Assembly: GCF_013297935.1 (NCBI RefSeq)
Contig: NZ_JAAFIX010000004.1
Location: 1-64,000 of the forward strand
Source: Rhodoferax sp.
Lineage (GTDB): Bacteria > Pseudomonadota > Gammaproteobacteria > Burkholderiales > Burkholderiaceae_C
DNA: 64,000 bases
Direction: 5' to 3'
The notes below the pieces were generated by a model that did not search any database, was not told the DNA's origin, and worked only from the letters and a program-made list of their open reading frames with translations. Shown piece after piece: positions 1 to 64,000 of this stretch. Positions within the stretch are counted from its first letter, which is position 1. Every line of letters starts with the position of its first letter. A program made the position numbers and the translations under genes.

Positions 1-1
1 A

Positions 2-117
2 TGCCTGACGACCATAGCGACTTGGTACCACTCCTTCCCATCCCGAACAGGACAGTGAAACGAGTCAGCGCCGATGATAGTGCGGATCCCCGTGTGAAAG
101 TAGGTCATCGTCAGGCT
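2..117 (+). rRNA. rrf: 5S ribosomal RNA
   Basis: The first 117 bases match the betaproteobacterial 5S rRNA pattern. The ends TGCCTGACGA and TCGTCAGGC pair to form helix I, and the internal CCCATCCCGAACAGG and GATGATAGTG blocks are in the expected places. It is the last gene of an rRNA operon whose 16S and 23S genes lie left of the window. An open frame through it (1-276) is not a protein gene. Confidence 0.95.
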
Positions 118-130
118 ATTACAGCCGAAA

Positions 131-162
131 AAACCCCACCGATTCCGGTGGGGTTTTTTTTT
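131..162 (+). terminator. Rho-independent terminator of the rRNA operon
   Basis: CCCCACCG (134-141) pairs with CGGTGGGG (146-153) around an ATTC loop and is followed by nine T residues; a run of A before the stem can extend it. It lies 14 bases after the 5S gene. From here to 213 I see nothing further. Confidence 0.93.
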
Positions 163-213
163 GCCCGCGTCTGCGCACTATGCGTGATTTTGGGTTGCGC
201 TTATGCGGTGTTT

Positions 214-924
214 CTATTCTCTAATCAGGCTAGCCATCCAACGATGCTCGCGTGCTTCAATCGCTTGAAGAAATAAGTCAACGCCTCTCGGAATGCGGCT
301 TAAATTGCAGAAAGTATCCAACCCGCGTTCCAGAAAGTCTTGGAGTGCGGTGAGTTTTGCGGCTCTAGCTGGGATGCGCATCGCCTTCAGTGATAAGCGC
401 ACACCGGGGATGCGCGTTACCCGGTTAAGTCGTCTTCCGAGGTGCAACACCATGTTTAGCTGCTTCAGTCTGTCGCCACAAGCGGCGGTGCCGTTCCATG
501 CATCTGTGTAGGTCGCCAATGAGACTTCTGGTGTGGCTTTTACAGGCGTTGTTCTGAGTACGAATGTCGCCATCTCGGCGTCAAAGCGTTCAGTCTCTGC
601 GTGCAGTTCGGCCAGATCTACAGCGATCTCGACGATAGACTGCGGGAAGATTCTTTCAATTGCCCCGGCGATTCGAGAGAACTCATTGTCCCGCTGGCTA
701 AAGTCGCGGTCGCCGTAGATTTCGCTCAAAAAAAACCCGCACGCGGGACCAAAGTTCGATGTGCTTAGAAGGTCATGGTAAGTGTTCTCAAAGCGTGCGC
801 TTTGGTAACGCTTGATGGCGCGACAAGCGCTCCGTAGAGCGGGATCTTTGTGCTGTTTGGCCATGATGACACTGACCTCATCCATAGCAGCTTGAATTCG
901 TTGTGCGCCAGATCGGGTATCCAT
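214..924 (-). CDS. FFLEELY-motif family protein of unknown function
   Basis: A 236-residue soluble protein with no signal peptide or membrane segment. Residues 64-70 read FFLSEIY, followed by GDRDFSQRD; this resembles the FFLEELY-motif family of uncharacterised proteobacterial proteins, whose function is unknown. The rest is largely helical with many Arg, Ala and Leu residues. It is transcribed away from the GNAT gene at 1024, and about 100 bp between the two starts must hold both promoters. I rely on the motif and overall length; the family call is by memory. Confidence 0.7.
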   Translation of the reverse strand: MDTRSGAQRIQAAMDEVSVIMAKQHKDPALRSACRAIKRYQSARFENTYHDLLSTSNFGPACGFFLSEIYGDRDFSQRDNEFSRIAGAIERIFPQSIVEIAVDLAELHAETERFDAEMATFVLRTTPVKATPEVSLATYTDAWNGTAACGDRLKQLNMVLHLGRRLNRVTRIPGVRLSLKAMRIPARAAKLTALQDFLERGLDTFCNLSRIPRGVDLFLQAIEAREHRWMASLIRE

Positions 925-1023
925 CTGTCCATGTTACGAACCTGCTGCCAATTAGTTGGCACTATTGAAACGATTAAAGCCCACACTCTACGAAAACCAA
1001 GGGAAAACCCTTATAGTCCAGCC

Positions 1024-1728
1024 ATGTCTGAGTTCGACGACCCCACTGCACAAGGAATCATCAGCCAATCGCGTGGTCCTGTGCGTGCGCGAGTTGTGGG
1101 AAACACTTCAATCAGTATCCGGGCATTAGGGCCCAATCACAGAACTCGCTTGCTCAAACATCTGCTTTCGCTGGAGGCAGAAGATCGTTTTCTCAGGTTT
1201 GGTTACGTTGCAAACGATGGCCAGATCAGGAGCTATGTTGAGCGCCTTGACTTCGTCAACGACGCTGTCTTTGGTGTTTTCAACCACCGCTTGCACATTG
1301 TGGCAATGGCGCACCTCGCCATCTACAAGGCGCCTGGTGGAGCACCAGTCGGGGAGTTTGGGGTATCAGTCGCCCCATCTTTGCGAGGCCAAGGTATTGG
1401 TGGGCGATTGTATGAACGTGCCGCGCTCCATGCTCGGAATGAGGGTGTCGAGGTACTGCAAATCCAGGCACTGGCTGGCAACGCACCGATGTTAGCGATC
1501 GCACGTAAACGTGGGGCGACCGTGCACCGGCACGGCGCAGAGTCTGAAGCCTATTTGAAGTTACCTCGTCCGGACCTCGAATCCCGCCTTCAAGAGATTA
1601 TCGAAACCTATTGGGCTGACCTCCACTACAGCCTGGCGGCCCAGAGCCGCATTTGGCTGGGCTTGCTGCAGGGCTTTCAGGTGGTGCGTAGCCGGGCTAT
1701 TAAAGCCGGGAAAATTTGCTCCCCCTAG
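1024..1728 (+). CDS. GNAT-family N-acetyltransferase
   Basis: A 234-residue protein starting at the ATG at 1024; the frame is open further upstream, but that part would run into the promoter of the divergent gene. The acetyl-CoA binding motif is clear: APSLRGQGIGGRL (motif A, Q/RxxGxG/A type), preceded by a beta strand (GEFGVSV) and followed by a helix and LQIQALAGNAPMLAIARKRG, which fits motif B. The acceptor substrate cannot be told. The C-terminal 60 residues extend beyond the usual fold. A small inverted repeat (AAGGG AAAA CCCTT, 999-1012) sits just before the start, and no strong ribosome binding site is visible. Confidence 0.85.
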   Translation: MSEFDDPTAQGIISQSRGPVRARVVGNTSISIRALGPNHRTRLLKHLLSLEAEDRFLRFGYVANDGQIRSYVERLDFVNDAVFGVFNHRLHIVAMAHLAIYKAPGGAPVGEFGVSVAPSLRGQGIGGRLYERAALHARNEGVEVLQIQALAGNAPMLAIARKRGATVHRHGAESEAYLKLPRPDLESRLQEIIETYWADLHYSLAAQSRIWLGLLQGFQVVRSRAIKAGKICSP

Positions 1729-1813
1729 GCAAGCTATGTCACGAATTGGGAGGGGGGCTCAAATCCGCTATCCTTAGGACTTCGAAACCACAGCCCGTCA
1801 CGGGCAATTCCTA

Positions 1814-2689
1814 GTGTCTGATCCGCATCCTTCGCGCCATCTCGAACGAGAAGATAAGCGTACCTTTCTCCAGAAGCTAGCCGAGTTCATTCATCCCGGG
1901 CCCGACTCCACGGCGGAACTGATTGAGACGTTGGCAGAGGCCGAAGACAACAACATCATTGGTGCAGAGTCGAGGGTGATGTTGGAAGGTGTCATTCGCA
2001 TGGCCGACATGACTGCTGGCGACGTGATGGTGCCAGCCACCCGCATGGACTTGCTGGACATTCAGTCCTCCGCTGACGAGCTGATGCACAAGGTGATCGA
2101 CACAGCGCACTCCCGATTTCCGGTCTACGACAGCGAGCGGGAAAACATTATCGGCATCCTGATGGCAAAGGATCTGCTGAAACTGCAGCGTGCCCCCGAA
2201 TTGAACATCCGCGCCTTGCTGCGCCCGGCGGTGTTTGTCCCCGAGTCCAAGGGTTTGAATGATCTGCTGCGCGACTTCCGTGGGAACCGCAATCACCTTG
2301 CGATCGTTATCGATGAGTTCGGGCGGGTGGCAGGGCTGATCACTATCGAGGATGTGCTCGAGCAAATCGTGGGTGAAATCGAAGATGAATTCGATATTGC
2401 CGAAGACGAGGGCGACATCTTTGCACTGGCAGACCAAACTTACCGGGTGAGCGGAGACACACCGCTTGACCGCATCAACGAAGCGTTCTCGCTCACGATG
2501 CGAGGAGCCGACCCCGAAGATGACTTCGACACCATTGGCGGTTTGATCGCCCATGAAATGGGCCACGTACCCAAGCGCGGGGAGCGCTATAGCTTGTGCG
2601 GTCTGGATTTTGTGGTATTACACACCAAGGGTGGCGCTGTGAAGTGGTTCAAAGTCTCGCACACGCCCGCACCTGGTATCACGGACTGA
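1814..2689 (+). CDS. corC: CorC/HlyC-type CBS-domain protein
   Basis: A 291-residue cytoplasmic protein with GTG start. It has two CBS repeats (about residues 65-190, including SRFPVYDSERENIIG and LAIVIDEFGRVAGLITIEDVLEQIVG) and a C-terminal CorC_HlyC domain (DDFDTIGGLIAHEMGHVPKRG). It lacks the membrane DUF21 domain, so it is the short YbeX/CorC form, linked to magnesium/cobalt efflux and, in E. coli, to ribosome maturation. Its stop overlaps the lnt start (TGATG), the classic corC-lnt order. A small hairpin (GCCCG TCA CGGGC, 1793-1805) precedes the start. Confidence 0.92.
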   Translation: MSDPHPSRHLEREDKRTFLQKLAEFIHPGPDSTAELIETLAEAEDNNIIGAESRVMLEGVIRMADMTAGDVMVPATRMDLLDIQSSADELMHKVIDTAHSRFPVYDSERENIIGILMAKDLLKLQRAPELNIRALLRPAVFVPESKGLNDLLRDFRGNRNHLAIVIDEFGRVAGLITIEDVLEQIVGEIEDEFDIAEDEGDIFALADQTYRVSGDTPLDRINEAFSLTMRGADPEDDFDTIGGLIAHEMGHVPKRGERYSLCGLDFVVLHTKGGAVKWFKVSHTPAPGITD

Positions 2690-4257
2690 TGGCTGGGGCG
2701 GCCCGGGTTCAAGCCCCGTTCCCGGAAAAAAGCTTCCTCGTCGCCGCTATTATTTTTATAGCGGCTTGCGCACAATCCGTGAGCGCCAGCTGGCCTTTTG
2801 ATGCATTTTTTGAAAAAGGCCTGCTGAGTTGGTGGCTGCAGCCAGTTGCACTGGCTGTATTTGTCTATATCGTAGCGGCAGCGCCGAACGCCAAAGCAGC
2901 GGCCTGGAGTGCATGGGGGTTTGCTACGGTGTGGCTCAGCACCACCTTCTGGTGGCTGTATGTCGCGATGTACACCTATGGTGGATTGCCATCGCTGCTA
3001 GCGGGCGGCGCTGTGATCGGGCTGGCGGCAGCGTTAGGTGGGTATTACGCTATTGCTGTGTGGGTGTGGAAACGCGGGGCACAGCGGGGCCCTGCGGTCG
3101 CCACGGTGAGTTTCGCAGCGCTCTGGCTCATGGCCGAAATGGCGCGTGGCACCTGGCTCACTGGCTTTGGCTGGGGAGCCATTGCCTATGCCCACATCGA
3201 TGGACCCCTGGCCTTTTATCTGCCATGGCTCGGGACCTATGGAGTCAGTGCCTTAGCCGCAGCTTGGGCTGCCGCCATGGGTATTGCCGTGGTTCGCCGG
3301 AGTCCCTGGCCAGCTTGCTGGGTGAGTTTTGCGCTTCTGTTACCTGCCGCTTTGCCATCAGAGATCAACACTTGGACCACGCCCACAGGAACCTTGCAGG
3401 TCAGTCTTTTGCAGGGCAACATTCCCCAAGACGAGAAGTTTGAAACCGGGAGTGGCGTACCACTCGCGCTGCAGTGGTACCGCGACGCGTTGCTGCAGGC
3501 CGACGGAGACTTGGTGGTCGCCCCCGAGACCGCGGTACCGCTGCTGCCGCAACAATTGCCAGAAGGCTATTGGGCCAGCCTCAGCGAGAAGTTCACGCAA
3601 TCAAGCCAAGCCGCAATCATTGGAATTCCACTGGGCAGCTTTCAAACGGGCTACACCAACTCGGTGGTCGGGCTTTCAGCAAGCCAAACCGGATGGCAAT
3701 ACGACAAGCACCACCTGGTGCCCTTTGGCGAGTTCATACCGCCACTCTTTAAGTGGTTCACCCAGCTGATGAATATCCCGCTGGGGGACTTCAACCGGGG
3801 CCCCCTTGGGCAGCCATCGCTGGATGTGCGGGGAGAGCGGGTGGCCGCCAACATTTGCTACGAAGACTTGTATGGTGAGGAGCTTGCCACTCGATTCTCG
3901 AACCCGGCAGCCGCGCCAACGGTGTTTGCCAACGTCAGCAACCTCGGTTGGTTCAACCGCACGGTGGCGCTGAACCAGCACCTCCATATTTCACGAGCCC
4001 GTGCCCTCGAATTCCAACGGCCTTTCGTGCGGGCGACCAACACCGGTGCTACAGCCATATTGAGTCACGAAGGCACGGTGCTCCAAAAGCTGCAGCCGCA
4101 GACCCGAGCGGTGCTGACTGGCGAGGTTCAGGGGCGCACCGGGCTCACACCCTACGCATGGTGGGCCTCCCACTTCGGCCTTTGGCCCTTGTGGATTGCT
4201 GCGCTTCTGGTGTTGGCTGTTGTTTGGCGCCCCAGGCGTTTGTCAGACCACTGCTAA
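2689..4257 (+). CDS. lnt: Apolipoprotein N-acyltransferase
   Basis: A 522-residue inner-membrane enzyme that adds the third acyl chain to lipoproteins. The start at 2689 overlaps the corC stop. The N-terminal half has about six to seven membrane helices; the C-terminal half is a nitrilase fold. The catalytic triad is visible: Glu280 (VVAPETAVP), Lys340 (YDKHHLVPFGEF) and Cys390 (NICYEDLYGEE). A short membrane helix (LWIAALLVLAVVW) closes the protein. Residues of roughly the first membrane segment (AAIIFIAACAQSVSASWPF) are encoded by a dispersed family-C repeat, so part of a transmembrane helix appears to be made from repeat DNA. Confidence 0.96.
   Translation: MAGAARVQAPFPEKSFLVAAIIFIAACAQSVSASWPFDAFFEKGLLSWWLQPVALAVFVYIVAAAPNAKAAAWSAWGFATVWLSTTFWWLYVAMYTYGGLPSLLAGGAVIGLAAALGGYYAIAVWVWKRGAQRGPAVATVSFAALWLMAEMARGTWLTGFGWGAIAYAHIDGPLAFYLPWLGTYGVSALAAAWAAAMGIAVVRRSPWPACWVSFALLLPAALPSEINTWTTPTGTLQVSLLQGNIPQDEKFETGSGVPLALQWYRDALLQADGDLVVAPETAVPLLPQQLPEGYWASLSEKFTQSSQAAIIGIPLGSFQTGYTNSVVGLSASQTGWQYDKHHLVPFGEFIPPLFKWFTQLMNIPLGDFNRGPLGQPSLDVRGERVAANICYEDLYGEELATRFSNPAAAPTVFANVSNLGWFNRTVALNQHLHISRARALEFQRPFVRATNTGATAILSHEGTVLQKLQPQTRAVLTGEVQGRTGLTPYAWWASHFGLWPLWIAALLVLAVVWRPRRLSDHC
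2747..2795 (-). repeat. Family-C dispersed repeat inside lnt (C1)
   Basis: CTATTATTTTTATAGCGGCT then TTGCGCA and GAGCGCCAGCTGGCC. It aligns over about 48 bases with the inverse orientation of the copy at 14283-14330. It is in frame and encodes part of the first membrane segment of Lnt. Confidence 0.7.
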
Positions 4258-4350
4258 CACGGGCTGCGCCCCTGCGGTCACCCCGTAAAATGCACGGTTT
4301 ACTTGATCGCCTGCCCTGCACCGGCCTCTGCCGGAGATTGCTCTCACACC

Positions 4351-5256
4351 ATGCTTACTTTTCAGCAAATCATTCTTCGCCTCCAGGACTACTGGGACCG
4401 CCAGGGCTGCGCGCTCCTGCAGCCGTATGACATGGAAGTCGGTGCCGGCACATCGCACACCGCCACCTTTTTGCGCGCTATCGGGCCGGAGCCATGGAAA
4501 GCCGCCTATGTGCAGCCGAGCCGCCGCCCCAAAGACGGCCGCTACGGCGAAAACCCCAACCGCCTGCAGCACTACTACCAGTACCAAGTGGTGCTCAAGC
4601 CCGCGCCGGCCAATATTTTGGAGCTCTACCTCGGCTCACTCGAAGCCCTGGGCTTTGACCTGAAGAAGAACGACATCCGTTTTGTGGAAGACGACTGGGA
4701 GAACCCCACCCTGGGCGCGTGGGGTTTGGGCTGGGAGGTCTGGCTCAACGGCATGGAAGTCACGCAGTTCACTTACTTCCAACAAGTGGGCGGCATCGAC
4801 TGCAAGCCCGCCACCGGCGAAATCACCTACGGCTTGGAACGCTTGGCCATGTACCTGCAGGGCGTGGACAACGTCTACAACCTGCAATGGACCGATACGC
4901 TGAAGTACGGCGATGTGTACCACCAGAACGAAGTGGAGCAATCCACTTACAACTTCGAGCACAGCGACGCTGACTTTTTGTTCACTGCCTTCAACGCGCA
5001 CGAAAAGCAGGCCAAGTACCTGATCGAGCAACAACTTGCATTGCCCGCCTATGAGCAGGTGCTCAAGGCGGCGCACAGCTTCAACCTGCTGGATGCCCGT
5101 GGCGCCATCAGCGTGACCGAGCGCGCAGCGTACATCGGCCGCATTCGCAACCTGGCCCGCAGTGTGGCGCAAAGCTATTACGAAAGCCGTGAGCGACTGG
5201 GCTTCCCCATGGCGCCGCGCGAATGGATTGAACAGATGCCCAAGAAGGCCGCGTAA
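4351..5256 (+). CDS. glyQ: Glycyl-tRNA synthetase alpha subunit
   Basis: A 301-residue class II aminoacyl-tRNA synthetase subunit; with GlyS it forms the bacterial alpha2-beta2 enzyme and carries the catalytic site. The start [20 protein letters not shown] is the family's normal N-terminus, so upstream in-frame starts are rejected. [16 protein letters not shown] (motif 2 region) and [11 protein letters not shown] (motif 3) are present. The glyS start follows after 19 bases. The 93-bp gap before it shows no clear terminator. Confidence 0.97.
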
Positions 5257-5275
5257 GCGTACGGAGAACACAAGA

Positions 5276-7396
5276 ATGACAACCAAAAACCTTCTGGTCG
5301 AACTGTTTGTAGAAGAGTTGCCACCCAAGGCACTGAAGAAATTGGGCGAAGCCTTTGCCACCGTGTTGGCAGATTCGCTCAAGGCCCAAGGCCTGGCACC
5401 GGCGGACGCGTCGGTGAGCCACTTTGCGTCACCTCGTCGCTTAGCGGTGCACGTGGCGTCAGTGGCCGCGCAAGCCGCGAACAAAGCAGTCTCTCAAAAA
5501 CTCATGCCGGTGGCCGTGGGCCTGGATGCCGCGGGCAACGCAACGCCCGCCTTGCTGAAAAAACTCCAAGCCCTCGGCGCGGACGCCTCTGCAGTCGGCG
5601 GCCTGAAGCGCGCGCCGGACGGCAAGGCCGAGGCCTTGTTCTATGACAGCATGGTCCAAGGCGCCATCTTGCTGGACGGCCTCCAAAAAGCACTGCTGGA
5701 CGCGATTGCCAAACTGCCCATCCCCAAGGTTATGAGCTACCAGCTGCAAAGCGGGTGCGAGTTGCCCGGGTGGACCAGCGTGAGCTTTGTGCGCCCCGCA
5801 CACGGACTGGTGGCATTGCACGGCAGCGATGTAGTGCCGGTGCAAGCACTCGGCTTGCACGCCGGCAACCAAACCGAGGGCCACCGCTTCGAAGCCAAGG
5901 TTTCCCCCGTCGTAGTTGCGAATGCAGACGTCTACGCGGCCACCCTAGCGGCAGATGGCGCGGTGATTGCGAGCTTTGCGGAGCGTCGCGCAGACATCGT
6001 GCGCCAGCTGCAAGCCGCAGCTGAGCGGGTCGGTGGCGGTTGCACCCCGATTGATGACGACGCTTTGCTCGACGAGGTGACTGCGCTGGTGGAGCGCCCG
6101 CATGTGCTGATCTGCGAGTTTGAAGCGCAATTCCTCGGCGTGCCACAAGAGTGCCTGATTCTCACCATGAAGGCCAACCAGAAGTACTTCCCCTTGCTGG
6201 ACGCAGCGGACAAGCTCACCAACAAGTTCTTGGTGGTGAGCAACATTAACCCCGAAGACGCGAGCCTGGTGATCGGCGGTAACGAGCGGGTGGTGCGCCC
6301 CCGCTTGGCCGATGCCAAGTTCTTCTTTGACCAGGACCGCAAAAAGACCCTCGCTTCCCGCGTGGAAGGCTTGGGCAAGGTCGTGTACCACAACAAACTC
6401 GGCACCCAGGGCGAGCGCGTGGAGCGCGTGCGCGCTATTGCCAAGGCCATTGCCGCCCAGCTCGGCGACGCCACGCTGGTAGCGCAAGCCGACCAGGCAG
6501 CACAACTGGCCAAGACCGACCTAGTCACCGACATGGTGGGCGAGTTCCCGGAGCTGCAAGGCATCATGGGCGGCTACTACGCCTTGAACGATGGCCTGGG
6601 CGAGACCGTGGCCCACGCCATTGAAGACCACTACAAACCCCGCTTCGCGGGCGATACTTTGCCCCGCAACATGGCGGGCGTGGTGGTTGCGCTGGCCGAC
6701 AAGCTCGAAACCCTGGTGGGCATGTTCGGCATCGGCAACCTGCCCACTGGCGACAAGGACCCGTTTGCCCTGCGCCGTCATGCCTTGGGCGTGATCCGCA
6801 TGCTGGTGGAGAAAGACCTCCCACTGGACGTGACAACCCTGGTGCAAAGTGCTGTGCCTGCCTTTGGTCCCTTGATCACCGATGCCTCCGGCGCCCTGGT
6901 CGACTTCATATTCGACCGGTTTGCCGGTTCCCTGCGTGAGCAGGGCTACAGCGCGCAAGAAGTAGACGCCGTGCTGTCGCTCAAGCCGCAGCGTCTGGGC
7001 GATGTGGCCAAGCGCCTCACGGCTGTGCGCGCGTTTGCCGCATTGCCGGAGAGCCCGGCCTTGGCCGCTGCCAACAAGCGCATCGGCAACATCTTGAAAA
7101 AGACGGACGATGTGGACGCCCATGTGAGCGAATTGCTGTTGCAAGAGGCCGCCGAAAAGGCGCTGTACGCGGCCATGCAAACCGTGCTTCCGCAGGCCCA
7201 AGGTCAATGGCAGGCAGGCGACTACACCGCGTCCTTGCAATCGCTGGCCGCTCTGCGCGCGCCGGTGGATGCCTTCTTTAACGACGTGATGGTGAATGCT
7301 GAACAGATGGACCTGCGCCTGAACCGCCTGGGCCTGCTCAAGAGTCTGCATGTGGCCATGAACCGCGTGGCTGACTTGTCCAAACTGGCGGCCTGA
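5276..7396 (+). CDS. glyS: Glycyl-tRNA synthetase beta subunit
   Basis: A 706-residue protein, the usual length. The N-terminus MTTKNLLVELFVEELPPKAL is diagnostic and fixes the start at 5276, with GGAG upstream at 5262-5265. Other family signatures are MKANQKYFPLLD, HNKLGTQGERVERV and the HD-like TDMVGEFPELQGIMGGYYA. The C-terminal DALR-like domain binds the tRNA anticodon. It is cotranscribed with glyQ and probably with gmhB and plsC, which follow with 16 bp and -4 bp spacing. Confidence 0.97.
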   Translation: MTTKNLLVELFVEELPPKALKKLGEAFATVLADSLKAQGLAPADASVSHFASPRRLAVHVASVAAQAANKAVSQKLMPVAVGLDAAGNATPALLKKLQALGADASAVGGLKRAPDGKAEALFYDSMVQGAILLDGLQKALLDAIAKLPIPKVMSYQLQSGCELPGWTSVSFVRPAHGLVALHGSDVVPVQALGLHAGNQTEGHRFEAKVSPVVVANADVYAATLAADGAVIASFAERRADIVRQLQAAAERVGGGCTPIDDDALLDEVTALVERPHVLICEFEAQFLGVPQECLILTMKANQKYFPLLDAADKLTNKFLVVSNINPEDASLVIGGNERVVRPRLADAKFFFDQDRKKTLASRVEGLGKVVYHNKLGTQGERVERVRAIAKAIAAQLGDATLVAQADQAAQLAKTDLVTDMVGEFPELQGIMGGYYALNDGLGETVAHAIEDHYKPRFAGDTLPRNMAGVVVALADKLETLVGMFGIGNLPTGDKDPFALRRHALGVIRMLVEKDLPLDVTTLVQSAVPAFGPLITDASGALVDFIFDRFAGSLREQGYSAQEVDAVLSLKPQRLGDVAKRLTAVRAFAALPESPALAAANKRIGNILKKTDDVDAHVSELLLQEAAEKALYAAMQTVLPQAQGQWQAGDYTASLQSLAALRAPVDAFFNDVMVNAEQMDLRLNRLGLLKSLHVAMNRVADLSKLAA

Positions 7397-7412
7397 GCGG
7401 AAAGCGCACCCC

Positions 7413-7961
7413 ATGAAACTCTGCATTCTCGACCGCGACGGCACCATCAACGAAGACAGTGCGGAGTTCGTCAAGAGCCCCAACGAGTGGCGCCCTTTGC
7501 CGGGTGCGCTCGAAGCCATTGCCAAGCTCAACCACGCCGGTTGGCGCGTGGTGGTCGCCACCAACCAGAGTGGTCTGGGGCGGGGCTTGTTTGATGTGGT
7601 CTCGCTTAATGCCATGCACGCCAAAATGCACACCATGCTGGCGGCCGTGGGGGGCAAAGTGGATGCCATTTTTTACTGCCCCCACGCGCCCGACGACAAC
7701 TGCCGCTGCCGCAAACCCGAGCCCGGCCTGTTTGAGCAGATCGGCGAGCGCTTCGGTGTTGACCTCCAAGGCGTGCCGGGCGTGGGCGACTCGGCCCGCG
7801 ACCTGATTGCCGGTGCGGCGCTCGGCTGCGAGCCTCACCTGGTGCTCACTGGCAAAGCAGCCGCCTTGCGCGACCGCCCCCTGCCCGACAACTACCCGGC
7901 CGGCACCCGCGTCCACGACGACCTGATGGCTTTTGCCGACTACCTGGTAACCCGAACATGA
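7413..7961 (+). CDS. gmhB: D-glycero-D-manno-heptose 1,7-bisphosphate 7-phosphatase
   Basis: A 182-residue HAD-superfamily phosphatase of the ADP-heptose pathway for lipopolysaccharide inner core. The nucleophile motif is LDRDGTINED with Asp7 and Asp9; motif II is VVVATNQSGLGRG; the zinc-binding CPHAPDDNCRCRKPE loop is typical of GmhB; motif IV is GVGDSARDL. Following glyQS and preceding plsC is a common betaproteobacterial arrangement. The last four bases overlap the plsC start (ATGA). Confidence 0.94.
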   Translation: MKLCILDRDGTINEDSAEFVKSPNEWRPLPGALEAIAKLNHAGWRVVVATNQSGLGRGLFDVVSLNAMHAKMHTMLAAVGGKVDAIFYCPHAPDDNCRCRKPEPGLFEQIGERFGVDLQGVPGVGDSARDLIAGAALGCEPHLVLTGKAAALRDRPLPDNYPAGTRVHDDLMAFADYLVTRT

Positions 7962-8758
7962 GCGGCATGCCCCCTTACACAGCCATACCCATACAAAAAA
8001 AACCTAACTGGTTCATGGCCGTGCTGCGCTCCTGCCTGCACATGCTGTGGATGCTGGTCACCGTGATTCCTTGGGGCATCATCATGCTGGTCGCCTCCAT
8101 CCGCGTGCGGGGCAAGCCGCTGTGGTGGATGGCGGTGCGCTGGCTGAGCTGGGCTATCGGGGGCGCCCGCGTGCTGCTGGGCATCCGCACCCGCGTCATT
8201 GGCTGGGAAAACCTGCCTACTGGCGATACCGCGCCCGCTATTTTGCTGGTCAAGCACCAGTCCACCTTCGAGACTTTTTTGATGCCCACGCTGATGCCGC
8301 ACCCGCTGGCCTATGTGTTCAAAAAAGAGCTGCTGTATGTGCCGTTTTTCGGCTGGGCCATGGGGCGTCTCGACATGATTCATATTGACCGCAGCCAGCG
8401 CGCAGAGTCTTTCAGCAAAGTGGTTGAGCAAGGCAAGCGCCTGTTGGCGCAAGGCATTTGGGTGATCATGTTTCCCGAGGGCACACGCATTCCGCGCGGA
8501 CAGGTGGGCAACTACAAATTGGGCGGCACCCGTCTGGCCGTTGCTACCGGTGCGCCGGTTATTCCGGTGGCCGTGACCAGCGCCAAATGCTGGCCGCGCA
8601 AAGCCTTCATCAAGACGCCCGGCGTGGTGGAAGTGTCGATAGGCAAGCCCATCCCCAGCGAAGGCCGGGATCCCAAGGAGCTGATGGCGGAGGTGCAAGC
8701 TTGGATCGAGGCCGAGATGCGCCGCTTGGACCCCGAAGCCTACGCCGCCAAGGCCTGA
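7958..8758 (+). CDS. plsC: 1-acyl-sn-glycerol-3-phosphate acyltransferase
   Basis: A 266-residue membrane-associated acyltransferase of phospholipid synthesis. One or two N-terminal hydrophobic segments (LHMLWMLVTVIPWGIIMLV) precede the catalytic domain. The catalytic box reads KHQSTFETF, so the usual HX4D is HX4E, a variant common in this subfamily. The FPEGTRIPRG substrate box and APVIPVAVTSA are present. It overlaps gmhB by four bases and so is translationally coupled. Confidence 0.92.
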   Translation: MSGMPPYTAIPIQKKPNWFMAVLRSCLHMLWMLVTVIPWGIIMLVASIRVRGKPLWWMAVRWLSWAIGGARVLLGIRTRVIGWENLPTGDTAPAILLVKHQSTFETFLMPTLMPHPLAYVFKKELLYVPFFGWAMGRLDMIHIDRSQRAESFSKVVEQGKRLLAQGIWVIMFPEGTRIPRGQVGNYKLGGTRLAVATGAPVIPVAVTSAKCWPRKAFIKTPGVVEVSIGKPIPSEGRDPKELMAEVQAWIEAEMRRLDPEAYAAKA

Positions 8759-8772
8759 GGCCGGCCTGCGCC

Positions 8773-9744
8773 ATGCATCCGCTGCTGCGCTTTACCCTCG
8801 ATCTTTTTGAGCCTTTTGAGGCTCTAGCCCCCGTAGATACTGCGCAACCAGCTCCTAAAAAAGTAGCAAAACGCCAAGCGCCCCGACCCTCAGCACCCGC
8901 GTCCGAGGCCACCCGTGCTCAGGCGCCCACCGCTCCAAGCGGCCCCTTTGAGCCCGGTGAGCCCATTCCCCAGGCGCTCACCTCGATCCACTACCACCAT
9001 CCGCAAGCCACCCGCGAAGTGCGCTTGGATGGCGTTGTGGTGCGCTACGCATTCGCCCGCGGCAAGCGCCGCACCATCGGTTTTTCCGTCGGGCCGGATG
9101 GCTTGGCCGTGCGTGCGCCCCGTTGGACGCCGCTCTATGAGGTGGATGCCGCGCTGCGCGAAAAAGCAGACTGGATCGTGCGCAAATTGCGCGAAATCCG
9201 GGAGCGCAGCACTCTGCAGCAAGAAGCCCAAATTACCTGGGCGCCGGGCGCTGAGTTTCCGTACCTCGGTGCCACTGTGCGCATCGCGCTGGACTCCGCC
9301 CACGCATTCACCTCCAAGGGGGCAGCCCTCGATCCGCTGCCGGAGGCGAGTGGGGTGCGCATTTTGCGGGTCGCACTGCCGCAAACCGCGACCCCCGCAC
9401 AAATCCGCGACGCCGTGCAGGCCTGGCTGATGCGCGAGGCCAAAGCGCTGTTCGTGCAGCGGCTTGACCACTTCGCGCCACAGTTGCAAGTGCAGTGGAA
9501 AAAAATGAGCCTGAGCAACGCCGGCACCCGCTGGGGCAGCGCCAAGAGCGACGGGTCCATTCGCCTCAATTGGCGGCTCATTCATTTCCGCCCCGCGGTG
9601 GTGGACTACGTGGTCGCCCACGAGCTGAGCCACTTGCGGGTCATGGACCACAGCCCCCGCTTCTGGGACACGGTGCGCACCGTCGTGCCCGACTACGCCG
9701 AGTTGCGCCACAGCCTCAAGGACCCGGCCATTCCGAAGTGGTAG
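8773..9744 (+). CDS. YgjP-like (SprT/M48-type) metallopeptidase
   Basis: A 323-residue protein of the YgjP/DUF45 family. Start chosen at MHPLLRFTLDLFEPFE; the longer upstream frame overlaps plsC. The C-terminus carries the zinc site HELSH with a third His in DHSPRFW, followed by PDYAELRHSLK, as in this family. The core begins around residue 85 (VRLDGVVVRYAFARGKRRTIGF). Residues about 15-75 form a Pro/Ala-rich linker, and its beginning (LAPVDTAQPAPKKVAK) is encoded by a family-C repeat. It probably belongs to the end of the glyQ-plsC operon. Confidence 0.88.
   Translation: MHPLLRFTLDLFEPFEALAPVDTAQPAPKKVAKRQAPRPSAPASEATRAQAPTAPSGPFEPGEPIPQALTSIHYHHPQATREVRLDGVVVRYAFARGKRRTIGFSVGPDGLAVRAPRWTPLYEVDAALREKADWIVRKLREIRERSTLQQEAQITWAPGAEFPYLGATVRIALDSAHAFTSKGAALDPLPEASGVRILRVALPQTATPAQIRDAVQAWLMREAKALFVQRLDHFAPQLQVQWKKMSLSNAGTRWGSAKSDGSIRLNWRLIHFRPAVVDYVVAHELSHLRVMDHSPRFWDTVRTVVPDYAELRHSLKDPAIPKW
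8820..8866 (+). repeat. Family-C dispersed repeat in the metallopeptidase gene (C2)
   Basis: GGCTCTAGCC..TGCGCA..AGCTCCTAAAAAAGTAG over 47 bases, in frame within the N-terminal linker. It is very close to the copy in liuB (34365-34411). Confidence 0.75.
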
Positions 9745-9809
9745 CGCACAGGGCAGGCAACTAGCCTGCGGCCGGGTGAAAGCGTGTTGGGGATTCTTTT
9801 GATTCATAA

Positions 9810-9831
9810 TTGACGTTTACGTAAACGTCAA
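9810..9831. promoter_or_regulatory. LiuR operator upstream of liuR-liuA
   Basis: A perfect 22-bp palindrome: TTGACGTTTAC followed immediately by its reverse complement. The same 22 bases occur at 25549-25570 before the thiolase gene. The sequence fits the operator type described for the MerR-family regulator LiuR of branched-chain amino acid breakdown; LiuR itself begins 34 bases downstream. It probably mediates autoregulation and control of liuA. Confidence 0.85.
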
Positions 9832-9864
9832 CTTTCCACGGCCCGGCCGTCACAGCCCTGCACC

Positions 9865-10329
9865 ATGAGCACCACCTACAGCATCAGCGACCTGGCCAAA
9901 GAGTTCGACCTGACCACCCGCGCCATTCGTTTTTATGAAGACTTAGGGCTTTTGCAGCCGGAGCGGACCGGCCCCGGTGGCCGCAACCGGGTCTACAGCG
10001 GGCGGGACCGCACCCGACTGAAGCTCACGCTGCGTGCCAAGCGCCTGGGCCTGAGCCTGACTGAGGCGAAAGACATCATTGAGATGTACGACAGCCCCCG
10101 CGATACCGGAGCGCAGCTGCAAAAGTTTTTGGACGTGTTGGCGGCCCACCGCAAGCAGGTCGAGGAGCAGATGGCCGACCTGCAAGCCAACTTGGACGAA
10201 ATCAGAGTGCACCAGCGCGAAGCCAAGGCTTTGCTGGCCAAGAGCGAGGCCCGGGTTGCCACGGACAAGCCTGCGCCCAAGACGGTAGCTAAAGCGGCAC
10301 CCAAAGTCGCCGGCAAAAAGGCCGCCTGA
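9865..10329 (+). CDS. liuR: MerR-family regulator of leucine/isovalerate catabolism
   Basis: A 154-residue MerR-type regulator. The N-terminal winged helix is YSISDLAKEFDLTTRAIRFYEDLGLLQPERTG, followed by a long coiled-coil helix (about residues 75-130) and a short Lys/Ala/Pro-rich tail. No metal-binding Cys cluster is present, so it is not a metal sensor. Its position before liuA and directly behind the 22-bp palindrome fits LiuR, which represses the leucine pathway until an acyl-CoA intermediate accumulates. That effector role is family knowledge. Confidence 0.88.
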   Translation: MSTTYSISDLAKEFDLTTRAIRFYEDLGLLQPERTGPGGRNRVYSGRDRTRLKLTLRAKRLGLSLTEAKDIIEMYDSPRDTGAQLQKFLDVLAAHRKQVEEQMADLQANLDEIRVHQREAKALLAKSEARVATDKPAPKTVAKAAPKVAGKKAA

Positions 10330-10407
10330 GCCCGCGCCGGGTATCGCGTAACGCATACCGCGCGCCACTGCACGTTCACACCCCACACAACAACGAGGAG
10401 ACACCGC

Positions 10408-11589
10408 ATGAACAACCTGCCTGGACTGAACTTTCAACTCGGCGAAGATATTGACGCCCTGCGCGATGCCGTGCGCGACTTTGCCCAAGCCGAAATCGCG
10501 CCTCGCGCCGCCGAGATCGACCGCAGCGACCAGTTCCCCATGGACCTGTGGCGCAAGATGGGTGACCTGGGTGTGCTTGGCATCACGGTGGGCGAGGAAT
10601 ATGGTGGCGCCAACATGGGCTACCTGGCGCACATGGTGGCCATGGAAGAAATCAGCCGCGCCAGCGCCTCGGTGGGCCTGAGCTACGGCGCACACAGCAA
10701 CCTGTGCGTGAACCAGATCAAGCGCAACGGCACACCCGAGCAGCGCGCCAAGTACCTGCCCAAACTCATTACCGGCGAGCACGTGGGCGCCTTGGCCATG
10801 AGCGAGCCCGGGGCTGGCTCCGATGTGCTGAGCATGAAGCTCAAGGCCGAAGACAAAGGCGGCTACTACCTGCTCAACGGCAACAAGATGTGGATCACCA
10901 ACGGCCCCGATGCCGAAACCCTGGTCGTCTACGCCAAGAGCGAGCCTGAACTGGGCGCGCGTGGTGTGACCGCCTTCCTGATTGAGAAATCCATGCCCGG
11001 CTTCAGCATCGCGCAAAAGCTCGACAAGCTCGGCATGCGCGGCAGCCACACCGGCGAGCTGGTGTTCAACAACGTAGAAGTGCCGCTGGCCAACGTGCTC
11101 GGCCAGGTCAATGGCGGCGCCAAGGTGCTGATGAGCGGGCTGGACTACGAGCGCGCGGTGCTCTCGGGCGGGCCTCTGGGCATCATGCAGGCGGTGATGG
11201 ACAACGTGGTGCCCTACATCCACGACCGCAAGCAGTTCGGCCAGAGCATTGGCGAGTTTCAGCTGATTCAGGGCAAGGTGGCTGACATGTACACCGTGCT
11301 GCAGGCGGGGCGCAGCTTTGCCTACACCGTGGCCAAAAACCTCGACCTGCTGGGCACCGAGCATGTGCGCCAGGTCCGCAAAGACTGTGCATCGGTGATT
11401 TTGTGGACTGCCGAAAAAGCCACCTGGATGGCCGGCGAAGGCGTGCAGATCTTCGGCGGCAATGGCTATATCAACGAATACCCGCTGGGCCGCCTCTGGC
11501 GTGATGCCAAGTTGTATGAAATCGGGGCCGGCACCAGCGAGATCCGCCGCATGCTCATAGGGCGGGAGCTGTTCGCTGAGACAATGTAG
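10408..11589 (+). CDS. liuA: Isovaleryl-CoA dehydrogenase
   Basis: A 393-residue FAD-dependent acyl-CoA dehydrogenase converting isovaleryl-CoA to 3-methylcrotonyl-CoA. FAD-binding segments MSEPGAGSD and WITNG are present. The catalytic Glu lies in [18 protein letters not shown], the position typical of isovaleryl-CoA dehydrogenase rather than the C-terminal position of other family members. The end [31 protein letters not shown]-like region is normal, and the ribosome binding site ACGAGGAGA is strong. LiuB and LiuD, which carry out the next step, are encoded 22-27 kb downstream. Confidence 0.95.
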
Positions 11590-11594
11590 GGCTT

Positions 11595-13598
11595 ATGAAA
11601 CATGCCATTGCCCGCACCCTGACTTCCATACTCCACGGCACCCTGCGCGGCCTGTTGCGCGCCTGGGTGCTGATCGTGCCACTGGTGGTGGCTTTGAGCG
11701 TGATCCGGTGGGGGCAACTGGCGTATTTCTGGCCACAGGGCTACAAGGCCAGCGGCAGCGACCTGCTGGCGGTGGCGGTGCAGGGTTTCCGTTTCGACCT
11801 CAAGGTCAGCGCGATCGCCGGTTTTCTGCTGTTGCTGGTGTTGCCCTGGGTGTCTTTCTCGGCGCAGCGGCGGCTGGTGTCGGGGCTGGTGCTGGTGTAT
11901 GTGTTTCTCGGGTTTATCAACCTGCACTACTTCGGGTTTTACAAAACCCCGATCGACTCGGTCATTTTCGGTTTGTTTGAAGACGACACTGCGGCGGTCT
12001 TGCAAACCGTGTGGCACGACTTCCCGGTGCTGGGCACCCTGCTGGCGGTGGCGCTAACCACCGCGCTCGGCATTGCGGTTCACCGGCTCATCCTGCGTTG
12101 GGTGCAGCCAGATACGCGCTGGAACCAGCGTGCCGTGGTGCTGCGCCTGGCAGTGGTCACGGTGGCTTTCATTGCCCTGCTGTTTGCAGGCAAAGGCACC
12201 ATCCGGCAAATGGCACTGCAGCGCCAGCACCTCACGGTGACCACCTCGCAGTTCTTGAACGACATGGTGCCCAATGGTGTCATTGCCCTCAAATACGCGT
12301 GGGACAACCGGCGCCAATCGCAAAACCTGTCGGACCCACTGGTGGGCCTCAAGGCGCTGGGCTTTGAGTCGCCGCAAGCGGCGGCGCAGGTGCTGGGCCT
12401 TCCAAGCGCTACCGAGGCCGAGGTGCGTGATGCGCTGTACCGCCACGACCCGTTGCCCGCCGCCACCCCGAAGAAAAATCTGGTGTTCTTCTTGATGGAG
12501 TCCTGGAGCGCCGAGCCCATGCTCTACCAGAGCCCCACTTTCGATGTGCTGGGCCGCATGGCCCCCACGCTTAACAAAGCCTGCCATTTCAGCAACTTCG
12601 AGTCTGCGCAGCCCGGCACCCATCCGTCGCTGGAAGCTATTTTGTTTTCCTCGCCCATCACCCCGCTCACCATGGGCGACGCCGGTCGCAAGCCCTTACC
12701 CTGGGGCGTGGCGCAGGTGGCCAAGCAGGCGGGATATGACACTTTGTTTGTGACCTCGGCCCGCTCCGGCTGGCGCGACCTGAACCGGGTGCTCAAAGTT
12801 CAGGGCTTTGACGAGGTCATTGACGCCAACAACCTCAAGGCCGACTACCCCGAAGCCACGGTAGGCCTGTGGGGCGTGTGGGACAGCTTTGTCTACCGCT
12901 ACCTTGAAAAGCGCATGGCCGCCCAACCCAAGAACAAGCCCTTGTTCGTGTTCGTGCTCACGGCAACCAACCACCCGCCCTATGACTTGCCCGCCGACTA
13001 CCAACGCGTGCCCTTGGACATGGCGCAATGGAAGGGCGAAACCAGCGAGGCCACCCTGGTGCCCAACCTCGACACCTACCGCTACGCCCACGACCTGTTG
13101 GGCGCCTTTGTGCAGACCGTGCAACAAGGCCCGCTCAAAGACACCACCATCGTGGCGGCCACGGGCGACCACAACGTCCGCTCCTTCGGTGTCTATGCAG
13201 ACGCTAGCCGCCGCTACCTCATGCGGCAAGTGCCCTTTGTCATCTGGGGCGACAAGCTCCAGTGCGGCAACCAGCTGACCCAGCCCGCCAGCCACCGGGA
13301 CATGTTCAACACCCTGTTTCCGCTGGCCGGTATTGAGGGCGGCTATGTGAACGCGGGCCGCAATCTGCTCAAACCGCTGCCGGCGCAACCCGACCCCATG
13401 AATGCGCCGCGCGGCCTGTTCTTTACCGGCGAGGCGCGCAACGCCCAAGGCATGTGGCAGTTGGGCAACCCCAAGTCTTTTGTGTGCACCGCGGCCAAGC
13501 CGCCGGCGCAATGTGAATTTAACGCGCTCGACGATCAGCAGGAACGTGCCCGGTACGGACTCCTCGACTGGAATGTGCGCATCTCTCTTCAGAAATAA
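11595..13598 (+). CDS. LTA-synthase-family (phosphoglycerol/phosphoethanolamine transferase-like) sulfatase-fold membrane protein
   Basis: A 667-residue inner-membrane protein: about five transmembrane helices in the first 215 residues, then a periplasmic alkaline-phosphatase/sulfatase-fold domain. The metal-site strand FFLMESWSAEPM, a probable Thr nucleophile in QPGTHPSLEA, TATNHPPYDLP and AATGDHNVRSFG are visible. Gram-negative relatives modify osmoregulated glucans or other envelope glycans; the exact acceptor cannot be read. It starts 5 bases after liuA, so may be cotranscribed, but a shared role is not evident. A weak ribosome site (AGGGCTT) precedes the ATG. Confidence 0.83.
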   Translation: MKHAIARTLTSILHGTLRGLLRAWVLIVPLVVALSVIRWGQLAYFWPQGYKASGSDLLAVAVQGFRFDLKVSAIAGFLLLLVLPWVSFSAQRRLVSGLVLVYVFLGFINLHYFGFYKTPIDSVIFGLFEDDTAAVLQTVWHDFPVLGTLLAVALTTALGIAVHRLILRWVQPDTRWNQRAVVLRLAVVTVAFIALLFAGKGTIRQMALQRQHLTVTTSQFLNDMVPNGVIALKYAWDNRRQSQNLSDPLVGLKALGFESPQAAAQVLGLPSATEAEVRDALYRHDPLPAATPKKNLVFFLMESWSAEPMLYQSPTFDVLGRMAPTLNKACHFSNFESAQPGTHPSLEAILFSSPITPLTMGDAGRKPLPWGVAQVAKQAGYDTLFVTSARSGWRDLNRVLKVQGFDEVIDANNLKADYPEATVGLWGVWDSFVYRYLEKRMAAQPKNKPLFVFVLTATNHPPYDLPADYQRVPLDMAQWKGETSEATLVPNLDTYRYAHDLLGAFVQTVQQGPLKDTTIVAATGDHNVRSFGVYADASRRYLMRQVPFVIWGDKLQCGNQLTQPASHRDMFNTLFPLAGIEGGYVNAGRNLLKPLPAQPDPMNAPRGLFFTGEARNAQGMWQLGNPKSFVCTAAKPPAQCEFNALDDQQERARYGLLDWNVRISLQK

Positions 13599-13606
13599 TC
13601 GCGAAC

Positions 13607-14272
13607 ATGACCGACAAACTCAACGATCTTTTTTCCCGCAACCGTGAGTGGGCCGCCGAAATGGAGCGCACCCGCCCGGGCTTTTTCACCGGGCTGGCCA
13701 ACCAGCAAAAGCCCAAGTACATGTGGATCGGCTGCTCCGACAGCCGCGTCCCCGCCAACGAGATCATCGGCCTCGCGCCGGGTGAGATTTTTGTCCACCG
13801 CAACGTGGCCAACGTGGTGGTGCACTCCGACCTGAATGCGCTGTCCACCATCCAGTTTGCGGTGGAGCGGCTCAAGGTCCGGCATGTGATGGTCGTGGGC
13901 CACTACGGCTGCTCGGGCGTGCAGGCGGCGCTCGAAGGCGCGCGCATCGGCCTGGCCGACAACTGGCTGCGCCATATTCAAGACGTGCGGGACCGCCACC
14001 GCGATGTGCTCGACCTGATCCCCGAACATGGCAAAGCTGCGGCCCTGTGCGAACTCAATGTGGTCGAGCAAGTGATCAACGTGGCCCAGAGCACCGTGCT
14101 GCAAGACGCCTGGGCGGCAGGGCAGGACGTGACGCTGCACGGCTGGGTGTACGGCGTGCACGACGGCCTGGTGCAGGACCTGCACATGACAGTGGGCCGC
14201 GAGGACAACCTCGATGCGCTGTACCGCGAAGCCATCTCGGGCGTGCGTCTGATGCCGCGCCACGCCCGTTAA
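13607..14272 (+). CDS. can: Beta-class carbonic anhydrase
   Basis: A 221-residue enzyme interconverting CO2 and bicarbonate. Zinc ligands Cys43 (GCSDSRVPANEI), His99 and Cys102 (VVGHYGCSGV) are present, with the Asp45-Arg47 dyad. HRNVANVV is the family's conserved strand. It follows the LTA-synthase-like gene by 8 bases. Bicarbonate supply suits the biotin carboxylases encoded later in the window, but that link is only an inference. Confidence 0.95.
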   Translation: MTDKLNDLFSRNREWAAEMERTRPGFFTGLANQQKPKYMWIGCSDSRVPANEIIGLAPGEIFVHRNVANVVVHSDLNALSTIQFAVERLKVRHVMVVGHYGCSGVQAALEGARIGLADNWLRHIQDVRDRHRDVLDLIPEHGKAAALCELNVVEQVINVAQSTVLQDAWAAGQDVTLHGWVYGVHDGLVQDLHMTVGREDNLDALYREAISGVRLMPRHAR

Positions 14273-14282
14273 GCACCAAATA

Positions 14283-14330
14283 GGCCTCTAGCCCTCGTGG
14301 AATATGCGCGGGCAGCTATCAAAAACATAG
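14283..14330 (+). repeat. Family-C dispersed repeat, intergenic copy (C3)
   Basis: GGCCTCTAGCC..ATATGCGCG..CAGCTATCAAAAACATAG, 48 bases filling nearly all of the 70-bp gap between can and aceK. It ends 12 bases before the aceK ATG, so it lies in the aceK leader. It serves here as the reference copy for family C. Confidence 0.8.
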
Positions 14331-14342
14331 TGAGCGTTGCGC

Positions 14343-16169
14343 ATGTTCCCCACCCGGCTTGACTCTTCGGTTGCCTACGACATTGCCCGCGCGCTGCTCG
14401 ATGGCTTCAACCGGCACTACCAGCTTTTCCGTGCTGAGAGCGCGCGCGCCAAGCACCGGTTTGAAACCCGCGACTGGCATGGCCAGCAACGGGCCCAGCG
14501 CGAGCGCATCGAGTTTTATGGCTTGCGCGTGCAGGAGTGTTCGCGCCGGCTGGAGCGCGAGTTCAAGGCCGCGGAGCAGGGCGCCGAGGTGTGGCAGCAG
14601 ATCAAGCTGCACTTCATTGGCCTGCTGGTCAATCACCACCAACCCGAGTTGGCCGAGACCTTCTTTAACTCGGTGACCACCCAAATCCTGCACCGCAGCT
14701 ACTTCCAGAACGATTTCATTTTTGTGCGGCCCGCCGTCAGCACCGAGTACATCGAAAACCTCGATGCGCCGGGTGCGAGCTACCGGCCCACCTACCGCTG
14801 CTACTACCCCACGCTGGACGACGTGCAGGCGCAGCTGGTGCGCATGGTGCAGGACTTCGACCTGCGGGTGCCGTTCGAAGACCTGGAGCGCGATGCCCGC
14901 AACGTGCTGGCAGTCATGAACCGGCAGTTGGGCGAGGCCAAGCTGCTCGCCAACTTTCAGGTGCAGGTGCTCTCCAGCCTGTTCTTCCGGAACAAGGGCG
15001 CCTACATCATCGGCAAGCTGATCAACGGCTACACCGAAGCCGGGTTTGCCCTGCCGGTGCTGCACAGCGCCGAAGGCAAGCTGCGTATTGACGCTGCGCT
15101 GTTCGGTGAGAACGACCTGTTGCGCCTCTTCAGCTTTGCGCGGGCTTACTTCATGGTGGACATGGAAATCCCCAGCGCCTATGTGCAGTTTTTGCGCAGC
15201 ATGATGCCGCGCAAACCCCGCAACGAGCTCTACAACGCACTGGGGCTGGCCAAGCAGGGCAAGACCCTGTTTTACCGCGACTTTTTGCACCATCTGCAGC
15301 ACAGCTCCGACAAGTTCCGCATCGCCGCCGGCATCAAGGGCATGGTGATGCTGGTGTTTGACCTGCCCAGCTACCCCTATGTGTTCAAGGTCATCAAAGA
15401 CTACTTTCCGCACCAGAAAGAAACCACCCGCGAGCAAGTCATGGCCAAGTACCAGCTGGTCAAACAACACGACCGCGTGGGCCGCATGGCCGACACGCTG
15501 GACTATGGCGATGTGGCCTTTCCGCACGACCGCTTCAGCGACGCGCTCATTGCCGAGCTGCAGCAGTTTGCGCCCAGCCAACTGGAGATCAGCGACCGCG
15601 ATGGCGATGGCCGCATCGAGGTGATCTTGAAGCACGTCTACATCGAGCGCCGCATGATCCCGCTCAATATGTACCTGCAAGAGGCGTTTGACGCCGGCGG
15701 CGCCGACCCCGCCAACACCAGCCCGGCTGCAGTGCGCGCCCGCGAGCAGATTGAACGCGCCGTGATCGACTACGGCTACGCCATCAAAGACATGGTGGCG
15801 GCCAACATCTTTCCCGGCGACATGCTGTGGAAAAACTTCGGCATCACCCGCAACAGCAAGGTCGTGTTTTACGACTACGACGAGATCGAATACCTCACCG
15901 ACTGCCACTTCCGCAAGGTGCCCGAGCCGCGCAATGAGGAAGAAGAAATGTCCGGCGAAATCTGGTACCGCGTCGGCCCGCACGACGTGTTTCCCGAAAC
16001 CTTTGCGCCGTTTTTACTAGGCAACCCGCTGGTGCGCGACGTCTTCATGCGCTACCACGCCAACCTGCTGGACCCCGTGTTTTGGCAGACGCAGAAAGAG
16101 CGGATTGCGGCGGGGTATGTGCACGATGTGTTTCCGTATGAGAAGGACAAGCGGTTTGCACGCGCTTAA
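14343..16169 (+). CDS. aceK: Isocitrate dehydrogenase kinase/phosphatase
   Basis: A 608-residue bifunctional enzyme that phosphorylates and dephosphorylates isocitrate dehydrogenase to switch carbon between the TCA cycle and the glyoxylate shunt. ATG at 14343 is preferred over an in-frame TTG six bases upstream. The ATP-binding region [27 protein letters not shown] is present (cited here as [12 protein letters not shown] and YVFKVIKD), as are [20 protein letters not shown]-type residues of the kinase active site and the C-terminal [12 protein letters not shown]. The usual partners aceA/aceB are not adjacent. No strong ribosome site is seen, because the leader is repeat DNA. Confidence 0.95.
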
Positions 16170-16224
16170 AGGTCGCTTGGGGCTTTAGCTAAAATAGCCA
16201 GCAACTCCCTAAGAGGCACCCACC

Positions 16225-16494
16225 ATGCAAGTCACAGCCACAGAAGCTAAAAACCGGTTCGGTTACGTTTGTGCACAAGCCAAGACGGAGCCCGTTTTTG
16301 TGGAGAAAGATGGCCGCATTGACAGCGTCATTCTGTCCGTTCAAGACTTTGAAGCGCTGAAGGCGGCCAGCCAAAGCACCAACCTGGCGGAGCGTCAAAA
16401 AACGTTCAATCAAGCCCACAAAGCGTGGATCAGTGAGCAAAACGCGCGGTTTGAAAAGAGCGGCTTGTGGTGTGATGATCTGCGGGTCTGGTAA
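16225..16494 (+). CDS. Antitoxin with Phd/YefM-like N-terminus and CcdA-like C-terminus
   Basis: An 89-residue protein. The first half, [42 protein letters not shown], has the layout of Phd/YefM antitoxins: DNA-binding fold plus an I-L-S-x-x-D/E-F/Y segment. The tail (about residues 60-89) ends in [17 protein letters not shown], resembling the toxin-binding tail of CcdA (acidic, ending near DxxRxW/F). It overlaps the CcdB-like gene by one base (TAATG). A strong ribosome site (AAGAGGC) lies upstream. Presumably it autoregulates the operon. Confidence 0.8.
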
Positions 16495-16808
16495 TGCAGT
16501 ACGACGTGTACCCGAACCCGAGCCCGCGCATGCGGGACGTGTATCCCTATGTGCTGGACATCCAGAGCGACCTGCTCAAGGCGCTGGCTACGCGCATGGT
16601 GGTGCCGCTCGCGTTGACATCGTTACCCGCTTCCAGCCTGCCCAAGCGCTTGTGCCCTTTGGTGCTGGTCAAAGGCCAAAGCCTGATGTTGGTTCCGTTT
16701 GAAGCGGCACCATTGGACAAGCGACATTTGAAGGCCAAAGTAGCGTCACTGCGCGAACGCGCGGATGACATCGTCGCGGCGATGGATGCGGTGTTGAGTG
16801 GTGTGTAG
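16494..16808 (+). CDS. ccdB: CcdB-family toxin
   Basis: A 104-residue protein matching CcdB: starts [11 protein letters not shown], middle [12 protein letters not shown] and RMVVPLA, end [10 protein letters not shown] and a C-terminal helix. CcdB poisons DNA gyrase by trapping it on DNA. The usual end of F-plasmid CcdB (W-G-I) is missing; here it ends MDAVLSGV, as in several chromosomal homologues, so gyrase poisoning is likely but unproven. It pairs with the overlapping upstream antitoxin. Confidence 0.87.
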
Positions 16809-16837
16809 TGCTGCTCCACGCGCTGCATAATTCACCT

Positions 16838-17146
16838 ATGCACTTCCTCTTAAGTCAAAACCAAGCTGCAGTTGCCGACCTGTGCCGCGCAACGGGGGCG
16901 CGTCGTTTGACAGTTTTTGGCTCGGCGGTGCGCGACGACTTTGACCATGAATGCAGCGACTTTGATTTCTTGGTGGAGTTTGACGACGTAGCCCCCGCCG
17001 CCTATGCCCAAGCGTTCTTCGGCTTGAAGACCGGGTTAGAGGCCCTCTTCCATCGCCCGGTGGACTTGGTCACACCCAGCAATTTAGCCAATCCTTTCTT
17101 TCGCCGCCGCATAGCCGCTGAAAGTGAAACCCTGTATGCATCCTGA
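16838..17146 (+). CDS. mntA: MNT-domain nucleotidyltransferase (MntA-like antitoxin)
   Basis: A 102-residue minimal nucleotidyltransferase. The signature GSAVRDDFDHECSDFDFLVE is the GSX10DXD motif with both metal-binding aspartates, so it is probably active. In characterised HEPN/MNT pairs the MNT protein silences the HEPN RNase by AMPylating a Tyr near its active site. The start is taken at MHFLLSQNQAAVADLC; the open frame continues ten codons upstream. It overlaps hepT by about 11 bases. Confidence 0.88.
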   Translation: MHFLLSQNQAAVADLCRATGARRLTVFGSAVRDDFDHECSDFDFLVEFDDVAPAAYAQAFFGLKTGLEALFHRPVDLVTPSNLANPFFRRRIAAESETLYAS

Positions 17147-17480
17147 CAGCGCCAAGCTGCTGTGGGATGCGCAACTAGCCGCCCAAAAAATAGCGCGTTT
17201 TACGGTGGGCAAAACCTTTGCCCACTACGAGGCCGATGAGCTGCTGCGCGCAGGCGTGGAGCGGCAGTTTGAAATTGCCGGGGAAGCACTCAACCAACTC
17301 TCTCGTTTGGATGCTGTAACGGCCCGCGCTATTTCCGATTTGCCGCGCATCGTGGCCTTTCGCAATGTGCTCATTCACGGTTACGCCAGTGTGGATGATC
17401 GCGTGGTGTGGGGCGTTGTGGAAAGCAGTTTGGAGCCCTTGCTGGAGACACTATCGCTGCTTTTGGAAGCGGCGCAATAG
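17136..17480 (+). CDS. hepT: HEPN-domain RNase toxin (HepT-like)
   Basis: A 114-residue helical protein with the HEPN RNase motif RNVLIHGY: Arg-X4-His followed by the Tyr that MNT partners modify. An alternative start four codons upstream is possible. It overlaps mntA, the usual pairing. From the stop to 17641 there is about 160 bp with no gene; I see only AT-rich sequence there. Confidence 0.88.
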   Translation: MHPDSAKLLWDAQLAAQKIARFTVGKTFAHYEADELLRAGVERQFEIAGEALNQLSRLDAVTARAISDLPRIVAFRNVLIHGYASVDDRVVWGVVESSLEPLLETLSLLLEAAQ

Positions 17481-17641
17481 GCTTGGAGGCGCGCTACTGT
17501 GCGCAGGGTGGCCTTCGGTAAGTTGTTGATTAATGGCCATGCCAGTGAGTTAATTTCATAAGCCAACTAGTTTGGAGTGGTCAGCTTTGCAGCGGAAGCG
17601 GACTTGGAAAAATTCCTTTTGTGTAACACGTTAGGGGAGTC

Positions 17642-17923
17642 ATGAAGATATTGCTGTCAATTGGGGCGGGCTTACTAGGAATCATAATTTTGGGTTTTGC
17701 ATTACCAGCCATTATTCCCGGGTGCACATGCGGGTGGCCTGCTTCTCCATGCCAAGGGTGTGGGGGACCTATTGGGAATGCCCTCGGTAACTTTGTGGGC
17801 ACTTGCCTCATTTTTGGGGCTATGGGGCTTGTTCTCATCTTTTGGTTTGGAATTCCGCTTCTGGTGATAGGTCTTATCGTTAGGGGCGTCTACAGACTGT
17901 TCAGTAAGGAAAGCGGTAAATAG
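17642..17923 (+). CDS. Small membrane protein of unknown function
   Basis: A 93-residue protein with two hydrophobic helices (about residues 4-25 and 50-82) around a Cys/Gly/Pro-rich loop containing CTCGWPASPCQGCGG, which could bind a metal or form disulfides. The ribosome site AGGGGAG is well placed. Base composition is less GC-rich than that of neighbours, suggesting acquired DNA like the toxin-antitoxin genes before it. I do not recognise the family. Confidence 0.6.
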   Translation: MKILLSIGAGLLGIIILGFALPAIIPGCTCGWPASPCQGCGGPIGNALGNFVGTCLIFGAMGLVLIFWFGIPLLVIGLIVRGVYRLFSKESGK

Positions 17924-17958
17924 GTTTGTGCTTTGTATAAACCCCGACATTTGGTCGG

Positions 17959-17974
17959 CGCGCTGGGCAGCGCG
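17959..17974. other. Short perfect inverted repeat in a non-coding spacer
   Basis: CGCGCTG and CAGCGCG separated by two bases, in the 130-bp spacer between the small membrane protein and the riboswitch. It has no T tract, so it is not a clear terminator. I see no gene in 17924-18053. Confidence 0.35.
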
Positions 17975-18053
17975 AACGATAGCGACTGCTTTGGAGCGCT
18001 GCGAAAGTCTGCTTTCAGCCTAAAGCCGCCCCATCCTCAATCGCGTACACTCC

Positions 18054-18143
18054 GCGCTGCCCGGGGTGCGCAGTGGTTGCGCTGAGATGGATTCCAAACC
18101 CGCGAACTTGATCTGGTTCATACCAGCGTAAGAAGTGCAGCGC
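18054..18143 (+). promoter_or_regulatory. TPP riboswitch (THI element)
   Basis: The conserved pieces occur in order: GGGGTGC, GCTGAGAT, ACCCGCGAACTTGATCTGG, TTCATACCAGCGTAAGAAG. The closing helix P1 is GCGCTGC (18054-18060) with GCAGCGC (18137-18143). It lies about 100 bases upstream of thiC. TPP binding should lower expression of the whole thi operon. Confidence 0.96.
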
Positions 18144-18157
18144 AGCCCACCACAGTC

Positions 18158-18189
18158 ACGGCCGAAAGCCGTCCGGGCGGCGTCTTTTT
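18158..18189 (+). terminator. Possible expression platform of the TPP riboswitch
   Basis: Two mutually exclusive hairpins: ACGGC/GCCGT (18158-18172) and GCCG/CGGC (18168-18181), the second followed closely by TTTTT. This could be an anti-terminator/terminator pair, but the second stem is only 4 bp, so control at translation initiation is equally possible. Confidence 0.35.
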
Positions 18190-18230
18190 AAGTTTGCGGG
18201 AGTGTGTCTTTCTCTGTCTTCGGGCGTTAA

Positions 18231-20159
<1,929 letters not shown>

Positions 20160-20161
20160 GC

Positions 20162-21208
20162 ATGGCGGGCAAACGCATAGGTATTGCCGGTGCGGGTGTG
20201 CTGGGGCGGCTGCTGGCCGTCGGGCTCAGCCGGGCCGGTCACGTGGTGCAGGTGTTCGACCCCGCCAGCGGCCCCAGTCCGCGTGCGGACTCGGGCTCGC
20301 TGGCGGCGGGGTGGACGGCGGCCGGCATGCTCAGCCCCGTGGCCGAACTGGAGCGCGCGGGCGACGAGGTGTTTGCACTTGGCGTGCGCTCCTGCCAGCT
20401 CTGGCCGCAGATCGTGCAAGGTCTTGCAGACCCAGTGACTTTGCACATGCAAGGCAGCCTGCTGCTGGCGCACCGCAGCGACGCTGGCGCCGCCCAGCGC
20501 GTGGTGGGCCTGCTGCAAGCCAAGGCCGACTCAAGGTACCAACCGCAGCTGCTCACCGCAGAGGCACTCCGTGCGCTGGAGCCCAGCATCCAAGGCACGG
20601 CGCTGGCCTGGCTGCTGCCCTGCGAGGGGCAAATTCACCCGATTGAAGCGCTACAGGCGCTGGCAGTGCAAGCCAGCGCGCAGGGTGTGCAGTGGCATTG
20701 GAATTGCCAGGTGACGCAGGTGGAGGCGGGGGTGTTGCATGTGGTTGACGCGCGGCACACGTTCGACCATGTGTTCGACGTGCGCGGCGTGGGCGCAAAG
20801 TCTGCGCTGCCCGTGCGCGGTGTGCGCGGCGAGGTGTTCTGGCTGCATGCGCCCGGCGTGCCTTTGCACCGCCCGGTCCGCCTGCTGCACCCGCGCCACT
20901 CGATCTACATGGTTCCGCGCCCCGGCGACGTGATTGTGGTGGGGGCCAGCGAGATCGAAAGCGAAGACCGCTCGCCCGTGTCCCTGCGCAGCACGCTAGA
21001 GCTGCTGAGTGCCGCCCACAGCGTGATGCCCGCACTCGCCGAAGCCCGCGTGGTGCACCTTGAGACCAACCTGCGCCCCGCGCTGCCCGACAACCGGCCG
21101 GTCATTCGCCACCGCGCAGGCACGACTGAAATTAACGGCCTCTTCCGCCACGGCTGGCTCATCGCCCCGGCGCTGGTGGAGCAGGCCCTGCACGAGCTAG
21201 CGCTATGA
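20162..21208 (+). CDS. thiO: FAD-dependent glycine oxidase
   Basis: A 348-residue FAD oxidoreductase supplying dehydroglycine for the thiamine thiazole. The FAD-binding motif GIAGAGVLGRLLAVGL is at the N-terminus, with a later GWTAAGML. The C-terminal segment LRPALPDNRPVIRHRAGTTEINGLFRHGW has the DAAO-family Arg and G-H-G/W pattern. The start is two bases after the thiC stop, and the stop overlaps thiS (ATGA). Confidence 0.9.
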   Translation: MAGKRIGIAGAGVLGRLLAVGLSRAGHVVQVFDPASGPSPRADSGSLAAGWTAAGMLSPVAELERAGDEVFALGVRSCQLWPQIVQGLADPVTLHMQGSLLLAHRSDAGAAQRVVGLLQAKADSRYQPQLLTAEALRALEPSIQGTALAWLLPCEGQIHPIEALQALAVQASAQGVQWHWNCQVTQVEAGVLHVVDARHTFDHVFDVRGVGAKSALPVRGVRGEVFWLHAPGVPLHRPVRLLHPRHSIYMVPRPGDVIVVGASEIESEDRSPVSLRSTLELLSAAHSVMPALAEARVVHLETNLRPALPDNRPVIRHRAGTTEINGLFRHGWLIAPALVEQALHELAL

Positions 21209-21444
21209 ACCTCACCGACACCCCGACGACCACAGAGCCCACGGCCATCACCATCACGGTGAACGGCAGCCCCGAGACCACGGGCGCCCGAACCCTGCAA
21301 GCGTGGGTAGACGCCCGCGGCGTGCTGCCCGCCGCACTGGCCACCGCCGTCAACGGCAACTTCGTGCCCCGCAACTTGCGCGCCCAACAGCCGCTGGCCG
21401 AGGGCGACACCATCCTCACCTTTCAACCGATTGAAGGAGGTTGA
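21205..21444 (+). CDS. thiS: Sulfur carrier protein ThiS
   Basis: A 79-residue ubiquitin-fold protein ending in Gly-Gly, the site of thiocarboxylate formation. ITITVNGSPE, ATAVNGNFVPR and LAEGDTILTFQPIEGG are typical. About 14 residues at the N-terminus (MNLTDTPTTTEPTA) are extra. It overlaps thiO and lies three bases before thiG, which uses its sulfur. Confidence 0.93.
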   Translation: MNLTDTPTTTEPTAITITVNGSPETTGARTLQAWVDARGVLPAALATAVNGNFVPRNLRAQQPLAEGDTILTFQPIEGG

Positions 21445-21447
21445 ACC

Positions 21448-22437
21448 ATGTCCGCACCCACTAGCGACAAAGCCGCTGAGCAACGAGAAACAAAGACCCA
21501 AGGAGCGACGCCAGAGCCGCTGTCTCCAGCGCAAAAAGGTAGGGAGGCTGGCCGTTCTGCGCAGGTCAAGGAGGAGCCCGCAAAGCGGGCGGGGGACACG
21601 GAGCAGAGCGGCCAGCCTCCCAGCCGCGCCCGCCAAAGCCAAGGCCAAAGAGAGGACCCAGCCGAATGGCACATCGGTGGCCGCACCCTCACCAGCCGTT
21701 TCTTCCTGGGCACCGCCGCCTACCCCTCGCCGCAAATCCTGCAACACGCAATCCAAGCCTCCGGCGCCCAAGTCGTCACCATGGGCCTGCGCCGCCAGTT
21801 GGCTCACGGCAGCGGAGCCAGCGACTTCTTTGCACTCATTAAAGCCACCGGTGCCCACCTGCTGCCCAACACCGCCGGCTGCCATACCGCCCGCGAAGCC
21901 ATCACCCTGGCCCACATGGCCCGCGAGCTGTTTGACACGACGTGGATCAAGCTCGAAGTCGTGGGCGATGCCCACACCCTGCAGCCCGACCCCTTCGAGC
22001 TGCTGGTCGCCGCGCGGCAACTGGCCAAGGACGGGTTTGACGTGTTCCCTTACTGCATGGACGACCTGGTGAGCTGCCAACGCCTGCTGGACGCGGGCTG
22101 CAACATCCTTATGCCCTGGGGCGCACCCATCGGCTCCGGCCAGGGGCTGGTGAACCCCGGCGCGCTGCGCACCTTGCGCGCGCGACTGCCGGGCGTGCCG
22201 CTCATCGTGGACGCGGGCATCGGCTCGCCGGCCGACGCCGTGCAGGCCATGGAGCTGGGGCTGGACGCCGTGCTGCTCAACAGCGCAGTCGCCCACGCCA
22301 TTGACCCGGTGCGCATGTCGCGCGCCTTCAAGCTCGGCATCGAGTCGGGCCGCTTGGCTTATGAAGCCGGCGTCATGCCCCGCCAGGACATGGCGGTGGC
22401 ATCTACCCCGGTGACCGGTCACCCCATTTTGCTGTGA
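21448..22437 (+). CDS. thiG: Thiazole synthase with repeat-derived N-terminal extension
   Basis: A 329-residue protein that forms the thiamine thiazole from DXP, dehydroglycine and ThiS thiocarboxylate. The TIM-barrel core starts near residue 72 ([17 protein letters not shown]). The Schiff-base Lys is Lys168 ([11 protein letters not shown]); GQGLVNP and [11 protein letters not shown] are present. The family is normally about 260-270 residues, so about 65 residues are extra. These are a hydrophilic, low-complexity extension, most of it encoded by palindromic element A1. The core looks intact, so the enzyme is probably active. Confidence 0.93.
21542..21621 (+). repeat. Palindromic element A1 (core A) inside thiG
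   Basis: Left arm GGGAGGCTGGCCGTTCTGC (21542-21560) is complementary at 18 of 19 positions to the right arm ending GGCCAGCCTCCC (21603-21621). The 47-bp core (21559-21605) is identical to that in the araC gene at 32943-32989 and encodes [16 protein letters not shown] in frame. The arms differ from those of the other copy. Confidence 0.85.
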
Positions 22438-22442
22438 GTCTG

Positions 22443-22489
22443 CTATGAAAAAAGAAGCTACTTGCGCAATATCTACAAGGGCTAGAAGC
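22443..22489 (-). repeat. Family-C dispersed repeat providing the thiDE start (C4)
   Basis: CTATGAAAAAAGAAGCTACT then TGCGCAATAT and GGGCTAGAAGC. The ATG of thiDE (22445) lies inside it, and the first 15 residues of the protein are encoded by it. Confidence 0.75.
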
Positions 22490-23995
22490 ACTTTAGGCAC
22501 TGAATTTCCCTCCGTGCCCACGAGCAAACGCCCCGTGGTCTGGAGCATTGCCGGCTCCGACTCCGGCGGCGGTGCCGGCCTGCAGGCCGACCTGAAAGCG
22601 CTGCAGGCCTTTGGCGTGCACGGCTGCACGGCCGTGGCCGCCATCACTGCGCAAAACTCGGTCGCCGTGACCCAGGTGGAGCCTGTCAGCGCCGAGTTGC
22701 TGGACGCGCAGCTGGGCGCGTTGGCTCAGGACATGCCGCCCCAGGCCATCAAGACCGGCTTGCTCGGCAGTGTGGACAACCTGCGCGTGGTCTGCCGGTG
22801 GGTAGATGCCTTGCGTGCACAGGGCCACCCGGTGGCGCTGGTAGTGGACCCGGTGTTGGGCTCCACCACGGGTGCCGCCTTTGCCGACGATGCCGTGTTG
22901 CAGGCCACCATCGCCGAGCTGCTGCCGCGCGCTACCCTCATCACCCCCAACCGCGTGGAGGCGCAGCGCTTGGGGCTGGCAACGCCTGATGCCCAGCAGG
23001 CGTTGCTGGCGCGGGGTGTGTCCATCGTCATCACCGGTGGAGACGCCGCGGACGCGCAAGCCCATGACTGGCTGCAAAGCCCGCAAGCTACCGGCTGGCT
23101 GAGCTTGCCCCGTGTGGACACTGCCCACCACCACGGCACGGGTTGCACCTTTGCCTCCACGGCCGCTGCCGCGCTGGCCAGCGGCTACTGCGTGGCCGAC
23201 GCCGTGGTGCTGGCCAAGATGGCCACCGCCCACGCACTGCGCCACGCTTACGCGGCGGGGCAGGGCGCGGGGCCGGTGAACCCGCAGGCTGACTTTGCAC
23301 AGCACATTGGTAACCTGCCCGCCTTCACCCTGCCGGGCGGAAGAGTGCCGCTGCACGCGCAGCAGGTGCTGCCCTTCGCCCCGCTGAGCAACCCGGCGCT
23401 GGGCGTGTACGCGGTGGTGGACAGCGCAGTCTGGGTCCGCCGCGTGCTGGAGAGTGGTATCCGCACCGTGCAACTGCGCATCAAAGACCCCGCTGAGCCC
23501 ACGTTGGCAGCGCAGGTGCAAGAGAGCATTGCGGCCGCGCAAGCCACGCCCGGCGCGCAACTTTTCATCAATGACCACTGGCAACTTGCCCTGCAACTCG
23601 GCGCCTACGGCGTGCACCTGGGGCAAGAGGATTTGGAGCAGGTCGACCTGCAGGCCCTGCAAAGCGCCGGTGTGCGCTTAGGCCTCAGCACCCACAGCTA
23701 CTGGGAAGTCGCCCGCGCCTGGGCCCTGCGCCCCAGCTACATCGCCTGCGGCCCTACCTTCGCCACCCAGAGCAAAGACATGCCCTGGATTCCGCAGGGC
23801 CTGGACAACCTGCGTTACTGGGCCGGCGTGCTGCCGCTGCCCGTGGTGGGCATTGCCGGCATAGATGCGAGCAATGTGGCCGAGGTGGCCGCTACAGGTG
23901 CAGCCAGTGCGGCGGTGATTTCGGCGATCACCAAAGCTGCAGACCCGGAGGCGGCGTGCCGCGCGCTGTTGAGCGGGTTCAGGCCCCCGACTTAA
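22445..23995 (+). CDS. thiDE: Fused HMP-P kinase / thiamine-phosphate synthase
   Basis: A 516-residue fusion. The ThiD half (about residues 28-275) has IAGSDSGGGAGLQADLKA, VVDPVLGSTTG and the kinase anion hole HHHGTGCTFAS. The ThiE half (about 310-516) has TVQLRIKD, FINDHWQLAL, GVHLGQEDL, GLSTHSYWEVARA and VVGIAGIDASN. Together they phosphorylate HMP-P and join the pyrimidine to the thiazole phosphate. The first 20 or so residues are outside either domain and come from a family-C repeat; a start near VPTSKRPVVWSIAG would give a normal ThiD. Its 3' end overlaps the convergent protease gene by 17 bases. Confidence 0.93.
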   Translation: MKKEATCAISTRARSTLGTEFPSVPTSKRPVVWSIAGSDSGGGAGLQADLKALQAFGVHGCTAVAAITAQNSVAVTQVEPVSAELLDAQLGALAQDMPPQAIKTGLLGSVDNLRVVCRWVDALRAQGHPVALVVDPVLGSTTGAAFADDAVLQATIAELLPRATLITPNRVEAQRLGLATPDAQQALLARGVSIVITGGDAADAQAHDWLQSPQATGWLSLPRVDTAHHHGTGCTFASTAAAALASGYCVADAVVLAKMATAHALRHAYAAGQGAGPVNPQADFAQHIGNLPAFTLPGGRVPLHAQQVLPFAPLSNPALGVYAVVDSAVWVRRVLESGIRTVQLRIKDPAEPTLAAQVQESIAAAQATPGAQLFINDHWQLALQLGAYGVHLGQEDLEQVDLQALQSAGVRLGLSTHSYWEVARAWALRPSYIACGPTFATQSKDMPWIPQGLDNLRYWAGVLPLPVVGIAGIDASNVAEVAATGAASAAVISAITKAADPEAACRALLSGFRPPT

Positions 23996-25463
23996 GCGCC
24001 ATCGCCAGATAGTTCTTGGTACCCTCATGCAGCACCAAGAGCGCCACGCTGCCCTTGGCTTGCGCCAGCACTGCGCGGGCCTGCTCCACCGAGGTGATGG
24101 GGGTCTGGTTAATGGCCAGCAGGATGTCGCCGGTGGCAATGCCGGCTTGGCCGGCCTCGGGCTGAATACCTTCAATCATCAAGCCTTGGAGCACGCCCGC
24201 TGCGCGCTGCTCCACGGGCAGCAGGGGGCGCACGGCCAGTCCGATGGCAGTTAGCTTGGGGAGGGCGTTCAAGGCGGTGTCAGCGGCGGGCTTGCGTTGC
24301 TCGGGGTCGTCCATGGTGGCGCGAACTTGCAGGCGCTGGCCATTGCGCAGCACATCTACCGAGACCTGCTGGCCGGGCACGGCCATGGCCACCCACAGGG
24401 GCAGGTCGCTGGCGGACTCGATGGTGTGGCCGTCCACGGCCACGATCACATCGCCCGGTTGCAGGCCGCTCTTGGCAGCGGCACTGCCTGGCTGCACATC
24501 GGCCAGCAATGCGCCCATGGGCTTGGGCAGCTTGAAGGCATCGGCCAGCGCTTGGGTGACCTCTTGGGCCGAGACGCCCAGCACCCCGTGGGTGGCACGG
24601 CCGGTCGCCACAATTTGTCGCGCGACCGAGAGCGCCAGATCAATCGGGATGGCGAAGCTCAGGCCCTGGTAGCCGCCGCTGCGGGTGTAGATTTGCGAGT
24701 TGATACCAATGACCTCACCCCGCGCATTGAACAGCGGGCCACCCGAGTTGCCGGGGTTGATGGCGGCATCGGTCTGAATAAAGGGCACGGTGTAGTCGTC
24801 CGGCAGGGTGCGGCTCTTGGCGCTCACTACGCCGGTGGTCACGGTGTTGTCCAGCCCGAAGGGGGAGCCGATGGCCAGCACCCACTCGCCGACGTTGAGC
24901 TCCGTGGGGCTGCCTGCGGTAACAAAGGGCAGTGCAGTCGCATCGATTTTGAGCACGGCAATGTCGGTCTTGGCGTCGCTGCCCAGCAGTTTGGCCTTGA
25001 ACTCGCGGCGGTCGGTGAGTTTGACGGTGATGTCGCTCGCGTGCGCCACCACGTGGGCGTTGGTCAGCACCAGACCATCGGCACTCACCACAAAGCCGGA
25101 GCCTCTGCCGTTGACCGGAATCTGTATGCTCGCGCCGGTGGCGCCGAATTGCTCCTGGAACTTGCGCAAAAACAGCTGGGTCGGGTCTTCGCTATCCGCG
25201 CCCTTGGCATTGCCCGATGTGTCTTTGCCATCGGCGGTGACGAGCCGGGTGCCGGTGACGCTGATGTTGACGACCGCCGGGCCGAAGCGCTGCACGATCT
25301 GCGCAAAGTCGGGCGTGCCGATCTGGCGGATGGCGGTGGGCGGGTTTGCCGCAGCCTCCGGCGTGGCATGGGCGGGGGCAAAGCCCAGCAGGCTCACCAG
25401 CGCAAGCAGGGCCAAGGGTGCCGCATGGCGGCGCAGATAAACAGGGGCAAGGGGGTTCAGCAT
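23979..25463 (-). CDS. Deg/HtrA-type periplasmic serine protease
   Basis: A 494-residue protein with a signal peptide (LALLALVSLLGFAPAHA). The trypsin-like domain carries His137 (LTNAHVV), Asp167 (KTDIAVLKI) and Ser240 (INPGNSGGPLFN). Two PDZ domains follow (GVLGVSAQEVTQALADAFKL start near residue 290; the second ends with GDILLAINQTPITSVEQARAVL). It degrades or refolds damaged envelope proteins (DegP/DegQ/MucD role). It is convergent with thiDE. The start at 25463 is about 80 bases from the LiuR operator, which faces the other way. Confidence 0.92.
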   Translation of the reverse strand: MLNPLAPVYLRRHAAPLALLALVSLLGFAPAHATPEAAANPPTAIRQIGTPDFAQIVQRFGPAVVNISVTGTRLVTADGKDTSGNAKGADSEDPTQLFLRKFQEQFGATGASIQIPVNGRGSGFVVSADGLVLTNAHVVAHASDITVKLTDRREFKAKLLGSDAKTDIAVLKIDATALPFVTAGSPTELNVGEWVLAIGSPFGLDNTVTTGVVSAKSRTLPDDYTVPFIQTDAAINPGNSGGPLFNARGEVIGINSQIYTRSGGYQGLSFAIPIDLALSVARQIVATGRATHGVLGVSAQEVTQALADAFKLPKPMGALLADVQPGSAAAKSGLQPGDVIVAVDGHTIESASDLPLWVAMAVPGQQVSVDVLRNGQRLQVRATMDDPEQRKPAADTALNALPKLTAIGLAVRPLLPVEQRAAGVLQGLMIEGIQPEAGQAGIATGDILLAINQTPITSVEQARAVLAQAKGSVALLVLHEGTKNYLAMALKSGA

Positions 25464-25548
25464 GGACCCATGGTGCCACTAGGGCGTGAAGCCTTGGCGC
25501 TCTTTGGTGAAGGCCGGGTAAAGCCGGGGCGCGCATCTTCTGGCAGAA

Positions 25549-25570
25549 TTGACGTTTACGTAAACGTCAA
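25549..25570. promoter_or_regulatory. Second LiuR operator, upstream of the thiolase
   Basis: Base-for-base the same 22-bp palindrome as at 9810-9831, and one further base pair on each side also matches (25548-25571). It ends 33 bases before the thiolase ATG. It probably places the thiolase and following genes in the LiuR regulon. Confidence 0.85.
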
Positions 25571-25603
25571 TCGCGTACCACCACCAGCACAACGAGGAAG
25601 ACC

Positions 25604-26785
25604 ATGTCAGAAGCCATCGTGATCGTCAGCGCCGCCCGCACTCCCATGGGGGGCTTTCAGGGCGACTTCGCCTCGCTCGCCGCCCACGACCTGGGTGGGG
25701 CCGCCATTCAAGCTGCGGTGGAGCGCGCTGGCATCAGCCCGGAGCTGGTGACCGAGGTCATCTTCGGCAACTGCCTGATGGCGGGCCAGGGCCAGGCGCC
25801 TGCGCGCCAGGCAGCCTTCAAGGGCGGCCTGCCCAAGAGCGCGGGCGCCGTCACGCTCTCCAAAATGTGCGGCTCCGGCATGCGCGCGGCCATGTTCGCG
25901 CACGACATGTTGCGCGCCGGCAGCCACGATGTGCTCGTAGCCGGTGGCATGGAGAGCATGACCAATGCACCCCACCTCTTGCTCAAGGGCCGCAGCGGCA
26001 TCCGTATCGGGCACGATCGGGTGATGGACCACATGATGCTCGACGGCCTGGAAGACGCCTACGAGGCCGGCCGCTCCATGGGCACCTTTGGCGAAGACTG
26101 CGCTGCCAAATACAGCTTCACCCGCGAACAACAAGACAATTTCGCCACAGCCAGCGTGCAGCGTGCGCAGGCAGCTATCAAATCAGGAGCATTTGAGGCC
26201 GAAATTACGCCGGTCACCGTCAAGACCCGCGCGGGCGACGTGCAGGTCAGCATCGACGAAGGTCCCGGCAAGATCAAGCTGGACAAGATTCCCACCCTCA
26301 AGGCCGCCTTTAAGAAAGACGGCACCATCACCGCCGCCAGCAGCAGCTCCATCAATGACGGCGCAGCCGCTATGGTGCTCATGCGTGAAGGCACCGCCAA
26401 AGACCTGGGTTGCAAGCCTTTGGCCAAAATCGTGGCCCACGCCACCCATGCCCAGGAGCCCAACTGGTTTGCCACCGCCCCCGTGGGTGCCACCCAGAAG
26501 GTGTTGGCCAAAGCCGGTTGGAAAGTGGAAGACGTGGACCTGTGGGAAATTAACGAAGCCTTTGCCGTGGTGCCCATGGCGTTGATGGCCGAGCTGAATA
26601 TTCCGCACGACAAGGTGAACGTGAACGGCGGCGCCTGCGCACTGGGCCATCCCATTGGCGCGTCGGGTGCGCGCATCATGGTCACGCTCATTCACGCACT
26701 GAAGGCGCGTGGCCTTAAAAAAGGCGTGGCTACCCTGTGTATCGGGGGTGGCGAAGCCACAGCGGTGGCCCTGGAGCTGCTCTGA
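25604..26785 (+). CDS. Acetyl-CoA C-acetyltransferase (thiolase II)
   Basis: A 393-residue thiolase. The nucleophile is Cys89 (LSKMCGSGMRA); the acid/base residues lie in GGACALGHPIGASGARI (His) and ATLCIGGGEATA (Cys). It cleaves acetoacetyl-CoA, the end product of leucine breakdown after HMG-CoA lyase, which suits its LiuR operator. The ribosome site ACGAGGAAG is strong. The segment at 26169-26200 resembles a family-C repeat, but the protein there is family-normal. Confidence 0.95.
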   Translation: MSEAIVIVSAARTPMGGFQGDFASLAAHDLGGAAIQAAVERAGISPELVTEVIFGNCLMAGQGQAPARQAAFKGGLPKSAGAVTLSKMCGSGMRAAMFAHDMLRAGSHDVLVAGGMESMTNAPHLLLKGRSGIRIGHDRVMDHMMLDGLEDAYEAGRSMGTFGEDCAAKYSFTREQQDNFATASVQRAQAAIKSGAFEAEITPVTVKTRAGDVQVSIDEGPGKIKLDKIPTLKAAFKKDGTITAASSSSINDGAAAMVLMREGTAKDLGCKPLAKIVAHATHAQEPNWFATAPVGATQKVLAKAGWKVEDVDLWEINEAFAVVPMALMAELNIPHDKVNVNGGACALGHPIGASGARIMVTLIHALKARGLKKGVATLCIGGGEATAVALELL

Positions 26786-26852
26786 CCCCGCACCGCAAGG
26801 CCTAGCCCGCAGCGTCTGAAATACTACGGCCTTTGCTTGTTGCAGGACCATC

Positions 26853-27929
26853 ATGTCACCTACCCCCGAGATTTCTACCTTCTGGCGCGAGTTTGCGGCC
26901 GCGGAAGCCGCCCTCTACGCCTTGCCCTTGGGCGAGCAGGTGGAGCGTGCCAACGCGCTGCTGGCGGAGCACATCGATGGCCTGGCCCTGGAGGTTATGG
27001 GCGCGGAGGGCGATGCGGTGCTCGATTTGATCGCCACTGCGCACGGTAGCGTGGAGCTGTTTCCGCAACTCACCCAGCTTGCTGCCGCAGCGCCCGCTTT
27101 GGCGCACTTCAGGGTCAGCGCGTTCCGCACTCGCAGCGACGAGCCCGACTTTCCCATGGGCATGGACGGCTTTGAGCTGGCAAGCTCCGAGGTGCTGGTG
27201 GCCCTGCAGCCGGACAACGGCCAGATCGCCCTAGAACTGCGCTTTACCCGCGAGATGGCCCCTGAGTTTGTGGAGCACGCGCAGCAGATGAGTTTCATCA
27301 TGCTGGACCATGTGCTGGGTGAATACGACTTTGCAGTCAAGGTCGGCGCGGTGGACTTTGTGGATGGCGACGACGAGGAGCAAACGTGGACCCCGCTGCA
27401 CCGCTTGCCGGCCGTGTTTGACGCCTATTGGGCCGATGAGATGGGGCACACCGGCCTCTTTCCGGCGGGTTCCCACGCGTGGACAGCGCTGGACCTGGAA
27501 TTCGACTGCGCCGTGGATGACGAAGGCAACGATGTCGACGAAGACGACCTGCCCGATGGCGAAGATGCCAACGCGGGCGAGGGCACCGTCACGGTCAACA
27601 CCAGTGCCAACGCGGTGGCCATGCGCGCCGACCTGGTGTGGGCCTTGACCTTGGCGGCCGATGTGCCCGACGAGGCCGCGGGCGCTGCCCTGCACGACCT
27701 GCAAGTGCAGGCCGCCACCCTGTTGCAAGGGCCCCAACTGGGTATTGGCGCTTGGACGCTGGTGGGCGAAGGCCGCTACCAGGCACTGTTTTATGTGACC
27801 GACGAGGCGCTGGCCCGTGGGGCCTTGGCGCCCTTGCTCGCGCGCGCTGGGTTGCCGGCTGTCGAGGTCAAGGTGAGCTTCGACCCCGCGTGGGCGGGCT
27901 ATTTTGAATACGCGAGCTATCTCGCCTAA
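26853..27929 (+). CDS. Acidic protein of unknown function, possibly DUF695-like at the C-terminus
   Basis: A 358-residue soluble, strongly acidic protein. An Asp/Glu-rich loop occupies about residues 218-250 (DDEGNDVDEDDLPDGEDA). The C-terminal end KVSFDPAWAGYFEYASYL resembles the DPxWxxYF ending of DUF695 proteins, but that assignment is weak. No catalytic motif is recognisable. It lies between thiolase and an SDR gene, probably in the same transcript. The role is unknown. Confidence 0.6.
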   Translation: MSPTPEISTFWREFAAAEAALYALPLGEQVERANALLAEHIDGLALEVMGAEGDAVLDLIATAHGSVELFPQLTQLAAAAPALAHFRVSAFRTRSDEPDFPMGMDGFELASSEVLVALQPDNGQIALELRFTREMAPEFVEHAQQMSFIMLDHVLGEYDFAVKVGAVDFVDGDDEEQTWTPLHRLPAVFDAYWADEMGHTGLFPAGSHAWTALDLEFDCAVDDEGNDVDEDDLPDGEDANAGEGTVTVNTSANAVAMRADLVWALTLAADVPDEAAGAALHDLQVQAATLLQGPQLGIGAWTLVGEGRYQALFYVTDEALARGALAPLLARAGLPAVEVKVSFDPAWAGYFEYASYLA

Positions 27930-27950
27930 GCGCACCAAGGGCTGATCAGC

Positions 27951-28637
27951 ATGCAAACCACATTGGTAATAGGTGCCTCCCGAGGTATCGGGCTCGAAAT
28001 GGTGCAGCAGCACCTAGATGCCGGTGATCGGGTGATTGCCACCGCCCGGGACGAGGCGGGCCTGCAGCGCTTGCGCGACCTGGGGGCCCAGGCCATGAAG
28101 CTGGATGTCACTAACCCCGCCAGCGTGAGCGGTCTGAGCTGGCAGCTCGATGGCGAAAAAATCGACCTCGCCTACTACGTGGCGGGGGTGTTCAGCGCCG
28201 ACGATGCCAAGTCCCCACCCACCCGGCAGGCTTTTGACGCGATGATGCATGCCAACGTGCTGGGCGCCATGCAGGCCCTGCCCCAAGTAGCGCCGTGGGT
28301 GGAAGAGGCTGGCGGTCAGTTTGTGTTTATCACCAGCGACTTTGCGCAGATCGGCGGGGTAGAGAGCAGCCGCGCTTGGGTGTACCACGTGAGCAAGGCC
28401 GCCCTCAACATGGCCGTAGTGGCGGCGCAGCCCGACTACCCGCGAGCCCAGTTTCTGTTGATTCACCCCGGCTGGGTGCGCACTGACATGGGCACCCCTG
28501 ATGCGCCTTTGCTCCCCGAAGACAGCGTGGCCGCCATTCGCGCCACGGTTGCCGCCCGCAAAACTACGCAGGCGGCCTTTGCCTGCAGCGATGTGCCCTA
28601 CCTGCGCTGGGACGGCACTCCCTTTGCCGGCTGGTGA
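27951..28637 (+). CDS. Short-chain dehydrogenase/reductase
   Basis: A 228-residue SDR. The cofactor motif is VIGASRGIGLEM (TGxxxGxG type), with an Arg-containing loop after beta2 (ATARDE) suggesting NADP preference. The catalytic Tyr-Lys is YHVSK with Ser in FVFITSDFAQ; the structural Asn is in HANVLGAM. The end is unusually short for a classical SDR. The substrate is unknown. It sits 21 bases after the acidic unknown and 32 before the acyl-CoA dehydrogenase. Confidence 0.87.
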   Translation: MQTTLVIGASRGIGLEMVQQHLDAGDRVIATARDEAGLQRLRDLGAQAMKLDVTNPASVSGLSWQLDGEKIDLAYYVAGVFSADDAKSPPTRQAFDAMMHANVLGAMQALPQVAPWVEEAGGQFVFITSDFAQIGGVESSRAWVYHVSKAALNMAVVAAQPDYPRAQFLLIHPGWVRTDMGTPDAPLLPEDSVAAIRATVAARKTTQAAFACSDVPYLRWDGTPFAGW

Positions 28638-28669
28638 ACTGACACCACAACGACCCGAGAGAGACACCT

Positions 28670-29800
28670 ATGCTGCTGACCCAAGACCAGGAAATGATCC
28701 GCGACGCGGTGCGCGATTTCGCCCAAGCCGAGCTGTGGCCGAATGCCGCGAAGTGGGACAAAGAGCACACCTTCCCCAAAGCCGCGCACCAAGGCTTGGC
28801 CGCCCTGGGCGCCTACGGCATTTGCGTGCCCGAAGAACTTGGCGGCGCGGGGCTGGACTACGTGACCCTGGCGCTGGTGCTGGAAGAAATTGCGGCCGGC
28901 GACGGTGGCACCAGCACCGTGATCAGCGTGACCAACTGCCCGGTCAACGCCATCCTGATGAAGTTCGGCAACGCGCAGCAAAAAAAGCAGTGGCTGGAGC
29001 CGCTGGCCCAGGGCCGGATGCTGGGCGCTTTTTGCCTGACCGAGCCGCATGTGGGCAGCGATGCCTCCAGCCTGCGTACTACGGCGGTGAAAGAGTGCGA
29101 TGAGTACGTCATCAATGGCGTCAAGCAGTTCATCACCAGTGGTAAACATGGTGACGTGGCCATCGTCATCGCGGTGACTGACAAAGGCGCGGGCAAGAAG
29201 GGCATGAGCGCCTTTCTGGTGCCCACCAACGCGCCGGGCTACGTGGTCGCGCGCTTGGAAGACAAGCTGGGCCAGCACAGCAGCGACACCGCGCAAATCA
29301 ACTTCGATAACTGCCGTATTCCTGCCGAAAACTTGATCGGCAAAGAAGGCGAGGGCTACGGCATCGCACTCGGTGGCCTGGAAGGCGGGCGCATTGGCAT
29401 TGCCGCGCAAAGCGTGGGCATGGCCCGCAGCGCGTTCGACGTGGCGGTCGCCTACGCCAAAGACCGCCAGAGCTTCGGCCAGCCCATCTTCAACCACCAG
29501 GCCGTGGGTTTTCGCTTGGCCGAGTGCGCCACGCAACTTGAGGCCGCGCGCCAGCTCATCTGGCACGCTGCGGCGCTGCGCGATGCCGGTCGCCCCTGCC
29601 TGAAAGAAGCCGCCATGGCCAAACTGTTTGCCAGCGAGATGGCCGAGCGGGTGTGCAGCGCCGCCATCCAGACCCTGGGCGGCTACGGTTATGTGAGCGA
29701 CTTCCCTGTCGAGCGCATCTACCGCGACGTGCGTGTGTGCCAGATTTACGAAGGCACCAGCGACGTGCAAAAAATCATCATCCAGCGCGCGCTGGCTTGA
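28670..29800 (+). CDS. Acyl-CoA dehydrogenase (short-chain type)
   Basis: A 376-residue FAD enzyme. CLTEPHVGSDAS and FITSG form the flavin and substrate site, and the catalytic Glu is at the C-terminal position (CQIYEGTSDVQKIIIQRAL). This separates it from LiuA. Its position within the leucine cluster suggests a branched or short-chain acyl-CoA substrate. The ribosome site GAGAGAGAC precedes the ATG. The MBL gene follows after 5 bases. Confidence 0.92.
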   Translation: MLLTQDQEMIRDAVRDFAQAELWPNAAKWDKEHTFPKAAHQGLAALGAYGICVPEELGGAGLDYVTLALVLEEIAAGDGGTSTVISVTNCPVNAILMKFGNAQQKKQWLEPLAQGRMLGAFCLTEPHVGSDASSLRTTAVKECDEYVINGVKQFITSGKHGDVAIVIAVTDKGAGKKGMSAFLVPTNAPGYVVARLEDKLGQHSSDTAQINFDNCRIPAENLIGKEGEGYGIALGGLEGGRIGIAAQSVGMARSAFDVAVAYAKDRQSFGQPIFNHQAVGFRLAECATQLEAARQLIWHAAALRDAGRPCLKEAAMAKLFASEMAERVCSAAIQTLGGYGYVSDFPVERIYRDVRVCQIYEGTSDVQKIIIQRALA

Positions 29801-29805
29801 GCTCC

Positions 29806-30723
29806 ATGGCGCACGCACTGCCTCCCGGCGTCACCGTCTTCGAGCGGGGCTGGCTGTCCAGCAACAACATCCTGATCCAGGGCGAGGGCGGCACCGCGCT
29901 TATCGACAGCGGTTACTGCACCCATGCCGAGCAGACGCTGGCGCTGGTGGACTCGGCGCTGCAAGGCAGGTCCTTGGACTTGCTGCTCAACACCCATTTG
30001 CACAGCGACCATTGCGGAGGCAATGCCGCGCTCCAAGTGCGCTACCCCGAGATGGAAACGCATATTCCACCGGGGCACGCTGACTTTGTGCGCGTGTGGG
30101 ACGCCCATGCCCTGAGCTACACACCCACGGGTCAACAGTGTCCGCGCTTTCAGTTGAGTGCCACACTGCAGCCGGGCGCCGACATGCGCTTAGGCGACCT
30201 GCAGTGGCAAGTGCACGCAGCTCCCGGCCACGACCCGCACTCGGTCATCTTGTTTGAACCGGCGAGCCGCACGATGGTGTCGGCCGACGCGTTGTGGGAA
30301 AAAGGTTTTGGTGTGGTCTTCCCCGAGCTCGATGGCGACGATGCGTTCGACGAAGTGGCCGCCACGCTGGACGTGATCGAGCGGCTGAACCCCGCCACCG
30401 TCATCCCGGGGCATGGAGCGCCCTTCACGGAGGCTGCGCAGGCTATTGCCTATGCCCGCCAGCGACTGAACGGCTTTGTGCAAAACCCCACCAAGCATTT
30501 GCAGTACGCGGCCAAGGTGCTGCTCAAGTTCAAGCTGCTCGAAGCCCGCCACCTGCCTCTGCCCGCGCTCATCGCCTGGGCGCGCAATACCAGCTACTTC
30601 AGCCACACTTTCGAACAACACGTTGCCGGCGCCACCTTGGAAGAGGCTACGCAGCAACTGGTGCAGGACCTGGTGCGCTCCGGTGCTGCAAGGTTGCAAG
30701 ACGGCGTGGTGTTTGACGCCTGA
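29806..30723 (+). CDS. Metallo-beta-lactamase-fold hydrolase
   Basis: A 305-residue protein. The metal motif is NTHLHSDHCGGN (HxHxDH), with further ligands in AAPGHDPHSVI, a VSADALWEKGFG segment and IPGHGAPF. The C-terminal 80 residues are helical, as in the LACTB2-like/glyoxalase II-like group, where they may bind CoA or RNA. Being tightly linked to acyl-CoA genes suggests a thioesterase, but this is inferred. The start is taken at MAHALPPGVTVFERGW. Confidence 0.87.
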   Translation: MAHALPPGVTVFERGWLSSNNILIQGEGGTALIDSGYCTHAEQTLALVDSALQGRSLDLLLNTHLHSDHCGGNAALQVRYPEMETHIPPGHADFVRVWDAHALSYTPTGQQCPRFQLSATLQPGADMRLGDLQWQVHAAPGHDPHSVILFEPASRTMVSADALWEKGFGVVFPELDGDDAFDEVAATLDVIERLNPATVIPGHGAPFTEAAQAIAYARQRLNGFVQNPTKHLQYAAKVLLKFKLLEARHLPLPALIAWARNTSYFSHTFEQHVAGATLEEATQQLVQDLVRSGAARLQDGVVFDA

Positions 30724-30740
30724 CACTCAAGGAGACTCAC

Positions 30741-31163
30741 ATGCCGATTACCAAAAGTTCCCGCGCCCTGGTGGACGAAGCCATGGCGCAAGTCACCAGC
30801 TACAGCGTGGCCGAAGTGCAGGCCCGCTTGCACGACCCGCAGGTGCAGATCGTGGACATTCGCGATATCCGCGAGCTGAACGACGGCACCGTGGTGGGCG
30901 CCTTCCATGCGCCGCGCGGCATGCTGGAGTTTTGGGTAGACCCCGAGTCGCCGTACCACAAGCCCTTGTTTGCCGATGAGTCCAAAGAGTTCATCTTGTT
31001 TTGCGGTGCGGGTTGGCGCAGTGCGCTGGCCGCCAAGGCCTTGCAAGATATGGGCATGACCAACGTGGCCCACATCGACGGGGGCTGGGGCGAATGGGTT
31101 AAGGCCGGTGCGCCCACGGAAACCCTGGAGCAACAAAAGGCCCGCCGCCAAGCCAAGGGCTGA
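30741..31163 (+). CDS. Rhodanese-domain sulfurtransferase-like protein
   Basis: A 140-residue single rhodanese domain. The active-site loop is FCGAGWRSALAAKAL with the catalytic Cys; VQIVDIRDIRELNDGTVVGAFHAPRG is the N-terminal rhodanese signature. It is probably cytoplasmic. The ribosome site AAGGAGA is strong. The sulfur acceptor is unknown. Confidence 0.9.
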   Translation: MPITKSSRALVDEAMAQVTSYSVAEVQARLHDPQVQIVDIRDIRELNDGTVVGAFHAPRGMLEFWVDPESPYHKPLFADESKEFILFCGAGWRSALAAKALQDMGMTNVAHIDGGWGEWVKAGAPTETLEQQKARRQAKG

Positions 31164-31199
31164 AGCCGCCCGAAGCCGGCGGCCTGCCAAAGTCGAGGC

Positions 31200-31619
31200 A
31201 TGATCGAGGGCATGACGCCCTTTGTGATGACCGACGCCTGCCCTTGCGGCCGGCAACAACAGAAAAAACCCATTCCCTTCAGTCAATGCTGCGGCCGCTG
31301 GCTGGAGACCGTGTTCCCCGCGCTTGACGCCGATTGCCTGATGCGCAGCCGCTACTGCGCCTTTGTGCTGGAGCGTGCGCCCTACCTGCTCAAAACTTGG
31401 CACGCCAGCCACCGCCCCGCCAGCATTGAATTCGACCCCGGCGTCAAATGGCTGGGCTTGGAAGTGCGCAGCCACACGGTGCTAGATGCTACCCACGCAG
31501 AAGTAGAGTTCGTCGCCCGCCAGAAGCCGGTAAGTGGTCCGGCTGTGCGCCTGCATGAGCGCAGCCGCTTTGTGCTGGAGAGCGGCCACTGGCTGTATGT
31601 GGATGGAGATGCCCTGTGA
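31200..31619 (+). CDS. ychJ: YchJ-family protein (SEC-C-like)
   Basis: A 139-residue UPF0225/YchJ protein. The N-terminal zinc-binding motif ACPCGRQQQKKPIPFSQCCG and LMRSRYCAFV are diagnostic, as is the C-terminal VEFVARQ. A second in-frame ATG at 31212 is equally possible as a start. Its function is unknown; only one SEC-C-like motif is present. The stop overlaps the GTG of the next gene. Confidence 0.85.
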   Translation: MIEGMTPFVMTDACPCGRQQQKKPIPFSQCCGRWLETVFPALDADCLMRSRYCAFVLERAPYLLKTWHASHRPASIEFDPGVKWLGLEVRSHTVLDATHAEVEFVARQKPVSGPAVRLHERSRFVLESGHWLYVDGDAL

Positions 31620-32269
31620 AATTTGAAGCCATATTGTTTGACTGCGACGGCGTGCTGGTGGACAGCGAGCCGATTACCAATGGCGTGCTGCGCGACATGC
31701 TGGCCGAGCAGGGCTGGCACATGAGTGTGCAGGCGTGTATGGATTTTTTTGTGGGCAAGGCTGTGATCGACGAGCGCGCCCGCATCGAGGCCGAAACCGG
31801 CAAACCACTCACACCGGAGTGGATGGCCGATTTTCGCACCCGCCGCAATGCCGCGCTCATGGCGCAGGTGCAGGCCATACCGCAAGCGCTGGAGGCGGTA
31901 GCCGCCATCCATGCCGGTTTCGGCGGCCGGATCGCCTGCGCCTCGGGCGCCGACCTGCCCAAGGTGCTGATGCAAATGGGCAAAACCGGCCTGCTGCCGT
32001 ACTTTGAAGGCCGGGTGTTCAGCGGCCACGATTTCCCCCGCTCCAAACCCCACCCCGACGTGTACCTGGCTGCTGCGGCCGCCTTGGGCGCGGACCCCAA
32101 GCGCTGCGCAGTGGTCGAAGACACGGTAACCGGCGTCACCGCCGGCGTGGCGGCCGGTGCCACCGTGTTTGGCTATGCGCCGCAAGGCGATGGGCGCGCC
32201 TTGCTGGATACCGGGGCGGTGCAGGTGTTTCACACCATGGGCGCGCTGCCCGGCCTACTCATCGGCTGA
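31616..32269 (+). CDS. HAD-superfamily phosphatase (beta-phosphoglucomutase/phosphoglycolate phosphatase-like)
   Basis: A 217-residue HAD-IA enzyme with GTG start overlapping ychJ. Motif I is LFDCDGVLVDSEP, motif II RIACASGAD, motif III SKPHPDVYLAAAAALG and motif IV CAVVEDTVTGVTAGVAAG. The cap is helical. The substrate is probably a small sugar phosphate. Its end overlaps the convergent araC gene by 15 bases. Confidence 0.9.
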   Translation: MKFEAILFDCDGVLVDSEPITNGVLRDMLAEQGWHMSVQACMDFFVGKAVIDERARIEAETGKPLTPEWMADFRTRRNAALMAQVQAIPQALEAVAAIHAGFGGRIACASGADLPKVLMQMGKTGLLPYFEGRVFSGHDFPRSKPHPDVYLAAAAALGADPKRCAVVEDTVTGVTAGVAAGATVFGYAPQGDGRALLDTGAVQVFHTMGALPGLLIG

Positions 32270-33418
32270 TCGCACCGGGCCGATCGGGGCGGGCGAGGCC
32301 TTGCGCCGGAACTCGGCTGGCGTTTGCCCGGTCCAGCCCTTGAAGGCGCGGATAAAACTTTTCTCATTCTGAAAACCCGCGGCCTCTGCGACTTGCTTGA
32401 CCGGTTTGCGGCTGCGTAAGAGCAGCTCGGTGGCGCGGTGGTGGCGCACCTCGTCTTTGAGGGCTTGCAGGGTGGTGCCTTCTTCGTGGAGCTGGCGGTG
32501 CAGAGTGCGGGGGGACACGTTCAGCAGACGGGCCAGTGCCTCGGCGCTGTGGGTGTCTCGGGGCTGCTGCACGAGCAGCTGCCGCACCTGTTGCACCAGC
32601 AACCGGTCGCGCCGGTAGTGCAACACGGTCAGGGGCAGGGCGTTTTGCAGCATGTGTTGCAGCGCCTTTTCATCGCGCCGCAGCGGGAGTTGTAGGTACT
32701 TTGCATCAAAAAAGATAGCGCCCTGCGCTTGCAGGAAGCGGGCTGGGCCGGGAAAAAGCACTGCATACGCCTCTGCGTGAGGTGGCGGCTCAAACGGGAA
32801 GTGGGTTTGCAACAGGGTGATGCGTGAGTCAATGAGCCACGAGGCCACGCCCAGCACATTGCGTAGCACGGAGACCATGCATAACTCGCGGAACGGCTCG
32901 GGGATGCCCGTGTCTGTGGGCAGGACAAGGGCGTGGGGCCTTTGCTCCGTGTCCCCCGCCCGCTTTGCGGGCTCCTCCTTGACCTGCGCAAAGCCCCCAC
33001 GCCCTTGTCCTGCTGTGGCCGAGTTCTCTGTGAGCGTGATGCCGGCTACATCGCCAGCGACGCTCAGCGTGAGGGTGATGTCGGGTGCAATCAGGCCGTG
33101 GTGGCGGCACCAGCGGCTCAGGGCTACATAGAGGGTGGGCGCCGAAATCGAGGCGCGCGCCAGCATGCCGTAGCTACCCCAGGGCAGGCGGCGGCTGAAC
33201 CAGCCTAGGGCTTCGTCGTCCAGCTCGCGCATGGCGGCTCCTGACAGGCGCTCCATCTGCCCGGCGGTAATACGGGCATTGGCCTGCTGTAACTGCTCTG
33301 GCGCAATCTGCGCCTGTGCCAGAGCGCCAGACGGGTCTTTGCCGTAGTGCGCATAGGCCTGCACCATCGCTCGTGCAAAGGCCATGGGGGTGAGGGCGGG
33401 AGCGGTGGTGGGTGGCAT
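32255..33418 (-). CDS. AraC-family regulator carrying a repeat-derived insertion
   Basis: A 387-residue regulator. The N-terminal effector domain resembles the arabinose-binding-like domain of the OruR/ArgR-type AraC group; the C-terminal HTH pair is NVSPRTLHRQLHEEGTTLQ and VAEAAGFQNEKSFIRAFKGWTGQTPAEFR. The start is taken at MPPTTAPALTP; 13 codons further upstream are open. Residues about 140-170 ([31 protein letters not shown]) are encoded by palindromic element A2 and interrupt the effector domain. It is divergent from liuB and may regulate it. Confidence 0.88.
   Translation of the reverse strand: MPPTTAPALTPMAFARAMVQAYAHYGKDPSGALAQAQIAPEQLQQANARITAGQMERLSGAAMRELDDEALGWFSRRLPWGSYGMLARASISAPTLYVALSRWCRHHGLIAPDITLTLSVAGDVAGITLTENSATAGQGRGGFAQVKEEPAKRAGDTEQRPHALVLPTDTGIPEPFRELCMVSVLRNVLGVASWLIDSRITLLQTHFPFEPPPHAEAYAVLFPGPARFLQAQGAIFFDAKYLQLPLRRDEKALQHMLQNALPLTVLHYRRDRLLVQQVRQLLVQQPRDTHSAEALARLLNVSPRTLHRQLHEEGTTLQALKDEVRHHRATELLLRSRKPVKQVAEAAGFQNEKSFIRAFKGWTGQTPAEFRRKASPAPIGPVRSADE
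32921..33012 (-). repeat. Palindromic element A2 (core A) inside the araC gene
   Basis: Arms of 25 bp: CAGGACAAGGGCGTGGGG plus CCTTTGC (32921-32945) against its complement at 32988-33012, matching at 24 of 25. The core (32943-32989) is the exact reverse complement of the thiG core, 47 of 47. On the coding strand it is read in the same direction and frame as in thiG. Confidence 0.85.
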
Positions 33419-33478
33419 GTCTGCAGTGTGCCAAAAAATGTGGTGCTTATGGCGCAATTTGCAACCTCACAAGGGGCT

Positions 33479-33506
33479 GCATTGTTGGCAGCCCACCGCA
33501 CAATGC
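33479..33506. promoter_or_regulatory. Candidate operator between araC and liuB
   Basis: GCATTGT and ACAATGC form a perfect 7-bp inverted repeat with a 14-bp spacer, in the 113-bp divergent gap. It could bind the AraC-type regulator or overlap the liuB promoter. This is only a candidate. Confidence 0.3.
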
Positions 33507-33531
33507 CAGTTGACTGTTCAACCCTGACCGG

Positions 33532-35163
33532 ATGCGCCCCATGACGATGCTGGAATCCCAACTCAACCCGCGTTCTGCCGACTTTGCGGCCAATGCTGCC
33601 GCCATGCGCGCGCTGGTCGCCGACCTGAATGCCAAAATCGACAAAGCGTCGCTCGGCGGTGGGGACGCAGCCCGCGCCAAACACACGGCCCGCGGCAAGC
33701 TGCTGCCCCGTGACCGCGTGGGAATGTTGCTGGACCCCGGCACACCTTTCCTCGAACTCTCGCCCTTGGCCGCGCTGGCCATGTACCCCGACCGCGACGG
33801 CAGCGACAGCGCGCCCTGCGCCGGGGTGATTGCCGGCATCGGCCGCGTATCGGGTGTGGACTGCATGATTGTCTGCAACGACGCCACGGTGAAGGGCGGC
33901 ACCTACTACCCGCTCACCGTCAAAAAACACCTGCGCGCCCAAGAGGTTGCCGCACAAAACAACCTGCCTTGCATCTATCTGGTGGACTCGGGTGGTGCCA
34001 ACCTGCCCAACCAGGACGAGGTGTTTCCTGACCGCGACCACTTCGGCCGCATCTTCTTCAACCAAGCCAATATGAGTGCGCAGGGCATTGCGCAAATTGC
34101 CGTGGTGATGGGCAGTTGCACGGCAGGCGGCGCCTATGTGCCGGCGATGAGCGACGAGACCATCATCGTCAAAAACCAGGGCACCATCTTTCTGGGTGGC
34201 CCCCCGCTGGTAAAAGCCGCGACCGGCGAGGTGGTAACCGCCGAAGACCTGGGCGGTGGCGATGTGCACACACGCCTCTCTGGCGTGGCCGACCACTTGG
34301 CGCAGAACGATCTGCATGCGCTCTCATTGGCGCGCGAAGCCATTGCGCATTTGAATAAAAACAAGGCTCCAGCCCCAGAATTACGGGCGGCGGTAGCTCC
34401 TAAATATGTAGCAGAAGAGTTGTACGGAGTCATCCCTACCGACACCCGCAAGCCTTTCGATGTGCGCGAAATCATTGCTCGCATCGTTGATGGTTCGGAG
34501 CTGCATGAGTTCAAGCCTCGATATGGCGCCACGCTGGTCTGCGGCTTTGCCCATGTGGAGGGAATGCCGGTGGGCATCATCGCCAACAACGGCATTTTGT
34601 TCAGCGAGTCGGCGCTCAAGGGCGCGCACTTTATTGAGCTGTGCTGCCAGCGCAAGATTCCGCTGGTGTTCTTGCAGAACATCACCGGCTTTATGGTCGG
34701 CCGCAAGTACGAGAACGAAGGCATCGCCCGCAACGGCGCCAAGATGGTCACCGCCGTCGCCACTGCACAAGTGCCCAAGTTCACCATCATCATCGGCGGC
34801 AGCTTCGGCGCCGGCAACTACGGCATGTGCGGCCGCGCCTACAGCCCCCGTTTCTTGTGGATGTGGCCGAATGCGCGCATTTCGGTCATGGGTGGCGAGC
34901 AGGCAGCCAGCGTGCTGGCCACCGTGAAGCGCGATGGTATTGAGGGCAAGGGCGGCAACTGGAGCGCGGAGGAGGAGGAAGCCTTCAAAGCCCCCATCCG
35001 CCAGCAATACGAAGAACAGGGCCACCCCTATTTCGCCACCGCCCGCTTGTGGGACGACGGCATCATCGACCCCGCCGATACCCGCCGCGTGCTGGCGCTG
35101 GGCCTCAGCGCGTCGCTCAATGCGCCCATTCCCGAGACTAAATTCGGCGTATTCCGCATGTAA
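33532..35163 (+). CDS. liuB: Methylcrotonyl-CoA carboxylase, carboxyltransferase subunit
   Basis: A 543-residue carboxyltransferase (two crotonase-fold lobes). [22 protein letters not shown] is the usual MCC-beta start (cited as LNPRSADF). Substrate and biotin sites include [20 protein letters not shown]-type, [31 protein letters not shown] and [20 protein letters not shown] segments. It carboxylates 3-methylcrotonyl-CoA with LiuD. ATGs at codons 1, 4 and 6 are all possible starts. A family-C repeat lies in a variable segment ([19 protein letters not shown]). Confidence 0.94.
34365..34411 (+). repeat. Family-C dispersed repeat inside liuB (C9)
   Basis: GGCTCCAGCCCCAGAATTAC..AGCTCCTAAATATGTAG, 47 bases in frame, similar to the copy at 8820-8866. 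It lies in the linker between the two carboxyltransferase lobes, by estimate. Confidence 0.65.
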
Positions 35164-35181
35164 TGTTGAAAGGGGACAGCG

Positions 35182-36363
35182 ATGCGTATTCGTCATTGGT
35201 TTGCCATAGCAAGTTTGAGTGCATCTGTCTGGATGCCCTGTGCGCAAGCGCAAACCGCGACTGCGGCCGCAGCGGCGCCTGCCGAAGTGCTGGCTAAGGA
35301 TATGCGCGAGGAAATCGTGCGCATCCCCGTCACAGTCAAAGACATGTACGGGCGGCAGGAAACCCGCAATGTGGCCATCACCATTTTTCGTCCGCCGGGT
35401 GAGGGGCCTTTTCCTTTGCTGGTTTTCAACCACGGGCGGTCCGTTGCTGCCAAGCGAGCTCAGCAAGGCCGCAACCGGCCGGAAGTAGCCGCCCGCTATT
35501 TCACGGCCAAGGGCTTTGTGGTGCTGGCGCCCACTCGCATCGGTTACTGGGAAACCTATGGTGATTTCGATCCTGAGACATCGGGTGGGTCTTGTAGTGG
35601 CATGCAGGTGGAAGGCATGTCCATCGCTGCGTCGGATCAAGTACTCGCTACTGTGGAGTTCGCCAAAACCTTGCCCTATGTCGATGCCAGTCGCTGGGTG
35701 GTTGCAGGCCAGTCTGTGGGCGGGCTGACTACGGTGGCTACCGTCGGGCGTGCTCCGGCCGGTTTGGTGGCGGGAATCAACTTTGCCGGCGGAACCGGCG
35801 GTGACCCGGACAACAAGCCGGGTAACCCGTGCCGTCCGCAAGCCATAGAAAGCTACTGGGGCAGCCTTGCCAAGCAGGCCAAGGTGCCCATGCTGTGGAT
35901 GTACTGGCAGAACGACAAGTTCTGGGGCCCGGATGTTCCCAAGACGTGGCACAAGGCCTGGTTGGCGGGCGGCGGCAAGGCGGACTTTGTGGCTTTTGGC
36001 CCCTCCGGGGAAGATGGCCACAACGGCCTGAACGCCGACATGGACCATTGGTTACCCGTTACGGATGAATTCTTGTCCTGCCTCGGGTTCACCAAGCCGG
36101 GCATCGTGAGCCGCCCTCCCGCCAGCGGGTTTACAGATATCAATGACGTGGCCAAAGTGCCGGTGAGTGCCGCCAGTCAAGCGAACTACCAGCGCTTCCT
36201 GGGCTTGGCCTTGCCGCGCGCATTTGCAGTCAGCGACCGCGGTGGGTGGGGCTCATCGACCGGCGACTACGCCGTGGGGCGGGCCATCGGCAACTGTCAG
36301 CGGTTTGGTGCTAACTGCAAGCTCTACGCCGTGGACAACGACGTAGTCTGGATCGGCAAGTAA
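35182..36363 (+). CDS. Exported alpha/beta hydrolase (dienelactone-hydrolase-like)
   Basis: A 393-residue protein with an N-terminal signal peptide (IASLSASVWMPCAQAQ, cleavage after AQA). The nucleophile elbow is VAGQSVGGLTTVA, the oxyanion region FNHGRS; an acid and a His probably lie in WMYWQNDKFWGP and GEDGHNGLN. It is most like periplasmic dienelactone-hydrolase-type proteins of unknown substrate. Its export and slightly lower GC content make it an outsider between liuB and liuD, from which it is separated by 18 and 36 bases. Confidence 0.82.
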   Translation: MRIRHWFAIASLSASVWMPCAQAQTATAAAAAPAEVLAKDMREEIVRIPVTVKDMYGRQETRNVAITIFRPPGEGPFPLLVFNHGRSVAAKRAQQGRNRPEVAARYFTAKGFVVLAPTRIGYWETYGDFDPETSGGSCSGMQVEGMSIAASDQVLATVEFAKTLPYVDASRWVVAGQSVGGLTTVATVGRAPAGLVAGINFAGGTGGDPDNKPGNPCRPQAIESYWGSLAKQAKVPMLWMYWQNDKFWGPDVPKTWHKAWLAGGGKADFVAFGPSGEDGHNGLNADMDHWLPVTDEFLSCLGFTKPGIVSRPPASGFTDINDVAKVPVSAASQANYQRFLGLALPRAFAVSDRGGWGSSTGDYAVGRAIGNCQRFGANCKLYAVDNDVVWIGK

Positions 36364-36399
36364 AGGCGCCGGGCGCGCTCCATTTTTCAAAGAAATCCT

Positions 36400-38439
36400 A
36401 TGTTCACCAAAATCCTTATCGCCAACCGTGGCGAAATCGCCTGCCGGGTCGCCGCCACGGCTGCGCGGCTAGCTATCAAAACCGTAGCGGTGTACTCCGA
36501 TGCGGATGCGAACGCCAAGCATGTGGCCGCGTGTGACGAGGCGGTGCACATTGGCGGCAGTGCGCCCAAAGACAGCTACTTGCGCTGGGAGCGCATCATC
36601 GAAGCCGCCAAGGCCACAGGCGCGCAGGCCATTCACCCCGGCTACGGTTTTTTGAGCGAAAACGAAGAGTTCGCTAACGCCTGTGCGGCGGCGGGTCTGG
36701 TGTTCATCGGGCCGCCCGCCAGCGCCATCTTGGCGATGGGCCTGAAAGCCGAGTCCAAACAGTTGATGGAAAAGGCCGGTGTGCCGCTGGTGCCTGGCTA
36801 CCACGCGGCAGACCAGGACCCTGCGCTTTTGCAGCGCGAAGCCGACGCAATAGGCTACCCCGTGCTCATCAAGGCCAGCGCAGGCGGTGGCGGTAAGGGC
36901 ATGCGCGCGGTGGACAAGGCAGAAGACTTTGCGGACGCGCTGGCATCGTGCAAGCGCGAAGCGATCAACAGCTTTGGCGACGATGCGGTACTGATCGAAA
37001 AGTACGTGCAGCGGCCGCGCCATATCGAGATTCAGGTGTTTGGCGACACGCATGGCAACTATGTCTACCTGTTTGAGCGCGACTGCTCGGTGCAGCGCCG
37101 CCACCAGAAGGTGCTGGAAGAAGCCCCCGCACCCGGTATGACGCCCGAGCTGCGTGCGCAGATGGGCCAGGCCGCGGTGGAAGCGGCCCGCGCGGTGAAC
37201 TACGTGGGCGCTGGCACGGTGGAATTCATCGTGGAGCAGCCCGGCGGCTATGAGCACCCCGAGGCGATGAAGTTCTATTTCATGGAGATGAACACCCGCC
37301 TGCAGGTGGAGCACCCGGTCACCGAGGCCATCACTGGACTGGACCTGGTGGAGTGGCAACTGCGTGTGGCGGCGGGTGAGCCACTGCCATTGCGCCAGGA
37401 CCAATTGCAGATCCACGGTCATGCCATTGAAGCTCGCATTTGCGCCGAGAACCCCGACAACAATTTCCTGCCTGCCACCGGCAGCTTGCAGGTGTACGGC
37501 TTGCCGCCCCATGCGGCCTTTGCCCGCGCAGAGCGCGGCGTGCGGGTGGATTCGGGCGTGCGCGAGGGCGACGCTATCAGCCCGTTTTACGACTCTATGG
37601 TGGCCAAGCTGATAGTGCATGGCGCTACCCGCGCCGAGGCACTAGCCCGCTTGGACACCGCATTGGCGCAAACCCACATCGTGGGCCTCGCGACCAATGT
37701 GCAGTTTTTGCGCCATGTGACCACCAGCGCCTCGTTCGCGGCGGCCCAGTTGGATACCGCGCTGATTCCTCGCGAGGCCGATGCCTTGTTCCACCAGGAC
37801 AAGGTCGGCTTGCCCCTGGCAGCCGCTGCCTTGGTGGCGCACACCCTGCAGGCCGAAGCTAACGCTGCGGCCCGCCCCGACGCCCGTGGCTGGAAAGACC
37901 CGTGGTCGCAGCGCGACGGCTGGAAGTCCCACGGCGCACAGGTGCGCAGCTTTGCGCTGGACTATGCGGGCCAGGCGTACACCGCTCTGCTGCGCTCGGT
38001 GCGTGGCGGCACCTTAGAGCTCACCGTGGATGGGCAGACGCAAGCCCTGCACTGGGCGGTGCAGGGCAGCGCGTTGGATGTGCGCTATGGCGCCCGGCGC
38101 AGTGCCGTCAATTTGTATAAAAATGGTGCTCTAGCCCATGTATTTATTGCGCAAGGCGCTACACAAATCATAGCAATTGATCCGCTCGCCCATGCGGGAG
38201 ACACCCAGGCTGAAGGCGGTCGCCTGACTGCACCCATGCCCGGCAAGGTGGTGTCGTTTGCAGTGAAGGCGGGCGATGCGGTCACCAAAGGCCAGGCGCT
38301 AGCGGTCATGGAAGCCATGAAGATGGAGCACACCATTGCAGCCCCGGCCGATGGCACGGTGGTCGAGCTGCTGTTTGCCCCCGGCGACCAAGTCACCGAA
38401 GGCAGCGAGCTCTTGCGACTCGCGGTCGCAGGGGCCTGA
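36400..38439 (+). CDS. liuD: Methylcrotonyl-CoA carboxylase, biotin-containing subunit
   Basis: A 679-residue protein with biotin carboxylase, BT and biotinyl domains. Start MFTKILIANRGEIACRV; the ATP-grasp glycine loop is KASAGGGGKGMRAV; catalytic EMNTRLQVEHPVTE. The biotinylated residue is Lys641 (VMEAMKMEHTI). It makes carboxybiotin for LiuB. Residues about 575-592 (KNGALAHVFIAQGATQII) in the linker before the biotinyl domain are encoded by a family-C repeat. The bioMNY genes downstream could supply its cofactor. Confidence 0.95.
   Translation: MFTKILIANRGEIACRVAATAARLAIKTVAVYSDADANAKHVAACDEAVHIGGSAPKDSYLRWERIIEAAKATGAQAIHPGYGFLSENEEFANACAAAGLVFIGPPASAILAMGLKAESKQLMEKAGVPLVPGYHAADQDPALLQREADAIGYPVLIKASAGGGGKGMRAVDKAEDFADALASCKREAINSFGDDAVLIEKYVQRPRHIEIQVFGDTHGNYVYLFERDCSVQRRHQKVLEEAPAPGMTPELRAQMGQAAVEAARAVNYVGAGTVEFIVEQPGGYEHPEAMKFYFMEMNTRLQVEHPVTEAITGLDLVEWQLRVAAGEPLPLRQDQLQIHGHAIEARICAENPDNNFLPATGSLQVYGLPPHAAFARAERGVRVDSGVREGDAISPFYDSMVAKLIVHGATRAEALARLDTALAQTHIVGLATNVQFLRHVTTSASFAAAQLDTALIPREADALFHQDKVGLPLAAAALVAHTLQAEANAAARPDARGWKDPWSQRDGWKSHGAQVRSFALDYAGQAYTALLRSVRGGTLELTVDGQTQALHWAVQGSALDVRYGARRSAVNLYKNGALAHVFIAQGATQIIAIDPLAHAGDTQAEGGRLTAPMPGKVVSFAVKAGDAVTKGQALAVMEAMKMEHTIAAPADGTVVELLFAPGDQVTEGSELLRLAVAGA
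38126..38173 (+). repeat. Family-C dispersed repeat inside liuD (C7)
   Basis: GTGCTCTAGCCCATG..ATTGCGCAAG..CGCTACACAAATCATAG, 48 bases, aligning without gaps to 14283-14330 at roughly 70 percent. It is in frame, in the linker before the biotinyl domain, where AT content jumps locally. Confidence 0.75.
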
Positions 38440-38483
38440 GGCGTCCGCAGGCGGCGGGCCGCCACTGCGGTGAAAATGCGGGC

Positions 38484-39416
38484 ATGACAACTTCTGTACG
38501 CATTACCTACAGCTCGGCAGACCAAGACGAAGCCAGCTGGATTCCCGGCCTGCAGGCGGCCCTACCCGGCGCTGAGGTTTCGCTGTGGCAGCCCGGCGTC
38601 CCCCAGGCCGACTATGCGGTGGTCTGGAAGCCCCCGCAGCAATTGCTGGATGAGCAACGCGGCCTGAAGGCCATCTTCAACACCGGCGCCGGGGTGGACG
38701 CGATGATGAAGCTGCGCCTGCCGTCCGGAGTGCCCGTCATCCGTTTGGACGACGCCGGCATGTCCGTGCAAATGGCGGAGTACGTGTGCCACGCGGTGAT
38801 CCGCCACTTCCGTGAGTTCGATGGCTACGAGGCCGACATGGCCAGCGGAAAGTGGTCCTTCCGCAAGCCGCGCAGCCGCATCGACTACCCCGTGGGCGTG
38901 CTGGGGCTGGGGGTATTGGGCGAGCGGGTGGCCAAGGCCGTGGCGCAGTTCGATTTCCCGGTGAATGGCTGGAGCCGCTCACCCAAGACGGTGGAGGGGG
39001 TGCAGTGCTTTCATGGGGCTGCGCAGCTGGATGCTTTTTTGGCCGCCAGCCGCATCGTGGTGTGTTTATTGCCCCTCACGCCAGAGACCGACAGCATTTT
39101 GAATGCCCGCACCCTCGCACAACTCCGCCCCGGTGGTTATGTGATCAACGTGGCCCGTGGCGCCCATGTGGTCGATGCGGACCTGCTGGCCGCTATCGAC
39201 AGCGGCCACCTCGCGGGTGCCACGCTCGATGTGTTCCGGGTGGAGCCACTGCCCAAGGGCCACGCCTTCTGGTCGCACCCCCACATCACCATCACGCCGC
39301 ACACCTCGGCCCGCACCCTGCGCTCCGAGAGCATTGCCCAGATCGCCCGCAAGATTGCCGCGCTGCAAGGCGGGCAAACGGTCGCCGGCACGGTGGACGC
39401 TGCGCGGGGCTATTGA
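38484..39416 (+). CDS. ghrA: Glyoxylate/hydroxypyruvate reductase A-type dehydrogenase
   Basis: A 310-residue D-2-hydroxyacid dehydrogenase. The NAD(P) motif is VGVLGLGVLGERVA; the catalytic Arg is in NVARGAHVVDADLL, Glu in VFRVEPLPKGHAFW, His in ITPHTSA. GhrA-type enzymes reduce glyoxylate and hydroxypyruvate with NADPH. The gene starts 44 bases after liuD and may share its transcript. The Arg-binding loop for NADP (WSRSPK) fits NADPH use. Confidence 0.9.
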   Translation: MTTSVRITYSSADQDEASWIPGLQAALPGAEVSLWQPGVPQADYAVVWKPPQQLLDEQRGLKAIFNTGAGVDAMMKLRLPSGVPVIRLDDAGMSVQMAEYVCHAVIRHFREFDGYEADMASGKWSFRKPRSRIDYPVGVLGLGVLGERVAKAVAQFDFPVNGWSRSPKTVEGVQCFHGAAQLDAFLAASRIVVCLLPLTPETDSILNARTLAQLRPGGYVINVARGAHVVDADLLAAIDSGHLAGATLDVFRVEPLPKGHAFWSHPHITITPHTSARTLRSESIAQIARKIAALQGGQTVAGTVDAARGY

Positions 39417-39421
39417 TCTCT

Positions 39422-40099
39422 ATGGTGGCGTTGGATTCTTTTTCTGCCCTCGCGCGCGCCCGCACATCAGTGCGCGGTTTTACCGATCAGTCGGTGCCCG
39501 ATGACTTGCTGCGCGAGCTGTTGGTGAGTGCGCGCTTGGCTCCCAGCGGCGCCAACCTGCAGCCTGGCAGCTTTGTGCAGGTGCGCGGCGCGGTGCGCGA
39601 GTCCTTGTCGCAGGCTATGTCTGGTGCCTACCGCGAAGGCCAAGCCGAGGCTGAGGACTACAGCTACTTCCCCGAGCCCATGCCCGGCCATTTGCGCCGC
39701 CGGCAGGTGGCCGCGGCCCGTGCGCTCTACGACAGCATCGGCATTGCCCGCGAGGACCGCGCCGGGCGCGATCAGCAGTTTGAGCGCAACTTCCGCTTTT
39801 TTGATGCGCCCGTGGCGCTGGTGGTGACCATCGAGCGGGGCATGGGCAGTGGCTGCTTTATGGACCTGGGCATGGCCCTCTACGGCTTGCTGCTAGCGGC
39901 CCAGTCGCGCGAGCTCGCCAGCTGTGCCATCGGTGCGCTGGCCTCTTACCCCGGGCTGGTGCGCAGCCACTTGGGGCTGGGAGCCGATAGCCAGATCGTC
40001 TGCGGTGTGGCGCTCGGCTATGCCGACCCCACCCAGGCGGTGAACGCAACCCGCACCGCCCGTGTGGAGCTGGATAGTTTTTTCAAGGTAGTCGGCTAG
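39422..40099 (+). CDS. Nitroreductase-family FMN oxidoreductase
   Basis: A 225-residue protein. RTSVRGFTDQSVPDDLLRELL and RLAPSGANLQPGSF form the FMN site; MDLGMALYGLLLAAQSREL and CGVALGYADP are typical of the group near PnbA/NfnB. The substrate is unknown. It begins five bases after ghrA. It is convergent with the biotin-linked operon, 37 bases away. Confidence 0.88.
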   Translation: MVALDSFSALARARTSVRGFTDQSVPDDLLRELLVSARLAPSGANLQPGSFVQVRGAVRESLSQAMSGAYREGQAEAEDYSYFPEPMPGHLRRRQVAAARALYDSIGIAREDRAGRDQQFERNFRFFDAPVALVVTIERGMGSGCFMDLGMALYGLLLAAQSRELASCAIGALASYPGLVRSHLGLGADSQIVCGVALGYADPTQAVNATRTARVELDSFFKVVG

Positions 40100-40136
40100 C
40101 GCGTGCGGCGGATGGAGCCGATTCAGGCGGCCTGGC

Positions 40137-41309
40137 TCAGCGTCGCCACTGCACCAGCGTGGCGGCCCCGATGCCGCCAGCACCTGCGACTGATGCAAGC
40201 CCGTGGGCTCTTGCTTGCCCAAGTCGCTCCAAATCGGCCAGCACTCGCACTAGGGCAATGGCGCCGGATGCGCCAATAGGGTGGCCTCTTGCAATGCCAC
40301 CGCCCAAGCGATTGATGGCGTGCGGCTCCAGGCCCAAGGCCCTGCAATAGGCCAGGCCCTGCACCGCAAATGCATCGTGCAGTTCCACCACGGCGCAGGC
40401 CTGCGCGTTGGGCAAGTTGCCGCGCTGCAGCACGGTGCGCGTGGCCGACTCGGCCGCCAGCAAGGGCATGGCCGGGTCCAGGCCCTTCGAGGCCGAGGCG
40501 AGCCATTGCGCACCGGGGGACAGGCCGTAGCGGGCTGCGGCGGCAGGCGTCATCATGAGCACCATGGCGGCTCCGTCTGCCCGGCTGGAAATTGCCAAGG
40601 TGCTCACCGCGCAGTCAGCGGGCGGACTCTGTGTGTGTGGCTGCGCTTGTGCCTGCACGGGCAGGCGGGCCGCCGCGCGCGCGGTCAGCAAGCGGGGGTA
40701 GGCATCTTGCGTGAGCCCGGCCACGGGCACTATTTCTGTGCGCAAGGCCGGCGCTTGGTCCACGGCGCGGGCATGGCTTTGCAGGGCGTAGTCATCCTGC
40801 GTGCTGCGGCTGATGCCGTGGGTGCGGGCGTAGTCCGCAGCGGCCTGTAGCAGGTCGGGGTCCCTAGCGGGGTCGGGAGCAAAGGCGGGGCGCTCATATG
40901 CCACCGGCAATTCGTCGGGCAGCAATGGCCGGTGCTGGCGAATGGGGGCCCGGCTCCAGGCTTCTACCCCTCCGGCCACCACCACCTCGGCTTGACCGCT
41001 GGCCAGCATGCCGGCGGCCAGGGCAATGGCGTCGAGCCCGGCGCAACATTGGGTGTCGACGGTGAGTGCGGCGCAGCGGTCCGGCAGCCCGGCTGCCAGC
41101 GCCACCATGCGGGCCGGGTTGCCCCCTGCGCCCAGGGCGTTGCCCAGAATCACGGCGTCGATGTGCTGCGCCGCCAGGCCGGCCCGCTGCAGCAGGCCGT
41201 GCAATACCGGCGCCCCGATCTCATGGGGCAAAAGCTTGCGAAACGCGCCACCATGCGGCGCCACCGCACTGCGCGCCCAGGCGCTGATCAGGATACGGTG
41301 GTCAGGCAC
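40137..41309 (-). CDS. yhfS: BioY-linked thiolase-like protein lacking the second active-site Cys
   Basis: A 390-residue thiolase-fold protein. The nucleophile Cys is present (TVDTQCCAGLDA, about Cys88) and so is the His motif (GGGIARGHPIGASGA). The C-terminal Cys loop, normally C-x-G, reads ASVAGAGGIGAATLV, so the proton-relay Cys is Ala. GTG start at 41309 overlaps the upstream ligase gene by 22 bases. It is the last gene of bioM-bioN-bioY-yhfT-yhfS; the symbol follows the B. subtilis yhfU/yhfT/yhfS arrangement. A role in making or salvaging a biotin precursor is suspected, not shown. Confidence 0.82.
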   Translation of the reverse strand: MPDHRILISAWARSAVAPHGGAFRKLLPHEIGAPVLHGLLQRAGLAAQHIDAVILGNALGAGGNPARMVALAAGLPDRCAALTVDTQCCAGLDAIALAAGMLASGQAEVVVAGGVEAWSRAPIRQHRPLLPDELPVAYERPAFAPDPARDPDLLQAAADYARTHGISRSTQDDYALQSHARAVDQAPALRTEIVPVAGLTQDAYPRLLTARAAARLPVQAQAQPHTQSPPADCAVSTLAISSRADGAAMVLMMTPAAAARYGLSPGAQWLASASKGLDPAMPLLAAESATRTVLQRGNLPNAQACAVVELHDAFAVQGLAYCRALGLEPHAINRLGGGIARGHPIGASGAIALVRVLADLERLGQARAHGLASVAGAGGIGAATLVQWRR

Positions 41310-42718
41310 GGCGAGGTGTCCGGGGTGTGGGCGCCCGAGGGCAACAGCCGCGCCAAAGCCATGTGGTCGGTTTTGCCGCTGGCGGTGAACGCCCACTGCG
41401 CGGGCGTCCAGAGCCGGCGGGGGATTTTGAAGGGCTCCAGGCGCGCGCGGCACCAAGCCTGCAATGCGTGCAGGTCAGGGTGCTGGGCGTCGCCCCGCGG
41501 CTCTGCCCATTGCACGATGGCCACCACCTGCACGCCGCGTTGCGCGTCCGCCAGGCCGTGCACCGATGCGCGGGCAATGGCCGGGTGGGCTTCGAGCACG
41601 GTTTCGAGCTCTTCGGGGAATAGTTTTTTGGCTAGGGTGACCAGCATGCGACTCTCGCGCCCGACCACGCGGAGCCGGCCTTGCGGGTCCAGGTGGCCGA
41701 GGTCCCGCACACACACCCAGTCGCCATCGCGAAGGGCTGCGGTGTGGTCGGTGCCGGCAGCCACGTAGTCCATGAAGAGCATGGGGCTGCGCACGTAAAT
41801 CAGGCCATCCGGGCTGTCGGCTGTGGCGCCGCGAATGTCGAGCTCCACAGTGTCAAAAGGCTTGCCGACCAGGTTGTCGGGGAGGTCGGCATGCGACTCC
41901 GTCCAAGCGATAAAACTGGTCTCGGAGGCGCCGTAAAACTCAATGATGCTGGCCTCTGGAAACAAGGCTTGCAGAGCAGGCGTGTGCCCGCGCGGCCAGC
42001 GCGCACCGCTGATCAAAATGAGCTGCACGCCGGCTACAGGTGCCAGGTTCCGATGCTGTGCCCACTCCAACATCAAGAGCAACTGGCTGGGCACTGCCAC
42101 GAGGCAGGGAGTCTCACCTGAGCGCAGGATGGCCAGGGCAGCAGAGGCCGAAAACTGTTCCTGCACCACCACGCCGCCACCGGTCCAAAGACCCAGCAAC
42201 ATGCCGAACAAAAACAGCGAATGCGAGTCCCGCCCCGGCGCGAGGATGCGGCCGGCCGCAGGTGCGCCAAAGGTGCGCAGGCAGACCTCGAAACTCTCGG
42301 TCCAGGACCGGTGGTGCCGCCGGAAACCCTTGGGCAGGCCCGTGCTACCGGAGGTGAAGCCGGTGTAGAAAGGGCTCTCGGGGCTGGGGTCGCGGCCGTC
42401 GTGGGGCGTGTCCGGCAGGCGGTCCCGCACGGCTTGCTGCACGGTTGGGGGCCAAGCCGAGTCGCTGACGGCGGCGCAGCGCCCGCTGGCAATCGTTGCC
42501 ATGAAACTCACCAGTCGTTGCGCCAAGGGCAGCTCCGCGTCTTGGAGTACGGTGGCCGGTGCGCCGCTGGCCTGCAGGGTCGCGGCATGGGCGGCAACCT
42601 GCTGCGCCAGTTCGGCAAAACTCAGCTCACCCGCCTCGCTGCGGATGGCCGGGTGCGCACCCCGTTCGGTGGCCCAACGGGCCAGCCGGCTGTGGACCAG
42701 CTCCGGGGCCGCAGGCAT
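41288..42718 (-). CDS. yhfT: BioY-linked acyl-CoA/AMP-dependent ligase
   Basis: A 476-residue adenylate-forming enzyme. The P-loop-like motif is YTGFTSGSTGLPKGFRR; IIEFYGASETSFI is the A5 region; DLGHLDPQGRLRVVGRESRM and the C-terminal ASGKTDHMAL Lys complete the set. The start overlaps the bioY stop (ATGA-type). In other bacteria a ligase of this type sits with bioY; the acyl substrate (pimelate-like?) is not known. An extra open stretch of 26 codons upstream is inside bioY and is rejected. Confidence 0.87.
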   Translation of the reverse strand: MPAAPELVHSRLARWATERGAHPAIRSEAGELSFAELAQQVAAHAATLQASGAPATVLQDAELPLAQRLVSFMATIASGRCAAVSDSAWPPTVQQAVRDRLPDTPHDGRDPSPESPFYTGFTSGSTGLPKGFRRHHRSWTESFEVCLRTFGAPAAGRILAPGRDSHSLFLFGMLLGLWTGGGVVVQEQFSASAALAILRSGETPCLVAVPSQLLLMLEWAQHRNLAPVAGVQLILISGARWPRGHTPALQALFPEASIIEFYGASETSFIAWTESHADLPDNLVGKPFDTVELDIRGATADSPDGLIYVRSPMLFMDYVAAGTDHTAALRDGDWVCVRDLGHLDPQGRLRVVGRESRMLVTLAKKLFPEELETVLEAHPAIARASVHGLADAQRGVQVVAIVQWAEPRGDAQHPDLHALQAWCRARLEPFKIPRRLWTPAQWAFTASGKTDHMALARLLPSGAHTPDTSPCLTTVS

Positions 42719-43284
42719 CAGACGCCTTGTTTGCCGAACTTCCAGTCGGGCAGGCCGCGGGCCACGGTGTGGCACACCAGCGCGGTCAGCACGCACTTGA
42801 TCAAGTCACCCGGCACAAAGGCACTGGTGCCGATCAGGGCCTGCTTCAGGCTCATGCCGGCAATGCCCATCAGTCCGACCACGCCGCTGGCATGGATCAC
42901 CAACAAGCCACCCAGTGCAGATGCCACAAAGGCGCTCAGGGCAACCTTGCTGGGTGTAGAGGCAGGCAGGGTGTGCATGATCAGACCGGTCACGAATGCG
43001 CCCACCGGCCAGGCCAGCAAGTAGCCTGCAGAGGGCGTGAAAAACACACCAAAGCCACCGCGCCCGCCGGACAGCAGCGGCAGCCCAATGGCCACCGCCA
43101 CCAAAAACAACACCAGCGCCTGGAGTGCACGGCGCGGGCCGAGCAGGCAGCCGGCCAACATCACGCCCAAGGTCTGCAAGGTGATAGGCACGCCCAAGGG
43201 CAGGTCAATTTTCGGGATCAGGCCCAGCACGGCCATCAGGGCGGCAAACAGGGCGACAAGGGCAAATGATTGGTTGCGTTGCAT
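42718..43284 (-). CDS. bioY: Biotin ECF transporter substrate-binding component
   Basis: A 188-residue membrane protein with about six helices. It shows the BioY pattern: IDLPLGVPITLQTLGVMLAGCLLGPRRA near the start and FFTPSAGYLLAWPVGAF, plus GTSAFVPGDLIKCVL at the end (pieces cited short). It captures biotin. The T and A components are encoded directly upstream, so this is a complete bioMNY system. It starts 31 bases after the bioN stop. Confidence 0.94.
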   Translation of the reverse strand: MQRNQSFALVALFAALMAVLGLIPKIDLPLGVPITLQTLGVMLAGCLLGPRRALQALVLFLVAVAIGLPLLSGGRGGFGVFFTPSAGYLLAWPVGAFVTGLIMHTLPASTPSKVALSAFVASALGGLLVIHASGVVGLMGIAGMSLKQALIGTSAFVPGDLIKCVLTALVCHTVARGLPDWKFGKQGV

Positions 43285-43314
43285 AGGATTCAGTCTCTCA
43301 AGAAAAATGTCGGG

Positions 43315-43908
43315 CTACTCGCCCAAGCGGACGTCGAGTGTATCGGCCACGCGGCGGGCGGTTTGCAGCATCTGGATCGTGAGCGGCGCCAGCAGTTTGA
43401 GGCCACCCCCCTTGCCGGTGCGCAGGCGGTAGGCATCGTCCAGGCGCTTCCAAGCCACAAAAAAGTGTTCAATAAAGCGCAGCATCAGCGCCAGTTGCAG
43501 CGCAAAGCGGTCCGCCCGCACTCCAAGGGGGGCCAAGGGCTTGAGCAAGCGCTCCAGCACGGTTTGCAGATCCCCGCTGCGGGTCGTGAGGGTGAGTGCA
43601 ATGCTGAGCAGCGAAGCCGCCACCATGCGCAGCACACTGACCAGGCCCACCACCGGCTGCTGCAGCACAGCATGGAACACGAGCACCAGCGCCGCGGCAA
43701 TGCCCAGCGCTTTTAAGAGGCGTATAGCTGGGCTCATGGCAGCCCCCAGCGACACGAACAGGAGCGCCGAGGCGGCACACGCCACACCCAGTGCCAATGG
43801 CGTACTGAGCCAAAAAATGCCTGTGCTCAGTAGCACCAACAGCCCCAGCTTCCAGCCGGCGGGCACGGCGTGCAGCCAGGTGCGGTGTTCGCTGTAGAGG
43901 CTGCCCAT
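43315..43908 (-). CDS. bioN: Biotin ECF transporter transmembrane (T) component
   Basis: A 197-residue protein with four to five hydrophobic segments in the first 110 residues and a cytoplasmic helical part with AYRLRTGKGGG, the EcfT-type coupling region that contacts the ATPase. It is short for EcfT, as BioN proteins are. It starts four bases after the bioM stop. Confidence 0.88.
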   Translation of the reverse strand: MGSLYSEHRTWLHAVPAGWKLGLLVLLSTGIFWLSTPLALGVACAASALLFVSLGAAMSPAIRLLKALGIAAALVLVFHAVLQQPVVGLVSVLRMVAASLLSIALTLTTRSGDLQTVLERLLKPLAPLGVRADRFALQLALMLRFIEHFFVAWKRLDDAYRLRTGKGGGLKLLAPLTIQMLQTARRVADTLDVRLGE

Positions 43909-43911
43909 AGA

Positions 43912-44619
43912 TCAGTTGACCACCGCAGTGCGGGCAGCCATGCGTGCGGCCACATCTGCCCGGTAGTCCGCACACACCGATGCGGGGTGCCCATCAGCGC
44001 GGACGCGACCCTGCTCCAGCCAGATCACCCGGTCAAAGCTCTGCAGGTGCTCCAGCACGTGGGTCGACACAATCACGGGTTGCGGCACCCGCGCCAGATC
44101 CTGGTGCAGCAAAGCCTGGCTGGGCAGGTCCAGGCTGGCAAAGGGCTCGTCCAGCAGGATGAGGGCGGGTTGGCACAGCAAAATAGCCAGCCAGCACACA
44201 TGCTGGCGCTGGCCTTGGCTCAGGCTGCTGATGGCGCGCTCGGCCCATGCCTCCAGACCCCGGGTGGCGAGGAAAGCACGCGCTTGCGCGATAGCCTCGC
44301 GCCGTGGCATGCCGGTAGCGGTCAGCCCTAAGGCCAGCTCTTCTTGTACGGTGGGGAAAACAATCTGGTCGTCCGGGTTCTGGAACATCATGCCCACCAG
44401 GTTGGGGCGCTGAGCGTTGATGCGGAAAGCCGGCAAACCCTGCACCGTGACGCTTCCGGTGTGCGGCGCTTCCAGGCCGCAGGCCAGCCTGAACAGGCTG
44501 CTTTTGCCCGCGCCGTTGTCGCCGATGAGGCCGATGCGCGGCTCGTGCAGGTTCAGGGTCAGGTCATCAAAAACCGGGGTGTTGCCCCGTTTCAGGCCGG
44601 CTTGGAGGATGCTTAGCAA
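43912..44619 (-). CDS. bioM: Biotin ECF transporter ATP-binding component
   Basis: A 235-residue ABC ATPase. Walker A GDNGAGKSSLF, Q-loop MMFQNPDDQIV (the ECF-type NPDDQ), signature SLSQGQRQHVCW, Walker B LILLDEPFASLD, H-loop VSTHV. TTG start at 44619 is required because no ATG is available; AAGG lies upstream. It heads the bioMNY-yhfTS operon and diverges from hmgL, leaving about 100 bp for both promoters. I recognise no BirA or BioR site there. Confidence 0.92.
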   Translation of the reverse strand: MLSILQAGLKRGNTPVFDDLTLNLHEPRIGLIGDNGAGKSSLFRLACGLEAPHTGSVTVQGLPAFRINAQRPNLVGMMFQNPDDQIVFPTVQEELALGLTATGMPRREAIAQARAFLATRGLEAWAERAISSLSQGQRQHVCWLAILLCQPALILLDEPFASLDLPSQALLHQDLARVPQPVIVSTHVLEHLQSFDRVIWLEQGRVRADGHPASVCADYRADVAARMAARTAVVN

Positions 44620-44718
44620 AAGGGCTGCCTTGAGAGTCTGGTGGGGAGGTCCGAGAAAGCCTTTGAATATACCAATGCACCTGAGCCGGGCCTTACGGTT
44701 CGCGGTTTAATAGGGCCC

Positions 44719-45627
44719 ATGAACACACCTTCCCGCGTCAAGATCATTGATGTAGGCCCGCGTGACGGCCTGCAAAACGAAAAGCAACCGGTGCCCGCCG
44801 CCATCAAAGTGGAGCTGGTGCACCATCTGCAGGCTGCCGGCCTCCAAGAAATTGAAGTCACGAGCTTTGTTTCCCCGAAGTGGGTGCCGCAAATGGGGGA
44901 CAACGCCGAGGTCATGGCCGGTGTGCAGCGCCAGGCGGGCGTGCGCTATTCAGTGCTCACGCCCAATATGAAGGGCTATGAGGCCGCTGCACTCACCCGG
45001 CCCGACGAGATTGTGGTGTTCGGCGCGGCCAGCGAGGCATTCAGCCAGAAGAACATCAATTGCTCCATTGAGGAGAGCATCGAGCGCTTCCGTCCGGTGG
45101 CGCAGGCTGCCAAGGCCGCTGGTATCGCGGTGCGCGGAGCGATCTCTTGCGCGGTGGGTTGCCCGTATGAGGGCGACATTGCGCCCGAGCGCGTGGCGCT
45201 GGTGGCGCGGCTGATGCGCGATATCGGCGTGGAGCATGTGGGCGTGGCCGACACCATTGGGGTGGGCACCCCGGTCAAGGTGCAGCGCGCCCTGGAGGCC
45301 ACTTTGCAGTACTACACCGTAGATCAGGTGTCCGGCCACTTTCACGACACCTATGGCATGGCGCTGGCCAACACCCTGGCGTCGCTGGAGTTGGGCATCT
45401 GGCACTTTGATACCTCGGTGGCCGGCTTGGGTGGCTGCCCCTACGCCAAGGGGGCGAACGGCAATGTGGCCACTGAAGACGTGGTCTACATGCTGCACGG
45501 CATGGGCATAGACACCGGCATCGACCTCGACAAGCTGATCGATGCGGGCAAGTTCATCAGCGACTTTCTGGACCGCAAGCCGCATTCGCGCGCGGCCAAT
45601 GCGATGCTGACTAAGCGCTTGGGCTAA
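44719..45627 (+). CDS. hmgL: Hydroxymethylglutaryl-CoA lyase
   Basis: A 302-residue TIM-barrel lyase that splits HMG-CoA to acetoacetate and acetyl-CoA, the last carbon-bond step of leucine breakdown. IIDVGPRDGLQNEKQ carries the catalytic Arg and Asp; HFHDTYGMALAN the metal-binding His pair; GLGGCPYAKGANGNVATED the active-site Cys loop. The start is at MNTPSRVKI. It belongs functionally with liuA, liuB, liuD and the thiolase. Confidence 0.95.
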   Translation: MNTPSRVKIIDVGPRDGLQNEKQPVPAAIKVELVHHLQAAGLQEIEVTSFVSPKWVPQMGDNAEVMAGVQRQAGVRYSVLTPNMKGYEAAALTRPDEIVVFGAASEAFSQKNINCSIEESIERFRPVAQAAKAAGIAVRGAISCAVGCPYEGDIAPERVALVARLMRDIGVEHVGVADTIGVGTPVKVQRALEATLQYYTVDQVSGHFHDTYGMALANTLASLELGIWHFDTSVAGLGGCPYAKGANGNVATEDVVYMLHGMGIDTGIDLDKLIDAGKFISDFLDRKPHSRAANAMLTKRLG

Positions 45628-45636
45628 CTAGAAATC

Positions 45637-46404
45637 ATGTGTGGAGCTGAATTGACTGAATTACCTGAAGGCGTGCAGCGCGTAGCGGCTGCACTGCAAG
45701 AAAAAAACCACCCTCATAGCCCGGTGATGCTCGACGGTGCTGCGCGCACGGCTCAGCAGGCGGCCGATGCCTTGGGGGTGGCTGTGGGGCAGATTGCCAA
45801 AAGCATCATCTTCAAGCGGATTGAAGACGACGCGGCGGTGTTGGTGGTGACCTCCGGCGACCGCCGGGTCGACGAAGCCAAAGTAGCCGCACTGGTGGGG
45901 CCGCTGGGCCGGGCCAATGCGGGCTTTGTGAAAGAGCGCACCGGCTTCTCTATTGGCGGGGTGAGCCCGGTGGCACACGCTATGCCGGGTGTCACGCTGA
46001 TCGACCGCGAGCTGTTCCGTTTTGAGCAGGTCTGGGCGGCAGCCGGCCACCCGCACGGGGTGTTTCAGTTGCAGCCGCAAGACCTGGTAGCGCTCACCGG
46101 CGCACCGGTGGCAGATGTAGTGGAAGTGCCGGAAGACGAAAATGTGCTGGACGCCTTAGCGCGCGAAAGTGCTATCAAAACGCTAGCTGCTCGCGCAATA
46201 TCGGTGAGGGCTATGGCCGAAAATATACCTAGCCCGTGTGTCAATGTGTGCCGCATGGATACCGGCAGCGGCCTGTGCGAAGGCTGCTTTCGCACCATTG
46301 AAGACATCCGCGAATGGGGCCGCAGCGATGACGCGGCCAAAAAGCGCATGTGGGCCCACATCACCGAGCGCCTGCAGCAAACCCACCCGACCGCATTTGC
46401 CTGA
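45637..46404 (+). CDS. YbaK/ProX-type aminoacyl-tRNA deacylase domain fused to DUF1289
   Basis: A 255-residue fusion. Residues about 5-160 are a YbaK-like editing domain (KSIIFKRIEDDAAVLVVTSGDRRVDEAKVA and FSIGGVSPVAHA), expected to deacylate mischarged tRNA. Residues about 200-250 are a DUF1289 domain: SPCVNVCRMDTGSGLCEGCFRTIEDIREW with four conserved Cys, probably a metal site. The 20-residue linker is encoded by family-C repeat C8. An ATG at 46213 within the repeat (MAENIPSPCVNVC) could start DUF1289 separately. Confidence 0.88.
   Translation: MCGAELTELPEGVQRVAAALQEKNHPHSPVMLDGAARTAQQAADALGVAVGQIAKSIIFKRIEDDAAVLVVTSGDRRVDEAKVAALVGPLGRANAGFVKERTGFSIGGVSPVAHAMPGVTLIDRELFRFEQVWAAAGHPHGVFQLQPQDLVALTGAPVADVVEVPEDENVLDALARESAIKTLAARAISVRAMAENIPSPCVNVCRMDTGSGLCEGCFRTIEDIREWGRSDDAAKKRMWAHITERLQQTHPTAFA
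46172..46218 (-). repeat. Family-C dispersed repeat joining YbaK and DUF1289 (C8)
   Basis: CTATCAAAACGCTAGCTGCT then CGCGCAATAT and GAGGGCTATGGCC. It aligns, with one gap, to the inverse of 14283-14330. It is in frame and sits exactly between the two domains. Confidence 0.8.
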
Positions 46405-46410
46405 GTCGCT

Positions 46411-47052
46411 ATGAAGCAAATCACTTTTTACCTGGACTTCATCTCTCCTTACGCCTACCTGGCGTTTGACGAGCTGCCGCGCGCGCTCATGGGGCTCAGC
46501 TACAGCGTGCGCTACAAGCCGGTCTTTCTGGGCGGCCTGCTCAAACACAATGCCGTGCTGGGGCCCGCAGAGGTGCCGCCCAAGCGGGAGTGGATTTACC
46601 GCCATGTGCAGTGGCTGGCCCGCCGGCAGGGCTTGGCGCTGAGCTTTCCGGCTACTCACCCCTTCAACCCCTTGGGCCTGTTGCGCCTGGCGATTGCGAC
46701 CCAGGCCGAGGGCTTGCCCAACCGGTATGTGTGCGAAACCTTGTTCCAACACGTCTGGCAGGGCGGGGGCGATGCTGCGGACCCCGCGCGCCTGCAGCAG
46801 GTGTCCGAGACCTTGGCGCCCGCACTGGACCCTGCGGGCGACAGCGTGAAAGCCCTGCTCAAACAGCACAGCGAGGAGGCCGTGGCCCACCGGGTGTTCG
46901 GGGTGCCAAGTTTTGAAGTCGACGGGCGGGTCTTTTGGGGGCTGGATGCTTTGCCGATGCTGCGCGCCTACCTGGAGGGGGGCGAAGGCTTCAGCGAGGC
47001 GGAGTGGGATGGCGTGCGCGCCATCCCCTCGGCCATTCCCCTGCGGAGCTAG
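46411..47052 (+). CDS. 2-hydroxychromene-2-carboxylate isomerase-like (DsbA-fold) protein
   Basis: A 213-residue thioredoxin-fold, kappa-GST-like protein. FYLDFISPYAYLAF is the family signature with the catalytic Ser in the CxxC position; FPATHPFNPLGLLRLAIA and VFGVPSFEVDGRVFWGLDALPML follow. Relatives isomerise hydroxychromene carboxylates in naphthalene breakdown, but many act in other glutathione-dependent steps. No aromatic-degradation genes are near, so the substrate is open. It is convergent with the antiporter gene. Confidence 0.88.
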   Translation: MKQITFYLDFISPYAYLAFDELPRALMGLSYSVRYKPVFLGGLLKHNAVLGPAEVPPKREWIYRHVQWLARRQGLALSFPATHPFNPLGLLRLAIATQAEGLPNRYVCETLFQHVWQGGGDAADPARLQQVSETLAPALDPAGDSVKALLKQHSEEAVAHRVFGVPSFEVDGRVFWGLDALPMLRAYLEGGEGFSEAEWDGVRAIPSAIPLRS

Positions 47053-47068
47053 GGCCGCAGGGTCTGTT

Positions 47069-48331
47069 TCAGTACGGGAACAGGCGGAAACACAGAATCG
47101 CCACGATGGTCGGGGGCAGGGCGCCCACCAACAGGCCCAGCGGCGAAATGGCGCCCTCATGGAAGGTGGACTTCAAGATCGAAGCGCCGGCCGGGTTGGG
47201 CGCATTGGCAATGATGGTCAGGCCCCCGCCGGTCACTGCGCCGGTGAGCAGTGCGTATTTGAATTCCGGTGTCAGCCCTTCCACCAGCGAGCCCAGGTAG
47301 GTGAGCGCCGCGTTGTCGGTGATAGCGGTCAGCGCGGTGGCCCCGAAGTACACCGTGGTCTCGTTCATGCTGAGCAGCAGAGGCTGCAACCACCACTGCT
47401 GCATGCCGCCCAACACCACCAGCCCGCCGAGGAAGAAGGCGACCAACAAGCCCTCGCGCAAGATCAGTCGTTCTTGCTGGTAGGCCGGATAGGCAGTCAC
47501 TACGCCCATGAACAGCAAAAACACAGCGATAAAGGCCGCAGGGTGGTGGGCAAAAATCACAATCGCCACCAGAAACGCCAGGTGCAGGCTCACCATCCAA
47601 GCCGGAACGCCGCTGTAAGGGGAGTGGGTGGAGTACGGCATGGCTTTCAGCTCTTTGGCGAACAAAAAGGTGAGCACCCCGGCGTTGATGAATACGGCAA
47701 TGGCGGCTTTCCAGCCCACATGCGTCAGCATGTAAACAATGTCCAGGTTCCATTTTGCGGCCACCATCAGCACGGGCGGAGCGGCAAAGTGGGTCAGCGT
47801 GCCACCGATAGAAATGTTGACGAACAGGGCACCGAGCGCTGCGTATTGCAGCCGACGCGATGCTTTGGCAAACACCGTGTCTTTCATCAGGAGCGCTGCC
47901 AGGGTCATGGCTGCAGGCTCGGTAATGAAAGACCCCAGTAGGGGCACGATGCCTAGCGCCGTGAAGAAAAACGCCATAGAGCGGTGCATGGGCAGCATGC
48001 GCACCATCACTTGCACTGCGGCAGACGACACTTGCAACACCGGCTTGCTGGCGGCCACCACCATGATGGCAAACACAAACAAAGGCTCGGTGAAGTTGCG
48101 GGTGTCCAGGTACTGCATGGCAGCCGCAAAGCCCTCCATGATGCCCATCAGGCTCATGAAAATCATGGCCCAGACACCGAACACAATTTCCACCTCCGCC
48201 AACAAATGCCACACCCCGGCGTGGGCCGGGCGGGTATGGGCCAAATGTTCAAAAAACTTGGTGGAAAAGGTGTGGATCAATGCCAGTGCGAACAGGCCCG
48301 CGGCCACCGCCTGCATGGTTGTCGGATTCAT
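47069..48331 (-). CDS. Putative Na+/H+ antiporter family membrane protein
   Basis: A 420-residue protein with about ten membrane helices. It resembles the putative Na+/H+ antiporter family (Na_H_antiport_3-type): FITEPAAMTLAALLM, GGTLTHFAAPPVLMVA, ITDNAALTYLGS and IANAPNPAG are half-repeat-like motifs of ion-transporter-fold proteins. The start at 48331 (MNPTTMQAVAAG) has AGGAG eight bases upstream. Its ion specificity is unproven. Confidence 0.8.
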   Translation of the reverse strand: MNPTTMQAVAAGLFALALIHTFSTKFFEHLAHTRPAHAGVWHLLAEVEIVFGVWAMIFMSLMGIMEGFAAAMQYLDTRNFTEPLFVFAIMVVAASKPVLQVSSAAVQVMVRMLPMHRSMAFFFTALGIVPLLGSFITEPAAMTLAALLMKDTVFAKASRRLQYAALGALFVNISIGGTLTHFAAPPVLMVAAKWNLDIVYMLTHVGWKAAIAVFINAGVLTFLFAKELKAMPYSTHSPYSGVPAWMVSLHLAFLVAIVIFAHHPAAFIAVFLLFMGVVTAYPAYQQERLILREGLLVAFFLGGLVVLGGMQQWWLQPLLLSMNETTVYFGATALTAITDNAALTYLGSLVEGLTPEFKYALLTGAVTGGGLTIIANAPNPAGASILKSTFHEGAISPLGLLVGALPPTIVAILCFRLFPY

Positions 48332-48674
48332 GGTGTGTATCTCCTGTCGAGCCCTCGCGGGTCTCTTTATGTTTTGAGGCGACGGAATTGTAGGCACGGA
48401 CTCCCGTGCAGAGGCTGAAGGCTCGCTGAACATCTGTCACCTTTCCTGACAGACGCACTTTAGAGGTCGGTCATCACCTCGCGGGTATACCCTTTCGCCA
48501 TCCAGAATTGCCACAATGTGGAAAGACCCCGCAGGGTTTAACCCTATTCTGTCAGTGCTGCGTCAGTTTGGCGCAAGCCAGCGTTGGTTTGGTGTCAGAG
48601 CAGGGTCAGTGGGCGCTCCAAGAATACGCACAAGCCTTCATGTCGAGGGCTGGAATAACGATTGGAGACAAACA
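48332..48674. promoter_or_regulatory. 343-bp divergent intergenic region with inverted repeats
   Basis: No gene is visible. It must hold promoters for the antiporter and the MHS transporter. Two symmetrical sites stand out: TCTGTCA/TGACAGA with a 7-bp spacer (48433-48453) and AGGGTT-T-AACCCT (48533-48545). Either could be an operator; I cannot name the regulator. Confidence 0.35.
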
Positions 48675-50435
48675 ATGGCAAACGCAGCCCCACGTCCGAT
48701 GTCGGCAGAAGAGAAGAAAGTTATCTTCGCTTCGTCGCTCGGTACCGTTTTTGAGTGGTACGACTTCTACCTGTACGGTTCTTTGGCAGCCATCATTGCC
48801 AAACAGTTCTTCAGCGGTCTGGACGAAGGCTCTGCTTTCATCTTCGCGCTGTTGGCGTTTGCCGCGGGCTTCATCGTGCGTCCATTCGGCGCGCTGGTGT
48901 TTGGCCGTTTGGGCGACATGATCGGCCGCAAGTACACCTTCCTGGTGACGATCCTGATCATGGGCTTGTCCACCTTCATCGTGGGCCTGTTGCCAAACTA
49001 CGCTGCTATCGGTGTGGCCGCTCCGGTCATTCTGATCATCTTGCGTTTGTTGCAAGGCTTGGCACTGGGTGGTGAGTACGGTGGCGCAGCAACCTATGTG
49101 GCTGAGCATGCACCCCACGGCAAGCGTGGCGCCTACACCGCCTGGATTCAGACCACGGCGACTTTGGGCCTGTTCTTGTCCCTGATGGTGATTCTGGGCA
49201 CCCGCACCATCATCGGTGAAGAGGCGTTTGCAGACTGGGGCTGGCGTGTTCCGTTCCTGGTGTCCGTGATCATGTTGGGCATCTCGGTCTACATCCGCTT
49301 GAGCATGAACGAGTCTCCTGCTTTCACCAAAATGAAGGCAGAAGGCAAGACCTCCAAGGCACCTCTGTCCGAGTCGTTCGGCCAGTGGAAAAACCTGAAG
49401 ATCGTGATCTTGGCCCTGATCGGTTTGACCGCCGGCCAAGCCGTGATCTGGTACACAGGCCAGTTCTACGCCTTGTTCTTCTTGACACAAGCGCTGAAGG
49501 TGGACGGTCCTACCGCCAACATCATGGTGGCGATCTCCCTGATCATCGGCACACCGTTCTTCATTGTGTTCGGTGCTTTGTCTGACAAGATCGGCCGCAA
49601 GCCCATCATCTTGGCTGGCTGCTTGTTGGGTGCTTTGACCTACTTCCCCGTGTTCGAAGCCCTGACCAAGGCCGCTAACCCCGACCTGTACGCCGCACAA
49701 CAGACCGCCAAGGTGACTGTGACTGCCGATCCCGCTGAGTGCTCGTTCCAGTTCAACCCCACAGGTACCAAGAAGTTCACATCCAGCTGCGACATTGCCA
49801 AGCAACGTCTGGCCGGCGCTTCGGTGTCCTATGAAAACGTGGTGGCTCCCGCCGGTACGCCTGCGGTCATCAAGGTCGGTGAGACTGTGGTGAACGTCAA
49901 GTACAGCCCGGAAGACATTGCTGCTGCCAAGGCAAAAGCTGAAGCCAAGTTGGCTGATGTGTCTGCTGCGAACCCCGTGGATGAGAAAGCTGTTGCCGCT
50001 GCCAAGAAGTCGGTGGCTGACCTGAGCAACGAAAAGACCGCCGGTGGAGCCCTGTTGGGTGCCAACCTCGGTGCAGCTTTGAAGGCTGCCGGCTACCCTG
50101 CCAAGGCTGACATGGCCAAGTTCGACAAGGTCAAAGTCATCATCATCCTGGCTTACCTGGTGTTGTTGGTGACTATGGTGTACGGCCCTATTGCTGCCAT
50201 GCTGGTGGAAATGTTCCCGACCCGTATCCGCTACACCTCGATGAGCTTGCCGTATCACATCGGTAACGGTTGGTTCGGTGGTTTGTTGCCTACGACCGCT
50301 TTCGCGATCGTGGCCCAGACCGGTAACATGTACAACGGCTTGTGGTACCCCATCATCATCGCGGGTGCAACCGTGGTGATCGGTGGCCTGTTCATCAAGG
50401 AAACCAAAGACGTTGACATCTACGCCAACGACTGA
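48675..50435 (+). CDS. MHS-family (metabolite:H+ symporter) MFS transporter with a large insertion
   Basis: A 586-residue transporter. SSLGTVFEWYDFYLYGSLA, FGALVFGRLGDMIGRKYTF, LQGLALGGEYGGAATYVAEHAP and RVPFLVSVIMLGISVYIRL mark the ProP/KgtP/ShiA group (pieces cited short). The normal size is about 430-450 residues; here some 140 extra residues separate two C-terminal helices, starting after LTYFPVFEALTKAANPDLY and ending before KVKVIIILAYLVLL. The insert has two Cys and an Ala/Lys-rich coiled-coil-like part. Codons (TTG, GGT, CGT rich) differ from those of neighbours and suggest strong expression. A GGAGAC ribosome site precedes the ATG. Confidence 0.9.
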   Translation: MANAAPRPMSAEEKKVIFASSLGTVFEWYDFYLYGSLAAIIAKQFFSGLDEGSAFIFALLAFAAGFIVRPFGALVFGRLGDMIGRKYTFLVTILIMGLSTFIVGLLPNYAAIGVAAPVILIILRLLQGLALGGEYGGAATYVAEHAPHGKRGAYTAWIQTTATLGLFLSLMVILGTRTIIGEEAFADWGWRVPFLVSVIMLGISVYIRLSMNESPAFTKMKAEGKTSKAPLSESFGQWKNLKIVILALIGLTAGQAVIWYTGQFYALFFLTQALKVDGPTANIMVAISLIIGTPFFIVFGALSDKIGRKPIILAGCLLGALTYFPVFEALTKAANPDLYAAQQTAKVTVTADPAECSFQFNPTGTKKFTSSCDIAKQRLAGASVSYENVVAPAGTPAVIKVGETVVNVKYSPEDIAAAKAKAEAKLADVSAANPVDEKAVAAAKKSVADLSNEKTAGGALLGANLGAALKAAGYPAKADMAKFDKVKVIIILAYLVLLVTMVYGPIAAMLVEMFPTRIRYTSMSLPYHIGNGWFGGLLPTTAFAIVAQTGNMYNGLWYPIIIAGATVVIGGLFIKETKDVDIYAND

Positions 50436-50460
50436 TTTTTGCGAGTGAAGTGAGTTAACG

Positions 50461-50518
50461 CCCCGGTCTACAAGCCGGGGCAATTTACAGGCTCTCCGCT
50501 CCGGAGGGCTTTTTTTTT
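50461..50518 (+). terminator. Rho-independent terminator after the MHS transporter
   Basis: A first hairpin CCCCGG/CCGGGG (50461-50480) is followed by GGCTCTCCG CTC CGGAGGGCT (50490-50510) and nine T residues. It isolates the highly expressed transporter gene from the next genes. Confidence 0.9.
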
Positions 50519-50530
50519 GAAAGAAGTGGT

Positions 50531-50719
50531 ATGTGGAAAATGGCTGTGGGATTTGCGTTGTTTGCCGGCTTGGCCTTGTTCATTTTGAGCAAAGGTGGCG
50601 ACATTGATATGAGTGGTGAAAAGCACGGGGCGGATGCCATGCATTCGGAGACTCCTGCTGCCGCAGCCTCTGCGCCGGTCGCCGCACCTGCTGCGCCTGC
50701 AGCCAGCGAAGCCAAATAA
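50531..50719 (+). CDS. Small single-span membrane protein of unknown function
   Basis: A 62-residue protein: an N-terminal hydrophobic helix (MAVGFALFAGLALFILS), a short acidic/polar stretch, and an Ala/Pro-rich tail. It starts 13 bases after the terminator, with AAAGAAG upstream as a weak ribosome site, so transcription would rely on read-through or a promoter inside the terminator region. No family is recognised. Confidence 0.55.
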   Translation: MWKMAVGFALFAGLALFILSKGGDIDMSGEKHGADAMHSETPAAAASAPVAAPAAPAASEAK

Positions 50720-50801
50720 TCTCCCCGGGCTAGGGAAAACGTGGGGGTCGACGTGCCTCCATGGTGACGCTTTGGCGGGGAGGCAGTCCTAAAATCCCCC
50801 C

Positions 50802-51302
50802 ATGAAATTCATAAAGACAGACGTTGGACAAAAAGCGTTCAAAGAGCGGGCACCCGTGTTTTCGGCCCGCCAACGCTCCGCCTTCATTCTGTTTGATGGT
50901 CAGAAAACTGCCGATCAAGTGTTAACCGCCACGGCTGGCATGGGCTTGACCCGGGCCGATGTCGATTACATGGTGCAGCAGGGTCTTCTGGCACCTGTTG
51001 TAGGAGACGACTTGGCACCGGCCCCTGCAGCGCCAGTTGCTTCAGCGGATGCCATAGAGATTGCCGAGCAATCGGTCAGTCCGCAACCTCCGGTGAGTGA
51101 TCGTTCCCCCCAAGAGCGCTACAGCGACGCCAAACCAATAGCTACCAAACTCACGGCAGGCTTGGGTTTGCGAGGCTTTATGTTGAATCTTTCGGTAGAG
51201 TCTGCAGCGGGTTATGACGACCTTCTGGCCTTGCTGCCTAAAATCCAAGATGCTGCGGGTGCCAAGGCTTGTCGGGACCTCGAACGGGCCCTGAAAGGCT
51301 AA
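50802..51302 (+). CDS. Hypothetical protein, two-part layout
   Basis: A 166-residue soluble protein. Residues 1-70 form a compact part (MKFIKTDVGQKAFKERAP, FSARQRSAFILFDGQKT) with a winged-helix-like pattern; residues 70-110 are a Pro/Ala/Ser linker; the end is helical (LGLRGFMLNLSVESAAGYDDL). I do not recognise a family. It lies 68 bases upstream of the double uvrA gene on the same strand. Confidence 0.6.
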   Translation: MKFIKTDVGQKAFKERAPVFSARQRSAFILFDGQKTADQVLTATAGMGLTRADVDYMVQQGLLAPVVGDDLAPAPAAPVASADAIEIAEQSVSPQPPVSDRSPQERYSDAKPIATKLTAGLGLRGFMLNLSVESAAGYDDLLALLPKIQDAAGAKACRDLERALKG

Positions 51303-51370
51303 AGCCACAGCCCCCCGCGGGTCGGGGAAAGGTCCCTAGAATGTCTCTCCCCACCTAGAGAGCATTCACC

Positions 51371-54300
51371 ATGACCCAGGGCACCATCCGCATCCGCGGA
51401 GCGCGACAGCACAACCTCAAGAACCTTGATCTGGACATCCGCACGGGTGAGTTAACGGTGGTCACCGGGCCCAGCGGTTCGGGCAAGTCCAGCCTGGTGT
51501 TTGACACGCTGTATGCCGAAGGCCAGCGCCGTTATGTAGAAACCTTCAGCGCCTACGCGCGCCAGTTTTTAGACCGTATGGACAAGCCCGCGGTCGACAA
51601 GGTGGAAGGTGTGCCGCCCGCCATCGCCATCGACCAGACCAACCCGGTGCGCTCCAGCCGCTCCACCGTGGGCACGATGACGGAGCTTAACGACCACCTC
51701 AAGCTCTTGTTCTCCCGCGCCGGCAGCTTGTTTGACCGCGACACCGCGCTGCCTGTGCAGCACGACACCCCCGAGACGATCTACAGCAGTCTGCTGCAGC
51801 GCGCTGCGCTGGAGGGCAACCCGCGCTTGGTGCTTACCTTTCCCGTGGAGCTGCCCGGCAACGCCACACCCGACGAGGTTACCCAGTGGCTGAGCGCCAG
51901 CGGCTTTACCCGGGTGCAGGCAGAGCGCGAGGTGGCCCGGCCTGTGGCCGCAGAGCCCACCAAAACTGGCGCTGCCAAAATCAGCAAAAAGGCGGCGCTC
52001 CCCGCATCGAAGACGGTGAAGGTCCTGGACGTAGTGGCGGACCGCTTCCGCATCGACGGGGTTGAAAAAGCCCGGGTGCTGGAAGCGATTGAGACTGCCC
52101 TCAAGCGCGGGGGCGGTCGTTTGAATGTTTATGTGTCAAAAGAGCCTCTGGCACAGGTAGATGTTGCGCCAGTAGCTCCTGAAACGATAGCAAATGCTGC
52201 GCCGGAGATCTGGCGCTTTTCCACCGGGCTGCATTGCCCGCAGAGTGACATTCGGTACACCGACCCGATCGCGTCGATGTTCAGCTTCAACTCGGCCGTG
52301 GGCGCCTGCGACGCTTGCAGGGGTTTCGGTCGGGTGGTGGGCGTGGACTACGGGCTGGTGATTCCCAACGACAAGCTCACGCTGCGCGCCGGTGCGGTCA
52401 AGCCCATGCAGACACCCGCCTGGCAGGAATGCCAGGACGACCTGATGCGCCACGCCGAGGCCAGCGGCATTCCGCGTGACACGCCCTGGTACAAGCTGAC
52501 GCAAGAGCAAAAGCACTGGGTGCTCAAGGGTTCGCCCAACTGGAATGGCAAGTGGAACCAGCATTGGTTCGGCGTGGACCGTTTCTTTGAGTACCTGGAG
52601 ACCAAGGCGTACAAGATGCACATTCGCGTGCTCTTGTCCAAGTACCGCAGCTACACCACCTGCCCGAGTTGCAATGGCTCGCGCCTGAAGACCGAGAGTT
52701 TGCTCTGGCGTATTGGCACCAAAGCCCAGGCCGACATGGCGCTGGACCCGGCCAAGCGCTTCATGCCCACCGGCGTGAAGTGGTCGCGGGAGCAGTTGGA
52801 GGCATTGCCGGGCCTGTCGCTGCACGACTTTATGCTCATGCCTTTGGATCGGCTTAAGCGGTTTTTTGATGCCTTGCAGTCTGATTTGGGCATATTGGCG
52901 GGGGCGGAGTCCGGGGTGCCGGCAGAGGCCTCATCAACTCGCTTCGCGAGTAGCAAATCGGCCTCTTCCGGCACCCCGGACTCCGCTTCGCGTCCGGAAG
53001 ATATCGCGCCGAGCATCCCAGCCGCAGGCAGGGGTGTGCAGGGGGCCGATTTTGCAGTTGCGCAGCAAATGCATGAGGCACCCGGCGTACCCCTGCCTTC
53101 GGCCCCATCGGAGAAAACTGCCAACGCACCCACTGCGTCTGAAGCCGAATTCAAGACCCTCAAGCTCTTGTTCGAAGAAGTGGGCACCCGCCTCAAGTAC
53201 CTGTGCGACGTGGGCATTGGCTACCTCACACTAGACCGCCAGAGCCGCACGCTCAGTGGTGGCGAGGTGCAGCGCATCAACCTCACCACGGCGCTGGGTA
53301 CCTCGCTGGTGAACACCCTGTTTGTGCTGGACGAGCCCAGCATCGGGCTGCACCCGCGGGACATGAACCGCATCATCGTGGCCATGCAGCGCCTGCGCGA
53401 TGCAGGGAACACGCTGGTGGTGGTGGAGCACGACCCCGCGGTAATGCTGGCCGCCGACCGCATGATCGACATGGGTCCCGGCCCGGGCGAGAAGGGCGGC
53501 AGCATTGTGTTTGACGGCACGACCGATGCCCTCAAGAGTGCCGATACTTTGACCGGCGCATACCTGGGCGGCCGCAAGCAAGTGGGCATGGGCTTTAAGC
53601 GCATGGTCACCGCCAACCACCCGCGCCTGGTTCTGGAGGGTGTGACCGAGCACAACCTGCAAAACGTGTCGGTCGAGATTCCGCTGCAGCGCCTGGTGTG
53701 TGTAACCGGTGTCTCGGGCTCCGGCAAGTCCACGCTGATTCAGGACGTGCTGGCTCCTGCGCTCTTGCGCCACTTTGGCAAAGCCACCGAAACCCCCGGC
53801 GCTCACACGCACCTGCTGGGTGCGGAGCAACTTAGCGACATGGTGTTTGTGGACCAGTCGCCCATCGGCAAAACCGCCCGCTCCAACCCGGTGAGCTATG
53901 TGGGCGCATGGGATGCAATCCGTGAGTTGTTCGCGGGCGCTGCCTTGTCCAAGGAGCGCAGCTACACCGCCAGCAAGTTCAGCTTCAACAGCGGTGACGG
54001 GCGCTGCCCGACCTGCGGTGGCTCGGGCTTTGAGCATGTGGAAATGCAGTTTTTGAGCGACGTGTATTTGCGCTGCCCAGACTGCGATGGCAAGCGTTAC
54101 CGTCCCGAAATTCTGGAAGTGACGATTGAGCGCAAGGGCCGTAACGTCAATGTGGCCGATGTGCTGGACCTGACCGTCAGCGAAGCGGCTGATTTGTTCA
54201 GCGCGGATCGCGATGTGATCCGAGTGCTGCAACCCATTGTGGATGTGGGGCTGGAGTATGTGAAGCTGGGCCAGCCCGTGCCCACGCTGTCGGGTGGTGA

Positions 54301-57300
54301 GGCGCAGCGCCTCAAGCTTGCGGGCTTTCTGGCCGAGGCCGCCAAGAGCGCCAGTGCGAGCCGGCAGTTGCTGGCGCGCAAGGGCTCGCTGTTCATGTTG
54401 GACGAGCCCACCACCGGCTTGCACTTTGAAGACATCGCCAAGCTGATGCGCGCTTTGCGCAAGCTGCTGGACGCGGGCCATTCCCTGGTGGTGATTGAGC
54501 ACAACCTGGATGTGATTCGGGCTTCCGACTGGCTGATTGATCTGGGCCCCGAGGGGGGCGAGGCGGGCGGGCAGGTGGTGGCGTTTGGCACGCCTGAAGA
54601 CGTGATGCTCCACTCCTCGTCGCACACCGGAAAGGCTTTGCGGGATTACGCGGCGGCTATGGGGGTGATTCATGAGGTGGCGGAGGCTCCGGTTGCGTAT
54701 TCGGTGGGCGCTGCGGCGGATGGGCTGGTGCCCATGGCCTCATCAACTCGCTCTGCGAGTAGCAAATCGGCCCTGGGCGCCAGCCCATCCACCTCCGGTG
54801 CTGGGTTGGTCGATACCTCGAACTCCATTCGCATCGTGAATGCGAAGGAGCACAACCTCAAGTCGCTGTCGGTGGACATTCCCCGGGGTAAGTTCAGTGT
54901 GGTGACTGGCGTGTCGGGGTCGGGTAAATCGACCTTGGCCTTTGATATTTTGTTTAACGAAGGCCAGCGGCGTTACCTGGAGTCTTTGAACGCTTATGCC
55001 CGCTCTATCGTGCAACCCGCAGGGCGGCCCGAGGTGGATGCGGTGTATGGCATACCGCCCACGGTGGCCATCGAGCAGCGCCTCTCGCGCGGGGGGCGCA
55101 AGTCTACGGTGGGCACGACCACTGAGGTGTGGCATTTCTTGCGGCTGCTGTATGTGAAGCTGGGCACCCAGCATTGCTACAAAGATGGTGCGGCCGTTGA
55201 GCCGCAGTCGGCGGACAGCATTGCCGCCCAGTTGCTCAAAAGTTACCGGGGCCAACACATTGGCCTGCTGGCGCCGCTGGTGCAGGGGCGCAAGGGCGTT
55301 TACACCGAGCTGGCCGACTGGGCCCGGCCACGCGGCTTTACCCATCTGCGGGTGGATGGCAACTTTTTGCCCACCAGTGGTTTCCCGCGCATTGACCGCT
55401 TCAAGGAACACAACATTGAGCTGCCCGTGGCCAGCCTCGATGTCACGCCTGCCAATGAGTCCGCACTGCGCACCGCCCTGGCCGACGCATTCACGCACGG
55501 CAAGGGGCTGGTCTATGTGTTGAGCGACATTGGCAGTTTGCGCGAGGTCATGGCGGCGGGCGACTCGGCTGCTGGCATCGGCAAGCTGCAGGTGTTTTCT
55601 ACCAAGCGCGCCTGCCCGGTGTGCGCCACCTCGTATGCCGAGCTGGACCCGCGCCTGTTTTCGTACAACAGCAAACACGGCTGGTGCCCCGATTGCGTGG
55701 GCACCGGTGTGGCGCTCACCAAAGAGCAGCGCAAGGTGTTTGACGACTCGGTGAAGGACGACGACAACAAGGGCCGTGAGCAGACCTTTGCCGAAGCCGA
55801 CATTGAAGACCTGCACGACGCGACCTGCACCACCTGCAACGGCACCCGTTTGAATGCGACTGCGCGCAACGTCAAGTTCGCGGGAGTGGGCATCACCGAC
55901 ATTGCGCGCCTGAGCGTGACCGATGTGCGCCAGTGGGTGCAGACCTTGCAAGTGGCCGGTGGCATGACGCCCCGCGAGGGCGACATCGCCCGCGACCTGG
56001 TGCCCGAGATCCGCAGCCGCCTGGAGTTTCTGGAAGAAGTGGGCTTAGGCTATCTCACGCTGGACCGTGGGGCGCCCACGCTCAGTGGTGGCGAGGCGCA
56101 GCGCATCCGTTTGGCAGCGCAGCTGGGTAGCAATCTGCAGGGCGTGTGCTATGTGCTGGACGAGCCGACCATCGGCCTGCACGCGCGGGACAACAAAATT
56201 TTGCTGGGGGCTTTGCAGACTCTGAGCGACAAGGGCAACACGCTGGTGGTGGTGGAGCATGACGAAGACACCATTCGCCATGCGGATCACATCATCGACA
56301 TCGGGCCGAGTGCGGGCAAGCGCGGTGGGCGCTTGGTGGCGCAGGGTTCGATTGCGGATGTGCAGTCGGCACCTGAGTCACAGACCGGGCGCTATTTGTT
56401 GCATGCGATGAAACATCCTCTGGCGTTGCGACGCGGAATGGTTTCGCTTGCGGAGTCTTTGGCGCTGGGCGCGGAGGAGGCTGGTACGCCGGGAGCCTCA
56501 TCCATTCGCTCCGCGACTGGCAAATCGGCACCCGACGCACCAGCCTCCTCCGCGGTGATGGGTAAGCCAGCAAAGAAACTGAGTGCGAAGGCACAAAAGG
56601 CAGCCGTGGAGGCAGCGCGCATTCTGGACAGCGCTGCCGCCAATACTGAGCTCGCCGAACGAGCCAAAGTAGCCGCCGAATACGCAGCGTTAGCCGATCG
56701 CCGCACCGCAAAAATGTCCGTCGCAGCCGCGGGTAGCCCGGCAGTGGGTGACGATTTGGCAGTTGCGCAGCAAATGCATGAGGAGCCCGTTGCCGGACTA
56801 CCCGTGGCGAGCTCAGCAGAAGCCATCGAATACAAGCCCAAGATCGACTGGCTCACAGTCAACAACGCCACCATGCACAACCTGCAAGGCGTGACCGCCC
56901 ACGTGCCTTTGAAGCGCTTGGTCGCCATCACCGGCGTCAGCGGCTCCGGCAAAAGTACGCTGGCGCGCGACGTGTTGCTGGCCAACGTGCAAACCGCCGT
57001 GCAAAAGCGCAGCACCAAAGCCGGGCGTGATGCGCTGGAGGCTGGTGAGCAAATCGACTGGCTGGGCTGCGAGGGCGTAGCAGGCTACGAGTCCATAGAC
57101 CGCGTGCTCGAAGTGGACCAAACCCCCATCGGCAAAACACCGCGCTCCTGCCCGGCCACCTACATCGGCTTTTGGGACACCATCCGCAAACTCTTTGCAG
57201 ACACGCTGGAAGCCAAGGCGCGGGGCTACGCGTCCAACCGCTTCAGCTTCAACACCGGCGAGGGCCGCTGCCCCAGCTGTGAAGGGCAGGGCATGCGCAC

Positions 57301-57907
57301 CATCGGCATGAGCTTCTTGCCCGATGTGAAAGTGGTGTGCGAAACCTGCAAGGGTGCGCGCTTCAACCCCGAAACATTGGCGGTGACGTGGCGCGGCAAA
57401 AACATTGGCGACGTGCTGCAAATGGAAGTGGACGAAGCGGTGGAGTTCTTTGCCGCCATGCCCGTCATCGCGCATCCGTTGCAGCTGCTCAAAGACGTGG
57501 GCCTGGGCTACCTCACGCTGGGCCAGCCCTCACCCACGCTCAGTGGTGGCGAGGCACAGCGCATCAAGCTGGTGACCGAGCTATCCAAGGTGCGTGACGA
57601 CATTGGCAAGCGCGGCAACAAAGTGCCGCACACCCTCTACGTACTCGATGAGCCCACGGTGGGCCTGCACATGGCCGATGTGGAAAAGCTCATCCACGTG
57701 CTGCACCGCCTGGTCAACGGCGGCCACAGTGTGGTGGTGATTGAGCACGACCTAGATGTGATCGCCGAAGCCGACTGGGTGCTGGACCTGGGGCCTGAAG
57801 GCGGCAACGGCGGGGGGCGCGTGGTGGCCGCCACAACGCCGGAAGACGTGGTCAAGCTGGGCACCCACACCGGCAAGGCGCTGGAGGCGGTGCTGGCGCG
57901 GACTTGA
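51371..57907 (+). CDS. uvrA: Tandem double UvrA (four ABC ATPase modules)
   Basis: A 2178-residue protein, over twice the usual UvrA length (about 950). It holds two UvrA units, residues about 1-1110 and 1150-2178. Four Walker A motifs (GPSGSGKSS at 33-41, then three GVSGSGKST), four LSGGE signatures and four Walker B motifs (VLDEPSIGLH, MLDEPTTGLH, VLDEPTIGLH, VLDEPTVGLH) are intact. CxxC zinc-finger pairs occur in each half-unit (e.g. CPTCGGSGF, CPDCDGKRY, CPSCEGQGM). Tandem UvrA paralogues are known in Burkholderiales; whether they replace UvrA in UvrABC repair is unclear. Five palindromic elements and one family-C repeat enlarge its linkers. It is not near uvrB. Confidence 0.92.
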   Translation: MTQGTIRIRGARQHNLKNLDLDIRTGELTVVTGPSGSGKSSLVFDTLYAEGQRRYVETFSAYARQFLDRMDKPAVDKVEGVPPAIAIDQTNPVRSSRSTVGTMTELNDHLKLLFSRAGSLFDRDTALPVQHDTPETIYSSLLQRAALEGNPRLVLTFPVELPGNATPDEVTQWLSASGFTRVQAEREVARPVAAEPTKTGAAKISKKAALPASKTVKVLDVVADRFRIDGVEKARVLEAIETALKRGGGRLNVYVSKEPLAQVDVAPVAPETIANAAPEIWRFSTGLHCPQSDIRYTDPIASMFSFNSAVGACDACRGFGRVVGVDYGLVIPNDKLTLRAGAVKPMQTPAWQECQDDLMRHAEASGIPRDTPWYKLTQEQKHWVLKGSPNWNGKWNQHWFGVDRFFEYLETKAYKMHIRVLLSKYRSYTTCPSCNGSRLKTESLLWRIGTKAQADMALDPAKRFMPTGVKWSREQLEALPGLSLHDFMLMPLDRLKRFFDALQSDLGILAGAESGVPAEASSTRFASSKSASSGTPDSASRPEDIAPSIPAAGRGVQGADFAVAQQMHEAPGVPLPSAPSEKTANAPTASEAEFKTLKLLFEEVGTRLKYLCDVGIGYLTLDRQSRTLSGGEVQRINLTTALGTSLVNTLFVLDEPSIGLHPRDMNRIIVAMQRLRDAGNTLVVVEHDPAVMLAADRMIDMGPGPGEKGGSIVFDGTTDALKSADTLTGAYLGGRKQVGMGFKRMVTANHPRLVLEGVTEHNLQNVSVEIPLQRLVCVTGVSGSGKSTLIQDVLAPALLRHFGKATETPGAHTHLLGAEQLSDMVFVDQSPIGKTARSNPVSYVGAWDAIRELFAGAALSKERSYTASKFSFNSGDGRCPTCGGSGFEHVEMQFLSDVYLRCPDCDGKRYRPEILEVTIERKGRNVNVADVLDLTVSEAADLFSADRDVIRVLQPIVDVGLEYVKLGQPVPTLSGGEAQRLKLAGFLAEAAKSASASRQLLARKGSLFMLDEPTTGLHFEDIAKLMRALRKLLDAGHSLVVIEHNLDVIRASDWLIDLGPEGGEAGGQVVAFGTPEDVMLHSSSHTGKALRDYAAAMGVIHEVAEAPVAYSVGAAADGLVPMASSTRSASSKSALGASPSTSGAGLVDTSNSIRIVNAKEHNLKSLSVDIPRGKFSVVTGVSGSGKSTLAFDILFNEGQRRYLESLNAYARSIVQPAGRPEVDAVYGIPPTVAIEQRLSRGGRKSTVGTTTEVWHFLRLLYVKLGTQHCYKDGAAVEPQSADSIAAQLLKSYRGQHIGLLAPLVQGRKGVYTELADWARPRGFTHLRVDGNFLPTSGFPRIDRFKEHNIELPVASLDVTPANESALRTALADAFTHGKGLVYVLSDIGSLREVMAAGDSAAGIGKLQVFSTKRACPVCATSYAELDPRLFSYNSKHGWCPDCVGTGVALTKEQRKVFDDSVKDDDNKGREQTFAEADIEDLHDATCTTCNGTRLNATARNVKFAGVGITDIARLSVTDVRQWVQTLQVAGGMTPREGDIARDLVPEIRSRLEFLEEVGLGYLTLDRGAPTLSGGEAQRIRLAAQLGSNLQGVCYVLDEPTIGLHARDNKILLGALQTLSDKGNTLVVVEHDEDTIRHADHIIDIGPSAGKRGGRLVAQGSIADVQSAPESQTGRYLLHAMKHPLALRRGMVSLAESLALGAEEAGTPGASSIRSATGKSAPDAPASSAVMGKPAKKLSAKAQKAAVEAARILDSAAANTELAERAKVAAEYAALADRRTAKMSVAAAGSPAVGDDLAVAQQMHEEPVAGLPVASSAEAIEYKPKIDWLTVNNATMHNLQGVTAHVPLKRLVAITGVSGSGKSTLARDVLLANVQTAVQKRSTKAGRDALEAGEQIDWLGCEGVAGYESIDRVLEVDQTPIGKTPRSCPATYIGFWDTIRKLFADTLEAKARGYASNRFSFNTGEGRCPSCEGQGMRTIGMSFLPDVKVVCETCKGARFNPETLAVTWRGKNIGDVLQMEVDEAVEFFAAMPVIAHPLQLLKDVGLGYLTLGQPSPTLSGGEAQRIKLVTELSKVRDDIGKRGNKVPHTLYVLDEPTVGLHMADVEKLIHVLHRLVNGGHSVVVIEHDLDVIAEADWVLDLGPEGGNGGGRVVAATTPEDVVKLGTHTGKALEAVLART
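52144..52190 (+). repeat. Family-C dispersed repeat inside double uvrA (C10)
   Basis: GCCTCTGGCA..GATGTTGCGCC..AGTAGCTCCTGAAACGATAG over 47 bases, in frame (DVAPVAPETIANAA). It is more diverged than the other copies. Confidence 0.6.
52904..52986 (-). repeat. Palindromic element B1 (core B) in uvrA
   Basis: Left arm GCGGAGTCCGGGGTGCCGG (52904-52922) and its perfect 19-bp complement at 52968-52986; including the next 8 bp the arms match at 26 of 27. Core at 52928-52962 reads GCCTCATCAACTCGCTTCGC on the plus strand and encodes ASSTRFASSKS. Confidence 0.85.
53021..53103 (+). repeat. Palindromic element B2 (core B, opposite orientation) in uvrA
   Basis: Arms AGGCAGGGGT (53026-53035) and ACCCCTGCCT (53089-53098), with GCC/GGC continuing outside. 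Core at 53045-53079, GCCGATTTTGCAGTTGCGCA, encodes ADFAVAQQMHE. It lies only 34 bp after element B1; about 25 of 35 core bases match B1 inverted. Confidence 0.8.
54718..54790 (-). repeat. Palindromic element B3 (core B) at the UvrA-UvrA junction
   Basis: Arms GGATGGGCTGGTGCCCATGG (54718-54737) and the complement at 54771-54790, 18 of 20. Core at 54737-54771 encodes ASSTRSASSKSA. It forms the linker between the two UvrA units. Confidence 0.85.
56471..56553 (-). repeat. Palindromic element B4 (core B) in the second UvrA unit
   Basis: Arms of 25 bp, GCGGAGGAGGCTGGT plus ten more (56471-56495) against 56529-56553, 22 of 25 complementary. Core at 56495-56529 encodes ASSIRSATGKSA. Confidence 0.83.
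56726..56808 (+). repeat. Palindromic element B5 (core B, opposite orientation) in the second UvrA unit
   Basis: Arms of 24 bp, including GGGTAGCCCGGCAGTGGG on the left (56726-56749) and its imperfect complement at 56785-56808, 19 of 24. Core at 56750-56784 encodes DDLAVAQQMHEE. It shares TTGCGCAGCAAATGCATGAG with B2. Confidence 0.78.
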
Positions 57908-57934
57908 TGATGGAGTGCGCAGCCGCCCCGGCCG

Positions 57935-58465
57935 TCAATACCCATAACGCAAGGTGGCTGGGGCGATGACCTTGTGCGCGGGGCCAACAAACAGCATGTA
58001 CAGCCATCCGAGCCAGTTCTTTTCGTGCACCACGGTCGTGAGCACCAATTGCGGCACACCGTTTTGGCTTATTTTGCAGACAGACACCTGTACCTTCAAG
58101 TGCTTGTCATCATCGCCCATGATGAATTCGTCGTCGGACACGTGCATCACGGTAAAAAAACCGAGTCGGTCGCCGACCATGTAGTCGCTTGCGGCTTTTC
58201 TTGCGTCGAACGCTTGCGTGAAGCTACCCTGGTTCTTCAAGCCCACCAAGCCCACAATGCGGTTGCGCACGCGCATCAGCGCGTCAACCCAGGCCGGTAC
58301 TCTCGAAAAAATACGCAGCGCCAACGCAGCGGCGGCGGCCTGCGAGTCCTCCGCCCGCAGGGTTAGAACATAGCTGTCGTAAAACGTTGCCCCAGCCAGA
58401 CGCGTGGCGATCTCACTGGGCCGTGGCACTTCGCAGACGGATACCGAGGCAATGGTCTTTCTCAT
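57935..58465 (-). CDS. DUF2867-family protein
   Basis: A 176-residue protein, probably cytoplasmic. Features that fit DUF2867 are the central GDRLGFFTVMHVSDDEFIMG, the HLKVQVSV strand, and the end VHEKNWLGWLYMLFVGPAHKVIAPATL. Its function is unknown. The start overlaps the stop of the CopD-like gene, so the two are coupled. Confidence 0.75.
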   Translation of the reverse strand: MRKTIASVSVCEVPRPSEIATRLAGATFYDSYVLTLRAEDSQAAAAALALRIFSRVPAWVDALMRVRNRIVGLVGLKNQGSFTQAFDARKAASDYMVGDRLGFFTVMHVSDDEFIMGDDDKHLKVQVSVCKISQNGVPQLVLTTVVHEKNWLGWLYMLFVGPAHKVIAPATLRYGY

Positions 58466-58902
58466 GACACACCTGCCTTCACAACAGTGGCCAGCGACAA
58501 GCCAACCAGCAGTGCTCCCAGCATGCCCACGAGTACGATCGCGCCGAGCTTGTGTTGCACGCTATCGAGTTGCTCAAATCGTTCCCACTGGCCCGCATGT
58601 GCCGCTTTGGCCCGCGCAAACACCACGCCTACGCATAGGCTGTTGGCCAATACCGCCAGTAGACCCAAGCCCACTTTGAGGGCGAGCCAGAAACTCGGTG
58701 GGACCTGCGCCAGAATCAGGCCGCCTGTCACCACCACGGCCATAAAGGCTGGAATTTCGACCCAAATGTCCACCCGCTTGTGCAGGTCGGCCAGCAGCAG
58801 TTCCGACGCCCGCCCTTGGCCCAGCAAGGCACGTTCAAACAAGGCTTCGGTCAAAACACATCCGAGCCACAACCCGATCGACAAAAGATGAAGTACCAGC
58901 AT
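58462..58902 (-). CDS. Four-helix membrane protein, CopD/DUF2269-like
   Basis: A 146-residue protein with four hydrophobic segments (LLSIGLWLGCVLTEA, IPAFMAVVVTGGLILA, WLALKVGLGLLAVLANSLC, LGAIVLVGMLGALLVGLSLA). The spacing resembles CopD/DUF2269-type membrane proteins; there is no clear metal ligand set beyond single His residues. It is coupled to the DUF2867 gene. Confidence 0.6.
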   Translation of the reverse strand: MLVLHLLSIGLWLGCVLTEALFERALLGQGRASELLLADLHKRVDIWVEIPAFMAVVVTGGLILAQVPPSFWLALKVGLGLLAVLANSLCVGVVFARAKAAHAGQWERFEQLDSVQHKLGAIVLVGMLGALLVGLSLATVVKAGVS

Positions 58903-58967
58903 TTATATATTCTTCTCAAATTTTTAGCATAGAAGCCAATGTCAGCCCTTGTGCACCGGCATTTGAA

Positions 58968-60236
58968 TCAGCAATTGTGCAATGCGCTTTCGATGGCCTT
59001 GCATAGGGTCTTGGGATCGTGACTTTGGTTGAAGCGCGCTGCAGCAACCGCGCACTGGGTTTGAATGGATGGGGCATTGCCAAGCGTGCGCAGGTGACGC
59101 GCCAGCTTGCGGGTACTGAGGTGTTGCGCGTGAATCACCGTACCAACGCCGAGGGCTTTGACGCGGTTGGCGTTATCGAACTGGTCCCACGCAAAAGGAA
59201 CGACCAGTTGGGACGTTCCTGCCCGCAAGGCCTCTGCGGTGGTGCCAATGCCACCGTGGTGAACCAGCGCAGCACAGCGCGGGAGCAGTGTTGCCAAGGG
59301 CGCATAGGACTGCCATAGCACCGAGGCGGGCAGTTCGGCCGGCACCTGGCCACGATCCCGCGTCAGAAAAATAGCGCGGCGGCCCAATTGTTGAACCGCT
59401 GCCAACGCACAGGTAAAGAAGTGGGCTGCGTGCAGGTTGCCCGTGCCGGGTGTGAACACGACAGGCCGCTCGCCGCCGTCGAGAAAGTCGCCAAGCGCAG
59501 TAGAAAGCGCCGCTTCGTGGCTACCCTCAAACAAGGGGAAATCGCCAGAAATCAAGGGCTTTGGCCAATCGGGCGGGGTGGGGGCATACCAGGCAGGAAA
59601 CAAGGTAATCGAGAGGTCGGGGGCCTGGGCGATGTGGTTCAGAAATGACGGCACTTGCGCCAGGCCCAAAGCAGCCCGCACGGTATTGATTTGCGCAACG
59701 GTGAATGGGTCAATCCAGCCCTTCTCCACGAAGTGCCACAGAGCCCGACGCCATGCCATGGGGACCCAGTGCGGTATGGCGGTGGCGCCTATAGTGAGTG
59801 GGTCGTGGCAACTCTTCAAGTTGCCGGGTGCCAGGTAGGTGGCGACCACGGACTGAACCCAACCTTGCTCTCGTGCGATCACGGCCCCTGGTACCGCAAA
59901 CGGATGGGCAATGACCACGGTGCGACGCCCGTGCGCCACGGATTGAATGGCACCACGGACTTGCTGCAGTTGGTCGCCATAGTCCTTCATCAACGCTTCA
60001 AAGCCCTTTTTGGGATTCCATAGGTCGGGGTTGGCCAGTACCCGCTGGTACTCTGCCTCACTCCCGATCCCCACGAAGGGCAAGTTCGCGTCCTGAACCA
60101 GTGGGGCGTGGATGCTGTTGGAAATGACGGTGACGTGTTGGCCCAATGCCCGCACTGCGCGTGCCATGGACATAAAGGGGTGAACATCGCCCGTAGTGCC
60201 TACGGTGAGGAGGATGTAGTGCGTGGTCTCCGGCAT
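58968..60236 (-). CDS. GT1-family glycosyltransferase (UDP-glucuronosyl/rhamnosyl-transferase-like)
   Basis: A 422-residue GT-B glycosyltransferase. The N-terminus LLTVGTTGDVHPFMSMARAV is typical of sterol/macrolide/rhamnolipid transferases; the donor-site signature LVHHGGIGTTAEALRAG and VPFAWDQFDNANRV is clear. Similarity in layout to RhlB suggests a small lipid acceptor, but there are no rhlA or dTDP-sugar genes here. It probably forms an operon with the membrane gene starting at 60644. Confidence 0.87.
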   Translation of the reverse strand: MPETTHYILLTVGTTGDVHPFMSMARAVRALGQHVTVISNSIHAPLVQDANLPFVGIGSEAEYQRVLANPDLWNPKKGFEALMKDYGDQLQQVRGAIQSVAHGRRTVVIAHPFAVPGAVIAREQGWVQSVVATYLAPGNLKSCHDPLTIGATAIPHWVPMAWRRALWHFVEKGWIDPFTVAQINTVRAALGLAQVPSFLNHIAQAPDLSITLFPAWYAPTPPDWPKPLISGDFPLFEGSHEAALSTALGDFLDGGERPVVFTPGTGNLHAAHFFTCALAAVQQLGRRAIFLTRDRGQVPAELPASVLWQSYAPLATLLPRCAALVHHGGIGTTAEALRAGTSQLVVPFAWDQFDNANRVKALGVGTVIHAQHLSTRKLARHLRTLGNAPSIQTQCAVAAARFNQSHDPKTLCKAIESALHNC

Positions 60237-60248
60237 AGGGTTGAGCTT

Positions 60249-60644
60249 TCAGCGGGGTAGCGCCGGGTACCGAACGCTCCACAGCCCCAAAACGCCCACC
60301 GGCAGCAGCAAGACCCATTGCGGCAGCTGCAAAAGCATCGCTGGCCCGGCATAGAAAAGGTCAATACCAATGAACACCGCGCCGAAGCTCAACCACAGGT
60401 ACGACACGAGGGTGACGGTGGCCATGGATGCCGGAGTGGGCTTGCGATACGCCAGCGCCAAAGCAATGGCTGAAATGGCGAGTACGACCGTCACCATATG
60501 CCAGCACGCCAGTAGCATCAAACTGATTCTGGGGCTGATGTTGGATTGCAGCAGCGGCGCTTCGATTTCGAGCGTTCCGCCAAAGGTGTGGAGCGCGGCG
60601 GTAAAACCCGCGAGTAGGGTCGCGGCCAGCAGGGGACGGTTCAT
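60249..60644 (-). CDS. Small four-helix membrane protein
   Basis: A 131-residue protein with four hydrophobic helices (LLAATLLAGFTAALHTFGG, LMLLACWHMVTVVLAISAIALAL, VSYLWLSFGAVFIGIDLFY, WVLLLPVGVLGLW). HTFGG and the membrane His in CWHM are features of a widespread small-membrane family of unknown role. It is 12 bases upstream of the glycosyltransferase and divergent from the AraC gene. Confidence 0.65.
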   Translation of the reverse strand: MNRPLLAATLLAGFTAALHTFGGTLEIEAPLLQSNISPRISLMLLACWHMVTVVLAISAIALALAYRKPTPASMATVTLVSYLWLSFGAVFIGIDLFYAGPAMLLQLPQWVLLLPVGVLGLWSVRYPALPR

Positions 60645-60769
60645 AGAGGCTTTCGTAAGTCAAGGCTATTGGTTGCTGCTGGGAATTCTGCGCGGCGGGG
60701 GAAATGTTGTATTGAACGTTTTCGACACCTGGACCTCGCAGGTTTGTGGGCAGCATTTAAACTGGCGCA

Positions 60770-61684
60770 ATGGCCAATCCCAGTGTCAGCACCCTTGCGT
60801 TTGATCACGCGCTGTGGCCCAGCGGAACGTTGTGGCAACCCCGGGTTTCGCTTGGCGCTTGCATTCGTGCAACGCTGGTGCGCAGCACACTGGGCGCTGA
60901 TCTCGCTGATGCGCAGCGATTCAATCACTTCCCGGCAGCTCCGCTGTGCAGCCTGACATGGTGGTTCAGCGGCGCTGGCTTCAGCGTGGCGCCGCCTGGC
61001 AGCGTGGGGTGGGACTCTGCGTTAGCGTCCAAGAAACCGATGCCCGGGCGATGGGTATTCAGTGGGCCGCAAACCGGTCCGGTTTCGACCTGGTGCCCGG
61101 GGCCCACCCACTTCCTGATGGTGCTGATCATGCCGGATGCTTTGGAGGCGTTGACGGGGTTGCGGCTGGAGAATCTGACCGATCAACTGCTTGACGCAAA
61201 CGAAATCCTGCCAACCGATTGGCTGCCCATGCTCGAGACCGTGCAGCAAGCGCCCGACGATAGGCAGGCCTTGCAGCGCTTGGAAGACTTTTTAGCCCCG
61301 CGGTGGCAACAGTGCCGATCCCATCAGAGTGGGATGATGCGACGCTATGCGGATTGGGTTGCTTACCTGGCGCAGCGTGCAGCATTGTCCGGGCCGGGGC
61401 GTAGCCTGCGTCAGTGGGAGCGTCGCGTCAAACGCTGGTCCGGCCTGCCAATGCGGGAGTTGCTGGTGATGGAGCGCGCAGAAGATGCCTTTCTGGCTGC
61501 GTCCGCCATGGCCGCACGAACCGATCGCAAAGTGGATTGGGCGCAGATTGCGGCGGACACCGGCTATTCAGATCAGTCGCACATGATCCGTGCCACCCGC
61601 CGCGTGACCGGTCTTTCGCCGCAGGCATTAAGCCAGGGCATTCAGCATGACGAAGGCTTCTGGGCCTATCGACTCTGGATGTAG
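60770..61684 (+). CDS. AraC-family transcriptional regulator
   Basis: A 304-residue regulator. The N-terminal part is a DUF6597-like effector domain (RFNHFPAAPLCSLTWWFSG), and the C-terminal AraC HTH includes VDWAQIAADTGYSDQSHMIRATRRVTGLSPQAL (pieces). The recognition helix AADTGYSDQSHMIRA is typical. It is divergent from the membrane protein and glycosyltransferase operon and likely controls it. Confidence 0.85.
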   Translation: MANPSVSTLAFDHALWPSGTLWQPRVSLGACIRATLVRSTLGADLADAQRFNHFPAAPLCSLTWWFSGAGFSVAPPGSVGWDSALASKKPMPGRWVFSGPQTGPVSTWCPGPTHFLMVLIMPDALEALTGLRLENLTDQLLDANEILPTDWLPMLETVQQAPDDRQALQRLEDFLAPRWQQCRSHQSGMMRRYADWVAYLAQRAALSGPGRSLRQWERRVKRWSGLPMRELLVMERAEDAFLAASAMAARTDRKVDWAQIAADTGYSDQSHMIRATRRVTGLSPQALSQGIQHDEGFWAYRLWM

Positions 61685-61752
61685 TCGCCGAAACCGATTG
61701 TTACTCTGCCTCCATCCGAAGGCGAAGGGCGTGTGATACGCCGGAAGATTAG

Positions 61753-61872
61753 GTGGCCCTGGGCACGCTTGCCGATGTGCAGGCCGCACCGGAGTCGTAT
61801 ACCGGGCACCACCTGTTGTTCGCCGTCACAAGCATAAGTGGCTCCGGCAAGTCTGCCCACGCAACCATGCCT
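61753..61872 (+). pseudogene. Remnant of a uvrA-family gene
   Basis: Translation gives VALGTLADVQAAPESYTGHH followed by LLFAVTSISGSGKSAHATMP. This matches two parts of the second UvrA unit, VAQGSIADVQSAPESQTGRY with LLHAM, and AITGVSGSGKST, with about 170 codons between them missing. An in-frame TAG precedes it, and it has no start or domain of its own. It lies 3.8 kb from the intact double uvrA and points to an older duplication and decay. Confidence 0.8.
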
Positions 61873-61908
61873 TTAATTTACCCGGGTATAATTAATGTAT
61901 AAATTAAA
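61872..61908 (+). promoter_or_regulatory. AT-rich promoter with flanking inverted repeat before the DUF2239 gene
   Basis: TATAAT at 61887-61892 is a perfect -10 box, with no clear -35 box. TTTAATTTA (61872-61880) and TAAATTAAA (61900-61908) form a perfect 9-bp inverted repeat around it, a good layout for a repressor operator. Starts upstream of 61922 would lie inside this promoter. Confidence 0.55.
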
Positions 61909-61921
61909 TCCGGATAAATAT

Positions 61922-62569
61922 ATGGCATGGTTAGATACGCCGTCTACGGCATTTGAAGGCAGCCGCCGCATTGCCAGTGGCACGCTGCGCGAGGTGGCGC
62001 TGGCCACCAAGCCCGTGGTGGACCAGTGGGCCAGCAGCGTGAGCCCGCCGCCCATTCTCATTTTCGACGCGGCCACCAGCGAGGTGATCGATCTGGATTG
62101 GCGGGGGTCACTGAGTGATGTGGTGCACCGCCTGAGCGTGTTGGCCCCGGCTATGGATGCCGCAAATCAGCCGCCGTCGGCAGAACCCGAAGACGAACCT
62201 GTTGCCAATGAACCGCGTGGTCGCGGGCGGCCCAAGCTGGGTGTGCAAGCGCGCGAAGTGACCCTGCTGCCGCGCCACTGGGAGTGGCTTGCCTCGCAGC
62301 CTGGCGGTGCCTCGGTGGCGCTGCGCAAGCTGGTGGAGGCGGCGCGCAAATCAAGTGAAACCGCAGACCGCGTGCGCCGCAGCGCAGCCGTGACCTACAA
62401 GTTCATGTCCACCATGGCGTCCCACGAGGCCAGCTTTGAAGAAGCCAGCCGCGCACTGTTTGCAGGCAACGCCATGGGTTTTCAGGCTTGCATCGCACTG
62501 TGGTCTGCCGACGTTCAAACCCATCTCATGGCCATCGCACGCGATGCCTTTCTCACACTGGAGCACTAG
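61922..62569 (+). CDS. DUF2239-family protein
   Basis: A 215-residue protein. The conserved order is AFEGSRRIASGTLREVALA, ILIFDAATSEVIDLDWRG, PRGRGRPKLGVQAREVTLLP and RHWEWLASQPGGASVALRKLV, matching DUF2239. The GRGRPKLG stretch looks like an AT-hook, which suggests DNA binding; function is unknown. ATG at 61922 is preferred over one nine codons upstream because of the -10 box. The MATE gene begins two bases after its stop. Confidence 0.85.
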   Translation: MAWLDTPSTAFEGSRRIASGTLREVALATKPVVDQWASSVSPPPILIFDAATSEVIDLDWRGSLSDVVHRLSVLAPAMDAANQPPSAEPEDEPVANEPRGRGRPKLGVQAREVTLLPRHWEWLASQPGGASVALRKLVEAARKSSETADRVRRSAAVTYKFMSTMASHEASFEEASRALFAGNAMGFQACIALWSADVQTHLMAIARDAFLTLEH

Positions 62570-62571
62570 CC

Positions 62572-63951
62572 TTGGCACATCCTCACACAACAACCCCGGC
62601 GCCCGGCGCACAAACGCCACCGCTGTGGAAGGCCTACTTAGCGTTCCTCGTGCCCATGGTGATCAGCAACATCCTGCAGGCGGTGTCCGGCACGGTGAAC
62701 AACATTTACCTGGGGCAAATGTTGGGCGTGCAGGCGCTGGCGGCCGGTACGGCGTCGTTTCCGCTGATCTTCATGCTGATCTCTTTCATGATCGGTTTGG
62801 GCATGGGCGCCTCCGTGCTCATCGGCCAAGCCTGGGGGGCTAAAGAGCCGGAGCGGGTGCGTGAGATCGCCGCCACCACGCTTACCGTAGGCGCAATCGC
62901 AGGACTGGTGGTTGCGGTGTGTGGTGGCATCTGGACCGAAGACGTTTTGCGCGCTCTCGGCACCCCGCAGGATATCCTTGCCGATGCTGTGACCAATGCA
63001 CGCGTAACCTTGGTCACTTCGCCGGTGCTGTTTGTGTTCTTGCTCATCACGTCCATGCAGCGTGGTGTGGGCGATACCAAAACACCGCTCAAAACTCTCA
63101 TCATCTCTACCGCTGTGGGGCTGGTGTTGGCACCTGCACTCATCAAAGGCTGGCTGGGCCTGCCGCAGCTGGGTGTGGCTGGTTCAGCAACAGCATCAGC
63201 CATTGGGCTGTTTGTGGCCCTGGCGTGGACCGCGCGCTACATGCGCCACACCCGCCACCCCATGGCGCCTGATGCGGCGTTTCGCAAGCACCTGGGCATC
63301 AACAAGCCAGTTTTGGCCAAGGTGGTGCGCATCGGGCTGCCCACGGCGGTCACGGTGCTGACCATGGCGTTGTCGGAGTTGTCGGTGCTGTTTCTGGTGA
63401 ACGGCTTCGGCTCGCACGCCACTGCAGCCTACGGTGCGGTGAACCAGATCATCTCGTACGTGCAGTTCCCGGCGCTGTCCATTTCCATCTCTGCCTCTAT
63501 CCTCGGCGCGCAGGCGATTGGCGCGGGGCGTACCCACATGCTGGGGCAGATTGCCAAGACCGGCATTGTGTTGAACCTGGTGTTCACGGGTGCGCTCGTG
63601 GTTGCGGGCTACGCACTGTCGCGGCCCATTCTGGGGCTGTTTATAGCGGACTCCACAGTGGTGGACACCGCCCAGTCGCTGCTGCACATCATGCTGTGGA
63701 GCATTGTGATTATGGGCATGTCCACCGTGCTGTCGGGGCTGATGCGTGCCAGTGGCACGGTGGTAGTGCCCACGGCCCTGAGTGTGCTGGCAATCATCGG
63801 GGTGCAGGTGCCGGTGGCTTGGCTGCTGAGCCAGCGCTACGGCTTGGATGGCGTATGGGCTGCTTATCCGGTCGCATTTGTAGCCATGCTTGCCATGCAA
63901 ACCACTTACTACCGGATGGTGTGGCGCAAGAAGCCGATCAAGCGCCTTTGA
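62572..63951 (+). CDS. MATE-family efflux transporter
   Basis: A 459-residue membrane protein with twelve helices in two halves, typical of MATE drug or metabolite exporters driven by Na+ or H+. LVPMVISNILQAVSGTVNNIYLGQMLGVQALAA (cited in part as NNIYLGQMLG) and ISASILGAQAIGAGRTHML are the two half-repeats. The best start is TTG at 62572, two bases after the DUF2239 stop; upstream ATG frames lie within that gene. The substrate is unknown. The last 49 bases of the window hold only a short AAACCGAAAC direct repeat. Confidence 0.9.
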   Translation: MAHPHTTTPAPGAQTPPLWKAYLAFLVPMVISNILQAVSGTVNNIYLGQMLGVQALAAGTASFPLIFMLISFMIGLGMGASVLIGQAWGAKEPERVREIAATTLTVGAIAGLVVAVCGGIWTEDVLRALGTPQDILADAVTNARVTLVTSPVLFVFLLITSMQRGVGDTKTPLKTLIISTAVGLVLAPALIKGWLGLPQLGVAGSATASAIGLFVALAWTARYMRHTRHPMAPDAAFRKHLGINKPVLAKVVRIGLPTAVTVLTMALSELSVLFLVNGFGSHATAAYGAVNQIISYVQFPALSISISASILGAQAIGAGRTHMLGQIAKTGIVLNLVFTGALVVAGYALSRPILGLFIADSTVVDTAQSLLHIMLWSIVIMGMSTVLSGLMRASGTVVVPTALSVLAIIGVQVPVAWLLSQRYGLDGVWAAYPVAFVAMLAMQTTYYRMVWRKKPIKRL

Positions 63952-64000
63952 AATAAACCGAAACAAACCGAAACTGCGCTGACACCCTGTATCAAGGGTG

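What the first reader, a model, noticed from the sequence alone, without database searches (positions are those of the whole stretch)
21542..33012. Identical 47-bp core A in two unrelated genes, each with its own private inverted-repeat arms
thiG (21559-21605) and a minus-strand araC gene (32943-32989) share a 47-bp core at 47 of 47 bases. In both genes the core is read in the same direction and frame and encodes [16 protein letters not shown]. Outside the core, each copy has long self-complementary arms (18 of 19 in thiG, 24 of 25 in araC), and the two arm sequences are unrelated. Ordinary insertion elements have conserved ends; here the loop is conserved and the stem is locus-specific. This looks like a mobile or copied unit that acquires or creates an inverted duplication of local sequence. 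I know Rickettsia palindromic elements as in-frame gene-embedded repeats, but not with private arms.
Basis: partly seen in the sequence, partly recalled or inferred. Interest (0 to 1): 0.85.

Follow-up and report, generated by a model that had tools for sequence, protein, structure and literature searches.

The report
Hairpin repeat with changing stems
The sequence shared by two unrelated genes is the conserved centre of a roughly 100-base hairpin repeat found in many members of this bacterial family; its stems differ from place to place yet keep pairing, its centre occurs in both orientations at the same sites, and genes carry it in frame, but what moves or maintains it is unknown.

Summary
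In detail: two identical 47-bp cores, each in frame and flanked by its own complementary arms. They are two of 27 copies of a ~100-bp hairpin repeat in this genome, 11 judged to lie inside genes. Model matches occur in 86 of 200 sampled family genomes.

The arms are not copies of local DNA: arms share a family consensus, empty sites lack them, and one site bears different arms in different species. The stem covaries strongly (77 representatives). The most widely conserved part is a purine-rich internal loop, AGGTMAAGGRGGA / GGRGGACA, kept in two other families around unrelated tip stems.

At orthologous sites the core is conserved (97%), flanks less (86%) and arms least (77%), with 22.7 of 24 arm pairs formed. 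The core lies in opposite orientations in 4 of 28 comparisons, one of them a replacement by another element. G·T mismatches outnumber A·C on the core strand even in copies antisense to their gene.

Mover and function are unknown. The published Betaproteobacterial repeat BRE may be the same family; this could not be tested.

The parts
21532..21632 (+). Element copy in thiG (whole 101-position model match)
   Evidence: R1 covariance model 94.2 bits, E 1.5e-19; the copy was in the model's alignment, so it matches by construction
21559..21605 (+). Conserved core in thiG (internal loop AGGTCAAGGAGGA / GGGGGACA plus apical stem GCCCGC-AAA-GCGGGC)
21542..21558 (+). Left arm in thiG
21606..21621 (+). 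Right arm in thiG (complement of the left arm; the core's last A also pairs)
21448..22437 (+). Host gene thiG; element in the N-terminal extension ahead of the ThiG domain (residues 76-321)
32916..33016 (-). Element copy in the araC-type gene (whole model match)
   Evidence: R1 103.3 bits, E 1.2e-21; also in the model's alignment
32943..32989 (-). Conserved core in the araC-type gene
32920..32942 (-). 3' arm (gene sense) in the araC-type gene
32990..33012 (-). 5' arm (gene sense) in the araC-type gene
32255..33457 (-). Host gene, AraC-type regulator; element after residue 133, where the best Arabinose_bd stretch ends, and ahead of the HTH
   Evidence: empty orthologues

Best explanation
It is a dispersed, structured hairpin repeat of about 100 bp. 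SHOWN: an outer stem of about 24 bp that covaries; a widely conserved purine-rich internal loop (AGGTMAAGGRGGA on one side, GGRGGACA on the other); a variable tip stem; copies alone or as inverted doublets; in genes, in-frame inserts without stops; at orthologous sites a conserved core, diverging but still complementary arms, and cores in both orientations. INFERRED: selection keeps the core strand able to fold (strand-specific G.T excess). INFERRED, less sure: besides ordinary compensatory change, polymerase template switching between the arms sometimes copies one arm onto the other and flips the spacer. INFERRED, weakest: the folded core strand with its internal loop is what a trans-acting factor recognises (an unidentified single-strand recombinase or transposase, or an RNA-binding protein if the element is transcribed).
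For: Copies: 27 in the own genome (29 rows, 2 of them the opposite strand of other hits); 86 of 200 family genomes, own genome included, weaker hits not inspected. Arms: median 24 bp versus 9 for swapped partners. Covariation: 95.3% of cells paired, 25 of 33 pairs with two-sided changes, 428 such cells versus 105 shuffled and at most 112 slid. Internal loop: exact motif in 12 of 399 genomes of the order (3 of own family, 8 of one other, 1 of a third), 0 for the reversed control, with quite different tip stems. In place: 28 comparisons over 16 loci give flank 85.8%, core 97.3%, arms 77.2%, 22.7 of 24 pairs kept, wobble included. Opposite orientation at one site: downstream of an L33-like gene, plus in 3, minus in 4, doublet in 1 of 8 relatives, with arm identity 0.81-0.83 across orientations for L293 and L295 against L294 and L297, where unrelated loci give 0.57 on average and 0.79 at the 95th percentile. 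Strand rule: G.T 216 to A.C 45 over 155 copies; at gene-embedded sites 70 to 6 in sense copies (n=47) and 15 to 1 in antisense copies (n=10, four sites). Arm copying: mixed-arm copies such as L214 at thiG (17 of 24 paired, right arm like the own genome's); in cleaned orthologue sets with arm identity at least 0.70, two-sided Watson-Crick changes are 90 double transversions to 92 double transitions, and transversions cannot pass through wobble. Abstracts seen: template switching homogenises inverted-repeat arms and inverts the spacer (PMC8604942) and can maintain stems (PMC8794818).
Against: In the closest orthologue pairs (arm identity at least 0.85, 21 pairs) changes are 58 one-sided against 3 double transitions and 1 double transversion, so arms mostly change one side at a time; each pair has two transversion partners and one transition partner, so per target transitions are still about twice as common. 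Of the 4 opposite-orientation cases, L171/L291 is not a flip: a remnant of the old arm lies beside a new element. The other three have arm identities of 0.79, 0.73 and 0.71, not beyond the 95th percentile of unrelated loci (0.79). Comparisons are not phylogenetically independent. Core conservation is partly ascertainment, since copies were found by the core. No target duplication and no mover were found.
Confidence: 0.55

Rival explanations
1. The unit creates an inverted duplication of local host sequence at each insertion.
For: Arms of thiG and araC differ, and some copies share little with the family arm (L003, L073, one copy in L127).
Against: Empty araC orthologues have 0-12 bp between anchors (14 of 14); the fdhD empty site lacks both arms; family arm consensus; different arms at one site in related species.
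Confidence: 0.05
2. Turnover: preferred sites lose and regain whole elements, or a new element lands in an old one, and this, not evolution in place, gives private arms, both orientations and core identity.
For: L291 carries a new element beside the remnant arm of the old one; same sites with different arms and both orientations; lone-arm remnant L322 and absences L318, L321, L308.
Against: Arms drift gradually in many orthologues (identity 0.88-0.98 in 9 of 28 comparisons); opposite cores between similar arms after the L33-like gene.
Confidence: 0.28
3. RNA-level element: the core strand is transcribed and bound as RNA, and selection on that RNA keeps stem and loop.
For: Wobble-type tolerance on the core strand; covariation; the region of the bprJ small RNAs of Bordetella contains a BRE, a possible relative (PMC3110155, section 14 read).
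Against: The asymmetry persists where the host mRNA is the other strand (15 to 1), so antisense transcripts would be needed; no Rfam family reaches its cut-off; host genes are unrelated.
Confidence: 0.25
4. REPIN-like element mobilised by a RAYT (Y1) transposase acting on a single strand.
For: Inverted doublets in fixed order (31 of 32 listed pairs minus-plus, one plus-plus); strand-specific folding; one Y1 transposase gene in the genome.
Against: That gene is near-universal in the family (188 of 200) and not associated: elements in 81 of 188 genomes with it and 5 of 12 without. No model hit lies near it. Units are about 100 bp and 11 of 27 copies are in genes.
Confidence: 0.15

Closest known systems
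Beta-proteobacterial repeat element, BRE (PMC3110155; section 14 read)
   Same: About 90 bp or 40-60 bp partial copies, 69% GC, in Comamonadaceae including Rhodoferax and Polaromonas, usually intergenic, some inside genes, more than one per locus, suspected mobile. The window copies are 69-71% GC.
   Different: Described as tandem with no or few bases between repeats; here mostly inverted doublets with 40 bp or more between. The section does not mention private arms, inversion or an internal-loop rule. Its sequence is not in the text held, so identity is untested.
Rickettsia palindromic elements (RPE; passages of PMC2229807)
   Same: 105-146 bp, long stem-loop, present in protein-coding genes (in-frame nature partly recalled).
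   Different: Here the stem is variable and the inside conserved, and inverted doublets occur; other bacteria. No RPE sequence was compared.
REPINs (PMC3116915, abstract)
   Same: Inverted doublets of palindromic units, predicted hairpin in single strand, dispersed, non-autonomous.
   Different: Units about 100 bp rather than short REPs, many in genes, no RAYT link found.
Coding palindromes of Nematomorpha mitochondria (PMC6649704, abstract)
   Same: Perfect inverted repeats inside coding DNA.
   Different: The abstract describes no conserved dispersed core.

Membership tests
BRE (Betaproteobacterial repeat element) | Sequence identity to the published BRE | not testable with these tools
   Sequence only in a figure and supplement; supplements not available
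BRE (Betaproteobacterial repeat element) | 75-91 bp, GC about 69%, Comamonadaceae, some inside genes | tested here: inconclusive
   96 bp insert at fdhD, GC 69-71%, Rhodoferax and relatives, 11 of 27 in genes: compatible, not specific
BRE (Betaproteobacterial repeat element) | Tandem arrays with no or few bases between repeats | tested here: not met
   Of 32 listed close pairs 31 are inverted, 1 direct. BRE arrays are reported only for some loci, so this is not decisive
REPIN with RAYT | Inverted doublet of palindromic units | tested here: met
   but in the own genome 19 of 27 copies are single
REPIN with RAYT | Linked to or co-distributed with its own RAYT | tested here: not met
   81 of 188 with, 5 of 12 without; no copy near the Y1 gene
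REPIN with RAYT | Extragenic | tested here: not met
   11 of 27 copies in genes
Rickettsia palindromic element | In-frame palindromic insert in unrelated genes | tested here: met
   thiG, araC-type, hrpA (two), mutL, fdhD, cobB, mpl, an error-prone polymerase, a GNAT and a sensor kinase; araC inserts are multiples of 3
Rickettsia palindromic element | Sequence family restricted to Rickettsia | not tested
   No RPE sequence was fetched; the taxa differ
MITE of a DDE transposon | Conserved terminal repeats and target duplication | tested here: inconclusive
   Ends are the variable part; no clear duplication at the fdhD or araC sites, judged by eye

The most novel reading that the evidence does not exclude
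A new design of dispersed element: its identity lies in an internal loop between two free-to-vary stems, so that it survives in any gene, in either orientation and in several frames, while template switching keeps rewriting its stems and flipping its centre. Each copy would be kept in place for a function of the folded core strand (single-strand DNA or its own RNA), independent of the host gene. A second, unrelated core with the same build in one uvrA-like gene suggests that the design arose more than once.
Probability: 0.3. Interest if true: 0.82.

Novelty: new variant of a known kind. Interest (0 to 1): 0.6.

Why it matters
Stems are thought to evolve by slow compensatory change or by template switching. 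Here many orthologous hairpins per genome, several in coding DNA and with a fixed internal mark that shows orientation, could let the two be told apart in living bacteria. It also raises why copies in unrelated genes keep a loop and a strand-specific fold that the host protein does not need, and it accounts for odd in-frame inserts in housekeeping genes of Rhodoferax and kin.

Tried and rejected
Not phage or plasmid borne as far as searched: no match in INPHARED or PLSDB at E 0.01, no exact match in viral contigs. RAYT as mover: no association. Rfam: only 5S rRNA and a TPP riboswitch reach their cut-offs in the window; the best sub-threshold hit on the thiG element is an animal microRNA family at 24.7 bits against a cut-off of 90, taken as chance. 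Local inverted duplication: rejected (see rivals). My first arm-length script used a register one base off and gave near-zero arms; corrected. My first gene-context script was strict and labelled 106 of 155 copies as not genic; the own-genome count uses flank codon scores, where L158, L173 and L178 have an open frame downstream only and were counted as between genes, while thiG was counted as genic on its conserved in-frame start region. In one search, 7 of 8 copies in one antisense frame carry GTAAA, which avoids a TGA stop, against 9 of 33 in the main sense frame. The grouping joined some intergenic copies through neighbouring elements (its first group, for one), so the change counts (158 double transversions, 127 double transitions, 281 and 192 one-sided changes to or from wobble and mismatch) are superseded by cleaned sets. 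The left-flank piece of L158 itself held the neighbouring element, so its short extra hits were ignored. In one search the chimeric L214, the degraded L220 and some group members were left out: 47 sense and 10 antisense copies were counted. Literature: searches showed no description of this element beyond the possible BRE; most subscription journals are not held.
Full report
Check. The two cores are identical over 47 bases and in the stated frame and direction. With their arms they fold far better than shuffles (-63.7 and -71.1 kcal/mol). None is expected by chance in the window.

Family. A core search with up to 3 mismatches found 11 copies in the own genome, or 15 when two tip bases were left free. 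In one search, 18 of 41 genomes have a match, all of the same genus (18 of 25, own included; up to 31 matches), and 0 of 16 genomes of other genera. From these loci 167 matches gave 160 distinct copies, 155 with enough flank to study.

Arms. In the right register arms have a median of 24 bp, with 90% of positions Watson-Crick paired; swapping right arms between loci drops the median to 9. Indels are rare (6 gap cells). One copy from each of 25 groups plus 52 ungrouped copies gave 77 sequences. The stem covaries on 25 of 33 pairs and 428 cells, against a shuffled mean of 105 and at most 112 in slid controls. So stem letters are free and pairing is not. Arms also carry a family consensus that fades about 27 bases from the core.

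What is conserved. The covariance model found 29 rows in the own genome; two are the opposite strand of other hits, leaving 27 copies. Three have a shorter tip stem (L170, L173, L175). In two other families of the order, tips are mostly longer and unrelated in sequence, but AGGTMAAGGRGGA and GGRGGACA flank them exactly: 12 of 399 genomes, none for the pattern read backwards; only 3 of the 12 own-family genomes in that sample have it. With the model, 10 of 250 genomes of the order match at E 1e-6. In 262 elements selected by this loop, its two variable bases are A..G in 253, G..A in 6, A..A in 2 and G..G in 1. The widely conserved unit is thus an internal loop between two variable stems, not a 47-bp sequence as such.

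Organisation. In the own genome 11 copies lie in ten genes: thiG, araC-type, hrpA (two), mutL, a sensor kinase, a GNAT, fdhD, an error-prone polymerase, cobB and mpl (the second hrpA copy, L163, was not in the family scan and rests on the shared frame in L095). Sixteen were judged to lie between genes, eight of them as four doublets. Of 32 close pairs listed in three outputs, 31 are minus-plus and 1 plus-plus. Four doublets of one genome share the arm types of both units, so there the doublet was the copied unit.

Empty sites. Of 33 araC loci examined, 3 lacked an anchor; 14 are empty, with 0-12 bp between anchors; 16 carry the element: eleven in plus, four in minus orientation, and one with two opposed elements in frame (L243). 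Among these L003 is the same copy as L228, and L137 reads the same as L238. At thiG, 14 of 23 loci carry an intact element, one a degraded one (L220) and eight none recognisable. In one search, 30 loci from eight sites were examined: fdhD in one relative lacks 96 bp, cobB in another lacks 141, one intergenic copy is absent in seven of seven relatives, one locus keeps a lone arm (L322), and one (L316) could not be aligned.

Evolution in place. Over 16 loci and 28 comparisons with two relatives, flanks are 85.8% identical, cores 97.3% (tip triplet left out) and arms 77.2%, with 22.7 of 24 pairs formed in the relative, wobble included. Most partners there had been found by their core, which favours conserved cores. 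The flank-only search avoids that: in the 20 elements it reached, the 21 loop positions show 13 differences from consensus out of 420, by my count; the worst are L298 (3) and L320 (2).

Orientation. The core is opposite in 4 of 28 comparisons. One, L171/L291, is a replacement: a remnant of the old arm stands beside a new element. The other three have equal spacing to the flanks but arm identities (0.79, 0.73, 0.71) that unrelated loci can reach (mean 0.57, 95th percentile 0.79). The best case for flipping is the copy after an L33-like gene (my reading of its sequence, from no call): plus in three, minus in four, a doublet in one of eight relatives, with arm identity 0.81-0.83 across orientations for L293 and L295 against L294 and L297, 0.60-0.79 for the other eight cross pairs.

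How arms stay paired. In cleaned orthologue sets, pairs with arm identity of at least 0.70 (88 pairs) show 385 one-sided changes, 92 double transitions and 90 double transversions; at 0.85 and above (21 pairs) 58, 3 and 1. So most changes begin on one side. Double transversions cannot pass through wobble and are common at larger distance, and mixed-arm copies exist: L214 at thiG (17 of 24 paired), L080 (14) and L096 (16), while L299 still pairs 19 of 24. This suits template switching as a helper (PMC8604942, PMC8794818; abstracts read) but does not prove it. Selection is needed too: G.T exceeds A.C 216 to 45 on the core strand, and 426 to 123 in a wider, redundant set of 259.

Which strand. 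At gene-embedded sites the G.T excess stays on the core strand whether the gene reads it (70 to 6, 47 copies) or its complement (15 to 1, 10 copies at four sites). Host-mRNA folding therefore does not explain it; single-strand DNA or an own transcript would.

Known kinds. It works like a REPIN or a Rickettsia palindromic element, but fails the RAYT association and the extragenic rule for the first, and was not compared in sequence with the second. The nearest published thing is BRE (PMC3110155, section 14 read in full); taxa, size, GC and partial 40-60 bp copies fit, tandem spacing does not, and sequence could not be compared. I put about even odds on BRE being this family. If so, the repeat is known and what is new is its build and behaviour.

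Noticed in passing
window 52929-52960 (+), 53047-53078 (-), 54738-54769 (+), 56496-56527 (+), 56752-56783 (-): A second, unrelated core (CCTCATSMAYTYGCTNYGCRASTRSMAAATCG) occurs five times inside one giant uvrA-like open frame, each with its own complementary arms of about 18-28 bp. With up to 3 mismatches it was found nowhere else in the own genome, and in 5 of 25 genomes searched.
   Followed up: partly
window 51359-57907 (+): Single 2,181-residue open frame matching UvrA in five stretches, about twice the length of the UvrA models.
   Followed up: no
window 18052-18152 (+): TPP riboswitch ahead of the frame at 18246 (thiC by my reading) and the element-bearing thiG.
   Followed up: no
L184:1126-1893 (-), G000 C23:302435-303121: One Y1 transposase gene of RAYT look (recalled). 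Relatives are in 188 of 200 family genomes, one match each except two in G167: looks vertically kept.
   Followed up: partly
L301, L303, L304, L309, L306, L311 at the L173 site: Where the own genome has an element, six of seven relatives have a different GC-rich, palindrome-rich stretch of similar sequence to each other; the seventh (L308) has neither.
   Followed up: no
L322, L170 site: A lone left arm remains where core and right arm are gone, a likely decay product.
   Followed up: no
L291, L171 site: A new element stands beside the remnant arm of an older one at the same place.
   Followed up: partly
L243 (araC orthologue): Two opposed elements in frame inside one gene, adding about 222 bp.
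   Followed up: no
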